A stretch of 64,000 nt of DNA from Dipylidium caninum (Eukaryota > Platyhelminthes > Cestoda > Cyclophyllidea > Dipylidiidae), in NCBI GenBank assembly GCA_017562135.1, contig QEYB01000290.1, positions 310,001 to 374,000 on the forward strand, written 5' to 3'. Shown here piece after piece: positions 1-64,000 of this stretch. The notes beneath the pieces are model-generated. The model searched no databases and had not been told where the DNA came from. It was given only the letters and a program-made list of their open reading frames with translations. Position 1 is the stretch's first letter; every line of letters begins with the position of its first letter. The position numbers and the translations under genes were made by a program.

Positions 1-211
1 TATTGCATTAAGGAGAAACAATGAATGGACTTTTTCTTTCAAATATACGTTATTTACTGGTGATGCGAACTTTAATGTAGGTTATATTCCCAGTCGTTCA
101 CACCTCCTAAATATTCGGCAGAATGAGTGGCTGCATAATTCCTTTTTCCTCTCTTATTTTATACGTAAAAATACAGAAGTCAACTGACTGCGATAAGATG
201 AGATGGCATAC

Positions 212-2079
212 CTGGTCCTATACAGGGGCCTTGAGCTACCGGAACCAATTCTAATATCACAAACAATTGAGATGAGTTGTCAAAGTGGAGGGTAATTATA
301 ATTTGTTGGGGTATATTACTAGTGACAAGGTTAATTATAAAATTTACATGTAATAATACATTCATCGTTGAAAATCTACAAGAAAGTGGTACTCAAAATA
401 GTCTTACCTTATACTTCCGAGCGAATGGATTTACAGATCCTCACAAAGGACAGGTTTTTCTTTACTCACATATCTCAAAGGCAAGTGTCACTAGTAAAGG
501 GTGATTGGCAATCGGGAAACTGTTGGTGCAGCTCATATTTATAAGGAGCGGAGAACTCCAACCGAACCTACAGCTTTATTGCTGTGGTGCAGGATTACTG
601 CTGTTAGTTGCGGTTAACTTCAAGTTGCCGCAATGACGATGAATAGAGAGGAGGTTAACAGAAAGTTACGTGCAACTTGGTTGATGAGTCGCATTTCTTC
701 TGACGGTGCCTACTTATTTTTACACAAACACTCTGGATGATTGGTGGTACATCCTTCGAGCCATCCTCCACTCAAAGAACCCCAGGTCTCAGACACTATA
801 TTAAGGTGTTGTAACCTCAAGAAAGTCATTCAAGTCAGACTTGCAAATGTCATAATTATCTCTTCCCCGAAGTGTATCTGCATAAGTATAAACTAAAAAA
901 CTGGACCGAATTTTGAAATAAACCCTAAACATACGTTAATTTATCAACTTGGCACCACAAACCATGCGGTTTCTTCATATCCTTATTATAAGCGAAAGCC
1001 GCTGTCATCACCACGCTCTCTGAACTCTTTCACTCTACATCTAACTTATTCATTACGTAATGACACAAAAAACGATGACTGTTGAGCTTAGGAAACCACT
1101 CCTCCCGAGCTCCTACCTTTGCCCCGTCCTGATGAACCAGAGGTCCACGACACCACTTCCCATTGTGGCATTTAAAGGAAATACGTGAACTTAGGAATAT
1201 GGCACATCAAACAAGATGTCTATCCAAACTAAGGTAGGCAAAGTTGTGTCCTCGCTTGGTAGCAAAGGCAGATTCAAGCTATTTAAATAAGTAGTGGTCT
1301 CCGCCGGGAGAGGCAAATAACAAAATCAGGACATACCTGTTCTCACTGTATCAAACCGAGCTACGATTACAAATGTACATTAATCATTCACTTGTTCAGT
1401 GAGAAAGAGAGCCATTTTCATTGGGATTTAAGGAACACGAGAGCTCCCTCAGTTTCAGTGATTTATGAAAGGGAAACTGCGAGAAAATTAGAATTATTCC
1501 TCCTTGGAAGATTGGGAAGCGATGTAATTTTCGATGCCTCAACTTTATAATCTCATTTTAACTACCAACAGGAATGCCTTTACATCAAATAACCTGTCTG
1601 CAGGCAGCGCAGCTATGGGCGCTCGGAAGAGACGTCGCAGCGACTTGAGTCCAGTGATTCGCCTTTAAGGCATCGTTAAGGCCACTAACCGATAGAACAG
1701 AAAGTTGGTCTATTGCCCACCTACTAAATGGTCTCTTCCAATTCCCCATCTATTGTTACAGCCCTATTTGGGAATGTGGACCAGAACCCCTCAACGGATA
1801 ACGAGAACCCGATAACACAAAATAAATAGTCTTAACTGCCATCCGAGATAAATGGAGTTGTCTCAAGTAGAGTTCCATGCATCAATGTTTAATGATATTC
1901 ACCCTACCGTCCGGAACTCCAAACAAATAACTCAGCGTCTTGCTTAAAATCATTAGGCCCAATTTGTGTATACGATGGGTTTTATTAACGAAAAGAAGAT
2001 ACTTCTGAATTTTCACTAAAAGGTCATACTAGATGCGTACCTCGCTCCGATGAAGAAGAAGAGCCGCAGCTTGAAGATG
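212..2079 (-). CDS. Most distal micro-exons seen in the window
   Basis: 212-250 is a clear unit (E-LVPVAQGPCIGP, ATTAG acceptor, GTATG donor). 2041-2079 is also exactly 39 b and phase 1-1, with a CTAG acceptor and a GTACGC donor, but encodes a Ser-rich peptide (A-SSSCGSSSSSER) unlike the others. Weaker phase 1-1 candidates are 1117-1155 (39 b, V-VSWTSGSSGRGK, poor acceptor) and 1337-1360 (24 b, A-RFDTVRT). No stop codon or polyadenylation context marks an end here, so the gene probably continues past base 1. Confidence 0.6.
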
Positions 2080-5000
2080 CTAGAAGGAAAAAAGTGAGAT
2101 TAGAGTTTATCTTCTCAAGTCTCGTATGGTACATGTTGGCGAATATTTAAATAAATCCGACGTCCCAAGTGCTTCCTCAAACACTATTAACTCAACGCCA
2201 CACACGTCTGAAATGGCAAATTTACATATTGTTTACTACCTTATCCAATTATTTTTAGACTCTAGGCTCGACCCAACCAGCGACTCTGAATGTAAACTGA
2301 AGAAATTGCATATTTAAACTTTACTACAATGATATGGAAGTCCTTGTATTCCGATGAAGTATTAACTTAAAGATTACCTCTTTTACAACTAACTTTACTA
2401 GGCTTCACAAGCAGTTCTTCGCGACGATTTACATTATGGGGTAGTGATTTTTACTTTAAATATCTCAATAAGTGGAATAGATCCCATATTTGAAGGTTAT
2501 GAAATACGTGTGGTTATTGAGAGTGATGGAAATGGAAGTATTTTGAAATTCTCGGACTTCAACTAAGGCTATAGAACTTCAATTTTTATCAGCTTGTCAG
2601 AAGCGCCACAACTTCGAATTCGACAAAAAGAGAGGGGATAATTTAGAGATAAGTCACAGAAAAAATTTAGTCAAAGGAGAGTGCATGTATTACTTCATAG
2701 TAATAGAGGGCGAATTTGTGACCCTTCGGGATAACTATTGACGCTGAGCAGCGTTGGAAGCTCGCCGAAACTACAGGCCCTGGTATTCTCTATCGTTTAA
2801 CTTAAAAAATGGTTGCCATCATTCATTCTATTGATTACGGTCGCGAAGAAGATTTTGAGATTGGAAGAAAAGAGAATTTAATGTTATGCAATAGAGTAAT
2901 GGCCATTAATTCATTTTGATAATAAGGCTACTTGACCATCCGTCTTGTTCAATCCTTCAAATGAAACTTCAAACGCCATTATCTGTGATTATCGTAGCAG
3001 ATAAAGTTTTCCACTCCCACAAAAGGTCCATTTAATAATCTAAAAGTAGACTTACCTCTGACCCTATTCTCCACAACGCGGGTAACATAGGTCTGTGGTA
3101 CTTCCTGCCGTATTCGAGTAACTGTTAAGTTCAGGGAATGTCGATTAGCAGTGGATGAAAAAGCAAATGCGTCTGAATTGAATAAATCATACATAAATTA
3201 AAGAAAAAAAGGGATACCTGGAGCAACAACCGTGGTTGGCGCAACAGCACGCACCTCTAAAGTAACAAATTAAACCAGATGAGAATCCTAGAAATTAGTT
3301 AGGGAAATTAATAACGAGATAGTACGGTTCGATAGCGGTATGGATGTCAATGTGCACGAATATACCTCCAAAACAAATAATGCTACTTAGAAACATTAAG
3401 ATGGGTAAAATACCTTGAACAGCGGTTGGTAATGGAGCAACCGGAACTAGTTCTAAGGGGGCAAAGAGGATAAAGATCAGAAATTTAGTAAAAAAAGATG
3501 ATAAGATGGTGAAAAGAGAATGAAAGGGAGAAAAGCTAAAAACAGCAGAAAAAGTAACGCACGCAAACATTCCAGGAATTATTATCGGGTAGAAAAAGGG
3601 AACGAGAGTAATGGGGGGAAAAGGACTCATTTATCACAAGGGAAGCGAAATCTGCCAAAAATGCAAAATGGTAGAATCTAATCTATAATGAACTTAGTAA
3701 ATCAAGTCAATGCACTACCTTTGAAGAAAACAAAATAACCCTAGTCGGTTTCTCCCACACAATTGTGTAGGTCAAGCAGGAATTTAATGGCATGACAGCT
3801 TGAATGAGCAACAAAAAGGGAACGCGGTTACAGCACTAAGGAAAATACAGTAAACATTTCATCCCTTATAGCTGACTTCCACATATTAACAGAGTAAACA
3901 ATTGCGGTCGTACCTGGAGCAACCACGGTGGCTGGCGCAATCGTACGCACCTCTAAAGAAACAAATCAACAAATTTGAGTCTACGTGTAAAAGGGAACGC
4001 AGTTACAGCATTAGGCAAATAAAATAACCCTCTTATCCCTCCTAACTGATTTCTACTAAGTAACAGGGTAACTAATTCCGGCCGTACCTGGAGTAACCAC
4101 GGTGGCTGGTGCAACCGTGCGAACTTCTAAATAAATAAAACAACAAATGTGAGTGTTTGAGAAAAAGGGAACGTAGTTACAGCATTAGGCAAATAAAATA
4201 ACCCTCTTATCCCTCCTAACTGATTTCTACTAAGTAACAGGGTAACTAATTCCGGCCGTACCTGGAGTAACCACGGTGGCTGGCGCAACCGTACGAACCT
4301 CTAAAGAAACAAAGCAACACACTGTGTTACCTCCCATTTCACCTGTCATGGCAGGTGTACACTTCTCCCATCTTTCACAAGGCGAGCAAGGAAGAAGGTG
4401 AAAGGAAAATAAACGGAACCATGACTACCCTGTGATTGGACCCCTGCACACAAGGTACTCCAGTCCTCGTCCTCATACTCAATTAAACCAAATACGCGAG
4501 ACGGAAGTAGCCTTCATACTAGAATGCAACAAACTCTCCCATTTCCGAGGAGCTATGAAAGGCGGAACTCTACCTCGAACAACCACCGTCGCCGGCGCAA
4601 TCGCACGAATCTCTCATGTAACAAAGTAACACAAGTTGGCCTCTCCTATACCAGAAACTGGGTATTGCTAAGGAGATTTGTGTGTGTTTTGAAGAGGGAG
4701 ACAAATATATGTTGACATGACCGCAATCAAAGGAGACCCCTTTCAGTGAGTCTCTCGTCCCTTTGCTCACAGGATGAGACGGAGTCCACGCATCCACCTA
4801 CCTGAAACTGCGAATGGTGTTGGAGTAACTGGAACCAATTCTAAAGTCACAAAACAGATTCACCTCCACTCGAAGTCCACTTTAGTGGGAAAAAAATAAA
4901 TGGCGTCGATGGTGGCAATTAAGTGGAGATGATCATTTGAAATCACCCTCCCAATGCTAAAGGACACCTTCTCCCTTTGTCTTCTCTAATCTCTTACACA

Positions 5001-8000
5001 GGGGTGAGTATAACTGCGAACTTCTCAGAGTTTTCAGCATAAGCAAATAATGAATTATGGTAAATGAAATATGCTATATGTATTACCGAAATGCTATCTC
5101 AGTTAAATCAAATTTAAACACGACCAACGAGCTAGTAACCCCTTTAGGGTGATGGGTTTATCATCCTAACTGAAAGGAAATGTTTTTTCTCTAAACTATC
5201 AAGTATGCAAACGAAGAGAGCATGCGGACTGACAACTGTAGAGGGTGCTACCATATGCAATTCTAAAGTAATAAATCGACTTATTCTAAGATTTTTATCT
5301 CGTACTCATTAAGGATAATAACGAAGAGAATATTGGGGAAGGTGATGCAAGTAAGCCCAAGGGCTCGCAGTAGGAGGCACCACATGAAGTGAAATTTGAG
5401 CTTTCGGCATAGTACTTGGCTTACCTTGAAAAGCACAGGGTGCTGACGCTACTTGAACTAATTATGAAAACGTGAGAAAGCGAATTTTCAGTCATGAATG
5501 ATGGTAACGGGTAGAAGTTAGGGTAGTCGACTAACATGAAGTAAAGTTAACGCTAAAGGTTCAAATATTCCTGCAACTGAAATATAGCTGAATAAAGAGA
5601 GGGAGGGAACATAGACTGCAATACATCAATCTGGAAATGTTCTTTAGGGGTAGTATCAGTTGGACATGACAGTCAAGTGGCGAAGAAACACCATTCGACG
5701 TCTATCTTTAAGCACTCAGTAGGAGCGATAAGAGGTTTTTGGGTAGCGACAAGTAGGGAGATAAGTGGTTGCAAACTGTTCGAGGTCTTAAATAAAGCCA
5801 CTTTAAGTAGATGGATCTAATCTCCAACCCAATAAACACCTAAAGGAAGGAGGGCAGACATGTAGACATGTGGATACAATATAGAGAAAGTTAGTTGGTT
5901 TTACAGTATCAAGGGTATAATCGTACCTGGAGTAACAATAGTAGATGGTGCAACCGCACGAACCTCTAAAGCAAGAAGAAAACAGTAGTATCGCGTAAAA
6001 TCACTCATTACAAATGTGAAGAAAGTGCTGTACCATCGAAAAGGAGGTAGAAAGAAGTAAGCAGATATGCACTTCAAAATGAGACATTAAGCGAACTTTT
6101 CCATTATAAAGTAACAATTATTAATTAGAATTGGCGAGAAATCATTTGGGATTACGCAAAACATAAAGATGGCGATAAAATAAAGAAGAATTTATATAAA
6201 TGGGGAAGAAAAATTGATTTTACGTAACCAAAGTCAATATTAAAGGAAAGGGAAAGTTAAGCGCAAACACAATTAAACCGAAAAAAGTTGCAAATAAAGC
6301 AAGAATGTAAAAGTACCTGGAGTAACAAATGTGGTAGGCGTAATTGTGCGAACTTCTAAAAAGCAGCGAACCAATACACATTGTTACAATTGAAATTGTT
6401 TAGTATGACCAGACAAATCGTTTCCTGTGACAACAGAAGGGACACACGAGCACACAAATACACTTCTACTTCACACTACACCACTTTGTTACCTTCATTC
6501 CTCTACTTTTCCTACCTTGAACGATGGGTGAGAGTGGATCATCGGCCACTAATTCTAAAGGAGCACAACAAAGAACTTCACACTTTCGGGAAGGCATGCA
6601 ACCGAGGAAACTTGTTAAGTCCAATAAGGTAAGGGAAAGGCATGCAATCACCGATGCTGTGTTAGGAAACCTGTTTCTCCCACCCACTACCACACATTAC
6701 ACTGGAAGGTTTGCAGTGGTAAGTGTAGACTTACATGGTCCTTCCTAAGATAGTGAAACATGACTTTACCTGGAGTGACAACAGCAGTTGGCGGTACCGG
6801 AAGTGCTTCTAAGGAACAAGTTAAAAATCACTAAGGCTGGTAATGAGGGCCCCGGATCATGGGGGCGGATAGAAGGTCACTGCATAGCAGCACTTCCCAC
6901 ATTAAACCAATGCCATTTGAACCAGGCCCCCCTCTCCTAATCGACAATGTTCGGTACTTAACCTTAGTGATTGGCCTACCTGGAGCAGCGCAAGGTGATG
7001 GAGTAACTGCGACTACTTCTAAAAAGGCAACGAATTTGTCCACATTTTGAAATACATATGAGATAGGACAATTGTGAGATCGAGTTACGCAAAGGCGAAA
7101 ACGTAGAGACGCTCGATAAGGTTTGTCGCAAGCCACTGGTCTCACACCAGAAAGGCAATTCAATTGTGCAAAGTGACCTTGACAGAATATACACATCGAT
7201 GACAGTAGCAAAGAAATGGAAAAGATTGGAGTGGCAGATTGTCGATATCAAATAAATATGCATTGAAGTGCGCATCCTCGTGAACTTGGTGGATATTATC
7301 GGAAGATAACGGGGCTCAGACAGGTGAAACTGTTTCTCCGATCACAAAAAAGGCTTGAACACAATCACCTACGTTTGAGGCAGAAAAGACAATGAAAAGT
7401 GAAGAATTTTGAGCATAAAGGGGGGAGGGAAGGGGGAAGCATAAAATAAAAGTGGGAGTTCTATAATCACCGACGCAAAATTGAACTTAAACCTCGTGGT
7501 TGTACAAATGACGACATAGTCTGATCAAAATAATCCATAACACAGATATACCTGGAGTGACAACCGCAGCTGGCCCCACCGAATGAACCTCTAAAACGAC
7601 AATACCGGGTGTCATCGAAAATGGCACTGCACTACATTGGGTAACAACCGTGGTTGGCGCGACTACACCCAACTCTCAAAAAGCAAAATATACTACCAAC
7701 TTGACGAGCGTTATTGCGCAGAAAGTAGTATCCCCCCACCTCTCAATCTGTCTTCTAACCTCTAGTCCTTTCAACACGCTTACGATTTTACCCCGATTCA
7801 ATTAAATAATGAATTCAATAACTTGACCACCTGATGCTACGAAAGGTGTCGCAGAAAGCGGAACTAATTCTAAAAACAACAAAAAAATTATTTACAAATT
7901 AGCAATAGGGCACGACGGATAAGAATTGCGGCCTGAAATAGAATGACGTTATGTGGATGAGACTAGATGATGCTATCATTTTAAAACTGTAACAATAAGT

Positions 8001-11000
8001 CTAGTGGCATAATTAGCTCCTTTAGCTCTGTTCGCCTGACGCTCAGGGATAGGATTGTGAAGAGTACGATTTTATGCTTGAGAAGTGATACGAATCCCCT
8101 CAAGTACAACGCGGATGAAGGTCGTACCTGGAGTAACCACGGCGGCGGGCGCAATCGTACGCACCTCTAAAGAAACAAATCAACAAATTTGAGTCTACGA
8201 GTAAAAGGGAACGCATTTACAGCATTAGGCAAATAAAATAACCCTCTTATCCCTCCTAACTGATTTCTACTAAGTAACAGGGTAACTAATTCCGGCCGTA
8301 CCTGGAGTAACCACGGTGGCTGGCGCAACCGTGCGAACTTCTAAATAAATAAATCAACAAATGTGAGTGTTTGAGAAAAAGGGAACGTAGTTACTACATT
8401 AGGCAACTAAAGATGTCCTCTTATCCTTTGTAGCTGAATTTTACACATTAGCAGGGCAGACAATTGGGCTCGTACCTGGAGTAACCACGGTGGCTGGCGT
8501 AACCGTACGCCCCTCTACATAAACAAATCAACAAATATGAATGTGCGAAAAAAATGAAACGTAGTTACAACATTACGCAACTAAATTTGTCCTTTTATTC
8601 ATTGTAGCTGACTTCTACAAGTTAAAAAAAATAACCAATTCCAGTTATACCTGGAGGAACCACGGTGGCTGGTGCAACCGAACACCCCTCTAAACAAACA
8701 AATTAACAATGAGTGAGCGACAAAAACAGGGATGCAGTTACAACATTAAACAAATAAAATAACCCTCTTATCCCTCGTAGCTGACTTCCACATATTAACA
8801 GAGTAAACAATTGCGGTCGTACCTGGAGCAACCACGGTGGCTGGCGCAATCGTACGCACCTCTAAAGAAACAAATCAACAAATTTGAGTCTACGTGTAAA
8901 AGGGAACGCAGTTACAGCATTAGGCAAATAAAATAACCCTCTTATCCCTCGTAGCTGACTTCCACATATTAACAGAGTAAACAATTGCGGTCGTACCTGG
9001 AGCAACCACGGTGGCTGGCGCAATCGTACGCACCTCTAAAGAAACAAATCAACAAATTTGAGTCTACGTGTAAAAGGGAACGCAGTTACAGCATTAGGCA
9101 AATAAAATAACCCTCTTATCCCTCCTAACTGATTTCTACTAAGTAACAGGGTAACTAATTCCGGCCGTACCTGGAGTAACCACGGTGGCTGGTGCAACCG
9201 TGCGAACTTCTAAATAAATAAAACAACAAATGTGAGTGTTTGAGAAAAAGGGAACGTAGTTACAGCATTAGGCAAATAAAATAACCCTCTTATCCCTCCT
9301 AACTGATTTCTACTAAGTAACAGGGTAACTAATTCCGGCCGTACCTGGAGTAACCACGGTGGCTGGCGCAACCGTACGAACCTCTAAAGAAACAAAGCAA
9401 CACACTGTGTTACCTCCCATTTCACCTGTCATGGCAGGTGTACACTTCTCCCATCTTTCACAAGGCGAGCAAGGAAGAAGGTGAAAGGAAAATAAACGGA
9501 ACCATGACTACCCTGTGATTGGACCCCTGCACACAAGGTACTCCAGTCCTCGTCCTCATACTCAATTAAACCAAATACGCGAGACGGAAGTAGCCTTCAT
9601 ACTAGAATGCAACAAACTCTCCCATTTCCGAGGAGCTATGAAAGGCGGAACTCTACCTCGAACAACCACCGTCGCCGGCGCAATCGCACGATCTCTCATG
9701 TAACAAAGTAACACAAGTTGGCCTCTCCTATACCAGAAACTGGGTATTGCTAAGGAGATTTGTGTGTGTTTTGAAGAGGGAGACAAATATATGTTGACAT
9801 GACCGCAATCAAAGGAGACCCCTTTCAGTGAGTCTCTCGTCCCTTTGCTCACAGGATGAGACGGAGTCCACGCATCCACCTACCTGAAACTGCGAATGGT
9901 GTTGGAGTAACTGGTACTAGCTCTAGAACGCAAACAGGATAACAGTTTCGTAAAACTCATAGCCGTTGTGAGTTATAACATTTGTAAATACGTGAATGAA
10001 AGTGGATTAGGCTTATTTTGAACACTGTAAGTAATTACATACATTCATTTGCGATTCAATTGAGATGTCCAATGCAATCGACATAGATTGAATATTCGCA
10101 TGGCGGGATAAGTAACGATAAGCTCTCTTACCTGGACGAACAAACGTGACGGGCGTAATCAATCGCGTTTCTAAGGCAAGAAAGTAACAGAACTTTGGAT
10201 TTTCCGAACTAATCATCATAAGAAGCACGTACTTAAGGTAAAAAATGAGTTGAGAACCACCGCTCTAGGCAAAATCCGTTTAAATAGGGTTATTAAGGCC
10301 TCAAACACTCATCGGACGGGATACGTGAATGAATGGAATGGGAAGGCCGTTCTTAGAGTAAGTAAAGGTCTGTTTCAGTACTTTTAGTAAACCAAAGCAT
10401 GATCATACCCGGAGGAACCGACCCTAGTTGGCGTAACAGCACGCACCCCTAAAACAACAAATCAAGGTAAGTTTATAAGGAGAAAAGAACTAGATGATAA
10501 GTCAACTAACAAAATCGTGAAAGTAAATACGCCTGAACCTTACACGCTGCCACTTTAATTAATGCATTCTAATAACTGGCCTACCTTGAACGGCAGCTGG
10601 GACAGGAGCAGCAGGAACTAAGTCTAAGGGTATAACATAGAAAATCACATACGTGGTAAAGCATAAGACAACAGCTACTTCGCAAATCGGATGAGATGAG
10701 GCAGTGTAAACCAGTGGTCCGCCAATAAAAGCATTGTTGGATCTTATCTTCTGGGATAGTACAAGGCAAGATCAGCGGTGAAAATAGGTTTATACATTTC
10801 CCCACTTCAATAACAACCGTTAAATGTAAAAGGAATGACATTACTCGGGCCAATAATATTAGCTGGTACTAATACATACAGGTCTACACTAACGCAGCAG
10901 AGGATAACGGTATATTACGGGAAATCGGACAGAATTTGCAGTTTTGTAACGTCGATGCTGGGAAGGTTCAATACTCATGACTTCCCTAGCCCCACCGCTT

Positions 11001-14000
11001 AATAAACGCGGATAAAACAGGTTGCAAAATAGCAAGGTGACATTTTGCTTCCATGTACATTAACCTGATTAAGTGAAAATCATGAGTTTATTTATTTGTC
11101 TACATGGAGTTTCGCACGGAATTCGAGAGACCTGAACTAAGAGCAAACACACAAATAATTACATTTTAAAAATGTCACGTGTAAAACGAGTAATGGAGGA
11201 AATCCACAAAAACTTAGCTAACTGAACTCAGTGGACCAAAGTAAGACACCGGGTCTCATCTTCTCAACTTTCAATACGGATATTAAGGCAATAAAGGTCG
11301 GGAAAGCAGATACCTTGATTTAGCAGTGTCATAATATTACTCACTTGTTAAATGCATTAATAAGTGGCAATATATGAATAAATGGCAAGTGGGACAACAT
11401 AAAGAATTGAAAACTACCGGCTAACACAATTCGCTAACTACTCAAAAATTTACATGAGGTGACGATAAGAGGAAAGCAGCAAAATGAGGATTGAATAAAC
11501 CAATGGAAAATTTTCGCCTTCGCACCACTCTTACACGCGGAGCTGCGAGGTAAGCCATAGAACAATCTACTTAAAACCGCATATGGTTGCCTGAATTCGT
11601 GGAGCTGCTATCATACTCAATGAAGGGCCTTTTCAGCTGGGATAGCAAAATTCGAAGGGAGAAAAAATGGTGCACAGCATTCCTCGAAAATAATGCTTGT
11701 AGACGCTACGACGCATCGCAAAAAAGACGGAGGTCTGCATTTCTGGGACCACTAAAGGAAAAGACGCGAGTGGGGGAGTGCGTAGGGAGGAAATCCATTA
11801 GTAAAGGAAAATGAAGAATAACAAAATATGACTAATTGTCGTGCGCACCTCTAAAGCAGCGAACCAATACACATTGTTACAATTGAAATTGTTTAGTATG
11901 ACCAGACAAATCGTTTCCTGTGACAACAGAAGGGACACACGAGCACACAAATACACTTCTACTTCACACTACACCACTTTGTTACCTTCATTCCTCTACT
12001 TTTCCTACCTTGAACGATGGGTGAGAGTGGATCATCGGCCACTAATTCTAAAGGAGCACAACAAAGAACTTCACACTTTCGGAAGGCATGCAACGAGGAA
12101 ACTTGTTAAGATCCCAATAAGGTAAGGGAAAGGCATGCAATCACCGATGCTGTGTTAGGAAACCTGTTTCTCCCACCCACTACCACACATTACACTGGAA
12201 GGTTTGCAGTGGTAAGTGTAGACTTACATGGTCCTTCCTAAGATAGTGAAACATGACTTTACCTGGAGTGACAACAGCAGTTGGCGGTACCGGAAGTGCT
12301 TCTAAGGAACAAGTTAAAAATCACTAAGGCTGGTAATGAGGGCCCCGGATCATGGGGGCGGATAGAAGGTCACTGCATAGCAGCACTTCCCACATTAAAC
12401 CAATGCCATTTGAACCAGGCCCCCCTCTCCTAATCGACAATGTTCGGTACTTAACCTTAGTGATTGGCCTACCTGGAGCAGCGCAAGGTGATGGAGTAAC
12501 TGCGACTACTTCTAAAAAGGCAACGAATTTGTCCACATTTTGAAATACATATGAGATAGGACAATTGTGAGATCGAGTTACGCAAAGGCGAAAACGTAGA
12601 GACGCTCGATAAGGTTTGTCGCAAGCCACTGGTCTCACACCAGAAAGGCAATTCAATTGTGCAAAGTGACCTTGACAGAATATACACATCGATGACAGTA
12701 GCAAAGAAATGGAAAAGATTGGAGTGGCAGATTGTCGATATCAAATAAATATGCATTGAAGTGCGCATCCTCGTGAACTTGGTGGATATTATCGGAAGAT
12801 AACGGGGCTCAGACAGGTGAAACTGTTTCTCCGATCACAAAAAAGGCTTGAACACAATCACCTACGTTTGAGGCAGAAAAGACAATGAAAAGTGAAGAAT
12901 TTTGAGCATAAAGGGGGGAGGGAAGGGGGAAGCATAAAATAAAAGTGGGAGTTCTATAATCACCGACGCAAAATTGAACTTAAACCTCGTGGTTGTACAA
13001 ATGACGACATAGTCTGATCAAAATAATCCATAACACAGATATACCTGGAGTGACAACCGCAGCTGGCCCACCGAATGAACCTCTAAAAACGACAATAACC
13101 GGGTGTCATCGAAAATGGCACTGCACTACATTGGGTAACAACCGTGGTTGGCGCGACTACACCCAACTCTCAAAAAGCACAAATATACTCCAACTTGACG
13201 AGCGTTATTGCGCAGAAAGTAGTATCCCCCACCTCTCAATCTGTCTTCTAACCTCTAGTCCTTTCAACACGCTTTACGATTTTACCCCGATTCAATTAAA
13301 TAATGAATTCAATAACTTGACCACCTGATGCTACGAAAGGTGTCGCAGAAAGCGGAACTAATTCTAAAAAACAACAAAAAAATTAATTTACAAATTAGCA
13401 ATAGGGCACGACGGATAAGAATTGCGGCCTGAAATAGAATGACGTTATGTGGATGAGACTAGATGATGCTATCATTTTAAAACTGTAACAATAAGTCTAG
13501 TGGCATAATTAGCTCCTTTAGCTCTGTTCGCCTGACGCTCAGGGATAGGATTGTGAAGAGTACGATTTTATGCTTGAGAAGTGATACGAATCCCCTCAAG
13601 TACAACGCGGATGAAGGTCGTACCTGGAGTAACCACGGCGGCGGGCGCAATCGTACGCACCTCTAAAGAAACAAATCAACAAATTTGAGTCTACGAGTAA
13701 AAGGGAACGCATTTACAGCATTAGGCAAATAAAATAACCCTCTTATCCCTCCTAACTGATTTCTACTAAGTAACAGGGTAACTAATTCCGGCCGTACCTG
13801 GAGTAACCACGGTGGCTGGTGCAACCGTGCGAACTTCTAAATAAATAAAACAACAAATGTGAGTGTTTGAGAAAAAGGGAACGTAGTTACAGCATTAGGC
13901 AAATAAAATAACCCTCTTATCCCTCGTAGCTGACTTCCACATATTAACAGAGTAAACAATTGCGGTCGTACCTGGAGCAACCACGGTGGCTGGCGCAATC

Positions 14001-17000
14001 GTACGCACCTCTAAAGAAACAAATCAACAAATTTGAGTCTACGTGTAAAAGGGAACGCAGTTACAGCATTAGGCAAATAAAATAACCCTCTTATCCCTCC
14101 TAACTGATTTCTACTAAGTAACAGGGTAACTAATTCCGGCCGTACCTGGAGTAAACCACGGTGGCTGGTGCAAACCGTGCCGAACTTCTAAATAAATAAA
14201 CAACAAATGTGAGTGTTTGAGAAAAAGGGAACGTAGTTACAGCATTAGGCAAATAAAATAACCCTCTTATCCTCCTAACTGATTTCTACTAAGTAAAGGG
14301 TAACTAATTCCGGCCGTACCTGGAGTAACCACGGTGGCTGGCGCAACCGTACGAACCTCTAAAGAAACAAAGCAACACACTGTGTTACCTCCCATTTCAC
14401 CTGTCATGGCAGGTGTACACTTCTCCCATCTTTCACAAGGCGAGCAAGGAAGAAGGTGAAAGGAAAATAAACGGAACCATGACTACCCTGTGATTGGACC
14501 CCTGCACACAAGGTACTCCAGTCCTCGTCCTCATACTCAATTAAACCAAATACGCGAGACGGAAGTAGCCTTCATACTAGAATGCAACAAACTCTCCCAT
14601 TTCCGAGGAGCTATGAAAGGCGGAACTCTACCTCGAACAACCACCGTCGCCGGCGCAATCGCACGAATCTCTCATGTAACAAAGTAACACAAGTTGGCCT
14701 CTCCTATACCAGAAACTGGGTATTGCTAAGGAGATTTGTGTGTGTTTTGAAGAGGGAGACAAATATATGTTGACATGACCGCAATCAAAGGAGACCCTTT
14801 CAGTGGAGTCTCTCGTCCCTTTGCTCACAGGATGAGACGGAGTCCACGCATGCACCTACCTGAAACTGCGAATGGTGTTGGAGTAACTGGAACCAATTCT
14901 AAAGTCACAAAACAGATTCACCTCCACTCGAAGTCCACTTTAGTGGGAAAAAAATAAATGGCGTCGATGGTGGCAATTAAGTGGAGATGATCATTTGAAA
15001 TCACCCTCCCAATGCTAAAGGACACCTTCTCCCTTTGTCTTCTCTAATCTCTTACACAGGGGTGAGTAGTGGAAAGGAATGTCTTAAACTTGTCAGAGGT
15101 TAGTGTCTTCTACCCAATGGGAAAACATGACAACTTGTTAACATACCTGGACTAACAAGTACGGTCGGTGCAATCGGAAACAGTTCAGTGACAAAAAAAT
15201 TGATGACCATGAAAATATTATTTGAGGGATTTGGATAACTGTTTTCATGATGAGAGCTAGAATGCAAATCAAATAAACTCAGATCTTCTTCTACGTTATA
15301 AAATATGTGGTCTGCGAAAAATCTTTCCTATTATCCGCCATAAACCCTATCCTCTCATAACAGTCGCCTTACCTGATATGGCAAATGGTGTTGGGGTTAT
15401 GTGGATCAAGTCTGTAAGGAGAATTGAATGTGTTAATATCTTAATGTAAAAGTCAGCTTGTTAATATCCTAATGTCTGATTTACCTATGATTTGTAAATT
15501 ACCACTCCTTGCCTAATCAGCGCATACATCTCAACTTTCTCGGCTAATACATTGTTTTAGGTGAGTGGTTATTATAACAATATATTACTGACTCGATATC
15601 CCTAAATGTTCTACCTCGCTCTACATGTAAAACTGTGTAAATGATCTTTGGAGCAATAATCTCATTTGCCACAACCGACATATTTCTAAAGCAAATTACA
15701 ATCACACTTTGCTAGTCTTTAAAGCATTGTTTCGTGATAATAATAATAAAGTAATTGATCATGACCTCGTGTTACATAATGATAACACTTTTAATCATTT
15801 TTTCACCGATGCAAGCTATGACCTACCTGGAACAGTACGGGGCGATGAGGCAATTGGAATTAATTCTACAAACACAATGAATTCGGCAATGCTTGGCTAC
15901 AGCTTGTCATGGACCCTATTTGTAGGCTCGACCCCCAAGTTGGAAAGTAAAGGGAACGTGGAAGCAACGGTCTGAGTTTTCTTATTATAAACCAATCACG
16001 TATTTTCATTTCCTATCCTATCAGCGAACGGACATTAAAGTGCATGAACCAGTTAATGTAGCGTTACACAACTACTAATCCGTAGTAGAATAACATTGGG
16101 TATATGCGCAATTTAGCTGAATAATCGACATTGTTGCGACTGCTCACTAACAGATTAATTCACAGAGCCTTAGATGATGATAACCGTAACGAAAGTAGCA
16201 TACTTCAACCCTATTATTTCTATAAATGGCATAAACGTGACAGAGGATATGAGTGGTAAGTGTTCTAATGTGCCCAAGACACCCTGGGGCTGTTTATACA
16301 AGCAGTCTACCTACTTGGACCAACAATTGTGGTTGGCGTCATGGCCCGTAGTTCTAAAATAAAGTAAGCACATCGGTAGAGGTTCTTTAATGTTTAATAA
16401 AAATTAAAACAAGAGTATATCAATTTTATGGGTGTTTAGGCCTTAGGGGAAGGGAATAGAAGACATTATAGAGATATTCGACAGGTCACAAAATGCTCTT
16501 AAGGGAAATTTCCATATTCAAAACCTGCCTGAAACACCAATCCTGGTCGGCACAGCTGTACGCACTTCTAAAAGGACGTATCACGACGTTTTAATCGAAG
16601 ATGAAGAAGCCAATGGACAACTTTTAAACATAGGGGAAATAATCAGAAATTTATAAACTAGGAATACCCGTACTCATCCCACCTGATTTATCAGCATCAA
16701 AGAGTTTACTTATTGGAGCGAAGAGTTAGAAACAAATAATCTTAGCTCTGATTTATACATATACATATATATATATATGTGTATGTATATATAGTTAAGC
16801 CGAAAAATAGATACTGCAACTACATGGGCAGGGCACATGGCTTTATTTCTGTGGTGGAAAAAGCATAAAAGTTGTGAAAATTAAACCAGTCTAATTCATC
16901 TTCAAGAAGATTAGGATAATTCCCGTTCTAAATACATGAATGCCAAATTAAATGAGGCTATTTATACTGACTTATCAAAAATGCAAGAGAGTACTCTGTC

Positions 17001-18357
17001 AGGAAAATACGAATGGCCAAAAGAGCACATTTTAGCGGACTATAAAGTGGATTTCCGCGGAAGGCAAAATATTTTGCAGTTTTCAGCTTTGAAAAATAAA
17101 TAGAACTTGGGCAAGGAAATATGCATAAACGGCAGATTTACGGACCTAAAATTACGGAGGTAAGCTTAAAGGAAAATAAATTTTATTGTTTCGAATATAG
17201 TTGAAAAGGCACGGAGGGAGCAAAATATGACAAATAAGACTATTTATTCCAGTGTTCTTCACCTATACTAAGAGGAAGGCAACTCTACAACCAGTTATCT
17301 GTAATAAACCTTATGATTTCATAATTCCATACCGTCTACCAGCATTATTTCTAGGCTGGTCAACCATACTAACGGTTTTGAAATACACACACCTGAAAAA
17401 ATTCAAAACCATTATAAATTCCGGAAAGTACACTAGTACGCAGATAAAAATTGGTTTAATTTAACATCGTATTTTAACCATACGACAACCTCATGAATAT
17501 ACCAATAACAAGTCAATGATATCATCTGAAAAGAAGGATTCATTGCAAAATTCTTACCATTAACGGGCCCGGCAGCGAATTCGTTGGAGATACCGCCTGT
17601 AATGGGAGTTGTGAGCAAAGTTATCAAGAACTTGACGATGGTAAATGTAAGTACCACTCTGCTAGTCACAGAGCAGAGACTCTAACAACCCTAATATTAA
17701 AAGAATTATTACGCTTTTTAACAAAACAGAATGGTGACCTAAAGCTGATGTCTTCCACCCTACACCACTTTCTATTCTGCACTGGTTCGTGGAAAGATGA
17801 GTGTAGAATGAAGTGCAAAGAAGCCAGTTTGTTTAAATCTCCGCCGCATATAATCAAATTACCCAAGTTTAAGCTTTCTGGGCACTCCACGATAGCAGCA
17901 TTAGGAGGATTAGTGGAGTGTTTGATTTGAGGTTCTATAAATGAGACCCAAACAAATAACCAGTAATAAGTGTATACGTTATCATTAATCAAAGAAAAGC
18001 GCCGGAAATTCATGTTCAGACATTGAACTAATCGTATTAAAATGTAACTTCAAGTTAATTCATCAACCTTTTGAATAATACTGCCTTAATATAAAGTGCA
18101 GGAAACGATTTTCTACGGAACGTACCGCCAACAACGACCTGAGGCATCTTCACGACTATGTTTTTCAGGTAAATGGGTGGTTTGTTCGGTGCGACAATTG
18201 CAGGAAGAGCGTTAACGGCACATGAGCGAAGCACCACGGGTCTCTCTAACGAAATAAGTCAGTGTGCGAAATGGACGCAAACATTCTTATTGTGATAAAG
18301 AATTTGCTACAAACTTACCAATGCCAGGTAATGGTACCACATTTTCGGTAATTGGAA
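212..18357 (-). CDS. Giant micro-exon gene (MEG-like) encoding 13-residue repeat units
   Basis: On the minus strand I can place 46 exons of exactly 39 bases plus exons of 33, 66, 72 and 120 bases. Nearly all are bounded by AG upstream and GT downstream (one has GC). Every exon starts with the last two bases of a codon and ends with the first base of the next, so all are phase 1-1 and interchangeable. The split codon is usually Glu (G|AG or G|AA). The units read E-VRTVAPATVVTP, E-VRTIAPATVVAP, E-LVPVTPTPFAVS and similar: Pro/Val/Ala-rich with a P near position 7. Known family comparison: micro-exon genes of schistosomes and tapeworms are built from symmetric exons and encode secreted variable proteins. 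I infer membership from architecture, not sequence. No first or last exon is proven, and the gene probably continues beyond base 1. An alternative is an unrelated repeat protein with exon-wise repeats. Confidence 0.8.
3056..5965 (-). CDS. Micro-exons of block X and neighbours
   Basis: 5927-5965 (VRAVAPSTIVTP) is intact. 5425-5457 is a 33-b exon: the usual acceptor is lost (CAT in place of TAG) but an AG six bases further restores a phase-1 exon reading V-QVASAPCAFQ. Block X repeats the module seen in Y and Z: 4802-4840 (LVPVTPTPFAVS), 4574-4612 (IRAIAPATVVVR), 4262-4300 and 4088-4126 (VRTVAPATVVTP), 3914-3952 (VRTIAPATVVAP). Then come 3414-3452 (LVPVAPLPTAVQ), 3218-3256 (VRAVAPTTVVAP) and a 66-b phase 1-1 exon at 3056-3121 (V-TRIRQEVPQTYVTRVV...) with an AACAG acceptor and a GTAAGT donor. 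Confidence 0.75.
3870..5010. repeat. Intragenic segmental duplication, third copy of the end module
   Basis: About 1.14 kb nearly identical to 13926-15069 and, up to the LVPVTPTPFAVS exon, to 8780-9911. It contains three 174-b units, the IRAIAPATVVVR exon and the LVPVTPTPFAVS exon. Confidence 0.85.
5224..5262 (-). pseudogene. Micro-exon unit with destroyed donor
   Basis: The unit keeps a TTTAG acceptor and reads LHMVAPSTVV, but its 3' border is CGC|ATGC with no GT. It can be spliced into but not out of, so it is probably dead. Confidence 0.55.
6317..9922 (-). CDS. Micro-exon block P+Y (first copy, longest exon array)
   Basis: Exons in transcript order: 9884-9922 (LVPVTPTPFAVS), 9657-9694 (38 b, one base short of its copies), 9345-9383, 9171-9209, 8997-9035, 8823-8861, 8651-8689 (GCSVAPATVVPP), 8476-8514 (GRTVTPATVVTP), 8302-8340, 8128-8166, 7831-7869 (LVPLSATPFVAS), 7636-7674 (LGVVAPTTVVTQ), 7552-7590 (VHSVGPAAVVTP), 6980-7018 (VVAVTPSPCAAP), 6770-6808 (ALPVPPTAVVTP), 6516-6554 (LVADDPLSPIVQ) and 6317-6355 (VRTITPTTFVTP). 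All but 9657-9694 are 39 b and phase 1-1. Eight units between 8128 and 9383 are VRT-type and sit at regular spacing. Exons 7831-7869 and 7636-7674 have the less usual donors GTGGTC and GTAGTG. Confidence 0.82.
6360..9911. repeat. Intragenic segmental duplication, copy 1 (pairs with about 11853-14890)
   Basis: Bases 6360-8340 match 11853-13836 almost exactly at an offset of about 5494. Bases 8780-9911 match 13926-14890. The copies differ mainly in the number of 174-b units between the fixed flanks (five here between the 8302 and 9345 exons, two in the other copy) and in scattered single-base indels. A third copy of the right-hand part is at 3870-5010. Confidence 0.88.
8128..9383. repeat. 174-base tandem array of whole micro-exon plus intron units
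   Basis: Eight micro-exons start at 8128, 8302, 8476, 8651, 8823, 8997, 9171 and 9345, that is at steps of 172-175 bases. The 39-b exon and the roughly 135-b intron are repeated together at high identity. The same period recurs at 13624-14358 (five exons) and 3914-4300 (three exons). Confidence 0.9.
10132..10883 (-). CDS. Unique micro-exons between the two duplicated blocks
   Basis: 10845-10883 (D-LYVLVPANIIGP, ends in A), 10585-10623 (D-LVPAAPVPAAVQ) and 10132-10170 (E-TRLITPVTFVRP) are intact 39-b phase 1-1 exons. 10409-10448 is the same kind of unit (VRAVTPTRVGSS) but 40 b long, so including it would shift the frame. A 30-b phase 1-1 candidate lies upstream at 11314-11343 (V-SNIMTLLNQ, acceptor AACAAG); it is only a possibility. 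Confidence 0.7.
11838..15069 (-). CDS. Micro-exon block Q+Z (second copy of the duplicated module)
   Basis: Exons from 5' to 3' on the minus strand: 14860-14898 (LVPVTPTPFAVS), 14632-14670 (IRAIAPATVVVR, acceptor ATGAG), 14320-14358 (VRTVAPATVVTP), 14146-14187 (42 b, disturbed), 13972-14010 (VRTIAPATVVAP), 13798-13836, 13624-13662 (VRTIAPAAVVTP), 13325-13363 (LVPLSATPFVAS), 13130-13168 (LGVVAPTTVVTQ), 13045-13082 (38 b, frame broken), 12473-12511 (VVAVTPSPCAAP), 12263-12301 (ALPVPPTAVVTP) and 12009-12047 (LVADDPLSPIVQ). The block ends at about 11838 inside a truncated unit that keeps only its acceptor half, which marks the duplication junction. Introns and exons are almost identical to 6360-9911. 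Confidence 0.8.
11838..15069. repeat. Intragenic segmental duplication, copy 2
   Basis: Second copy of the module described at 6360-9911. Its right part (13926-15069) agrees with 3870-5010 further to the right than with 8780-9911, because the 8780 copy diverges after 9911. The left junction is inside a micro-exon unit near 11838. Confidence 0.85.
15147..15185 (-). pseudogene. Micro-exon unit with lost splice acceptor
   Basis: A 39-b unit readable as LFPIAPTVLVSP with an intact GTATG donor, but the bases before it are TG instead of AG. The normal CTTTAG has become CACTG. A second dead unit at 15647-15685 keeps the TTTAG acceptor but has GA in place of the GT donor, and its reading is degraded. 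Confidence 0.65.
15373..16567 (-). CDS. Divergent single-copy 39-base micro-exons
   Basis: Four exons outside the duplicated blocks. 16529-16567 (E-VRTAVPTRIGVS) has a GC instead of GT donor. 16315-16353 (E-LRAMTPTTIVGP) ends in A, so the following codon becomes Lys rather than Glu. 15827-15865 (E-LIPIASSPRTVP). 15373-15411 (D-LIHITPTPFAIS) has a TTACAG acceptor. They keep length, phase and the central TP/SP pattern while the rest of the sequence has drifted. Surrounding introns are longer and share no obvious repeat, so these look like older members of the series. Lesions nearby are listed as pseudo-exons. Confidence 0.75.
16757..16793. repeat. AT-rich dinucleotide microsatellite
   Basis: Alternating TA/TG run with a near-palindromic centre (ATACATATACATATATATAT then ATGTGTATGTATATATA) in an intron-like part of the micro-exon gene. 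Confidence 0.8.
17558..18357 (-). CDS. 5' part of the micro-exon gene: non-repeat symmetric exons and possible start
   Basis: In transcript order: 18319-18357 (39 b, VPITENVVPLPGI), 18126-18245 (120 b, begins E-RPVVLRS), 17863-17934 (72 b, begins E-PQIKHST) and 17558-17596 (39 b, G-GISNEFAAGPVN). All four are phase 1-1 with TTAG/ATAG/ACAG acceptors and GTAAG, GTACG or GTAAT donors, so they join in frame. An ATG at 18011-18013 reads into the 72-b exon without a stop, giving a 151-b first-exon alternative (17863-18013). Its N-terminus has a hydrophobic YYWLFVWVSFI stretch that could act as a signal peptide. The two exons above 18013 would then belong to a longer isoform whose first exon I could not find. 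An 18-b phase 1-1 candidate (17333-17350, IMLVD) follows downstream but could be chance. Confidence 0.6.
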
Positions 18358-20876
18358 CTAAAGTTCACAGAAAATCTTTGTAAATTTATGTGATTTGATC
18401 TTAAGAAAGCTTCGGAAGAACATACGCGTTGTGGATGCAATTGCAAGTTATAAAACAAAATTTCCAAAGTAGTATTGTGTTATTTGACATAGAGCCGGAG
18501 GGAAGAACTTCTGGAAATCGTTCACGATCCATAAATTTGGAGCGCTTACGCAAAAAGCAGCTACCAAACCTTGGCTTTTTGACGCCATTGGGTTGCTTAA
18601 TAATCGCCATTTGCATAAAATATCTTCACAAAAGTAATTTCGAACACCTCTATGATTCTATTAGTTCCCATCACCACCCAAGTGAATTTTCGGCTAGCCA
18701 CAAATAAACAAAGCTTCACTATTTAGGTAAACTCAGTATAATAAACAATCACATTTGCCATTTACTATGATAAGTAATCGAATAAGACGACATTTTATAT
18801 CAGTGTTTTGCGTTATTGAATGTGGTATTGTACATATTTATTAACGTAGGGAATGCAATTCAAGATTGGTTTGACTGAAGGAATGAAAAAAGTAATAAGT
18901 ACATTAAGACGGATGCTGATTATTTCCAGTAAATTATACGAGGAATTAATATTTGTGATGTCCCCCACTCCCTCGTATTCTTAACTTTTTCCGCTATGAA
19001 AGTGACGACACAGGCTCAACAAGCCAGCTGAGGAAAATCACATAAATGGCTTACACAAACCTATATCTTGTCAACTAATTACATCAAGCTCGTGTTTGTG
19101 CAGCTTATGCTTCCCACACCAATAATTTCAGTTTGATTTTAGTCCTTATCAAGTTTCCTACCATGATATAACTATCTAGAAGAACCGTTTTCTCTCAAAG
19201 TATGTATTCTTTAACGAGACTCAGGAAATCCTCCACTGACTCAACCATGGGAATACTGACTTGAGCATCTATACATTTACACGGTTATTTCAAGAAATCC
19301 TTGGTCGATCTATTTGATAAAATGACGCAAGAAATAATAGCTCTCTCCTCGCGGAAATAAACTCTCATGGGATTTCTCCTGGAATAATTGGCGTGAGCAT
19401 TAATTCGGCAAAGACGGAATATTTACCTACTCTTCTTCCCGTCTTCTATACCTCATGAGTCCAGTTAATTTTTCACAAACTCCCCGTAGCCTTTCTTCCC
19501 TTCTCTACTTTATTTTTCCCACAAAAGTAGTTTACAAGGGAAACCACTTGTATTCAATTATAGAATACAAGTTCACCACCAGTAAAGATCATTTTTCTAA
19601 CATGTGTATTTGGTTAGTAAAATTGTGTCATTTCAAGAATAACATTCATGTTTATGACTAAACTTGGTATTATCCTCCAATATTTACGGACTTACAACGA
19701 GAACAAGGTAAGAGCATGTAGTGGTCTTGTTTTGTCTAATGACTTACGAGATCCAATGGGTTGTGTCATTGCGGTGGTGTTGTCGCAAGAATCCGCTGTA
19801 TATGTTAGAAGTACATAGTTTCGCCTGCCTTATATACAATTACGCCATATGAACCACTAGAACTCACCTGATCATCAGTACTAGTGCATTTCAAGGTGGC
19901 TCCGCCTTATGCTCACATCATATGTGGTTTTGTCCTCAAGCCTCAAGGCGGTCAGGTCTGGACTATCGCATCTTAAAAGCAACTCGAAGTTACATTTTAA
20001 TTTATCTTGGTGAGTGTAGAATGCGGGTCGTTAAGAAAAATGTACCGAAAACTTCCTGACTAACTGCAGGAAACAGGCAGTCAGTAACATTGGAGGGAGG
20101 GTGGTTTGAGGGACTGCAGGCTCACATTCAGCTAAAAATCACATTAGCCGACGCTTGCCGCCCTTGAAGTTCGCAAACAGCGGGGCTCATTACTGTTAGA
20201 CCACGACAATTTGGCTTGTTCCGCATCTGACACACCCAATCGTCTCATTTCGAGGCTCAACTAAGTGCCGTAGGCTGTATAGGCCTGAAAATGACTTTTT
20301 TTTAGAAGTTCACCCACGTTAATGGACTCAAAAATTCCTTTGCATGAAATTCGTACCCCACCGGTGCCGGTCTTTGTTCCCCCAATTCTAAACAGAGCAG
20401 GAAATGAACGGGTTTAATGAAAAATCCTAATTTAGAAGCGTGAGAAACTGATTTACCTAAACAGGCATAAGGCGTAAACAAGAATACACCCGTCCAGCCG
20501 TAACACGGTTGGGTTTGGATATGAGTTAACGGATCGTTTCATTCGAAATCAGTTGTCGTTTTTGCTTACACAGACAAAGCTGGGCACTTAATTACTCGGG
20601 ACTTAGAAGGCAAACTACGTGACAAGAGACTGGTTAAACCGATGTAACTGCTCGACTGATTTACCTCTTTTGACGATAACAGTGTCGAATAATGCATTAG
20701 AGAACTATGCGCACAGTCCGAATACATTTGTTGAGAATACTCCGCATGAAATCGACTTTGAAACTTGGCAAAACAAATAGAACACAACAGTCATATATTA
20801 TACAGTACTTATCAAAAAGATGAGAAAAAAAGTATCAGTGCACTGGCATCACAGCGGACTTCAAATCACGCTCTTC
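18358..20876. other. Stretch without a recognisable gene
   Basis: About 2.5 kb between the first placed micro-exon and the TRAPPC4 stop codon. It should hold the TRAPPC4 3' UTR and, if the long isoform exists, the promoter and first exon of the micro-exon gene. I could not identify a start codon with a signal peptide and an in-phase donor. A 9-base-stem hairpin lies at about 19546-19573. Open frames here are short and lack ATG. Confidence 0.5.
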
Positions 20877-21616
20877 TCACACGGCAGTATATGTACCCTT
20901 CTCCACGTCATCACAAATTTTTCGCAACCGAGCGTTAAAAAATTCAAAATTGAAAGGTTGGTTAGGTGCATAGAAAGGATTTTTGAGAACATAATCAATG
21001 TACGCCTCATAGACCCGTTTTAGAGCATCACGAGCTGCGTTGGGGATGCGACTATCAGTAACGAGAAGGAATTTCGTGCCACTGAGAGACTCGTAGCAGT
21101 GGATCCGGGATTCCGGAGTCTCAATGGTCTGAATACCAGATGGCTGAGCAGTAGCGTTAACCTTGAGATTACCAAGCGCCTCGGAACTAGCCGAGGACGG
21201 GGTCAAAACACGAGCCATATGATGTATGGCTTGAAACATACTAGCCACTGTGATGCGATCGTTTGGTCGCAATGAGGGAGTGCCGAGGCGAATCGTAACC
21301 GGGAAGTTAGACGGATTACGAAATAACTTAAAAAACGTCCCCGTTCATCCAAGACAAAACTTACTTCCAATATGTCCCGACCATCTTCAAGAAAAATGCC
21401 ATTTGCGTTAACTCCATTGACAGCAAGAACGCAATAACCCAATTTTATCTCATCAGTAGCACCAAATACAACAGTGAGTCGACCGTCAACATTTTCAAAG
21501 ACCAGCGAAAGAGGAAAAGAAAGTGTTTTTTCAACTTCGACGGTAGGCAGTGTTCTATCATAGCACATTTGGAGAGAACCAGATTCACTAATTACGTAAA
21601 TAGAGTATACGCTCAT
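20877..21616 (-). CDS. TRAPPC4: Trafficking protein particle complex subunit 4 (TRAPPC4/synbindin)
   Basis: Core subunit of the TRAPP complexes, which act as nucleotide exchange factors for Rab1-type GTPases in ER-to-Golgi and Golgi traffic. Two exons: 21365-21616 (84 codons, ATG at 21614-21616) and 20877-21326 (149 codons plus TGA), separated by a 38-b GTAAGT...TTTAAG intron. The protein is 233 residues; vertebrate TRAPPC4 is about 219. Family hallmarks: the N-terminal longin-like start SVYSIYVISESGSL, the CVLAVNGVNANG stretch matching the family AINGMDVNG, the HCYESLSGTKFLLVTD core, and the C-terminal DYVLKNPFY that matches ALKNPFY. The gene diverges from FAAH on the right. Confidence 0.93.
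21327..21364 (-). other. 38-base intron of TRAPPC4
   Basis: Starts GTAAGT and ends TTTTTTAAG. Removing it joins DILE to LFRNPSNFPVTI in frame, restoring the family's EYLGNPANYPVSI-like segment. Confidence 0.9.
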
Positions 21617-22740
21617 TGCAAAGAAACGAACAGCCAGTAGCTACACTCGGCTGACCTTGGCAGAGTAAGGATGCTAGAAAGTGAACAGGAATGAGGTTAT
21701 CAAATTCATTTTATTCCCAAAGTTTAGGAATTGACATGTGATGACCTAACTAATAAAGCTAATAGGGGTCATTATTGAATGTTTCATTGGTTTATAAGGT
21801 TAAAATAAAAAAATTTCTTTGCAAAATTTCAAGGCTTATATAAAAACAGATCCTTGATAAAATTTTTCACGATTTCACTGCAACTGCTGCGTCGTTCATA
21901 GGTAAGAGAATAATCCTCTAAAAGTCCAGATATCATAACGATATATGCCAAATTGAAGGTCTCCCTTCCTATAAAAGGGTTCCCAAATGTTTTCTTACTC
22001 AGTGTGACCCAATGTAGCCCTTGATCCTCCCGTCTGTTCACAACTCTTACTCTGAACTATCTATTTACGCCGGTGTGTTCTGCAAGACTGCAAGTAGCCC
22101 TATTGATTTATTCACAGTTTTCGGCGTTGCAAGTCACTCTCAGACAATATGCATTTTCTGCCATAAGTCATCCCAATGTTTTTGTTTCCTTGAATGAATA
22201 ATTAAATTATATGATGTTAAATACCCCATATGTAGCCAAATGCATGTACACTTTTTTCCTGTCATTTCTGTTTAATGGATGCGCCAGCAGTTTTACGCCT
22301 TTGACCGATTTTATTAATTTAATTTACATATATGTCGGGTCCCGATCATTAGACAATCAAGGCCTTATACCTAAATCATCGTTTGGCTACCCTAATTATC
22401 CACTTAGTGGCCTTGGTCGTCTAAATAAAGCGTCCTATTTCTCTGTGCCCCAGGGCATGTTTTTCGACTTCGGGTCCGGTCGCGCCAAGGTAATTTTCTC
22501 AATATATTGCATATTAAGCTCGTAATTCGTCTTCTTGCGCGGAGAACGTGGTTTGAGTTTGATAGGTTATAATGTTCCTATTGCATCAGTAATAATATAT
22601 TTCTCTTCAGTTGCTTTTACCTGACCGAATATTTGAGATTTAATCTGGCCACACTTCGTTTATTTGTCTTAGCTCGTGGTGATATCTATCGGGACGCTCT
22701 CTCTATACTTAATTAAGGACGTCCTACTAAACCTTTACAG
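21617..22740. promoter_or_regulatory. Shared upstream region of TRAPPC4 and FAAH
   Basis: The two genes point away from each other, so this interval should contain both promoters and probably a first FAAH exon. A plus-strand frame at 22211-22495 starts with two Met codons, carries a hydrophobic segment (MYTFFLSFLFNGC) and ends at a possible donor AAG|GTAATT. It would fit an N-terminal membrane anchor, but its phase does not match the next exon, so I do not include it in the gene. Confidence 0.35.
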
Positions 22741-25700
22741 GAGGAGAGCTTTAGATGCAAAAAGAAATGCAAAAATCGCAAACCTTGAAGAGGCCAAAAG
22801 CAAAATTTTCCCTTTACCTGAAAAATCACCGCATTGTGGGTTCTAAGATTATAATAAGCTTAGTTGCACTTTTTTTGCCTTAACTATTTTCGTCTTTGCT
22901 TCTTCTCCCAGCCCGAAGCTGATATTGAGGACATCACCAAACTCTCTCTTCTTCAACTTATTCAGAAGTTGAAATCACAAGAAATTCCCCCAGCTTACGT
23001 CCTTTTAGCCTATCAACACAAAGCCTTTGAAGTTGACAAGAAATTTAACTGTGTAGTCGAATTTCTGTATCCGGAGGTAGGCTTTCATCAATTTATCTTT
23101 CTTCGAAGGAGAGTTTTATTTTCTGTGTTTATTTTTTATTGAAACTGTAGCTGTCAGACGTTAATCTCAAGGGCCCACTTGCTGGAGTCCCTGTTAGTTT
23201 GAAGGAATGTATCGGAATGAAGGTGAGTTTGGATCCCGCGCTGGCATGCGTAATACTCACTTAAAGTAGGTTCCTCAGTGCGATTGTAGACGTTTGTTGA
23301 TAGTTTTCGGAATCTTTCTTGGGTGTAGTGTGTTTATTTACATTTTCGAAACATGCCTCTATGGGGCTCAATTTTGCTTCACATTTCCTGACCCCCTAAG
23401 CTTAATCTTCCTATTATCTCATTTGTGTTAAAAGATGTCCGTCGAGTTTTATGTTTTTTTTTCTATATAGGGACTAGATAGCTGTTGTGGTTGTTCCTGT
23501 TACATCGACGTGCCCCACGAAGACGATGCCCTAGCATTGAAACTAATTCGTGACCTTGGTGGGATCCCCTTTGTTAGGACCACTGTGCCCCAAACCATGA
23601 TGAGGTTTATCTTTACATTTCCTATTATGCGTTGGTTTAATACTGGATTTGTCTGTACGGTTGTGGTTTACTCTACTAACTCCGCAGAAATTTGTTAATA
23701 CATCTTGGCTTTCCATAACCGTCTGGTCACCATTAAATGATTTTGCCATAATTCTCAGATCTTCTCCTTGTACACCGAAGTTTTATTTGGTCATGTCGAA
23801 AGGACATATTTGTCTTTGCAATACGTCTTCTTTCGTGCTCCACTTTCCCAAAATACTTTTTTACATAGTATTTTGTTTTTAATCATTGTTATGGTGGTAT
23901 TTCTGCTCCTTCCGCTATTAGGATCAAACGGATCTTGCGAGCCTTGAATCGGTTTCACGTTCCCTTCGATGTCAGATTCCTCATTGATTTGGAAACACGC
24001 CATCATCCACATTTGAGGCGTATAGTCCAGTGAAATGTATTACGGGTGAAAGGTTTAGCACTCCCCTTCTCTGTACTCTACACCGGATTTAACATTTGCA
24101 CGTTTTGTTTTTACTCATGCACGAAGTCTTATTACGTAGTGCTGTAACCATTTACCCAATCGTTTTCAATTTTTTCCAAGCACTCAATGTGGCAATCCAA
24201 TCAACGGAGTTACGTTGAACCCTCTTCGACCGGACCGCACTTGTCATGGTTCAAGCGGAGGTGAGGGAGCTCTTATAGGTGGGGGTGGCTCACCTATCGG
24301 ATTTGGCACCGACATTGGCGGTAGCATCCGTCTTCCCGCTGCCATGTGCGGCCTTGTTGGCTTTAAACCAACAACTGGACGTCTTAGGTTGGTCAGATTC
24401 CTTCTCCTCCTCTTACTTATGTCCTTTTAGTTTTGCCTTTCCTTGTGCCTTATCTTTTGAGTCTCCTATTTCATATCCCCCTCCTCCACTTCTAGTTACC
24501 GCGATATGTCCAAGTTGGCGACGGGAAAACTAAGTAAGTTTTGTCCTTCTAAGTAGGCTGAGTTAGTAAATAGAGGTCATGTGGCAAAGACAAGGAAGAA
24601 ATTTTCCGTATTCTCATTTAGGTCAACGTAGGTACATACAAAATAAGTGTTACGGTTTTGCAATTATAAAAACACCATTCCGCATCCCCCTTTGTACTGA
24701 TTCAATCGTTGACCTGTTCACTAGTCGTTGCCTTAGTAGTTCACTGAAGCGACTGCCACTACTTGTTTTGAGCCCGAGTAGAATGAAGGCTTGAGTGGCG
24801 ATTTGTGAGTGTTTTTTGGCTCTCTTTTAATTCATGTACAATAAGGGAATAAAATTATAAAAATACTGAAGCTATTTATTTAATAAAATATAACTAATCA
24901 CAGCTTCTATTTCCTTTTACTGTTAACCTTCCACACACGGGAGAGACCTCACCATTCTTTCGTTTTTGCAGTCTCACCAACTTGGGGTCCCATTTGTCGT
25001 GATGTGGCATCATGTCAATTCATAATGGAGTTGCTCTTCAACTCCGCTTTCGCGCGGAATTTCGATCCTCAGGTCCCACCCCTCCCCTTTCAGCAAGTAA
25101 GCCTCATCCCTAAGGGTCCAAGAACGGCAAAAAATGAGTGGTGTCTCGGTTCTTATGTTAGACTTGTTAAAGGATTATTCACATGGGATGATGCTCATTT
25201 ATTTTGCTCGTAGATTCCAAACGGACGCCGTCTTCGGATTGGCTATTTTCTGAAACTCGATGGTCTAGTCCCCGTGCCGGCAGTTCGACGTGCCCTGCTC
25301 TCCGTTCGCGACACGCTTATCTCACGTGGTCACGAGGCGGGTGTTTACCTTTAACCCCCAAAACCATGCCGTCTCTTTGTTATTTTGTGTATATGGTATC
25401 GGTGTTTATGACAAAAACACTGTAATGTAGCATAGTGCTATCCAAGTAATAGCGACACTTAAAGAAATTTTTATTCCTCTAGCTCGTTGAGTGGACCCCT
25501 CCTTTCACAGGACGGGAATATTTGGACATCTTCCTCCGTAGCATCTTCGCGGACGGTTGTGAATCACTTAGACGTTGTCTAGCTTATGACAAACTCGATC
25601 CTTGTATCCGTTCCCTCTACCTTCTCTCAAATATGCCCTGGTATCGACGGTGGTGGCTTCGATGCAAATTGAGACTCGTATGTCCCATTTGTTTTTCGCA

Positions 25701-26566
25701 ATGTTCTACAGTGTGATGTGCTTCGCTTCTAAATCTTTCCCTTCATTTTCCTTGATCGCCACACAGACAAGCAATTGGGAGAGTCTGGCAGTTCTCGATG
25801 CCTTGCGGGGATTTCCCACGATTGCCGACCTGGAATCTCACATTCTCTCCCTTAAGGCCTTTTGTTACCGATTCGTGGATAGTATTCGCGAGGCATCAAT
25901 CGATGTCCTTCTCTGTCCCGTGACGGGCTTTGCTGTGGCGTTGCCAATTAACCCTCCTTATCCAACAACTAGCATGCTGGCCTTCCAGAATCTTGCAAAC
26001 ACCTTGAATGCTCCTGCAGGGTGTATGCCTTCGGGCTGTGTCGTAGAGGCACGGGACATCCAAGTGTTAGAACAGGCGGTGAATGAAGTGAAGATTCCGA
26101 CGGCGATGGATGTGGACGAGGAGAATTTCTACCGAGGCTACGGATCTTTGTCTCCTATCCACCGCAGTATGCTTCCGGTAAATGTCGACTCGTTGCTCTC
26201 CATTTATTTAAGTGAAATCCAGAACTTGACTTTTCACAATCATGAGTAAGTTGACCATCAAAAAAAAAACGCTTTTAGATCTGTCCTTTCGAATTAAGCA
26301 ATCCTGACAATTTCCTAGTGTCCGGATTTGCTTTATACTCACTATATTTTACCACCATCACCCTATTTAAAATCTTTTTCTTCACCTCTCCCCCTCAACC
26401 TCGACAGCTTCAACAAGGGACAGAAGGGCTACCGATCCCCATTCAATTCATGTCATTGCCGTGGAGAGATGAGCTCTGCCTCTATGCCATGCGAGAAACG
26501 GAACTTGGTATCTCAAAAACTCCTCGTCCCGTAGATGCCTTTGCCCCACTTAAATCACTCCTATAG
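22741..26566 (+). CDS. FAAH: Fatty-acid amide hydrolase, amidase-signature family
   Basis: Membrane-associated serine hydrolase that breaks down anandamide and other fatty-acid amides. Exons: 22741-about 22844 (charged RRALDAKRNAKIANLEEAK linker; its donor is uncertain), 22912-23076, 23151-23222, 23471-23604, 24181-24387, 24496-24533, 24972-25096, 25214-25342, 25483-25677, 25767-26177 and 26408-26566 (TAG). From 22912 onward phases agree throughout. The amidase catalytic triad is intact: Lys in GVPVSLKEC (exon at 23151), the cis-Ser in HGSSGGEGALIGGG and the nucleophile Ser in GTDIGGSIRLP (exon at 24181). Later landmarks are FDPQVPPLPF, RRLRIGYF, IDVLLCPVTG, LNAPAGC and the C-terminal GLPIPIQFMSLPWRDELCL. 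The N-terminal exon is unresolved. The first exon joins either at CCCGAAGCT or, with alternative sites, at the following CT. Confidence 0.9.
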
Positions 26567-26589
26567 TGTTCTGCTCGACTTCCTTTGAA

Positions 26590-26595
26590 AATAAA
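26590..26595 (+). terminator. Polyadenylation signal of FAAH
   Basis: AATAAA 24 bases after the FAAH stop codon. Confidence 0.6.
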
Positions 26596-26875
26596 CTGAT
26601 CTTTTCTACTTGGCCTTTGGTGGATGGAAACACTCTAATTAGGCTTTAAATGAGGCTTACTTCCACATTGCATGTTAGTCAACGTATTTTGTACAAACGA
26701 GTATAATGGATGTTTGAAACTGGTCCACAGAGTCTCTTGTCAGCTAGTTGCATTGACTACTAGAGAATGCGGTCCCCCGCTGGTATGAATTTCACATGAA
26801 GTCACCCACGTGTCATTAATCAATACATGTCAAAAGTGTAGTAGCAGTAGTTGTTTCAGCTGCTCCGTGAAAGCC

Positions 26876-29800
26876 ATGAGACACGCGACTTTTCCTCCTC
26901 CGCCGCCTCTTCCACCTCTACCACCACCATTGAAGTCTTCCGGTAGCACTAATCGCTGTGCCTCCCCAACCAGTGAAGGCATCGACCTTAGAGCGAGCCG
27001 CAACTCTGACACCGAAATCTGGAAAGCTGGTCTAGGCGGAAACAAGGGTGAAATGGAAGTGGTCTTCGGCGAGCTGAAACCGGACCAACTTATGGGCAAA
27101 ATGCACAAACTTCTTGACCCGAGTAGATCGATAATCATTCCCTCCTATCGACGACAAGGTGGCAGGGGTGACAATGGTGTGACAGAACTTAAGAGTGCTT
27201 CAGGCGGTCCATTCAGGGGAGCTTTGAACAGTTCAAGAAGCCAGATTCCGGGTATCAAGAATAGTCGATTCAAGGAGTATTTGAAACGATACTTCCCCCG
27301 AGAGAACGTTATTATGCAACCACTGGAAAATGTAATCAGATGTGAGTTTGCATTGTTTGCTTTAATAAGGAGTGATCAGGCGACCAATTTTTCCAATCGG
27401 TCTAGTTTAAGACATCACAGATGAGTGTTATTTAATAACTTCGCCGGAAGTCTTATCTATCGAGCTGTTAGTTGAGACTCTGACACTGCTTATAGTCATA
27501 TGTGTCTTATTTCCAGTCTCACTGCCTCAGATTCGTAGTGCAGGATTGTCCTTACGCTCATACAGTCCATTCTGCGGGTGAACTAACTTCTAACCTGTCA
27601 ATAGGCTGATAATGACAGTCATTGTTGCCCTGTCATGTGAAGGTGATAACGAGTGTGTCAAAGCCTAAGAGACGAGGGGACCTAGTTTACAGAGGGTGGG
27701 AGTTGCACTGATTAAACTCGCCATCTTTGTTGCCCTAGGCGTGCTCAAGGAGGCCAGCCAACAGATTGCATCGGGGGCGCCGAACCGATGATGTGTTTCA
27801 ATCCCACTTTGGATTCATTTTTTCCCCTTTCTGTCCTTTCTGTATTTTAAACTCGTTTCTTTACTTTAGCTTCTCCTCTGTCCTTGGTCCCCCTTTTCCT
27901 TTTTAAATAAATGTTAGCAGGAAGCAGTGCATGATTCCCCCAGTTCTTTGCCAATGTGCCTTAACTCTAATCGAAGCCTGTGTGTCCCAACACCCACAAC
28001 ACATAGAAGACTAAAAGGCCAGAAACTTGTTAGCCTTGTAAAGTGCATTCGGGTAGGATTTATGTGCCGTGGCACATAGTTGGTCGAATATAAGCACTTC
28101 GGGATGTCGACTTATCTTCACTACCATAAAAGTGATGAGAGAGAGGAGAGTGTCAAGACTGCTCAAGTGCGGGGTTTTAAATCATTCACGAGTAGGGCGA
28201 TAATAGGAGAACAGTGGGTATTGACGGAGCTTCCCTTCATGAGTAATTTCGTCCCTCCTCCTTGCAAACCTTCGGCCATGGTCAGGCTTGAGTTCAGCCA
28301 CGAGTAGGAAAATGTAAACAACCTGTATGCTCCATTCTAGGCATGGTGGCTGAAGGTCTCATAGCACGCAATCCGTCAGCTCCTGAAGTGGACGTGCCGA
28401 GTTATCATTCTCCTCTTCGACTAAGTGATTCGGAAAGGGCGCTCTGTGCTTCAGGCAAGCCGACACCACAACAGTCGCAGGAAATTTCCATTGCAATGCA
28501 GCAGACGACCATAGAGGCACGTCAACAGTTCAAGAGGCTTGTAAACCGAGCTATTGGTGAGTTCGTCGATCTTGATTTTAGTCTAACTCCGAGGAATGAG
28601 ACGGCTAAAGAAATCACAGTTATTCTTTTGTCACTTAACACTTTCACTACGAAATGTAAGAGGGTAACGTAGGAGCAGAGTATACTGAACTTCTAGACTG
28701 CAACTTACTTTGGGAGACTTAGTTTAGATATAGGTGAACTACTTATTGTACTGCCTTATCCAGCCTGTTTTTCCTGTTTAGGAATGCTCACTTTATTGAT
28801 CGCTTTTTCCTCCACTAATTTGAATTTCTTACCAGAACAGTCGCCAGATTCATGTGGCACTTAGAATGAAGATGGTTTAGACAATTAGATCTCGAATGAT
28901 ATACCATCGCGAGATGTTCCCTGGATACGTTCCTAAATGACTACTGAATTATTTCCGATCCAGTAATTATTAATCTGATAAATCTCAATGCTAGCCATGG
29001 TAGAAAAACAGAAGGCTAGTAATCCGAAACTTTGAAACAAATCTTCATGCTGCACTGACACTGAACTACTGAATATATGTCTACGATATAGAGCATGTGA
29101 GTTTAGGTAAACAAATGCTGCCATGTCGGAGTTAATTTGCCTGTTGTAACGTAGTTTGTATGATCGGGACAGATCTCTTAGAAAATCTTGTCTGCAATCT
29201 AACACTTTGCATAATTCCTGTTTTTCTGGAATTTCCACGCTGAAACTCAAAATTCAATTTTATCAATTAATGTGCGTTTGTTCGTTTTAATTAACCGTTT
29301 TACTCCTAACAGGACGTTGAGGGGATTTAAAAACTTGATTCGCCAAATCGCTGATCATAGTCGCAGTCATTACTACTATGTTCACGGCTGACCAAATCTA
29401 CCATTCTTGTCTCAGAGATATATTCAAAATCACCTTTATCTGGATGTGCGAGGCAACTCCATCAATTCCCGTTTATTTGTTTTACAGGCCACGCCTGGGG
29501 CACCGGATATCTTATGTTAAGAAATGATTGCGTTAAAACCCACTCTCAAACCATTATTAAAGTTAAACAGCACGCCTTGGTACAAGTTCAGTCCTTACAC
29601 TGAAGCACTTATTGAGTTGACACCCATCAGTCTCGCCGGCTATTAATGAAACACCTCGTCCAAGCCGATTTTGACCTACCATGTGATCGAAAGTGTGTTC
29701 CTGTACATAACAATTTTAACCTCCGCTAAAAGACACTCCCAATCTCGGAAGAATCGGAGCTCCTAAATTGTTAACTGTTTACTTTGGCAAATATCAGGCC

Positions 29801-31093
29801 TCACCACTCTCCGCAAAATGTTATACTCCTGCCTATATATAGTCATTTTGGGTTCGATAGAACTGTGGGGAAAATTACTCTACACGTGTCAGCTGCTATA
29901 AATAGCGCAGTCGTATGATCTAGGTGGGCGTAATGCACATTGGAAACTGCATGTTCCTTCTGTGCACATTGGGACGCCGGATGGTTTAGTGTTTCGGTGT
30001 TAACACACTCTATGAACACCGTTTTTTAAGTTTAAGATGATCTCAAAAAAGTTGCCGAAGTATTTCTCTCATGGAGTAGTCTGAAATGAAGCTCTGGAGA
30101 GTACGGTCGACGGGTGTCAGGGACCGAAAACGCCGAGGACTCAAAACTCGCTCCTATCTGCGTATCTAGTTACCAAGATGATAAATTTAAATATGCAAAT
30201 CTCCAACCCGAACTAACACAAATGTGTTTATGTACATCACCTAGGCAGATGCGACTCCGCAAATGGGAAGAAAATTGGAAGTTCGCCTTCAGTGACCCCT
30301 TTTATCTCAACTTATCGTCACAAACCCCGTTGCCCGCGCCCGATCCCACGACAGCAGATTTGCCAGAACCGTCCCCGCCATCCTAAAGTTCAGCCGAAAT
30401 CCACTTCTCCGCCCCGTCGCTCTTGCGCACATCAACCACAGAGACCAAGACCAGGAGCGTCGACAGACAATGAGGGCACGCAAACATCAACGGAGGTAGT
30501 TTCACATGCTGTCGAAGTGAAGTCCCTCAAAACACCAATTTTGGCAAACGATTCAGAAATAGAGAAGATTGGGATACTGAAAAGTGTGGAAGTGACCAAT
30601 GAAGTTAGCGAAATCGGTGACGTCTGTCAGCAACTGATGAAATGTGTCGCTACGGTGCAGAACCGGATTCTTGACTCCATTTTGGTGAGATGCTTAAGGT
30701 TCCTCGTTTAGTAGATCCCTTGGTGAGGACGAGTTCAGACTTATTTCAATTAACTTTATCTCTTCTTATTAGCCCAGTCTTGTGGTGATGGGAAAATTCG
30801 GTGAACTGGGTGAACGAACCGACCTTAGTTCTGTTCACCACTTCACTAATCTACAGACTGTCATTCTAGAGACTGCATTCGCGGAAAAGCTCAAGACTAT
30901 CTCGTCCATGTGTTCGAGGAAGGCGACACGTGAAGAGGAGGATCGAGTCAAATTCCTCCTACTTCCACGATGGGAACAGCAGTTCTTGGGGCTAAGGCGG
31001 AGACAGTGTACCGGTCGAGTCGTCCTTGCGTATGAGGAGCTCTCAGCTAGGAGTCTTGACTACTTGATGAGAGGAAGGAGGAATAGCTTGTGA
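26876..31093 (+). CDS. Unrecognised protein, four-exon gene model
   Basis: I do not recognise this family. Exons: 26876-27341 (ATG at 26876, ends phase 1 before GTGAGT), 28341-28556 (phase 1-1), 30121-30684 and 30773-31093 (TGA). The N-terminus has a polyproline stretch (FPPPPPLPPLPPPL). Later segments include RNPSAPEVDVPSYHSPLRLS, a QFKRLVNRAIG helix and a basic, acidic-mixed C-terminal part ending DYLMRGRRNSL. Junctions 1/2 (VIR-C-MVAEGL) and 3/4 (ILDSIL-PSLVVMG) are in frame. Exon 3 needs a one-base shift near 30386: the first half ends EPSPPS-stop, while the KVQPKSTSPPRRS half continues in the next frame. This is either a base error or a missed tiny intron. Low-complexity content suggests a cytosolic or nuclear scaffold, but that is inference. 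Confidence 0.6.
27342..30120 (+). other. Introns 1 and 2 of the unrecognised gene
   Basis: Long introns of 1.0 kb (27342-28340) and 1.56 kb (28557-30120) around the 216-b second exon. No repeats or RNA genes were recognised. A 105-codon minus-strand frame at 28933-29250 lacks an ATG and is not called. Confidence 0.5.
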
Positions 31094-32474
31094 GTCATTA
31101 GCACGCCCGACGGGTGGAGTACTAAGGTAGTAGACATCTGAAAGTGGCTGGTAGAACAAGTTCTTCAGATATCTGTCAGGTAACCGTTCACTTTTTATCC
31201 AGGAGCCCCCTACTTTAGTTAGGTACTACCTTATTCCACTTGTTGCACAACCGCAACTCCTATTTTGAGCCTACAAGTTCCGTGGCACATCGGGATGGAT
31301 AGTCCTCCTCACCTCGGAGCAGTTGGGAGTTTGTTAAGGCGTCTCGTTGGCAGACCAGTTAATCGGGTGACCATCAGTCGGTAGCGACTGGACGAATTAT
31401 TGTCAAGTAGTAGGGTTCATGCAGTCACCTCAGGAGAGGAGGGCGTCGGCTTCCGCCACTGTGCAAGTTTGAGAAGCCCAATGTCAAAATGTCAATGACG
31501 AGGCGGGTTGTTGATCTCAATTGTAGATTTTCACCTTTTTAGTTCTCTTTGGGCCAATCTGTGAAGTGTTAAATAGTGTACAATGCATGACACTTTCTCC
31601 ATAATCTCTTCAATTTCTCGAAAATACAACTGCAACCACTACTGCTGCCGCTTCCACCTCCTCCTCCTCGCACGACCCAGGTGTCCTGCAATTCACGAAA
31701 CACTCGGATTTGATGGCTGACGCCAACTGCGGTCGCCCTCTCCCCGCCCCTACCGCACTTTATTTTGGTTATTTGTCTAAACCAATAACAACAAAAGAAG
31801 TTCTAGCTGGGCGTTTTCTATTATTTATCGCCTCTGGGATCCCCATCATCTCGTCACATGGTAGTATGGGAGACGCGTGGACATAATTTGTTATCACGAC
31901 CACTCGAAGTGTTGTACCTTTTGGTTAACCGACCCATGATCTCACCGCACCTGTGTTTACCAACTGAGTTAAATATATGTCAGGGGTTGTGGTCAGCGCC
32001 ACTAATCATTAGGTGGCATTCCCGTGCCCAAACTAGACTGTCAAGACAAAGGATAGGGCAGAGCATTGTTATTGAGACGGGAGGAGGATGGGCGGGGCCC
32101 CCCAGCCGCTGGGTCCCCTCCCCCTTAACTCCAACACTAAACATACGTTGAAGAGGGCTCCCTGACTTTCGCGCACACCCATTTATTTTCCCGAGGCGTG
32201 GAGGGGGAGAGGAGGGTGGTGGAAGTGGAGGGGTACTACGGCTGAGTTTGGATGGAAATAGTGCAAATGCGCACTTCCCACCGTCTTTCACTTCTTCGCC
32301 GAGGATGCAGACATAGCGCTCGGTAGAGGCCAGGTTCTTTCGGCCATTCTTGAACCACGTGATTTTAAAATTGACAATCGATTCTCTTGTACACACACAC
32401 GCACGTGGGGGAGATACCTTCGACGTTTTCCTTGCGTGCCTTTGGGGCATTTTTGTTTTTTGTTTGAGACGGCC
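31094..32474. other. Intergenic region
   Basis: No coding exon recognised. It contains a short C-rich tract (about 31645-31670) and is bounded by two genes transcribed rightward, so it should hold the 3' UTR of the first and the promoter of the second. Confidence 0.5.
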
Positions 32475-33684
32475 ATGACTACTGTTCAACTTCCCGATCT
32501 CTCATCCGTCTGCCACATATTGCCCGATACAGCGACAGCGCAGAATGCCGTTGCCCTCTTCATCTTCACCATCCCCATGGGAACATTGAGTCAGGATCTC
32601 TTTGTCAATCCAATCTACCGTTCTCTTCGGAACACCATCGCAAAACGATGTCACTGCGAACTGACGGTTTTTGACGGTAATAACATGGTTCAACGGACCC
32701 ATTCCAGCCCAACTTCGGCTCGAAGTCGAGTTCGAAATGCCAATGGAAATGCCTCATTGGATGGAGAGATTAGTCAGACGACCACCAGCCTCCTAATCAA
32801 CATTACGAATTCGCACGAGCAAGTTGTTCGCCCGAGGTAATTGGTTAATTCAGGTGAATTATCTGACGGAGCCGAGTGAGCACCACCTGTTCCTCAAATT
32901 AGTCAACGACTTCGCCACTAGATTGAACAGTTCAGGGGGATTTAAGAGAGGTTCCGGGTCCCCACTGATCAGTCAGGGTTTTAAATACACCACCCTGGTT
33001 GCAATAACGCATGAGAGGTTGAGACATGTCCTTCAATACAACAACCTTCCTTCACTCGAGCAGAAGCCTCGGAATCAACAAGAAGAGCCAAAGGAGCAGA
33101 AAGTCGCTTCAAGTGGCGAGAGTGGACAGAGTTCTCAGCCGCTCGAGACAAGCCAGGTACAACAGCAATTTATTCCTTTCCGCAATCAAAGTTTCCCACG
33201 CGAATGGGGCGAATTTCCCAGCATGACACAAATCTGCCCTCTGGAAGAGACTCGAGGTCTTGCACCCGAGGCAACTAGACCAGAAGGAGGTAAGACGCCC
33301 GCACTCGTTATTTCTCAAAATCCCGTCAAGGAGGATGAAGGAGAGAACATTGAACTCCATCAGGGAGGAGATCTAATATTTGAGGAGGCTAGAAAATTAC
33401 AGAAAAGTAATTATAAAAACGGTGAATTGTCGAGACACTGTTTCGAATCCTTTCCCTCCCTCCTGCACCAGACTGATCACAACTTTAATCATCAGATCTC
33501 CGAGGAGTTGTCGTTGAGTTGTCCCAAATGTGCAAAACACTTGGAGGCCCTGGAAGCAGAGGAAATAGCAATAAGCGGTGAACTGCCGATACTTTTCACC
33601 CAAGAGGTTGGAGGACAGTGTGCTCGCACCTTAGAACAGGAGATAGAAGAACTCGAAGGCCTCGTTGAATTGGAGTGCAGGTAA
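32475..33684 (+). CDS. Unrecognised protein with ultra-short intron
   Basis: ATG at 32475. Exon 1 (32475-32822, 116 codons) ends at NSHEQ. A 31-base interval 32823-32853 (GTTGTT...AATTCAG) behaves as an intron and joins in frame to VNYLTEPSEHHLFLKL (exon 2, 32854-33684, TAA). The N-terminal 140 residues look like one folded domain (ALFIFTIPMGTLSQDLFVNP, SLRNTIAKRCHCELTVF), perhaps KH-like in rhythm, but no GxxG loop is evident and I do not assign a family. The C-terminal half is Gln/Glu-rich, then has a CPKCAKHLEALEAEE stretch and a helical acidic tail. The TAA overlaps a possible donor (TGCAG|GTAAAAG). Candidate downstream exons exist at 34113-34345 (AGRFAKKAQDQ in one frame, or a helix ending GLTKHGLVASLV in another), so the true C-terminus is open. 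Confidence 0.6.
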
Positions 33685-34345
33685 AAGAAGACTTCTTCGC
33701 GCTCGCTCCAAATTTTCATTGGAGAGCTGGTTCCTATGCTCTCAGTTTACTAATTCCTTTACGCGATCGTGAAGATTTAACCAGGCCTTTACCAGATCTT
33801 GCGATCGCATTTCCTTTGCAGAGTGAAACAAATTCTCATCTGTGAAGAAGAATCTCCGCTACCTTATTGCCCCTTTTTTCTGCAGGGGAACAATGGGGGC
33901 CGAGGTGGAGTGAGTGGAGGGGAGGGGGAAGAGGGAGGGAGGAGAGAGTTTAAAGTGCGAAAAACCACTTACATGAGGATTTTTTGCGACGGAGAGGGCA
34001 TGTGTGTACATCGCTAAATGGTGGATCACCTGTCCCGCTTCAAAAGTCATGATTCCACTCCCAAATAGGCAAAAAGAGAGTTGAGTGAAATTCGTCTGTC
34101 AAAAAGGAAATACAGGTTTGCAAAGAAGGCGCAAGATCAACTCATACCTTTCTGTATCGCACCTCTTCCTGTTTCGATCTCGGTGTGTCCGCCCACCGAC
34201 TCTGTTCCGCCTCGGGGATGCTCTACACCTATGGACTGAGGAACTTCGGAGCTCCCAATCCCGGAAAACGGTGGAAAGGATGCTCGAGTGTGTTCAAACG
34301 AAACTAGGACTCACTAAACACGGGCTCGTGGCTTCACTGGTGTAA

Positions 34346-34823
34346 CGTTTACCAGTATGTCTAACGTACTAGCTGTTAATTAAACAGTCAAGAAAAACGA
34401 TTCTAATAGTGGCCAGCCACTCAAGTAGGCATGGTAAGATTTGCATTGATAAACGACTAAGCTCTTCACCCGAAATAATGCCTAATCAGAGGTGAACGAG
34501 AATGCATGCGGCCCCAACGCAGTCGGTAACAGCGTTCGTGATCATCCAACCCGCCCGTTTTAACACTGTCTTCGGCCAGGCTAAATGACATGATAGTCCC
34601 CTCTAGTTTTCAACGAAAAGGCGCTTTTTCCTTTCTAACTGAAAGAAAAGATATTTGCCACCACCAATGAAAGCACAAGTTTTGAAAAAAAAGATTGAGG
34701 TGGAGGAAGCGGGGGTTAGGGAGTAAGGATTCCACGGTGGTAGGAGCGAAGTAGCAAGGCATAATCGTCATGATTATCATCAGTTATATCCTTCTGGCGT
34801 GCATTTTTTGTGCGTAATCAAGC
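34346..34823. other. Convergent intergenic region
   Basis: Lies between the rightward unrecognised gene and the leftward CLYBL gene. It should contain both 3' UTRs. No repeat or RNA gene seen. Confidence 0.4.
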
Positions 34824-36457
34824 TCAGCATCCTCGCATGAGTCTGGCGAGAGCAACTACCCGTTCGGCTTGCCGCACCGTCGGTCGGTCAATCATGTGAC
34901 CGCGAAACGCAAACGCACCGGCGGTGATAGCAGCAGTGGCGGGAGTAGCGGACGAGGCAGTCTGGGCCGCTGCCGCCTCTACCACCGCTGTGGCCCACTC
35001 GATCCGCTCTAGACTCGGTGCGTATGCCTCATTGGCCGGTTCTATCTGTTTCGGGTGAATGAGTTGTTTTCCATCATAGCCCAATTGTGCCCCAAAGTCA
35101 CAGTTCCGACGAAAGGCCTCCATATCTACCAAACATCAAAGTCTTTAATTGTAAACCTACTGATGAGATCTGTTTCCACCATATCGAGAGCTGCTAGGCC
35201 ATAGGCCCTACAAATTGTCACCATATATTGCCTCGCGAAAAGGGCCTCCTGTCGACCTTGTGAGTGAGGGACACCTGAAACATAGAACCCTCTACATATT
35301 ATCCAACAGGTCATTGGGACAGATACAAAATAGGGGCGGTCGAAACATTACCTAGACTGGCGCAATAATCATCCGAACCAAAGACCATGGCAACAAGGGG
35401 GAGTTTAAGAGTTTTCCACGCATCCTTGCAAATGTCTCGCATATTCATGAGACTGCTTGGGGACTCAATCATCCCAATAAACGCCATATTAGGGATTGAC
35501 TTGACGCCGTGCTTGTGAAATATCTTCATCACCTGGCTCTCCACCTAACCAAGAGGAGAGCAAACCTCCATAGGGAGTAATTGAGACGTACCCAATGCAG
35601 ATCGGCGATAGACTCTGTCTTGGGCACAGATATGTAGTCGGGACCCGGCCAAACGCCACCGTCGGCCTTCATAGTCTCCGCGGCGGTGGAGAGAACAAGG
35701 TAGAGGTCATCGGCAGCCAGACCCGTCGAGGGTGCATTAATTCTTATCGAAATGCATCGAAACAACTGAGTTCGATACTTATCGAAGGTCCGGGCTTGCA
35801 ACGACGAGGCGATGGTTTTACGAGCTAGAGCCTTAAGACAAGCAAAAAAATAAATTGCAGAATGGAAGTTTTGTGTTTTAGTATAAAATGGACCAGAAGA
35901 ATAACACTGCGGAACCACACTTCACGAGAAAAACAAAAAAACATCTTCCGGAATTCAACTAGAGGTTTACCTAGCTCCAGTCTGCTCTTAGGAGCTGTGG
36001 ATAATCGAATCCGGAATCTCGAAGATTGGCAAAAAACTTTCAGATCTCAGGGCTGGTTACGCAGATAGTTGCCGTTAATGACAGATCTGTCCATTCAGAA
36101 CAGTTATTCTCCAAATAGCAAATAAACGCTAAGGCAAAAGTCCAATCATGAAAGACAGTGAGTTGAGGGAATTTGACTCAAGTGACCTCGTATTTAGAGG
36201 GTTTGACAACTCACCTTATTCTCGGCGGAGACAGCGTCCTCACAGTCGAGAACAACAATGTCTGGAATTGAAGGAGAGACCTGAGTGGTGTTACAAATTT
36301 GTGACATCTTCTTTATCTTCCTTTCCTGATCACCAGGCACATAAAGAAATGATCGCCAAAGGCGCTCGCTAGGTACTATGGTGGATACACCTCTTCGCAG
36401 TAGATATCCCATCAGACCCAACATCGATCTCCCTACAATCGAGGTGCCGATCTGCAT
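34824..36457 (-). CDS. CLYBL: Citramalyl-CoA lyase, mitochondrial (citrate lyase beta-like)
   Basis: Enzyme of C5-dicarboxylate metabolism that splits citramalyl-CoA to pyruvate and acetyl-CoA in mitochondria. Exons: 36215-36457 (ATG at 36455-36457), 35592-35831, 35352-35544, 35161-35274 and 34824-35125 (TGA). They sum to 1092 b, 363 residues; human CLYBL is about 340. The N-terminus MQIGTSIVGRSMLGLMGYLL with Arg residues and few acids fits a mitochondrial presequence. Landmarks: SFLYVPGDQERKIKK, the metal-site region VVLDCEDAVSAENK, SIRINAPSTGL, SVPKTES, MIESPSSLMNMRDI, FGSDDYCASLG, FARQYMVTICRAYGL, KQLIHPKQIEP and the C-terminal AFRGHMIDRP. The last exon has an Ala/Thr-rich insert (AAAQTASSATPATAAIT) not usual in the family. 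The last intron is only 35 b. Confidence 0.93.
35126..35160 (-). other. 35-base intron of CLYBL
   Basis: GTAGG...GGTAG between ETDLI and MEAFRRNC. Removal gives the same spacing as the human segment LVYIDFRDGAGLLRQSREG. Confidence 0.88.
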
Positions 36458-37986
36458 TGAGGAAAGCTGAAAGAGTAAGAAAAATAAGCTAATTTGAATT
36501 GGTGAAAATGGGAGGCAAGTCAGTAGCCGATTTTCGTGACTTATCGGTCTGAAAAAGTAAAATATAATGAGGTCCAAGAACAGCCAGGACCTTAATGGGA
36601 CTAGACTTCTCGCTTAACTTCCAACCATGGAACCACCAGATCTGCGAGTAATTGAGCAAGAACAAAATAGACCATTGAGAATAGCGATAAGGATGTTAAA
36701 AACACGGGTCACAACAGCCTCGCGAGGCCAAGTGAAAGGTATCGATGAATGTGTGCGTAACTAGCCTTTCTAAATTATTGTCAGACATCACCATACTGGA
36801 CCACGTAACAATGCAGGAAATAGTGTCCATTTGAACGGCTGCCTCAGAGCCATGCAACCCTTCAAGAATCTCGATGATGTGCAACTTTGTGCATACAAGC
36901 CAAAAGGAACAAAATGAAATAGCATTAACCGTGATGGGGTAGACTAAGCACGCACACGAAGATGAAAAGAACCAGCACACCTTTCAAACTACTCTTCAAT
37001 ACTTTTTAGTGTTGACAAAAGAAATCGGAAAGGAGGTGATGGTGGGATGAGTGGATAAGATATTTAGGGCGAGGGTTGATTTGAGCTACAATGGGAGAAA
37101 ACACAGGGTTCGGCACAAGTATACACGTTTGGAGGGAAAAAAGGAAGGGGAGAAATGAAGAACAAATGAAGCCAATAGTGTATGATGTTGGTCACTATGC
37201 CAATATCATAACCAAAACCATTATTTTCGTCATCCAAAGAGTTGAAGCACTCGGTCACAGCTCGGCGTGGCGAAGTGTTTCGCCTGTTCGTAGGCGACCC
37301 CGTCGTGGCCGTAGTGAGCTCGGTATAAGAGCGCTTCTTCTGAAAGTTAAAGAAAAATTCTGGTAAGAGACTACAACACTTCTGTAGTGACATCAAAGAG
37401 GTTCCTCATAGACCACAGCTTCACGAGGGGCGTTCAAGCCTAGCCAGGAATGCGGACATGAGTTAGTATTCTTCAAATAACTTTACAAATTCAACATGAG
37501 AAAGCAAAGATTTACCAGAGGCCATTAACTATTCCTAGTGCTCGGCTTTCAAAAAAGGGCAGATAATCGTGCCTGCAAATATTCATATGACATGATACGG
37601 CATTCAGGATCGCAGGTGCGGAAAATGGAACCAATAACTACTTGACAAGTCGAGCGTTGCAACTAGAAAAACGAACATACGTCTGCCGATGTATGGAACT
37701 GATGGGAAGAATTGACGGCACTAGTTCAATGACAACGCAGAATGATACTAAAATGGCATGATCCTCTTAATGCCTTCCAATAGCGTAAGTGCAATTGCTA
37801 AACGAGAAAACTACCAGTCCTCATAGGCCTATGAGATGAGAAGAGAAGATTAGACGAACCGCACGTACCACAGTTAAAAAATCATTGGAGATAATAAGCC
37901 ATCTCAACGTTTCAATTTGAAGTCTACGTTGTGACCAATACTAGCAAGCAAATATTATTACTAAATTCGAACAAAAACATAAACCT
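36458..37986 (-). other. Intergenic region with possible exons of an extra gene
   Basis: Between CLYBL and the J-protein gene, both leftward. Two minus-strand segments look protein-like. One runs downward from 37339 after a TTTCAG acceptor (KKRSYTELTTATTGSPTNRR, then SPRRAVTECFNSLDDENN). The other is at about 36716-36893 (LHIIEILEGLHGSEAAVQMD, then TWSSMVMSDNNLERLV). I cannot join them with confidence or name a family. Confidence 0.3.
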
Positions 37987-39878
37987 TCACTCATTCTTCG
38001 CTATCTTGAAGTAACACGAATGAATCTCAATTGCAAAAAATGTTAAGTGGGGTCTTGAAGACGAGCATCCCATTAACTCATTGTGTAGTCGAGTACGCAA
38101 AAAATGAACGCAAATACACCTGATCCAATTTGCCAGGAAAGTATTTTTAAGAATCAGTAAGAACAAACGGCAATAAAATCGATTGCGTAAGAAGGAAAAA
38201 TGCGCCTTCTTTATATAATCTTTGCAAATAATTTGCATTTTACTCACTGATAGGTGGCCGAGTGGTTAAACAAGACTATGCCAATATTGTGCTCTTCTAA
38301 AACCAGACTAGCCTGTACTATAGACTCCAAGGAACTACCACAAAATGAGATGTGACACAACACCAGTAATAAACTAATAAACAAATGCGACGCTAAAGAC
38401 AAGAATGTCTTGAAGACAGCAGTTGCAGTAACAACTCACTCTGTGCGCGCTCCTTGAAGCACTTCTCACGGAGAACATAAAGATGCTGCTGTAGCACCTG
38501 ATTCTCTAAGTAGCGAATGGACCCATCGTAGTCTTGCGAAAAGGTCTCCTTCACAAAATAGGGCAAATTATGATCATTTGTTTGACGTTGAACACTGTAT
38601 TTCCTAGAAAGTAGGAGATGAGTATATATTCGAAAAATACATTAAACGAAACTTCTTTTAAATAACATACGCTGTCCGCTGGAGGCTGAAAACAGGGTCT
38701 TTGACAAGGAAGTTGCTGAAGAATGACAGCCCGAACAGAATTAGAAGTGGCAAAATTTGGATGTAGGCGAAATAATTATTCTAGGATAAAGAGAAAAAAA
38801 AATATAGAAAAGGAGGGATTTTTACGCGACGCAATTTTATTTAAAGTACAAATCACAAAGTCACAATATATAGAGGTAATAATAAGAAGGCAGGTCCGTT
38901 TATAGGCGCAGTATTTCTTGCAGGAACCTGCTCATCAGTGATAGAAGGAACAGAAAGAGTATAGGTAGAATTTGTAAAATTGACATTTCGCCCTACGGGA
39001 AAAGAAAAAGATCACAGCGAAATTCCACAGTTACATGTGGAAAATGGAAAAGACTCATTTACCATATCGCAATGAATTAAGAAATTTAAAAAATATATAA
39101 CGGACCTCATGGTTAGAATCATTATGCTGAGCTTGTCTTCCAAATCTGACATTCTGAGAGAATGGAAAACCACCACCGAAGAACATGTTAATAAATTCAG
39201 CTAAGGAAAAGAATTAATTTAAAGATAATAGTACCATCGATCCCGGCATTACCACCATAAGTATAAACACCTTCATGATGACGTACAATCGACGGACGTT
39301 CCTCGTCGACGGTGCCTAACTGATCATATCGACGGCGTTTAATAGGGTCGACTAAGACATTAAAAGCGCTGCTGATTTTCTTAAAGGCCTCTGTGGCACC
39401 GGGGGCCTTGTTTTTATCCGGGTGAAATTTGCGAGCAAGACTAGACTAAGGTAAGCTGTAGGAGAGAATTATACCATTTATAGGCACGCTTAATATCATC
39501 CTCAGCAGCGTCCTTAGGAACTCCAAGAATAGAATACAAGTCTTTACACGCCATTATTCGACAGACCGACTCAACCTGGGCTTTCGTAAAATTCCTATCC
39601 TCAGATCGCTCCCTTGATCGACAAGATTCCTCTGTTTCAGGCTTATTTCGTGGGTGACTGACAGACCTGCGCCTTTTTGTCTGCGTTTCTTCAGTTGCAG
39701 ACAGTATATAAGCTAACATCATACGGTAAAGAAGACATCAATTACTGGGAATATCAATGTCGGGATACAGATTCTGGGCCTTCTTTGCGAATCGAATTGC
39801 TTGCGAGATATCACCTTGTCTGAAGTACTTGATGGCACGATCACGACAGAGTTGCGCGGCGTCACGATTTGCCTCCAT
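37987..39878 (-). CDS. DNAJB12: DnaJ homolog subfamily B member 12/14 (ER membrane J protein)
   Basis: Tail-anchored-type ER membrane co-chaperone that recruits cytosolic Hsp70 to misfolded membrane proteins. Exons: 39746-39878 (ATG at 39876-39878), 39475-39712, 39235-39440, 39106-39200, 38671-38780, 38440-38603, 38248-38296 and 37987-38119 (TGA). They sum to 1128 b, 375 residues, the usual family length. The N-terminus ([20 protein letters not shown], then [13 protein letters not shown]) matches the family's TPR-like start. The J domain runs [20 protein letters not shown] to [20 protein letters not shown] with the HPD motif intact and spanning the third exon. Then come the [11 protein letters not shown] box, one transmembrane helix ([20 protein letters not shown]) and the DUF1977-type tail ([20 protein letters not shown]). 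An alternative transmembrane exon lies at 38928-38992. DNAJB12 and DNAJB14 cannot be separated here. Confidence 0.92.
38928..38992 (-). CDS. Second, alternative transmembrane exon of the J-protein gene
   Basis: 65 b, CCCGTAG acceptor, AGCAG|GTTCCT donor, phase 0 to 2: exactly the phases of exon 38671-38780. It encodes [21 protein letters not shown], which aligns with [20 protein letters not shown] of the other exon. Joined to the next exon it gives an in-frame R-KYSVQRQ junction. Using both would shift the frame, so it is a candidate mutually exclusive exon. Read through its donor, it would instead end after RFLQEILRL. Confidence 0.55.
39713..39745 (-). other. 33-base intron of the J-protein gene
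   Basis: GTAATT...GTTAG. Two more introns of this gene are 34 b each (39441-39474 and 39201-39234). All three are needed to keep the J domain in frame. Confidence 0.88.
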
Positions 39879-41103
39879 TTTTTATTATATACACAGAATA
39901 TATGTGTGGATGTCTACGATTTCAGAAAACACTTCGCCACGATAAACCGAAACTATGGCCCAACGTTAAGTAAACCGCATCAGGGGACAAAAGACATAAA
40001 CAGTGTTGCGACAAAAAATGCGGTTAAACTAGCAGATCCCGCTAAAAAATAATTGTACAATACTAGTGATTAGTTTCTTATAATTTATCTATCGGACGAG
40101 AAGACTACTTAAATACGAGCAATAATACAATAAAAGTTTATACAGCTAAGGGTGGTGTCCTCGCTCGAGTACAGTTTTCATAAGCAAGTAAAATGTCAGG
40201 TGAAGGAATCCATGCTAGCCTGGTTCAAACCTAGAGCAATTAATAGAGGTCGGTCATACCGAGTTATGAACTACTGAAAACCAAAAGGAAGTGCCTTCTA
40301 TCCTTGACATTCATTGTGCAGCCATATGCTGTTATAATTTGATCATTTTTAATTCCCTTCAAGATCGGACTCTAGTAGAGAATAAACTCGTTCTGCTTTT
40401 GCTAAGTGATAATCAGGTATAGACGCTACTGATGGGCGGTCCATCTAATCGGAGACTAAATGCTCAAAATAGCATCAATTAAAGTACACTTGGCGGACCT
40501 AATTGGAAACATTCCATGAGAGGAATGGTACCACATGGGAATTATTATTAAATAGCATGGTTTTCATCATCGTCCTCGAAAATAATCATTCGAAAGTACG
40601 TTGTGGGGAGGTCTAATTTACATGTCTCATGGGATGATGAACCTGCCATGCTTATAACCTGAAATATTCCTATACGCACGTATAGAGGTGAATTTTTATC
40701 TGCACCTTTCCCCCGTCTCAAGTCCTACAGGCTTGAATTCTACTCTTTCTTTACTACTCCTTTCTTCGCCACGGTGCCTTTGCATAATCTACTTTAGTAG
40801 TCGCTTAAACATTAAAAAATCTCTATTAAACATAACAAAACTACACAAAGCACTCTATATGTTCTGCTGAATCCAGTACATTACTATGTCCTCTTCATTC
40901 GAGATTACTCTCCAGTAGAATGTAACGGCGACTCAAATCGCATCCAGAACAAGAAATAAAAAAACAATAAATGCGTCAGCAAGGATTTTAATGAACATTA
41001 ACAGTGATGTCTTAATAATACTTTTGATAGACCAGATAATTTATCGGTCAAGTGTGGTAACCTTTTAATTTTCGTTCCGTGTTTGGGAGGTGCTGTCGGA
41101 TCT
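39879..41103. promoter_or_regulatory. Divergent upstream region of DNAJB12/14 and ANKRD13
   Basis: The two genes start on opposite strands 1.2 kb apart. The region should contain both promoters. No TATA box can be assigned with confidence, and no coding exon or repeat was recognised. Confidence 0.45.
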
Positions 41104-44100
41104 ATGGAAATTGACACGGAATATCCGCTGCACTTTTGTGCATTTTACGGGTTACCGGAATGCGAAAAATTGATTGAAAAAGCAAGCCCAGCTGAAATTA
41201 ATAAGACAGACCCATATGGTAACATTTTATAATTTGTCTTCCATTTCAAACCATAGGCAATACACCACTACACATCGCTGCAATGCTAAGGGACGAAAGT
41301 GAATTGCCTTTAACTCTTCTGAGCGGCTTTTTGTAGGAATATCAAGACTGTTACTTAGACACAACTGTGCACTGGATATTCGCAATTCCTCAGGTTGGCG
41401 TCCCATCGACGAATTAGTGGCTACTGGAAATAAATCGTTGGGTAAATCCACCATATTCCACGACCACTGCCTAAGTTGAAGAAGGTTACGTCCTTTTCCG
41501 GGAACAGCTGAGTAATAACGGCCAGACTGCCATTATTTCTCGTAAATTAATGGAAATTCCTGACTGCATATTAGAATTCCGGTGGGAATTTCGCACTTGG
41601 AGTGAGTACACCTTACGCCTACTTTAACTTTTTTGCTTTTTTTGAACCAAATCTGTAATTACGTGTGTTTACACAAAATCTTACAGTACCTTTTATTGCA
41701 CGCCATCTGCCTTCGGATAACTGCAAGTTATACAAGAAGGGTAACCTCATCCGGTACGTAACATCGTCAAAACTCTTCATTTTCGTTAGTTGGTTTTCCC
41801 AGAATGCTACCTCTTTTATCCTTATATGTTAATTCCTGACCTTTGGCGCGTTGGTAAAGTAAACACTATCAAGCGTTTTATGATAACTCGTTTCGTCTAT
41901 ATCTTGTAACATGCGGCTACTTTCGCTCTTTATGATTGCTGAAGACATCCTTTATTGTGCTAATAAATGCGCAGTGTGAGTGAGGTAGCGTGTACAGAAC
42001 GTAAAGAAATCACGAAATATTTTACTCACATTCGAAAATCGGTTTTTTCGAGAGCACGAAAGGCATTTACTCTTTCCAGATTTCCTTTTATTTTTTCACT
42101 TTATATTCTGATTTTGTAGGCTTGACACAACGCTGTTGGACTTCAAAAATCGCGATTGGGTTCGCGGCCAAATGAGCATAGTTGTAGACGGCAACAAGGC
42201 GTTCGAATCTAGAATCTGTCTCTTAGATCACGAAAACCGGAGCTTTCAGATTCTTGATGGCACAGTGAGTTTAACCCGTATTTTAGTCTTGGGAAAATCC
42301 GGCACTCATAATTAAATCTTACTGCTTCTTTTAATTTTGCAACTTTTGCGCACTTGACTAAAATCTAAGGGTACGCTATTGTGAAATTCACATCAGGAAA
42401 AGAGCGTTTAAAAGAAATAGGGTGTTTGCGATGCTGGTTTAGTAGGTGTCTGTTCAAGCTCTCTTATGTTGTATATATCGCCGCCAGTTTGTAAGGTAGA
42501 GTAGGCCGAGATGTGTGTGGAAAATTCTACCTTTATTCTATTGTGAGATATTTCGAAAATCAGTGAATTGAGCATTAGAAGAACTTGCGCTTAATTTTTA
42601 AAAAAGAGCTGTCTGATCATCAAACATACTTTTGTGTGTATGCGGTTCACATTGTTACCAGATGAAGGTGCTCACCTTGAACAAACCGTTCGTCATTACT
42701 TGATCCTTCTTTTTCCACTCTTCAGATGACACGTGAGAGCAGTGATGAATGGCTGCGCGAGACTGTTCAAACTTCTCTACACATGCCTCTCGTGCGAATG
42801 CACTTTGATTTCACCCGAGTGGCTTGCAAGAAGGAGACTTCCAAATTGGTGTGGCGGCGAGACAACACCACAGAAAAGGTGATTTGGTTCAGGGGAAATA
42901 AGCGGATAAATGAGTTTGAAGATCAAGGCTATAGGGAGTTATTTGTGGTGTCCTTTCCGAAGGTCGAGATAGGGGTAAAAAAGATGATTTCGAAGGTGCA
43001 ATAAATGCCCATTCCATTAATGGATCTTTTGTTTTGTTGCGCTGACCTCACCTGCACTCCCATAACTCTGAATAATATTACTATAGTATGTATTTTGATT
43101 ATAGCTGAGTCCAGAAAATAATTAACCCAAAATTACAATAGCCTTGGCCTATATACACTCGAGATTATTGTGTGTTTGCATAAAAGTTTGCGTAAACGAG
43201 ACCACTCCCCTTCCCGCTCAATCCCTTCACTCACTGGATCCTGCGACGCCTACTCCGATCCCATACTACTGCGCCACTGCTCAGTCTACTCCTCAGCTCT
43301 AAAGTGTGCGGTATGAGGTCGCACTATGGAACGTTGTCGGGTGAGTGCTGGAGGGATGGTGTTGTGACGAGTTGACTCTTCTCTCAACCCTGCGGTGGTG
43401 TTCACGCCTGCCTATCCCTCTTGAGCAGACTCGAGTGCAGACCAAACGCAAACATCCAACCAGGCCAACATATTGCAGCTTTTCCCACCACAATCGATGA
43501 ACGTAAAGACGTGTCTACGTTTAATGTGGCCGTGACGGTAGTGAGAATTGTAGATCTTTTGAGGAGGTCGGTTGCCGTCGAAAACAATTAATATGGACAA
43601 TCAACAGACGCGGTGGAGGTGAGGGTGAGGTGGAGGAGGAGAAAGTGACCGCCTTGACTGGAAGGCCGTTGTCATGTCATATGCCACTGCACGGGATAGG
43701 CATTCGCTAAAGTTCTACGCTAATTGCCTGATACGTGATGCATCCCCACTCAAGTTCCACCGTTGACAGCCTCGTGCTTGCGCCACGCCACCGATGCTCG
43801 ATGGGCTGAGGTTCAGGTTCGTAACATCCGTCAAATGCCTCAGCTACGAAAACTTCACGACTTTGACCAGGGGTTTTTCACCTCAGGGTACTGAGACATT
43901 TTTCGTATCTGACGTTTCCGGTCTCTAATCCCCTACTTTCCAATTGCAATTCACCGCCAACTCCACTTAGCGGCCAGGTCCAGGGAGAGCGGCGATGTCT
44001 CCCCACTCCACCTCGCCAACTCCCTGTCCCGCCAATGCTCGCATGGTAATTGCGGGAGGAGAGGCAATTTTGAGACCACTTTTGGTTGACAGATGTCACC

Positions 44101-47100
44101 TTCCTCATCCACCCCTCGGTTTCCTTTCGACGTCTGATTTACGGAGTTACAAGGCGCGGTATCCCCCTTGTGATGTCACACAAATAACACGTGATTTCTG
44201 TTTGCCATGCCTAACAACTTTTCGGAGCATGGCGCTGTGTCTTTAGGGCAGAAATTAAGTTCTCACGTACTTTTCCTTTTTTTTCATCTCAATCTAAACA
44301 AAAAACTCGTCGAATGAGGCGGTTTTGATCATTCTGACCTGTTTAACCCAACAAGTTTCTTGTAAAACTCCTCTCACTGAAACTTCTGATAAATCAAGCC
44401 TTGACACGTATACCCATATCGTCTGGCCCTCCTCATAGTCTCATTCCCCTTCCAACAGATTGGCGTCTACACCACCCAGAGCTACACCGTCAGTCACGTC
44501 CGAATTACTGTTAAAAAACGATCTGAACATTTAACCAAAGACGACTTAACCTTCCTTTCCGCTCTGAACTCAAATATCAAACAGGGGACCGTTTCAAATG
44601 CTGTTAAGGTCAGTCGTTTTCTCGCTCCTCCAACCTTCCCCTTCCTCCACACTTTCACCCACATCCACTTCCAATATTTCCTGTCTGATATAGTGATGTG
44701 TCTTGTGAAGATTTACCTACTTTGGTGCATTACATGGATTAAGCGATCTGTGTCCAATGGTATTCACCAGCGTTGCCAATCAAGATGATTATTTAGTCAG
44801 CTTGGCACATGAATTCGTGTGTGAAACGAGTTAAAACAAGGCGATATTGGTCGTAATCAGAATTATATTCCATCTCTCTTTGTGTGTATGTTTGTGTAAA
44901 CTTCGCTAACCTAAATTGTTCTCACCTCGGGAGGTTATGTAAACTACCTTTTAAGAGTCAATGAAATGTAGTTATGGGGCCAGGGCAGTCTCCAGGTTAA
45001 GTCCTATAATATAACCCTACACATGCGATGGTGTCGTTTTAAACGCATCTTGCCTATGCTTCGTGTAATTCACAGTCACGTGATCGATTGTGCATACAGA
45101 AAGCAAGAACGAGACGGAGTGTAACATTTGAGTCAATTTCATCGGTTTCGTTCAGTTGTATCAAATGATGCTCTAGATGCTTTGACTCAAGGGACAGCGG
45201 TTGGCTCAAACATGCACGCCTTTGCTCAGCCTTAGATTCGAGACTTCGTGAATGTCAGTGGAACCCAACCAGAAGCATTCTTTTATGTTCATACTTTTGT
45301 TCTCACATTCTGCAGTAATCCAGCCAACTGCCAACTTTGACCCTATGCGGGGACGGATGGCACATAGGGGGCAGTGAATTTTTTTATTTTTTATCATAGC
45401 TGATGGAAGATCGGGCCAGTAGCATCAAAAATGACTCGGCAGGAGTTTCGACGTCTTCCCGACGTCTTCCACCTCGAGTCACTTGGGAGGCTTACCGCAA
45501 TTGGAGTCTTCAGGACAATGACCTGTACATTGGTCGAAAGCCGGTACTCAAGTCACAGAACAATGAAATTAAACTCAACGTTGCCATGGTAACTCTTGGT
45601 TTGGTCAGGTCCAACACTTTTTACTTTTCTAGACAGATGAAATTGACTTCAAAATCAGTTAGTAAGTGGATAAGAATTAAAATTAGTCTCAAAATTTCGG
45701 GAAATTTTTTTTCTTCGTTTTAGTTTTTAGTCTTTTGGATATGTTCAAGTGTTTCTCACCCCTTCGTAAATTTACCAAACTGGATGAAACCCTTCTCTCC
45801 ACTCTGCCGCCCGGCTTTCCTGTTAGAGTAGGTAAGCCTACTTATATTATTTCAGTAGATGTGTTTGGTTTTATTCACCAACACTTGACATTTCTGTCAT
45901 TTTACATGCTTCAATTAACTTGAACTTTGGTGAATATTACCGAGTCTTGGGTCAAAAGTATAAAGGCGCTTTCGAATTGCCATTGTTTATTTGTAATCCG
46001 GTTTGAGAATCCCATATTACGCCTTAGAAATTCGTTTATTACGTCGAATTTGTTTGATTCTACTGCTAATTCTTCTACCCTTCGAATGCGAAAGACAGAA
46101 CTTCAGAATTTTTAAAAGGGTGGATTTACATTATTCTCCTAATTGTTCAAAAGACTAAAACGGTCACAATGTGAATTTCAAATGATTCGCAAAAATACAC
46201 TGTCTCATTGTTTTCCTTTTGGGGATTCATAGTGGAAATAATTTCTGCATGTGGATGACTGTATCACGATTCCTCTCGGCAGATATTATCTCCGCAGATT
46301 TGACACTACGTGGTGGCTTGAACACTTTTGGTCATTGGGCACCGGAGTCGCGTGTCTTGTGTGACATCACAAGAGGCATAACACGCCTTGTAGCATCGTA
46401 ATTTAGACGGCGAAAAAAACAAAAAGGTGAGTGGGGGAGGTGAAATCCGTCAATTGAGGGCAGTCTCCAAATTGCCTCTCCTCCTGCAAATACCGCTTGA
46501 GTAGGAGTAAGCGGGAGTGCTGGTGAATTGCGATTGAAAAGCCTGAGATCCGAGACTGCAAGTGCCAGATACGAGGATTATCCCAGCTCCCGAAGATGCA
46601 GAATTCTTTCTTCAAAGTCGTGATGTCTTTGTAGCTGAGAAAAACATGCCGCCCTGATAGGGGGATTTTCTACACTCCCTCGTTCCGCCTTCTCCGCCAT
46701 TTTTCCTTTTGCTTTTCAAGGGATTGACTATTGGCCATCGCCTAATTTGTGAAATTTTATTTATATCCACTGGCAGGCAGCGTGTCTTTTAAACATTCGC
46801 TGAACGATGCTTTCTCGTTTGATTTTAGTGATAAGCCTTACTTCTTAATGCGCCAATTTTTTCGGACTTCTCGCTTAGAAATGGCAAATAGTCAATGTTT
46901 CCCTATACCGCAATTATCAGAAAGTTTCTTGATCATTTTTCACGTCAAACACGTGCTTAGAACCCTCTTAGTACCACCTTTACATCAACGCTTTGTCATT
47001 TCCGAGGTACTTTTGCGTCAACCTAGTAAAATGGCTACGTGCTCACAGGAATGAGTGCTGTATTCTGGAATTCAGCGTAGAGACGGCTTTTGAAGGATAG

Positions 47101-48493
47101 GTGGAGGGATGTGACGAAAGGGAATAGGAGAAAGTGGTTTTTGAGTTTTCCATCTGTTTCATAACCGCACGTTTTGTGAGTAAACTCTCCCAACAGTGAC
47201 ATTCTTCTTCTCGGACTTGGGCATGACTCACCGAGCGCAGCCAACGGGGCTCGAATTGCCTTGCCTCTCCGCCTCCGAAGCGTGAGACAGTCTCCTCAAC
47301 CCCTCACATAGAGTCTTCCCGTTTGTGCCATGGCAAGGCCATTCGGCCCAAATGCGGTGTGGAGGCTAGTTTTATACTGAACTGTCTGACCAGCTTAGCT
47401 GATTGGAGTTTCCATTCAAACCCCTATTTTGCAATATTTTGTAACACGCGAGGTCTCATGTTAAAATAATCGAAAGGCACTCTTTATTTTCGGATTTCAC
47501 TGCAGGCGGTGGGAAGAAAAGCGAAGGTAAATTTTTTATTCAACTCTCAAAACCGGTCAACTCGATATTCGATGAATAGCAAATTATTGACGACCAACTT
47601 GGTAGAAAGGCAATTTTGTTGACAACGAATGAAGTCGTTTTTTAATTCCACTTTTTTTTCCTCTAAAATCAGATTATAGGTTTTATGGTTGGACGGTGTA
47701 GGGAAGAGAGTAGCATTTTAACTAATCATAGATTTTCAGCGGCATGTATCTACTCTTGCGCCACCGGCAAATTAATTAATTAACTGAAGCCGATCATAAC
47801 GCCTATGTAACCTGTTCCCGAGGCGGCTCAGCGAGGTAATTGGTTGATTTCAAAATCGTTTTGCCAACACTCGATTGGTTGCACATTAAGAAACACATGA
47901 AGCATGGAAATGTATTTTGTTGATCAACTCCTGTATTGATTTTATTGCCGTTGTAGAGATTCCTTTATTTACCGTTTTATTGCAATTTTTGTCAGGCGCC
48001 ATTTTTAACGTCCCTCCTAAGTCAGCTTTGCATTGGCCACCGGTAATTCTATTTGGTGTGTTTTCGTTCCCACTTTACACTATGCAGATGTTGTCATCTG
48101 TCACATGATGGGCTAATTGAGGCTCTTTGTGATGTGACAGACACCATCTTGGGGTCTGTCAAATGTCTTGCTAAACAGTAATAAAAAACTCGTTGTATTG
48201 GCTACGAGGATGAAGTCATTCGTCTGATTCCCCAATAGGACAGCTTGGGTGGCCACTCCTTAAGTCCCCTTTCAGATGGAACACCTACCCAACAATAAAA
48301 ACGGCAATTTATATATTTTTTTTCGACGAAATTCTTAACCGTAGACGTGCCTGTCTCACCGGGCATCACGGGTCGGGTGACCTTCAGAAGCGTCAACATC
48401 TGTGACACTAACAAGACAACTGAATCGGGTCTGAAGTTGCAGGACGAGCTCTTCAAGATACCTGTTGGATACACCTCAAGTCAGGTCCTATGA
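41104..48493 (+). CDS. ANKRD13: Ankyrin repeat domain-containing protein 13 family (ANKRD13)
   Basis: In vertebrates ANKRD13A/B/D bind ubiquitinated cargo on endosomes, while ANKRD13C is an ER-associated receptor chaperone. Exons: 41104-41218 (ATG at 41104), 41257-41298, 41337-41441, 41476-41601, 41687-41753, 42120-42264, 42726-42878, 44459-44608, 45400-45588, 45633-45661 (29 b), 45731-45831 and 48345-48493 (TGA). All phases agree; 456 residues. N-terminal ankyrin repeats: YPLHFCAFYGLPECEKLI, GNTPLHIAAM and RLLLRHNCALDIRNSSGWRP. The GPCR-chaperone-type domain follows: EFRWEFRTWIPFIARHLPSD, DTTLLDFKNRDWVRG, SYTVSHVRITVKKRSEHLTK, DMFKCFSPLRKF, LPPGFPVRVDVPV and GRVTFRSVN. No ubiquitin-interacting motif is seen after KIPVGYTSS, so it either lacks the UIM tail or has further exons via GTCCTA. 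Confidence 0.9.
41219..41256 (+). other. 38-base intron of ANKRD13
   Basis: GTAACA...CCATAG. The next introns are also tiny: 41299-41336 (38 b) and 41442-41475 (34 b). Each interrupts the ankyrin region at phase 1. Confidence 0.88.
42879..44458 (+). other. Long intron 7 of ANKRD13
   Basis: 1.58 kb between the TTEK and IGVYTTQ exons. Several overlapping open frames in all directions (43300-44250) are GC-rich chance frames. No repeat family or RNA gene recognised. Intron 8 (44609-45399) likewise shows nothing. Confidence 0.5.
47957..48042 (+). other. Possible alternative ANKRD13 exon
   Basis: Inside the 2.5-kb last intron, after a TTGTAG acceptor. It enters at phase 1 like the 48345 exon and reads E-IPLFTVLLQFLSGAIFNV before a CCG|GTAATT donor. 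This resembles the vertebrate ANKRD13 segment EIPLFHVLNARITFGNV at the same position, whereas the 48345 exon gives DVPVSPGITGRVTF there. It may be an alternative or dead duplicate exon. Confidence 0.35.
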
Positions 48494-49939
48494 TCACTCC
48501 ACCCCACCGTTATTGTCTTTTGCCGCCAATTGGTCTTTCTGCTGCCGTGTTAAGTGCTGTGGCCTCGACTGTGCCTTAACCTCTTTTCTGTCTACTGAGA
48601 CAATAACTGTACATTTACTAATGTGTACTGCCTTGAAGACAAAAATTGCTGACTTATGACAGATTTCCGTCTTTTCTTGGCCTCTCACACAATGCGGCAC
48701 CTCCTCGTTGCTGCTTTAATTCGCGGGCATTAGCCATCAATTCAAGGTGTTGACAATCGTCTGAAGGTGGTCTGAATCCTCTCCCTTTCCTGTCAACAGC
48801 CTTACTTTGTCTTTCGTAAGATTGGGTTTCCCCTTAAAATGAACGAATTTTCTCAAAGTCACATTAATGCTTCTATTCTATTCGATCAGATAGTAGAAAT
48901 TGTTGTGGTAAGAAGATTGTTTCAAGAAAAGCTTAACCTCGATGACTACGATGAGTTAGGAAATTGCCAATCTCTTAATGGCATCCTGGGTTTATTAATA
49001 ACGCAATAAAGTTGCAGCAAAATTCGCCTCGTGAAAGTTAGCCAAACGACTTTAGGCCCGCCGATTTCTTAGTGTCCTCGACTGTCACTCGAAACCTATG
49101 CCTTATCGCGAAGGTAAATGGAAGGGGCGACCCATGGACCAGCTCTGATTTCATTTCGAGATATTTTCAGCACTCGTTCCTTATCATTTGTTCTATGAGG
49201 CGTAGCAATGCCTCATAGGGAAGAAACAGGGCATTATTTAAGGCTGTTAGATAACCTTTTTTCAACGATCATATTCCTATCAGGGAAGTTACTTCGGCAG
49301 TCTCTCTCATTAACCGAGGGCAACCAATTGAGAGGATTGCAAACGCCTGGGTTTTGGAAATTACCAAGGGGTCGTGTTCAACAAGGATCACCGGAAGTTG
49401 AGATAATTGCGTCAGAAAAGTGGAGACTGAATTGGCAGGTGCTGACTGACCGCGCTTTCGTCTTAGCTCTCCGGACATCGACTTCCAGCCAGTCGACAAA
49501 TTTATCATGTCGATAGTTAACGGAAGCCGAGAACTGGAACCTTGTGCCCGAAGCACGCACTCTTGTTACCTTGGTTCAGATACTCGGTGTCAACCAGTGA
49601 TTTTGGGCCTCACTACGTCCACAACCCCCGCACATGGTGATTGGAGGTGTCCGCGCTAGTTTACTCTCGACTGGGAACAATGAATGTTCGCTAAGATTTG
49701 ACCTGCAGGAACGAGTGAGATCCTTTTACACTGTGTTACTTTTTTGAACTTTCTCTGACCTCAACGTAAACGCCAGAAGCAGGACTTTTTTCACAACCCC
49801 CATCAGGATAGACATTAGTGCCGGCGTTTGTATGGCTCCAACCGGAGCCTCATTTGTTTTAACCATTGTTTTTTCCGCCTTCCTCGCTCTCGCTTCCACC
49901 AATACCACGGTGGATTCTACCCGACCGAATTGGATCGTA
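48494..49939. other. Intergenic region
   Basis: About 1.4 kb with no recognisable exon or repeat. It should include the ANKRD13 3' UTR. Confidence 0.45.
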
Positions 49940-50843
49940 GTCTTCGACAATCCAAGTATTCCACTCAGTCCTTGAGCCCTCTTCTCCTCAAGCCCACCTG
50001 AGTACGAGCGAGAATGCTTTAGGCAAGCTTGGACTGAGGTTAGTGGATTTACGCTAAAATGGTGGACGTCCTCATGGCTTCTGTGGGCGAGAGAGGTGAG
50101 AAGGAACAAGGCAGAAGGTAGAAGGTAAAAGTCGGGACGTGAGAGAATGTGCAAGAATTCTGTCAGCCTACGTCTTCGAGTGAAGGCAACAACCAAGCGG
50201 ACAGAGGATGAGGGGAGCACCACACACACCGACAAGTGCCACGAGATTGCGACGAGTGGAAAGGACTGTGTGGAAGAAGAGAGAAGGCGGAAGAAGGAAT
50301 GAAGTGGCACCGAGTCGCATCGCCAGTGTAGTATATGAAGAGTGGGAAGACCAGTGAGTGGAGAGGATGCACTGCGAAACAAGGGGACTGGAACGGGATG
50401 CATCCACGCACTCGATGCCGTGACTGCCTCCTCACTCATCCACCTGCTAAATCGCTTTCTCCGCCCACAACCTCAGCCTCCGCCTCCACCTCCACCTGAG
50501 CCCCATCCATCCGCGTTCCTTGTACGCCGAAGTCGAGTGGTCAGTCTTGGACACGCAGACGTTGAGGGCACGAGAGAGTTCGAAAGGGCTGTCGCGAGCC
50601 CCCGTCGCCTTCACTCCACACCACAGCAGTCGCCGTGGCGGAGGTGGAGGCGGAGGTGTAGGCGGAGGCGGGAGAGCAGGAGGCGGATGTGGGAGGCATG
50701 AAAGCCTTTGAGGGCCTCAGAGGAGAGGGCATTTGCCACCACCACAACCTTCTTCTTCTTGCAGCGTGACAGTTGCGCCCTCCTCGCCTCTTTCCAAGTG
50801 CCCTCGAGTCGGTCTCAGCTCAACCGTCCGCCTTCTCACTCAC
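49940..50843 (+). repeat. GC-rich repeat family, partial copy A
   Basis: Nearly identical to 53520-54489 and, in reverse, to part of 59847-61413. It differs mainly in fewer CCTCCG/CCTCCA hexamers (about 50470-50500) and one fewer GGAGGTGTAGGC unit. It ends abruptly at CTCACTCAC. A 237-codon minus-strand frame with an ATG (49726-50439) spans it, but its shared part is Ser/Leu/Arg-rich and I see no protein family. Confidence 0.85.
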
Positions 50844-53362
50844 CGCGTCGCCTATGTGGCAATTTCTACGAATGGCAGTCTATTTCCACCTTAGTTACAT
50901 TCCTCTATGACCAAGAGTGAAATAAATGTAGTCTTTATCACACACACACACACACACACACGTTGAAGTGGCTGTCATCAGACCTTCGCAACCCCGCTGG
51001 GACCATTTTAGCCTTCCCTTCGCCCTCGGCCCCTTCCCCTCCTCCCTTTCGCACAGATCCGCATTTTGAAGGTCGGAGAAGAGAAGAATGGCGCTAACTC
51101 GGGGGCAAATCAATGTATTCGACCAAATTCAAATTAATTTTTCCTCAATTTGAGTACTCTCATTCTCATTGGCCAATTCTAAAACAAACAGGAAGAAGTG
51201 AGGAAAAATTAAATCATATTTGAGGCCAAATCAAATCTAACTTTACACTTTAAAAAGTTATGCGCAGTAATAACAAAGGACTTGTGTTTATGTTGGAAAA
51301 TATAGTGAACGATGAAAGTGAACTGGTAGCAGGAAGGTGTTCGAGGCAATAATTGCGGTGAACGCATAGAGCGCGATGTGAAATAGTCCCATTCGCGGGT
51401 TTTGAGGCTTTGGGGAACAATATCGGGCCGTTAAAAAACAAGTCCAACAATCTCTTCCAATTCACTAGTCAGCTAAACGCCATCGAGGGGAATGTTGACG
51501 TTGTCAAGCCGAGGCAGCCTTATGACGTCTGCAAAATCGCCCCATTACGGCGTGTCGCCTTTACGTTGCTTCCCCTTAAAAGAGCCAAGTAGTGGCGATA
51601 TGGTCTCCCCCACACTCGCTTGACGTCCATCCAGATCTGCACTATTTCATCCCCGCCAAATGAGGTCGGTTCTCGCCCTCCCTTCCGCTCTCTCTCTCGC
51701 TGTTTCTCTCGGTCGGACCGGTCAAATCAAATGAGAGGAAAAGACGAGTTTACATGGCATTCACTCACCTGCTAAACTCCCACTCGCTGTTGTCCAGGGG
51801 GCATCTGGGGTGGGCACTGCTTTCCAGCCACCGTTTTATGCAGTGCAAGTGGTAGGCATGCTAAAACATTTCCCAAACATCTCCCGGTTATTATCCCGTC
51901 CTCCATGGCCTATTCTGCCCACGGGCGGAAGGGTGAGTCGCAGCGACGTTGTCAGTGAGTTTCACTTGAGTGAATGGGGCTGGAGATGTGCTAAAATAGT
52001 GCAATCGCTGCGATTCGCCTCTCCTACCCGCTGCCCCCCCTCCCCCCGCCAGGATACCCCGAGAGGGGGGAGCGAGTCAACTCGCCTACACACCCCGGGG
52101 CGGAGGTCTTTCATCGGCACAATTGAAAAGCTACGCAACTAGAGTATTATTGCGAGTTGAAACAAAATCGGGCGAGTCGAGCGCGAATAAATTTTTAACT
52201 ACAATTTGCAGAATCTGCCTTTTTTAAATCCCTGCACGAATATCTCCTCCCGCCCGAATGAGAATGCACGCGCTGATGGCTGACGAGGTGAAGAGAAGAA
52301 AAGAGAAGAGAAATGGGAAATTGGTGAAATACTATAGCACAAATTTTTCACATTACGATAAGGAATTTTTGCCTGGTAAAACCGGGAAAAGGCAGAACGA
52401 GAGAAGACGTGGAAGTTGAGCCTAATTTAAACAAAATAGGCGCTTTACCCGCTCTTCTCCCCAACTCCACGTAAATAGACGACTTGGCGAGAGGTGCGCC
52501 TAGCACCTTTAGTGGGAGTCAGTAGTGGCTAATCACTGTGTCTGTGTCTCGAATTAGTCGTAAACTCTCATTCCCCTCAATTCACACCTACTCTCGCTAC
52601 ATGGGGTCAAATTTGCCCCTCTCCCTCAAAAGTTGTGTACAATTGCGGCCATTTTAAGTTTTCTGTAGACTTGACAACTTTTTACACTAGTTTGGAAACT
52701 ATAAAATCAGTGTTTTCTGTTTACTCCTTGTTCAGCCGCGACTAAGGCAGATGCATTGCGAGTTCACTATATATATTTATTAATGCGAAAAGCTATTCGT
52801 CCAATTCATTTTGCAAATATTTTTACTCTTGTTTGCTATTTTCATTTACCCTTTGAAATCATTTGGATACTAAACTCGATTTAAATATAAATCCTGAGAG
52901 AAATTCATAGATGCCATTAAGTTGCGACGATTGAATGTAATATGTAATGTGGCAAATCTCTCTTTTACTTGTCTACTTCCAGTCAACGCTCGTTTAATAG
53001 CCTCCAACCTAATAGTGTCGCAGCAAATGAGCCTTGTGTGGGAGACATGGGTGGGTTGAAGAAAGGTGAGGAGTAGAATGGGGAAATGGAGGGAGGCGGG
53101 GATGTGGGGGAGGGCTGCGGGAGGCATTGTGAAGTAACAATCTGTCCGGGGGCCGTCATGACTGCCAGATTTAGTTAAAGGAGGTAGTTCGGATAGCCAA
53201 CTGACTTAAACCAAAATATGAGCCCACTGTTGGCCTACCAATGGGGAAAGAGGTGCCCCGCTTAAGGAAGTAAGACTTGTGTACGTGTCGACGATTAGAG
53301 GAGCAGAATTCTGAACTTTTTAGGAGTCCTTACGTGATATCTATTTAAAAAGGATGAACTCA
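50844..53362. other. Stretch without a recognisable gene
   Basis: 2.5 kb between repeat copies A and B. Short frames only; no exon with convincing splice sites and no family motif was seen. Confidence 0.45.
50939..50961. repeat. (CA)n microsatellite
   Basis: Perfect CA dinucleotide run of about 23 bases. Confidence 0.9.
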
Positions 53363-54972
53363 TAGCCGTCACGTATGTGTGACACAAGGGACTTTGTAAA
53401 TCTACCAGGTTTGACATTGGAAAGCATTCACAAACACCGTGATCCAAGGCTGCTCTTAACAAATTAACCCGAAAGAGGCTATAGCGACACTGTTCCTTCT
53501 ACACAATTAGCCTCACGCCGTCTTCGACAATCCAAGTATTCCACTCAGTCCTTGAGCCCTCTTCTCCTCAAGCCCACCTGAGTACGAGCGAGAATGCTTT
53601 AGGCAAGCTTGGACTGAGGTTAGTGGATTTACGCTAAAATGGTGGACGTCCTCATGGCTTCTGTGGGCGAGAGAGGTGAGAAGGAACAAGGCAGAAGGTA
53701 GAAGGTAAAAGTCGGGACGTGAGAGAATGTGCAAGAATTCTGTCAGCCTACGTCTTCGAGTGAAGGCAACAACCAAGCGGACAGAGGATGAGGGGAGCAC
53801 CACACACACCGACAAGTGCCACGAGATTGCGACGAGTGGAAAGGACTGTGTGGAAGAAGAGAGAAGGCGGAAGAAGGAATGAAGTGGCACCGAGTCGCAT
53901 CGCCAGTGTAGTATATGAAGAGTGGGAAGACCAGTGAGTGGAGAGGATGCACCGCGAAACAAGGGGACTGGAACGGGATGCATCCACGCACTCGATGCCG
54001 TGACTGCCTCCTCACTCATCCACCTGCTAAATCGCTTTCTCCGCCCACAACCTCAGCCTCCGCCTCCGCCTCCGCCTCCGCCTCCGCCTCCACCTCCACC
54101 TCCACCTCCACCTCCACCTCCACCTCCACCTGAGCCCCATCCATCCGCGTTCCTTGTACGCCGAAGTCGAGTGGTCAGTCTTGGACACGCAGACGTTGAG
54201 GGCACGAGAGAGTTCGAAAGGGCTGTCGCGAGCCCCCATCGCCTTCACTCCACACCACAGCAGTCGCCGTGGCGGAGGTGGAGGCGGAGGTGTAGGCGGA
54301 GGTGTAGGCGGAGGCGGGAGAGCAGGAGGCGGATGTGGAAGGCATGAAAGCCTTTGAGGGCCTCAGAGGAGAGGGCATTTGCCACCACCACAACCTTCTT
54401 CTTCTTGCAGCGTGACAGTTGCGCCCTCCTCGCCTCTTTCCAAGTGCCCTCGAGTCGGTCTCAGCTCAACCGTCCGCCTTCTCACTCACTGACTAAAGCG
54501 TCCGCCTTGGGAAATTTGCATGTCATTCTCTTACGCATACCGCTCATACAATCTGTCCCCATTCGCAGCTACACTCAACCACAGCATTTGCGTACTTTGG
54601 ACTTCTTAAGTCTGACCTACAACGTCCTAGTGGAACTGCTGCGTCAGGCGCATCCGAGCACCGTTTCATCGGGTCGACCCACCGCACCTCTACACGCCTT
54701 CTTCCGCCCGAGGCCATGTCGACTGAGACAGGCTTGTCTTTTATCGCCACGTCCGTCTTCACTCGACGATCACCGCGTTGCCCGGACGCACCGTTGGGAA
54801 CATCAGCAGTAGCAGCAGTAGCAGCAGCAGCAGCAGCAGACGAGGCGTGACGCGTAGATATGTCGGGCGACGGCTTTGGGTTTCGACACAAGGAAGCCTT
54901 TGCCACATACCCAGCATCACGGAGGGACGAATGAATGCCGACACAGCAGGTGGAAATGTTGTCGTCCAAATT
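53363..54972 (+). repeat. Left arm (copy B) of a large inverted repeat
   Basis: About 1.6 kb whose reverse complement recurs at 59847-61413. The outer ends match from TAGCCGTCACGT. It contains copy-A sequence (53520-54489), an expanded CCTCCG/CCTCCA tract (about 54050-54130), a GGAGGTGTAGGC tract (54276-54320) and an AGC/AGT trinucleotide tract (about 54804-54840). Confidence 0.88.
54050..54130. repeat. CCTCCG/CCTCCA hexamer tract
   Basis: Interrupted hexanucleotide array, much longer than in copy A. Translations of it as poly-Pro, poly-Trp/Arg or poly-Ser are artefacts of the array. Confidence 0.9.
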
Positions 54973-55850
54973 ACTACTTACAACTAATCAGCGGTCTTCT
55001 AGCTGCAACAATAATAACCCCCTCCATCATCTGCTTGCCCCCTTGTTAGGTGGCCGGAGGCGTTGGAGGCGAGAAGGCGAAATGCGGCCATCTCCACGAC
55101 CAAACAAAGTCTGTGATTACCTACTTAAAAATCTTGCATGTACTTTCACAAGTGGACTCACATTACAGACGCCCCAGGCTACGGCGCATACTTCGTCCAG
55201 TGGATTGGCCCCAATCTTCGCCTGGCAGTGGATACCTTCAAAGGAGACGTAGGAGTTCGAGGTTTACATGGGCACCGAGGAGATGTCAGCTTACGAGTAA
55301 GAGTGGCTGTCACTCTTACAGGCACCATCATTTTGTGTCAGATGCTCAAACTACTCAGAGGTATTCAAACGACCCAAAGGTATGCACTCACAGAGACTCA
55401 TCATGGCATTTCGACAGATGACGCAGGTGTCATGCATCACATCCCACGACCAAAAGGCGCAGGCATTCCATTTGAGAAGCTGGAAGTGTTGCATATCAGC
55501 ACGCTCCTTGTCTAGGCGTCTCGACGGCTCATCGGGCACGGGAGTGGAGGCGGCAGCAGGAGGGGGCGCGGACGGGGCATCCGTACTGCCTGTCTGGTTC
55601 GGGGTACACGTGGTCTCGTGCTGGTTGTTGCGTCTGCGCCACAGCATGCCTCCCCTGCGTCCTCACGGCCCCGCGTGATGTACATCACACCGTCTTCCAC
55701 GTCCACGTGACATCGATCCACGACGTCATTGGCGGTCAAGCGGTCACCCGCTCTGAATGAGAGCTGCGATACTCGAAGACAACGCAGGATACCAACAATG
55801 ACCCTCTAATTCTCTTCAAGACCTAACAAAAGCATAAGCTAAATGAAATA

Positions 55851-56300
55851 TTAGGTTGGAAACTATGAAAAAGATGATGTTGTTTGGCCTGTGTCCGCCT
55901 GCGACTGAGAGAAATACCCCATGGTTTTGTTTATGCATTTTAAAGGCACTCCTCACAGTCATTTCTTAAGGTTTTTTCCTTGTTTGTATCTTCTTTTTAT
56001 TTTAATTTTCTCCGATATCACATGGAATCAAAAAACAATTTACATCTACTTTTCCCATATGAGTTCAAATTCAAATCATACTGCAGTTTAACAAGCTTCG
56101 AGAAACACTAATGAGGCCATCGAAAATGGGTCCACTAATAAACAAATTGTTCAATGTTGGTTATTTAACTTTTGTCCTGACGGTTTAAGCATCGAGGACG
56201 ACTACCAGCCCATGTTGATGACGAGGAAGAATTAAGGACGACGATCGTGGAATTCGGCTCACTCGCACAACTGTTTGTTAACTTGAATCTGAACTAAGAA
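55851..56300 (+). mobile_element. Decayed mariner-type transposon fragment
   Basis: Bases 56110-56235 read as the N-terminal helix-turn-helix part of a mariner transposase: NGSTNKQIVQCWLFNF, then GLSIEDDYQP, corresponding to the family's RTVQRWFxKFRSGDFSLEDExRSGRP. After a frame change the sequence reads VDDEEELRTTIVEF, matching the family VDDDELR box. A TTAGGTTGG motif at 55851, typical of mariner terminal repeats, lies upstream. No matching right end and no catalytic DD(34)D region were found, so it is a dead 5' fragment. Confidence 0.6.
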
Positions 56301-59079
56301 CCAGCAGAAAGTATCACTGTAATGTGAAAAATTGGGCTTTTCCTTGTCTGCTTATATTTAATGCCTACCTCTTATGAAATACTATTTTATTTGTCACGTC
56401 ACGTCAGACAGGTAGTAGGCACTTCCGCTGAAGCTGTCACATTTTGATCCTTCGATGTCGGCTCTTCTTACATTGTGAAGCCTAATTAACCAAGCGTTGG
56501 AGTGTCCACCCTTAGCAGGACACATTGGGCGACGAGTGAATTGCCAACTGGTTCCTGTTTAGTACGACATGTGGTCAAAGGGGCGAGTCTACCACCTGCC
56601 ATAAATGACAGTGATAAACTGCCTGACGGTGAGACTTGGGATTACAGTCCAACTTGCACAATCAGCGGAGATGCCGGATGAAAATTGTCTCTCCCTCGTG
56701 GAAAAAGTCGCGGTCCAAGTGAGAAGCTGGGTGAAGTGTCGTTTGTGTCGCCTACTGGTCGATTCGTCGTCGCGTCCGAAGGAGACGAGTTGTGAAAGGA
56801 TCCGCAACACTGCGGCACAGGAAGGAGGTCACAAATGTAAGTCGCATTGCCGACCTCATTTCGCATTTCGGTAGCAGTGAAAAAAAACCTCTAAACCCGA
56901 CCTCTTTGTTTAGTTCTACTGCCTCCACCGCATGTTCCCGCCCCGCTTTGCTTTCACTAAGGATGTGATGATCCACGTGGCGTCGTCCATCCAATTCACT
57001 TCATGGCGAATTGGAGCCCGCAGCGAGGGGTTCCCACCAGGCGCTCCGTCGCCTTCCCCGACGAGGACCGCACTTTCTCCAAAAGCCCTTCCTCAGTCCC
57101 CAGGTCCTCCCGAGACGAATAAACAAACGTTTCACTCATAACAGGAAAGGATTTCTTCTTCACTTCCCCCTTATCATTTATATTTATCCGAGATATTTTT
57201 TCACCGCGACTCAAAAAGAGGACACTTTTTCGCGGTTGCCCAGGATGGCCGACGGTGTGTCCGACACATCACGCCTTTGTATTCCACCAGATGCTAGCAG
57301 AGTGTAGACAAACATTCCGCGAGGTGGTGCCTCCCGCAGGCCTTCCGCCTGAGGATACCACAACGACGCCCTTGGCCCAGGCTGGTGCGACGAGAGGCCT
57401 CATCGTCTTGGCCACTTGGGAGTCGGGCGGGGCGCCCATCGGCTGCCCATCGTGTGAATGACCCTCGCGTTGGCGTGAGAGTCACCCTGTCGGCGGTGTA
57501 ACCCGAGAATTCACTTGTCTGTCATCACCTCGACGTCGGACTACTGCGACTTCTCCATCTCCTTCACCTTATCAAAACATTCGCGAATTTACCGAATTTT
57601 TGAATGAGACAATTTCAGTCATGGCCACTTATATTAAAGTGGCTCTGTCCACTTTAACAAAAAATACCGGGAAAATTCTGTTTGCTTCTGTGTCACCAAT
57701 TTTTTTGACTTGCAACATATGTTTCTTTGACGCATGTTTGACTCTTTATTTTTGACGTAGCGAATTAACTAAAACAAAGTTGATCCCCATGTTAGTCTTA
57801 AGTGTGAGGCGTTAGTTTACCCATGGCGATTGATGGAATTCATTTATCCCGGCGTATTTTATACAAAATTCCACAAGGAAGAAATGTTACAGAGGAATGG
57901 ATAAGTTCGCGGAAAAGTGTTTGGTGATGGCACAATTTCTGCGAAAAGATGCAAATTATGATTTAAAAAATTCGCATAAGGCAATTTCAGACTGTTTGAT
58001 GAGTCAGCATTCCGGATTGACAGTCCGATGTTGGGGAAGGAGTCTTTTCTGGCAACATCGGAGATCGCAGAAGGGCCAAATTCAGGCCAGCATACCACTT
58101 CGAACCACATTTGGGAGTTAGAATGGGCGTGAAAATATTCCCGATGGCTGCCAGATAAATGAATTCGGGAGAATTTGGGGGCGATCGAGGTCGACGCGCA
58201 CATCTCACCTTGCTCGGAATGAAATCAAGTCTTTCTTGAATCTGACGATAACCGCGGATGACAAGTAAATTACACGCAAAAAAAATCGTAAGAAAAAAGG
58301 GCATATTATCAACTCGGAGAAGCTGACCCTGCCACCTCTAAAACGAATTTGACTGCGAATGAAATAAATTCGCAGACATGATGTCAGCAAAGGGATAATT
58401 TACAGACTGCAGTGGAAGGAAAGAGGCCGATGATGTTCGAGAGGAAGGAAGGACATGATGCAGCATTAGGACAGTGTCAGGCTGGGAAATTCTGTCTTCT
58501 CGACTATTTGTTTCCGTACTCCCACTATCATTTGCTTACATCCTTATAAAATGCTTTGAAGGGAAGTAATTCAAATTTACGGGAGATATAAAACTAACAT
58601 TGGTTCATTTAATCGAATCGAAAGAGGATATACAAATTGTTCTTATATTGACAAGAAGTCATTAATATTAATGACAAGTGCATTATTTAATAGAGTTTAT
58701 TGACTCCAAGAAAAAAATTGTATTTTGTTATAATGCAAGGCCAAAGAGAACTTTCCGGTAGACCTGATAGATGGGAAACACGAATGTGAAAATTCTTCTA
58801 CCATTTCCCTACCCCCCACCCCCACCACTTCCGCCAATTCATCACTTTACGCCCTCACTCAGGCTGCAGCCGCAGCCGCAGCCCCAGTGCCAGTCCCAGC
58901 TCTCCCGCCGTCCTGAATGAGCCTGCTGAAGACGAGGCAGAGGGCGGTGATTGGCTGTGCCGCCAACCGACCAATCATCGGGTCAAACTGCCGCTGTCTC
59001 CATCCACACCACTGCATTGTCTTCGCATACCCCAGGCTGGTGTGGCCACCGCCTAATCCCCAAAGGCACCGCTGTCGTC

Positions 59080-59119
59080 TCCGGCTCCGGCTCCGGCTCC
59101 GTCACCGTCACCGTCACCG
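59080..59119. repeat. CCGGCT/CCGTCA hexamer tract
   Basis: Three CCGGCT units followed by three CCGTCA units. Confidence 0.85.
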
Positions 59120-59846
59120 ATCTCGCTACTCCCAGTAGCAGCCTCGGCTTCAGGCAGACATCCACACCGCACGCGAGATGGCGTCCTCGAGGTCCGTCCA
59201 CGGTGAGTCGAGACACGGGATTCACGCAAAATGGTCCAAGGAGTGAGGGAAAAGTCTTTGGTTTGGGGATGATTTTACCTCAACCACCCGTCTGCCTGCC
59301 TGTCTGTGTCATCTTTTCTCCCGCTTTGGATGGGGGTTTTTTGCTCCATTTCTTGTGATTCATTAGCTCCGGAGAAAAGAAGTCCCCAGACGTGATAATT
59401 CAAATAAACAAAGGCAAAGTGACAAATCGTGAAAATGAAACTCGTACTCAACTGAAGAAGCAAAAGTTAACCGACATTCGCTACTACAAAATTTTCTTTT
59501 GGCGCTACGTCAGGTTGAAGCCGCCTTCACTAAACTGGAGTTCAACAAGATCCCCGCCACTCGACGAAGACGTCAAGACGTCCACATCCTCAAGCGAGGA
59601 TCGAGACAAGGCTGATGATGATGATGACGAGTCGATGGTGATGAAGCGGTCAACTGTGTGTCTGGTGAAGCCATTTAGCAAAGGGAGGATCTCCTTTATA
59701 TTTCCCTTTGGTTTCGGCTAATAAAACAACGAGGCGAAGAGAACTTTTTGCCTTCGTCGGAGCATTTGTCGTGGTTGCAGTGTTTCACCTCACCCCCCAG
59801 GCGGCGTTTCTCGTGCTCCTATTTCCACACACCTCAACAAAGTGGC

Positions 59847-61413
59847 AATTTGGACGACAACATTTCCACCTGCTGTGTCGGCATTCATTCGTCCCTCCAT
59901 GATGCTGGGTATGTGGCAAAGGCTTCCTTGTGTCGAAACCCAAAGCCGTCGCCCGACATATCGACGCGTCACTGCCTGCTGCTACTGCTGCCTCCGGGCA
60001 ACGCGGTGGTTGTCGAGTGAAGACGGAGGTGTAGATAAAAGACAAGCCTGTCTCAGTCGACGTGGCCTCGGGCGGAGAAGAAATGCGGTGTAGGAGGTGC
60101 GGTGGGTCGACCCGATGAAACGGCTGCTCAGATGCGCCTGACGCAGCAGTTCCACTAGGACGTTGTAGGTCAGACTTAAGAAGTCCAAAGTACGCAAATG
60201 CTGTGGTTGAGTGTAGCTGCGAACTGGGGACAGATTGTATGAGCGGTATGCGTAAGAGAATGACATGCAAATTTCCCAAGGCGGACGCTTTAGTCAGTGA
60301 GTGAGAAGGCGGACGGTTGAGCTGAGACCGACTTCGAGGGCACTTGGAAAGAGGCGAGGAGGACACAACTGTCACGCTGCAAGACAAATAAGGTTAGTAG
60401 TGGTGGCAAATGCCCTCTCCTCTGAGGCCCTTCAAAGGCTTTCATGCCTTCCACATCCGCCTCCTGCTCTCCCGCCTCCGCCTCTCCGCCTCCACCTCCG
60501 CCTCCACCTCCGCCACGGCGACTGCTGTGGTGTGGAGTGAAGGATGGGGGCTCGCGAACAGCCCTTTCGAACTCTCTCGTGCCCTCAACGTCTGCGTGTC
60601 CAAGACTGATCACTCGACTTCGGCGTACAAGGGACGCGGATGGATGGGGCTCAGGTGGAGATTGAGGGAGTGGAGGGTGGAGGTGGAGGTGGAGGTGGAG
60701 GCGGAGGCGGAGGACGGAGATGGAGCGGAGAGGGAGGCTGAGGTTGTGGGCGGAGAAAGCGATTCAGCAGGTGGATGAGTGAGGAGGCAGTCACGGCATC
60801 GAGTGCGTGGATGCATCCCTTCCAGTCCCCTTGTTTCGCGGGCATCCTCTCCACTCACTGGTCTTCCCACTTTCCATATACTACACGCGATGCGACTCAG
60901 CGCCACTTCATTCCTTCTTCCGCCTTCTCTCTTCTTCCACACAGTCCTTTCCACTCGTCGCAATCTCGTGGCACTTGTCGGTGTGTGTGGTGCTCCCTCA
61001 TCCTCTGTCCGCTTGGTTGTTGCCTTCACTCGAAGACGTAGGCTGACAGAATTCTTGCACATTCTCTCACGTCCCGACTTTTACCTTCTACCTTCTGCCT
61101 TTCTCTCTCCTACAGAAGCCATGAGGACGTTCACCATTTTAGCGTAAATCCACTAACCTCAGTCCAAGCTTGCCTAAAGCATTCTCGCTCGTACTCAGGT
61201 GGGCTTGAGGAGAAGAGGGCTCAAGGACTGAGTGGAATACTTGGATTGTCGAAGACGGCGTGAGGCTAATTGTGTAGAAGGAACAGTGTCGCTATAGCCT
61301 CTTTCGGGTTAATTTGTTAAGAGCAGCCTTGGATCACGGTGTTTGTGAATGCTTTCCAATGTCAAACCTGGTAGATTTACAAAGTCCCTTGTGTCACACA
61401 CACGTGACGGCTA
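59847..61413 (-). repeat. Right arm (copy C) of the large inverted repeat
   Basis: Reverse complement of 53363-54972 with scattered differences: a shorter hexamer tract, loss of most of the AGC tract and small indels. Open frames in the arm mirror those of copies A and B, and I treat them as repeat sequence. Confidence 0.88.
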
Positions 61414-64000
61414 AGATTCGCCCATATTTTTCGTAAAGGACTTCAGGTTTTTGCTCATCCCGTTGTTTCGTGGGGTCTTCGCAGTTGGCACCGGCTTACT
61501 TAAGTGGAACCGTTTTTTGTGTTGTTACGTTTTGAGTTCTCATTCGAAGGAGACGTTTAATGTTCGAAACATCGTCTTAATCGTGAGGCAGAATTCTCTT
61601 TGCCTTTGAACTGTTTCACCGTCGCCTATTTCTGCAGTCTGTGTGGTTTGCTGACCAGCGAATGGGTCCCGGGGTTCACCACCTGCCTCTTAAGCTGGAC
61701 GGTGATTACGTCAACTGCCGTCCGCCTGTCAGCGTTGTCTATGCTAGTGGCGCTCGTGCGTTTTTCTCTTGTCACTCAACCACCTGGTATGTCAATCGGC
61801 ATGCCCATCTACATGTCAAACTTCCAACGTCTCCTCAAACGTTTAGTTTGATAAAGTATGAGGTTTTATGCTCCCACTCCGTCTGTAAAATCTCGCCTGC
61901 TTTTCCTGTTCCCTTACTTCCTCCACCGGCCAATCCTCCACATCTACACGGCTGTTGCATATTTTCACAATTCCCCTGTCCTCTCCTCTTGCCGCTTTCT
62001 GGTCGTACATTATGTCCGCCCCCATCAATCCCCTCAATTCGCCGTCCCGCGATATTCTCACAGTTCAACGCCTCGTCGTCGCCCTGCCCCTGACAGGCTG
62101 TCCACCTTCTTGTCCCCGTGCCTTACACTCCACTCTCTTCCTTGTCAGCTCGAAACCCACTTTTGCCCAGATTACCGTCATTCTTCCTCCACTCCGAACC
62201 AATGAGAGGAAATATTTTCTCCTCCACTCTTTGATCTTATCGAATTCACCATTTATCCGTCCAGCCAGGAGGGAACAGTACACTGACGCCGGTCTTATTC
62301 ACCCCTGTTTATTCCCTTCCCATGGCTTGAAGACTTCCCTTTTCGGCAGGTAAAGTGAGTGAAACAACTTGCATTAAAAGTTTTCTGCATCATTACTTCC
62401 TGTCCAAGGAGAAGCGACCAGATGTCTAGCCTTGTTTTCCCTGCCCCAAAGTCTCAACGTTTACACTTTCACTCTGTGGCCAAGACAGGCTAATTCCTTT
62501 ACCTTTCCACGAAACTAATGAAGATTCCTTTTATGAAAGGGGAGAACATATTGTCCCCCTGCGGAAAGAACGGGCCTAACCTCTCTCGGACGTGCTCTCA
62601 CCATGCCAGAAATGCTCGTTTATGGCATTTGTTGAAGCCCTCACCTAAGAAGTTCTTGGCACAAACAGCCTGGTCAACTTGACTGTCTAGACCCTTCAAG
62701 GACACTCAGCGCTCCGAAGGTGGGATCATCGTCGTGGACAGACGGGAGCTCCGCCTGCCACTGAGTGTTTTGGCTGTGATGGCCATTGACTTGTGTTCCT
62801 TCTACATGTCAAAAAGCTCTTACACCTGTAGGAAAGAAAAAAGTGCGGCCAACACTTGGGGGGAATCCACTAATTTTACTTAAACATGGAAATAATCTCA
62901 AATGATCTATTTCAAGGACTTCTTCTTATTGGCTCAGTAATCACTTCTTTTATTTGGCATAATGTGAAGAAGGGCGGAGTCTTCTGGGATTTACATAATC
63001 CCCTTGGTCGACTCTCGAGTTTCCTCTCTTGTATCCCCGCATTTTTCTCTCATTGTCGCCGAAAATATTTCCTCACCTACCCCCGCCATCTCGGACGGCG
63101 GACTCAATCGACTTCTACCCTCCATTCGAGTGTTTCACAAGTCCCATTGCGCCAAACAATCCCTTCGGGGTACACTTTAGATCGTATATGTCCCCTAACT
63201 CTCCCAAGTACTCCAACTTATTCACTATTGTACTCCTTCATTGTACCCACTTTGCTTCCTTTCGTTGGTTACTCAAAATTTGTCTTGGTGTAGAGTCTAT
63301 CCGCCCTAGCCTCGATTCAAGTGCTCACCCTCTGCCTCCCATCCCAACTTGATTTTCCCCTGCGATTGACGCTGCCAATGTCAATCGGCCAGTTTGACCC
63401 ACTTTATCTCGCAGTGAACCATTCGACAGAGTCTATTTCACTCATTTAATGCAGAATAGCCTGGTAACCACACCCCGGGAGTGGCTTTACCCCTCTGTCG
63501 GTTCGTATCGCCTCTTCTGCCAAACATCTAATCTGCCTTCTTTTTTTGTGACGTTGACGCGTAATCGGTACTTTCCGCCCTTCCATTAGCCACCTCCCCA
63601 TGCCCTGTTGCCAACGTCATTCCGCCTCACAGGCCCATAAGCCTAATTGCCAACTTCCTCCCACGCCTACAATTTATCCTTAAGTATCTATGTCCATTAA
63701 GGTTATCTGTTTTTCGCCATCCGCCTCTTTCAAGCCCATAATCATCTCATTATGATCCAGTTAAGCGTTAGATGAGCATTTGTCCTGTCAGACAACTGAC
63801 GAGACATTCGTGCTTTAATGTCATTAGAGGGTTCAGTGAACATTAGGATGGGATGAGAAGGAAAAGAGGGGTTTGAGCAGAAAACAGTGGATAGAACAAA
63901 ATCGTGTGAGCTAACTCCCCAAAATTCATTATCTCCGCCTCCTAGGGGGGTAATAATGACTTTCTTCGTGCGGATGAGGACTGAAGTAAGGGTGGCGGAT
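61414..64000. other. Stretch without a recognisable gene
   Basis: 2.6 kb rich in CT tracts. Overlapping open frames at 61600-62350 and 62886-63350 lack splice-site support or a recognisable motif. Nothing can be assigned. Confidence 0.4.

What the first reader, a model, noticed from the sequence alone, without database searches (positions are those of the whole stretch)
212..18357. Micro-exon gene with about fifty phase-matched exons, 46 of them exactly 39 bases
Seen: uniform length, uniform phase 1-1 and conserved AG/GT borders across 18 kb, with a Glu codon split at almost every junction. Inference: this is a splicing-based diversity generator in which any subset of exons stays in frame. 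Known MEGs have symmetric tiny exons, but such a long run of one fixed size coding one 13-residue unit would be notable.
Basis: partly seen in the sequence, partly recalled or inferred. Interest (0 to 1): 0.92.

Follow-up and report, generated by a model that had tools for sequence, protein, structure and literature searches.

The report
Tapeworm gene with forty-two equal-length micro-exons
One strand of what is likely a tapeworm genome carries about fifty related tiny exon-like units, 42 of them exactly 39 bases long with matching splice signals and the same reading phase, so a cell would likely be able to include or skip almost any of them without losing the reading frame and is predicted to make a surface or secreted protein of variable length, though no RNA has been tested.

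Summary
On the minus strand, window 212-16567 carries 50 recognisable copies of one exon-like unit. Of these, 42 are exactly 39 nt, AG/GT-bordered, open and phase 1-1; eight are altered. Exon-body models trained on one half of the array, with no splice sites in them, find 16 clearly different units in the other half (9 plus 7): 14 have AG and 13 have GT at the right place (6% expected). Conservation centres on exon and splice sites, and codon position 2 varies least. Two further 39-nt exon candidates (17558-17596, 18319-18357) do not belong to the repeat. The array grew by nested duplication: 174-bp exon-plus-intron units inside ~5-kb blocks. My searches, blind to distant copies, found no copy elsewhere in the 106-Mb genome, and no relative in Pfam, PDB or a 5.8-billion-protein set that does hold the neighbouring TRAPPC4 from several tapeworms. 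The best reading is a micro-exon-type (MEG-like, SmPoMuc-like) flatworm gene for a Val/Thr/Pro-rich repetitive protein, likely spliced in variable subsets. Frame neutrality is shown, except two units that would create a stop. Transcription, exon skipping, secretion and both gene ends are unproven. It is a new variant of a known kind.

The parts
16529..16567 (-). repeat unit, 39 nt, GC donor
16315..16353 (-). canonical 39-nt unit (ends in A)
15827..15865 (-). canonical 39-nt unit
15373..15411 (-). canonical 39-nt unit
15147..15185 (-). repeat unit, acceptor AG absent
14860..14898 (-). canonical 39-nt unit, class B
14632..14670 (-). canonical 39-nt unit
14320..14358 (-). canonical 39-nt unit, class A
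14146..14187 (-). altered unit, 42 nt, homopolymer insertions
13972..14010 (-). canonical 39-nt unit, class A
13798..13836 (-). canonical 39-nt unit, class A
13624..13662 (-). canonical 39-nt unit, class A
13325..13363 (-). canonical 39-nt unit, class B
13130..13168 (-). canonical 39-nt unit ending in T (stop at next joint)
13045..13082 (-). altered unit, 38 nt
12473..12511 (-). canonical 39-nt unit
12263..12301 (-). canonical 39-nt unit
12009..12047 (-). canonical 39-nt unit, class B
10845..10883 (-). canonical 39-nt unit, divergent (ends in A; not found by cmsearch)
10585..10623 (-). canonical 39-nt unit, class B
10409..10448 (-). altered unit, 40 nt
10132..10170 (-). canonical 39-nt unit
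9884..9922 (-). canonical 39-nt unit, class B
9657..9694 (-). altered unit, 38 nt
9345..9383 (-). canonical 39-nt unit, class A
9171..9209 (-). canonical 39-nt unit, class A
8997..9035 (-). canonical 39-nt unit, class A
8823..8861 (-). canonical 39-nt unit, class A
8651..8689 (-). canonical 39-nt unit, class A
8476..8514 (-). canonical 39-nt unit, class A
8302..8340 (-). canonical 39-nt unit, class A
8128..8166 (-). canonical 39-nt unit, class A
7831..7869 (-). canonical 39-nt unit, class B
7636..7674 (-). canonical 39-nt unit ending in T (stop at next joint)
7552..7590 (-). canonical 39-nt unit
6980..7018 (-). canonical 39-nt unit
6770..6808 (-). canonical 39-nt unit
6516..6554 (-). canonical 39-nt unit, class B
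6317..6355 (-). canonical 39-nt unit, class A
5927..5965 (-). canonical 39-nt unit, class A
5425..5463 (-). repeat unit, acceptor AG absent
5224..5262 (-). repeat unit, donor GT absent
4802..4840 (-). canonical 39-nt unit, class B
4574..4612 (-). canonical 39-nt unit
4262..4300 (-). canonical 39-nt unit, class A
4088..4126 (-). canonical 39-nt unit, class A
3914..3952 (-). canonical 39-nt unit, class A
3414..3452 (-). canonical 39-nt unit, class B
3218..3256 (-). canonical 39-nt unit, class A
212..250 (-). canonical 39-nt unit, last (3'-most) of the array, class B
3813..4319 (.). 174-bp exon-plus-intron tandem array, 2.9 copies
8123..9402 (.). 174-bp exon-plus-intron tandem array, 7.4 copies
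13619..14377 (.). 174-bp exon-plus-intron tandem array, 4.4 copies
6346..8880 (.). multi-exon block, 95% identical to 11841-14377
11841..14377 (.). multi-exon block, partner of 6346-8880
3813..5010 (.). multi-exon block, 98% identical to 13872-15068; 3814-4832 is 98.7% identical to 8898-9914
17558..17596 (-). candidate upstream exon, 39 nt, phase 1-1, not of the repeat family; tentative
18126..18245 (-). candidate upstream exon, 120 nt, phase 1-1; tentative
18319..18357 (-). candidate upstream exon, 39 nt, phase 1-1, not of the repeat family; tentative
19748..19795 (-). candidate upstream exon, 48 nt, phase 1-1; weak

Best explanation
The minus strand carries about fifty related exon-like units, 42 of them exactly 39 bases with AG/GT borders and all in phase 1-1, which likely form the middle of one flatworm micro-exon-type gene and would be spliced in variable subsets to give a predicted secreted or surface protein of variable length. 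Each unit encodes 13 residues rich in Val, Pro, Ala and Thr with Glu rebuilt across nearly every joint (shown by sequence). Because the unit borders are all phase 1, units can be added, lost, skipped or reordered without shifting the frame (shown, apart from two units whose last base would make a stop). The array grew by duplication of a 174-bp exon-plus-intron unit and of blocks of about 5 kb (shown), while exons and splice signals stayed recognisable in units whose introns no longer align to any other (shown; purifying selection is the inference). The product is likely an extended, possibly O-glycosylated Thr/Pro-rich stalk of variable length (inferred from composition and from schistosome MEGs). 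A Cys-rich C-terminal part and short upstream exons are tentative.
For: Held-out exon-body models: trained above 10 kb they find 28 of 28 units below it, trained below 10 kb they find 17 of 22 above it. Since many of these are recent copies of training units, the fair set is the hits at least 6 mismatches from every training exon: 9 hits with AG at 8 and GT at 8, and 7 hits with AG at 6 and GT at 5 (background 6%). Information content is high only within -20..+41 of the exon start, apart from single columns at -53 and +52. Codon position 2 lowest in entropy, 0.78 against 1.27 and 1.34 (p 0.002). Codon usage of 23 units is better in frame (0.16 bits per codon) than in the other frames (-0.12, -0.15). 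Among 12 array units with homologous introns, intron divergence exceeds exon divergence in 46 of 66 pairs (4 equal, 16 reverse), in 37 of 39 pairs with intron divergence above 0.1 and in 5 of 6 disjoint pairs. In the two most recent block comparisons, which share one copy, 0 of 237 and 0 of 250 exon-plus-splice-site positions differ against 11 of 780 and 13 of 943 intron positions. Length peak at 39 nt and Markov control. Neighbour TRAPPC4 matches cestodes best. Schistosome MEGs are spliced by exon skipping, mostly secreted, often Thr/Ser/Pro-rich and O-glycosylated (passages of PMC5825161, PMC4671649, PMC4015677).
Against: No transcript evidence at all. No convincing signal-peptide or start exon; flanking exon candidates are not above background in splice statistics, and codon usage favours the proposed frame in only 4 of 13 of them. 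No relative in the protein set, so no conservation outside this genome. In the two older block comparisons exons are not clearly less diverged than introns (17/561 against 77/1956, and 15/334 against 34/927). pN/pS is only 0.70 in the true frame (0.79 and 1.29 in the others). Two units would create stops; 39 nt lies just above the 6-36 bp range given for schistosome MEGs.
Confidence: 0.55

Rival explanations
1. A constitutively spliced repeat protein: all intact units would be joined in one long transcript, and length varies only through DNA recombination between repeats. Functionally it would resemble repetitive structural or mucin-like proteins (silk, elastin or titin PEVK type), where symmetric small exons are a by-product of growth by exon duplication.
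For: Nested tandem duplications with 95-98.7% identity show active DNA-level expansion; all modules are class 1-1, as growth by exon duplication alone requires; no shared intronic element within 60 nt beyond the splice sites was seen that would hint at regulated choice, only two single conserved columns.
Against: Two intact-looking units (7636-7674, 13130-13168) would terminate translation if always included with the 39-nt borders, and four further units have lost a splice site or use a GC donor, so if the gene is used as assembled at least some units must be skipped or spliced otherwise.
Confidence: 0.3
2. The array is real but its copy number and the altered units are partly assembly artefacts of near-identical repeats.
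For: Between blocks 98% identical (3813-5010 and 13872-15068) there are 9 one-base indels against 13 substitutions, 8 of the 9 in homopolymers, an indel share that looks more like consensus error than evolution (my judgement).
Against: Ten units (16353, 15865, 15411, 10883, 10623, 10170, 5965, 3452, 3256 and 250, by first base) have introns that align to nothing else in the locus beyond 14 bases from the exon; they cannot arise by mis-assembly of near-identical repeats and show the same AG/GT, 39-nt, phase 1 pattern.
Confidence: 0.08
3. A decaying relic: a once-coding array now drifting, with splice sites preserved only by recent duplication.
For: 8 of 50 units are altered; two more carry a would-be stop; no relative found; no exon deficit in the older block comparisons.
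Against: Ten units with unalignable introns keep AG, GT and frame; distant held-out units keep their splice sites; codon-position pattern; the most recent block copies show no exon change against 1.4% intron change.
Confidence: 0.07

Closest known systems
Schistosoma mansoni polymorphic mucins (SmPoMuc; Roger et al. 2008, PMC2576457: outline, passages, and the section on tandem repeats read in full)
   Same: A tiny exon with its flanking introns is repeated in tandem in the gene and encodes the protein repeat; two repeat classes; repeats spread by recombination; transcripts vary in repeat number.
   Different: There a 27-bp exon in ~1-kb units separated by GA microsatellites, up to ~20 copies per gene, a multi-gene family with 15 exons and a hammerhead ribozyme; here a 39-nt exon, 174-bp and ~5-kb units, 42 canonical copies, one known locus, two classes interleaved, no Rfam match at gathering score in 74 kb.
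Flatworm micro-exon genes (MEGs): schistosome MEG families, 52 reported in Hymenolepis microstoma, 35 in Echinococcus multilocularis (PMC7653826, passages read)
   Same: Runs of very short exons divisible by three that make exon skipping frame-neutral; many products Thr/Ser/Pro-rich; reported as restricted to platyhelminths (PMC4350168, passage).
   Different: MEG exons vary in size (6-36 bp, or 3-81 bp by another account) with 10-20 short exons per gene (PMC10526429); here one exon family of one size repeated more than 40 times, with no detected signal peptide.
S. [quoted passage not shown] 1988; paper not held, title and citing passages only)
   Same: Repeated exons coding a repeat protein, alternative transcripts.
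   Different: 81-base coding repeat; exon layout not read.
Titin PEVK region and tropoelastin (recalled, no call)
   Same: Long runs of symmetric class 1-1 exons coding Pro/Val-rich extended segments, alternatively spliced.
   Different: Larger exons and other motifs as I recall; no Pfam domain at the curated cut-off in the candidate exons here.

Membership tests
[quoted passage not shown]
   42 canonical 39-nt units in series; on predicted exons only, no transcripts
Flatworm micro-exon gene (schistosome description) | symmetric exons of 6-36 bp (PMC5825161, PMC3961193) | tested here: not met
   units are 39 nt; within the wider 3-81 bp range of PMC10526429 they would fit. I therefore call it MEG-like, not a member of a numbered MEG family
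Flatworm micro-exon gene | signal peptide in a 5' long exon; long flanking 5' and 3' exons | tested here: inconclusive
   13 ATG frames with a hydrophobic stretch between 18.3 and 24 kb; the one with a phase-1 donor after that stretch (20881-20992) overlaps the TRAPPC4 coding exon; candidate flanking exons are short and not above background
Flatworm micro-exon gene | alternative splicing by exon skipping; secreted or membrane-anchored product | not testable with these tools
   no RNA or protein data in reach
SmPoMuc | tandem repetition of a small exon plus flanking introns coding the protein repeat | tested here: met
   174-bp units, ~5-kb blocks
SmPoMuc | 27-bp exon in ~1-kb units, 15-exon multi-gene family, intronic hammerhead ribozyme | tested here: not met
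   39-nt exon; no second locus found; no Rfam match at gathering score in window plus L009
Dscam-type mutually exclusive exon cluster | shared selector/docking sequence near each variant exon | tested here: inconclusive
   only two single conserved columns (-53, +52) beyond the splice sites, tested to 60 nt on each side only
Titin/PEVK or tropoelastin relative | neighbouring Ig/FN3 or other family domains, sequence similarity | tested here: inconclusive
   no Pfam match at the cut-off in candidate exons; no match in the protein set; other flanking sequence was not scanned with Pfam

The most novel reading that the evidence does not exclude
A single tapeworm gene works as a combinatorial length-and-sequence generator: more than 40 frame-neutral 39-base cassettes of two interleaved classes are drawn in arbitrary subsets into each mRNA, so that one locus yields an open-ended family of surface stalks, with stop-bearing units acting as programmed terminators and DNA duplication continuously supplying new cassettes.
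Probability: 0.22. Interest if true: 0.87.

Novelty: new variant of a known kind. Interest (0 to 1): 0.6.

Why it matters
The role of micro-exon gene proteins is still unknown (PMC10526429, passage), and their exons differ so much in size and sequence that splicing choices are hard to read. Here one exon family of one size, in graded states of divergence, sits in a single locus. That makes it directly testable whether parasitic flatworms build protein diversity by drawing subsets of micro-exons or merely by growing repeat proteins through DNA duplication. It also points to genes that standard gene finding is prone to miss: no relative turned up in a protein collection that does hold proteins of several tapeworms.

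Tried and rejected
Titin/PEVK or elastin membership: considered because of the phase 1-1 Pro/Val-rich modules; no domain or sequence support, kept only as an analogy. Dscam-type mutual exclusion: no shared element within 60 nt beyond the splice sites except two single columns. SmPoMuc-type ribozyme or complementary introns: no Rfam match; only two weak 17-nt inverted pairs (76%) in one array. Homologues: two protein searches with spliced models found nothing (one search scored only the 7997 candidates sharing most words, one search scored 3357). The neighbour TRAPPC4 served as positive control: 24 proteins, the first seven from cestodes, so the silence is not due to missing tapeworm data as such, though an unannotated relative cannot be seen. 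Other copies in the genome: single-unit DNA queries found only 8 and 3 of the 50 known units, so diverged copies elsewhere could be missed. N-terminus: 13 hydrophobic ATG frames, none convincing. The Cys-rich C-terminal model in the left flank (L009) reads through nine short exons to a stop, but splice-site statistics there (2 candidates against 0.4 expected, 16 of 200 resamples reach it, 2 on the plus strand) and codon usage do not prove it; two of its last exon borders were chosen because they gave the longer open frame. pN/pS over all units was too saturated to be decisive. The exon-against-intron count (84 of 105 pairs) included three units whose following intron is not homologous; one search replaces it. 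The binomial values treated recent duplicates as independent and are not used.

Full report
WHERE. The window is C755:310001-374000 of an unnamed 106-Mb, 920-contig genome. Its TRAPPC4 gene (minus strand, 20.9-21.6 kb) matches cestode proteins best: Taenia solium 83%, Hydatigera taeniaeformis 81%, Taenia asiatica 81%, Hymenolepis microstoma 74% and Echinococcus granulosus 74% identity. So the genome is likely a tapeworm's; the species was not identified.

THE OBSERVATION. A weight matrix seeded on obvious units finds 49 places at score 19.5 or more on the minus strand of the window plus 40 kb of left flank. The next best score 10.4 and 3.7; the plus strand reaches 3.3. cmsearch with a sequence-only model of 25 units finds 49 places, all on the window's minus strand. 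The two lists share 48 and together give 50 units between 212 and 16567. Of the 50, 42 are exactly 39 nt, bordered by AG and GT and open in phase 1-1. Eight are altered: a GC donor, two lost acceptors, one lost donor and four with other lengths. One search prints 43 canonical units because it reads the 42-nt unit at 14146-14187 from a second AG.

IS IT MORE THAN CHANCE. I trained a matrix on the 39 exon bases alone (17 distinct canonical exons above 10 kb) and scanned below 10 kb: 28 of the 28 units there rise above all noise, 26 with AG immediately before and 27 with GT immediately after, where 6% is expected. The reverse test found 17 of 22, with 16 AG and 15 GT. Because blocks are duplicated across that border, I then kept only hits at least 6 mismatches from every training exon: 9 hits (AG at 8, GT at 8) and 7 hits (AG at 6, GT at 5). 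The misses are the altered units with lost or shifted borders. Open AG|A...G|GT spans of 39 nt number 41 on the minus strand, 1 on the plus strand and 1.84 on average in 100 Markov resamples. In 31 distinct units the information content is high only within -20..+41, apart from single columns at -53 and +52. Codon position 2 is the most conserved (0.78 bits of entropy against 1.27 and 1.34; Mann-Whitney p 0.002). Codon usage of 23 units fits the phase-1 frame better than the others (0.16 against -0.12 and -0.15 bits per codon). pN/pS is only weakly informative: 0.70 in frame, 0.79 and 1.29 in the other frames. I take these as exons; transcription was not testable.

HOW IT GREW. Three arrays of a 174-bp exon-plus-intron unit sit inside blocks repeated at 95.0-98.7% identity with offsets of 5.0, 5.1, 5.5 and 10.1 kb. 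Ten units have introns that align to nothing else in the locus. Among 12 array units with homologous introns, introns diverge more than exons in 46 of 66 pairs, 4 equal and 16 the other way; above 10% intron divergence it is 37 of 39, and in disjoint pairs 5 of 6. The two most recent block comparisons, which share one copy, show 0 of 237 and 0 of 250 exon-plus-splice positions changed against 11 of 780 and 13 of 943 intron positions. The two older comparisons show no clear exon deficit (17/561 against 77/1956; 15/334 against 34/927). One-base homopolymer indels are frequent between near-identical blocks (for example 8 of 9 one-base gaps), so some altered units may be assembly errors.

THE PRODUCT. 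The 42 units encode 24 distinct 13-residue peptides, together 22% Val, 17% Pro, 15% Ala and 15% Thr, with no Lys or Trp inside the units. Two interleaved classes exist: one reads like E-[VI]-R-x-[VI]-[AT]-P-x-T-V-V-x-P, the other like E-L-V-P-V-x-P-x-P-F-A-V-S (31 and 15 of the 46 units in register). Because the last base is G in 38 of 42 and the first is A in all, joints mostly rebuild Glu or Asp; two units ending in A give Lys or Asn, and two ending in T give a stop. Upstream candidates (39, 120, 39 and perhaps 48 nt) and a Cys-rich downstream series in the left flank (nine short exons ending in a stop) extend the open frame. Neither is above background in splice statistics, and codon usage favours the proposed frame in only 4 of 13 of these exons. 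Of 13 hydrophobic ATG frames upstream none is a convincing start exon. I treat both ends as tentative.

RELATIVES. DNA searches with an array piece, one A unit and one B unit, and protein searches with both candidate ends, match only this locus; the single-unit queries found only 8 and 3 of the 50 units here, so their reach is short. Pfam and PDB give nothing at cut-off (one sub-threshold hit to DUF3474, E 0.18). The protein set gives nothing at E up to 0.1 (7997 candidates scored) or at E up to 10 (3357 candidates).

MECHANISM. What is shown: a long series of frame-neutral, equal-size modules with intact splice borders, grown by duplication. What is inferred: that these are exons of one gene, that the gene is expressed, and that subsets are chosen. 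The stop-making units and the altered units mean that, if the gene is used as assembled, at least some units must be skipped or spliced at other sites. That leans toward variable inclusion but does not prove regulated choice.

LITERATURE. I read passages, not whole papers, except one section of PMC2576457 read in full. MEGs: PMC7653826 gives the operational definition and the cestode counts; PMC5825161 gives symmetric exons of 6-36 bp and mostly secreted products; PMC4671649 describes Thr/Ser/Pro-rich, O-glycosylated, disordered products; PMC10526429 gives 10-20 short exons of 3-81 bp and calls the role unknown; PMC4015677 mentions SmVAL6 with 38 exons and exon-skipping isoforms; PMC4350168 mentions one exon duplication in MEG-3. 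SmPoMuc (PMC2576457): up to about 20 genomic copies of a 27-bp exon, and transcripts with up to 100 repeats. DeMarco 2010, Tsai 2013 and Davis 1988 were not held. In ten searches I saw no report of a uniform 39-nt array of this size; most subscription papers are outside that library.

VERDICT. The reading as a frame-neutral micro-exon generator is plausible but unproven. It is a new variant of a known flatworm gene architecture.

Noticed in passing
L009 and L010 (window coordinates about -3.8k to -9k and -24k to -17k): A SETD2-like gene (SET, WW and SRI-like stretches, named from recall) on the plus strand has a near-identical inverted partial copy on the minus strand close to the 3' end of the array.
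   Followed up: no
window 49726-50701, 53513-54347 and 60290-61147: Closely similar copies, one inverted, of a segment with long open frames and poly-Pro/GGCGGA tracts; possibly a dispersed repeat.
   Followed up: no
window 20877-21640 (minus) and about 22.4-26.2 kb (plus): TRAPPC4 (confirmed by search) and an amidase-like gene (named from recall) lie directly upstream of the array.
   Followed up: partly
window 251-3217: A gap of nearly 3 kb (2967 bases) without any recognisable unit separates the last unit from the rest of the array; whether it holds exons of another kind is unknown.
   Followed up: no
window 11104-11142: A weak matrix hit (score 10.4) that may be a remnant of one more unit.
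   Followed up: no
window 6346 and 11841: The ~2.5-kb block duplicated between 6346-8880 and 11841-14377 begins inside the 39-nt unit at 6317-6355, so one duplication breakpoint falls within an exon.
   Followed up: no
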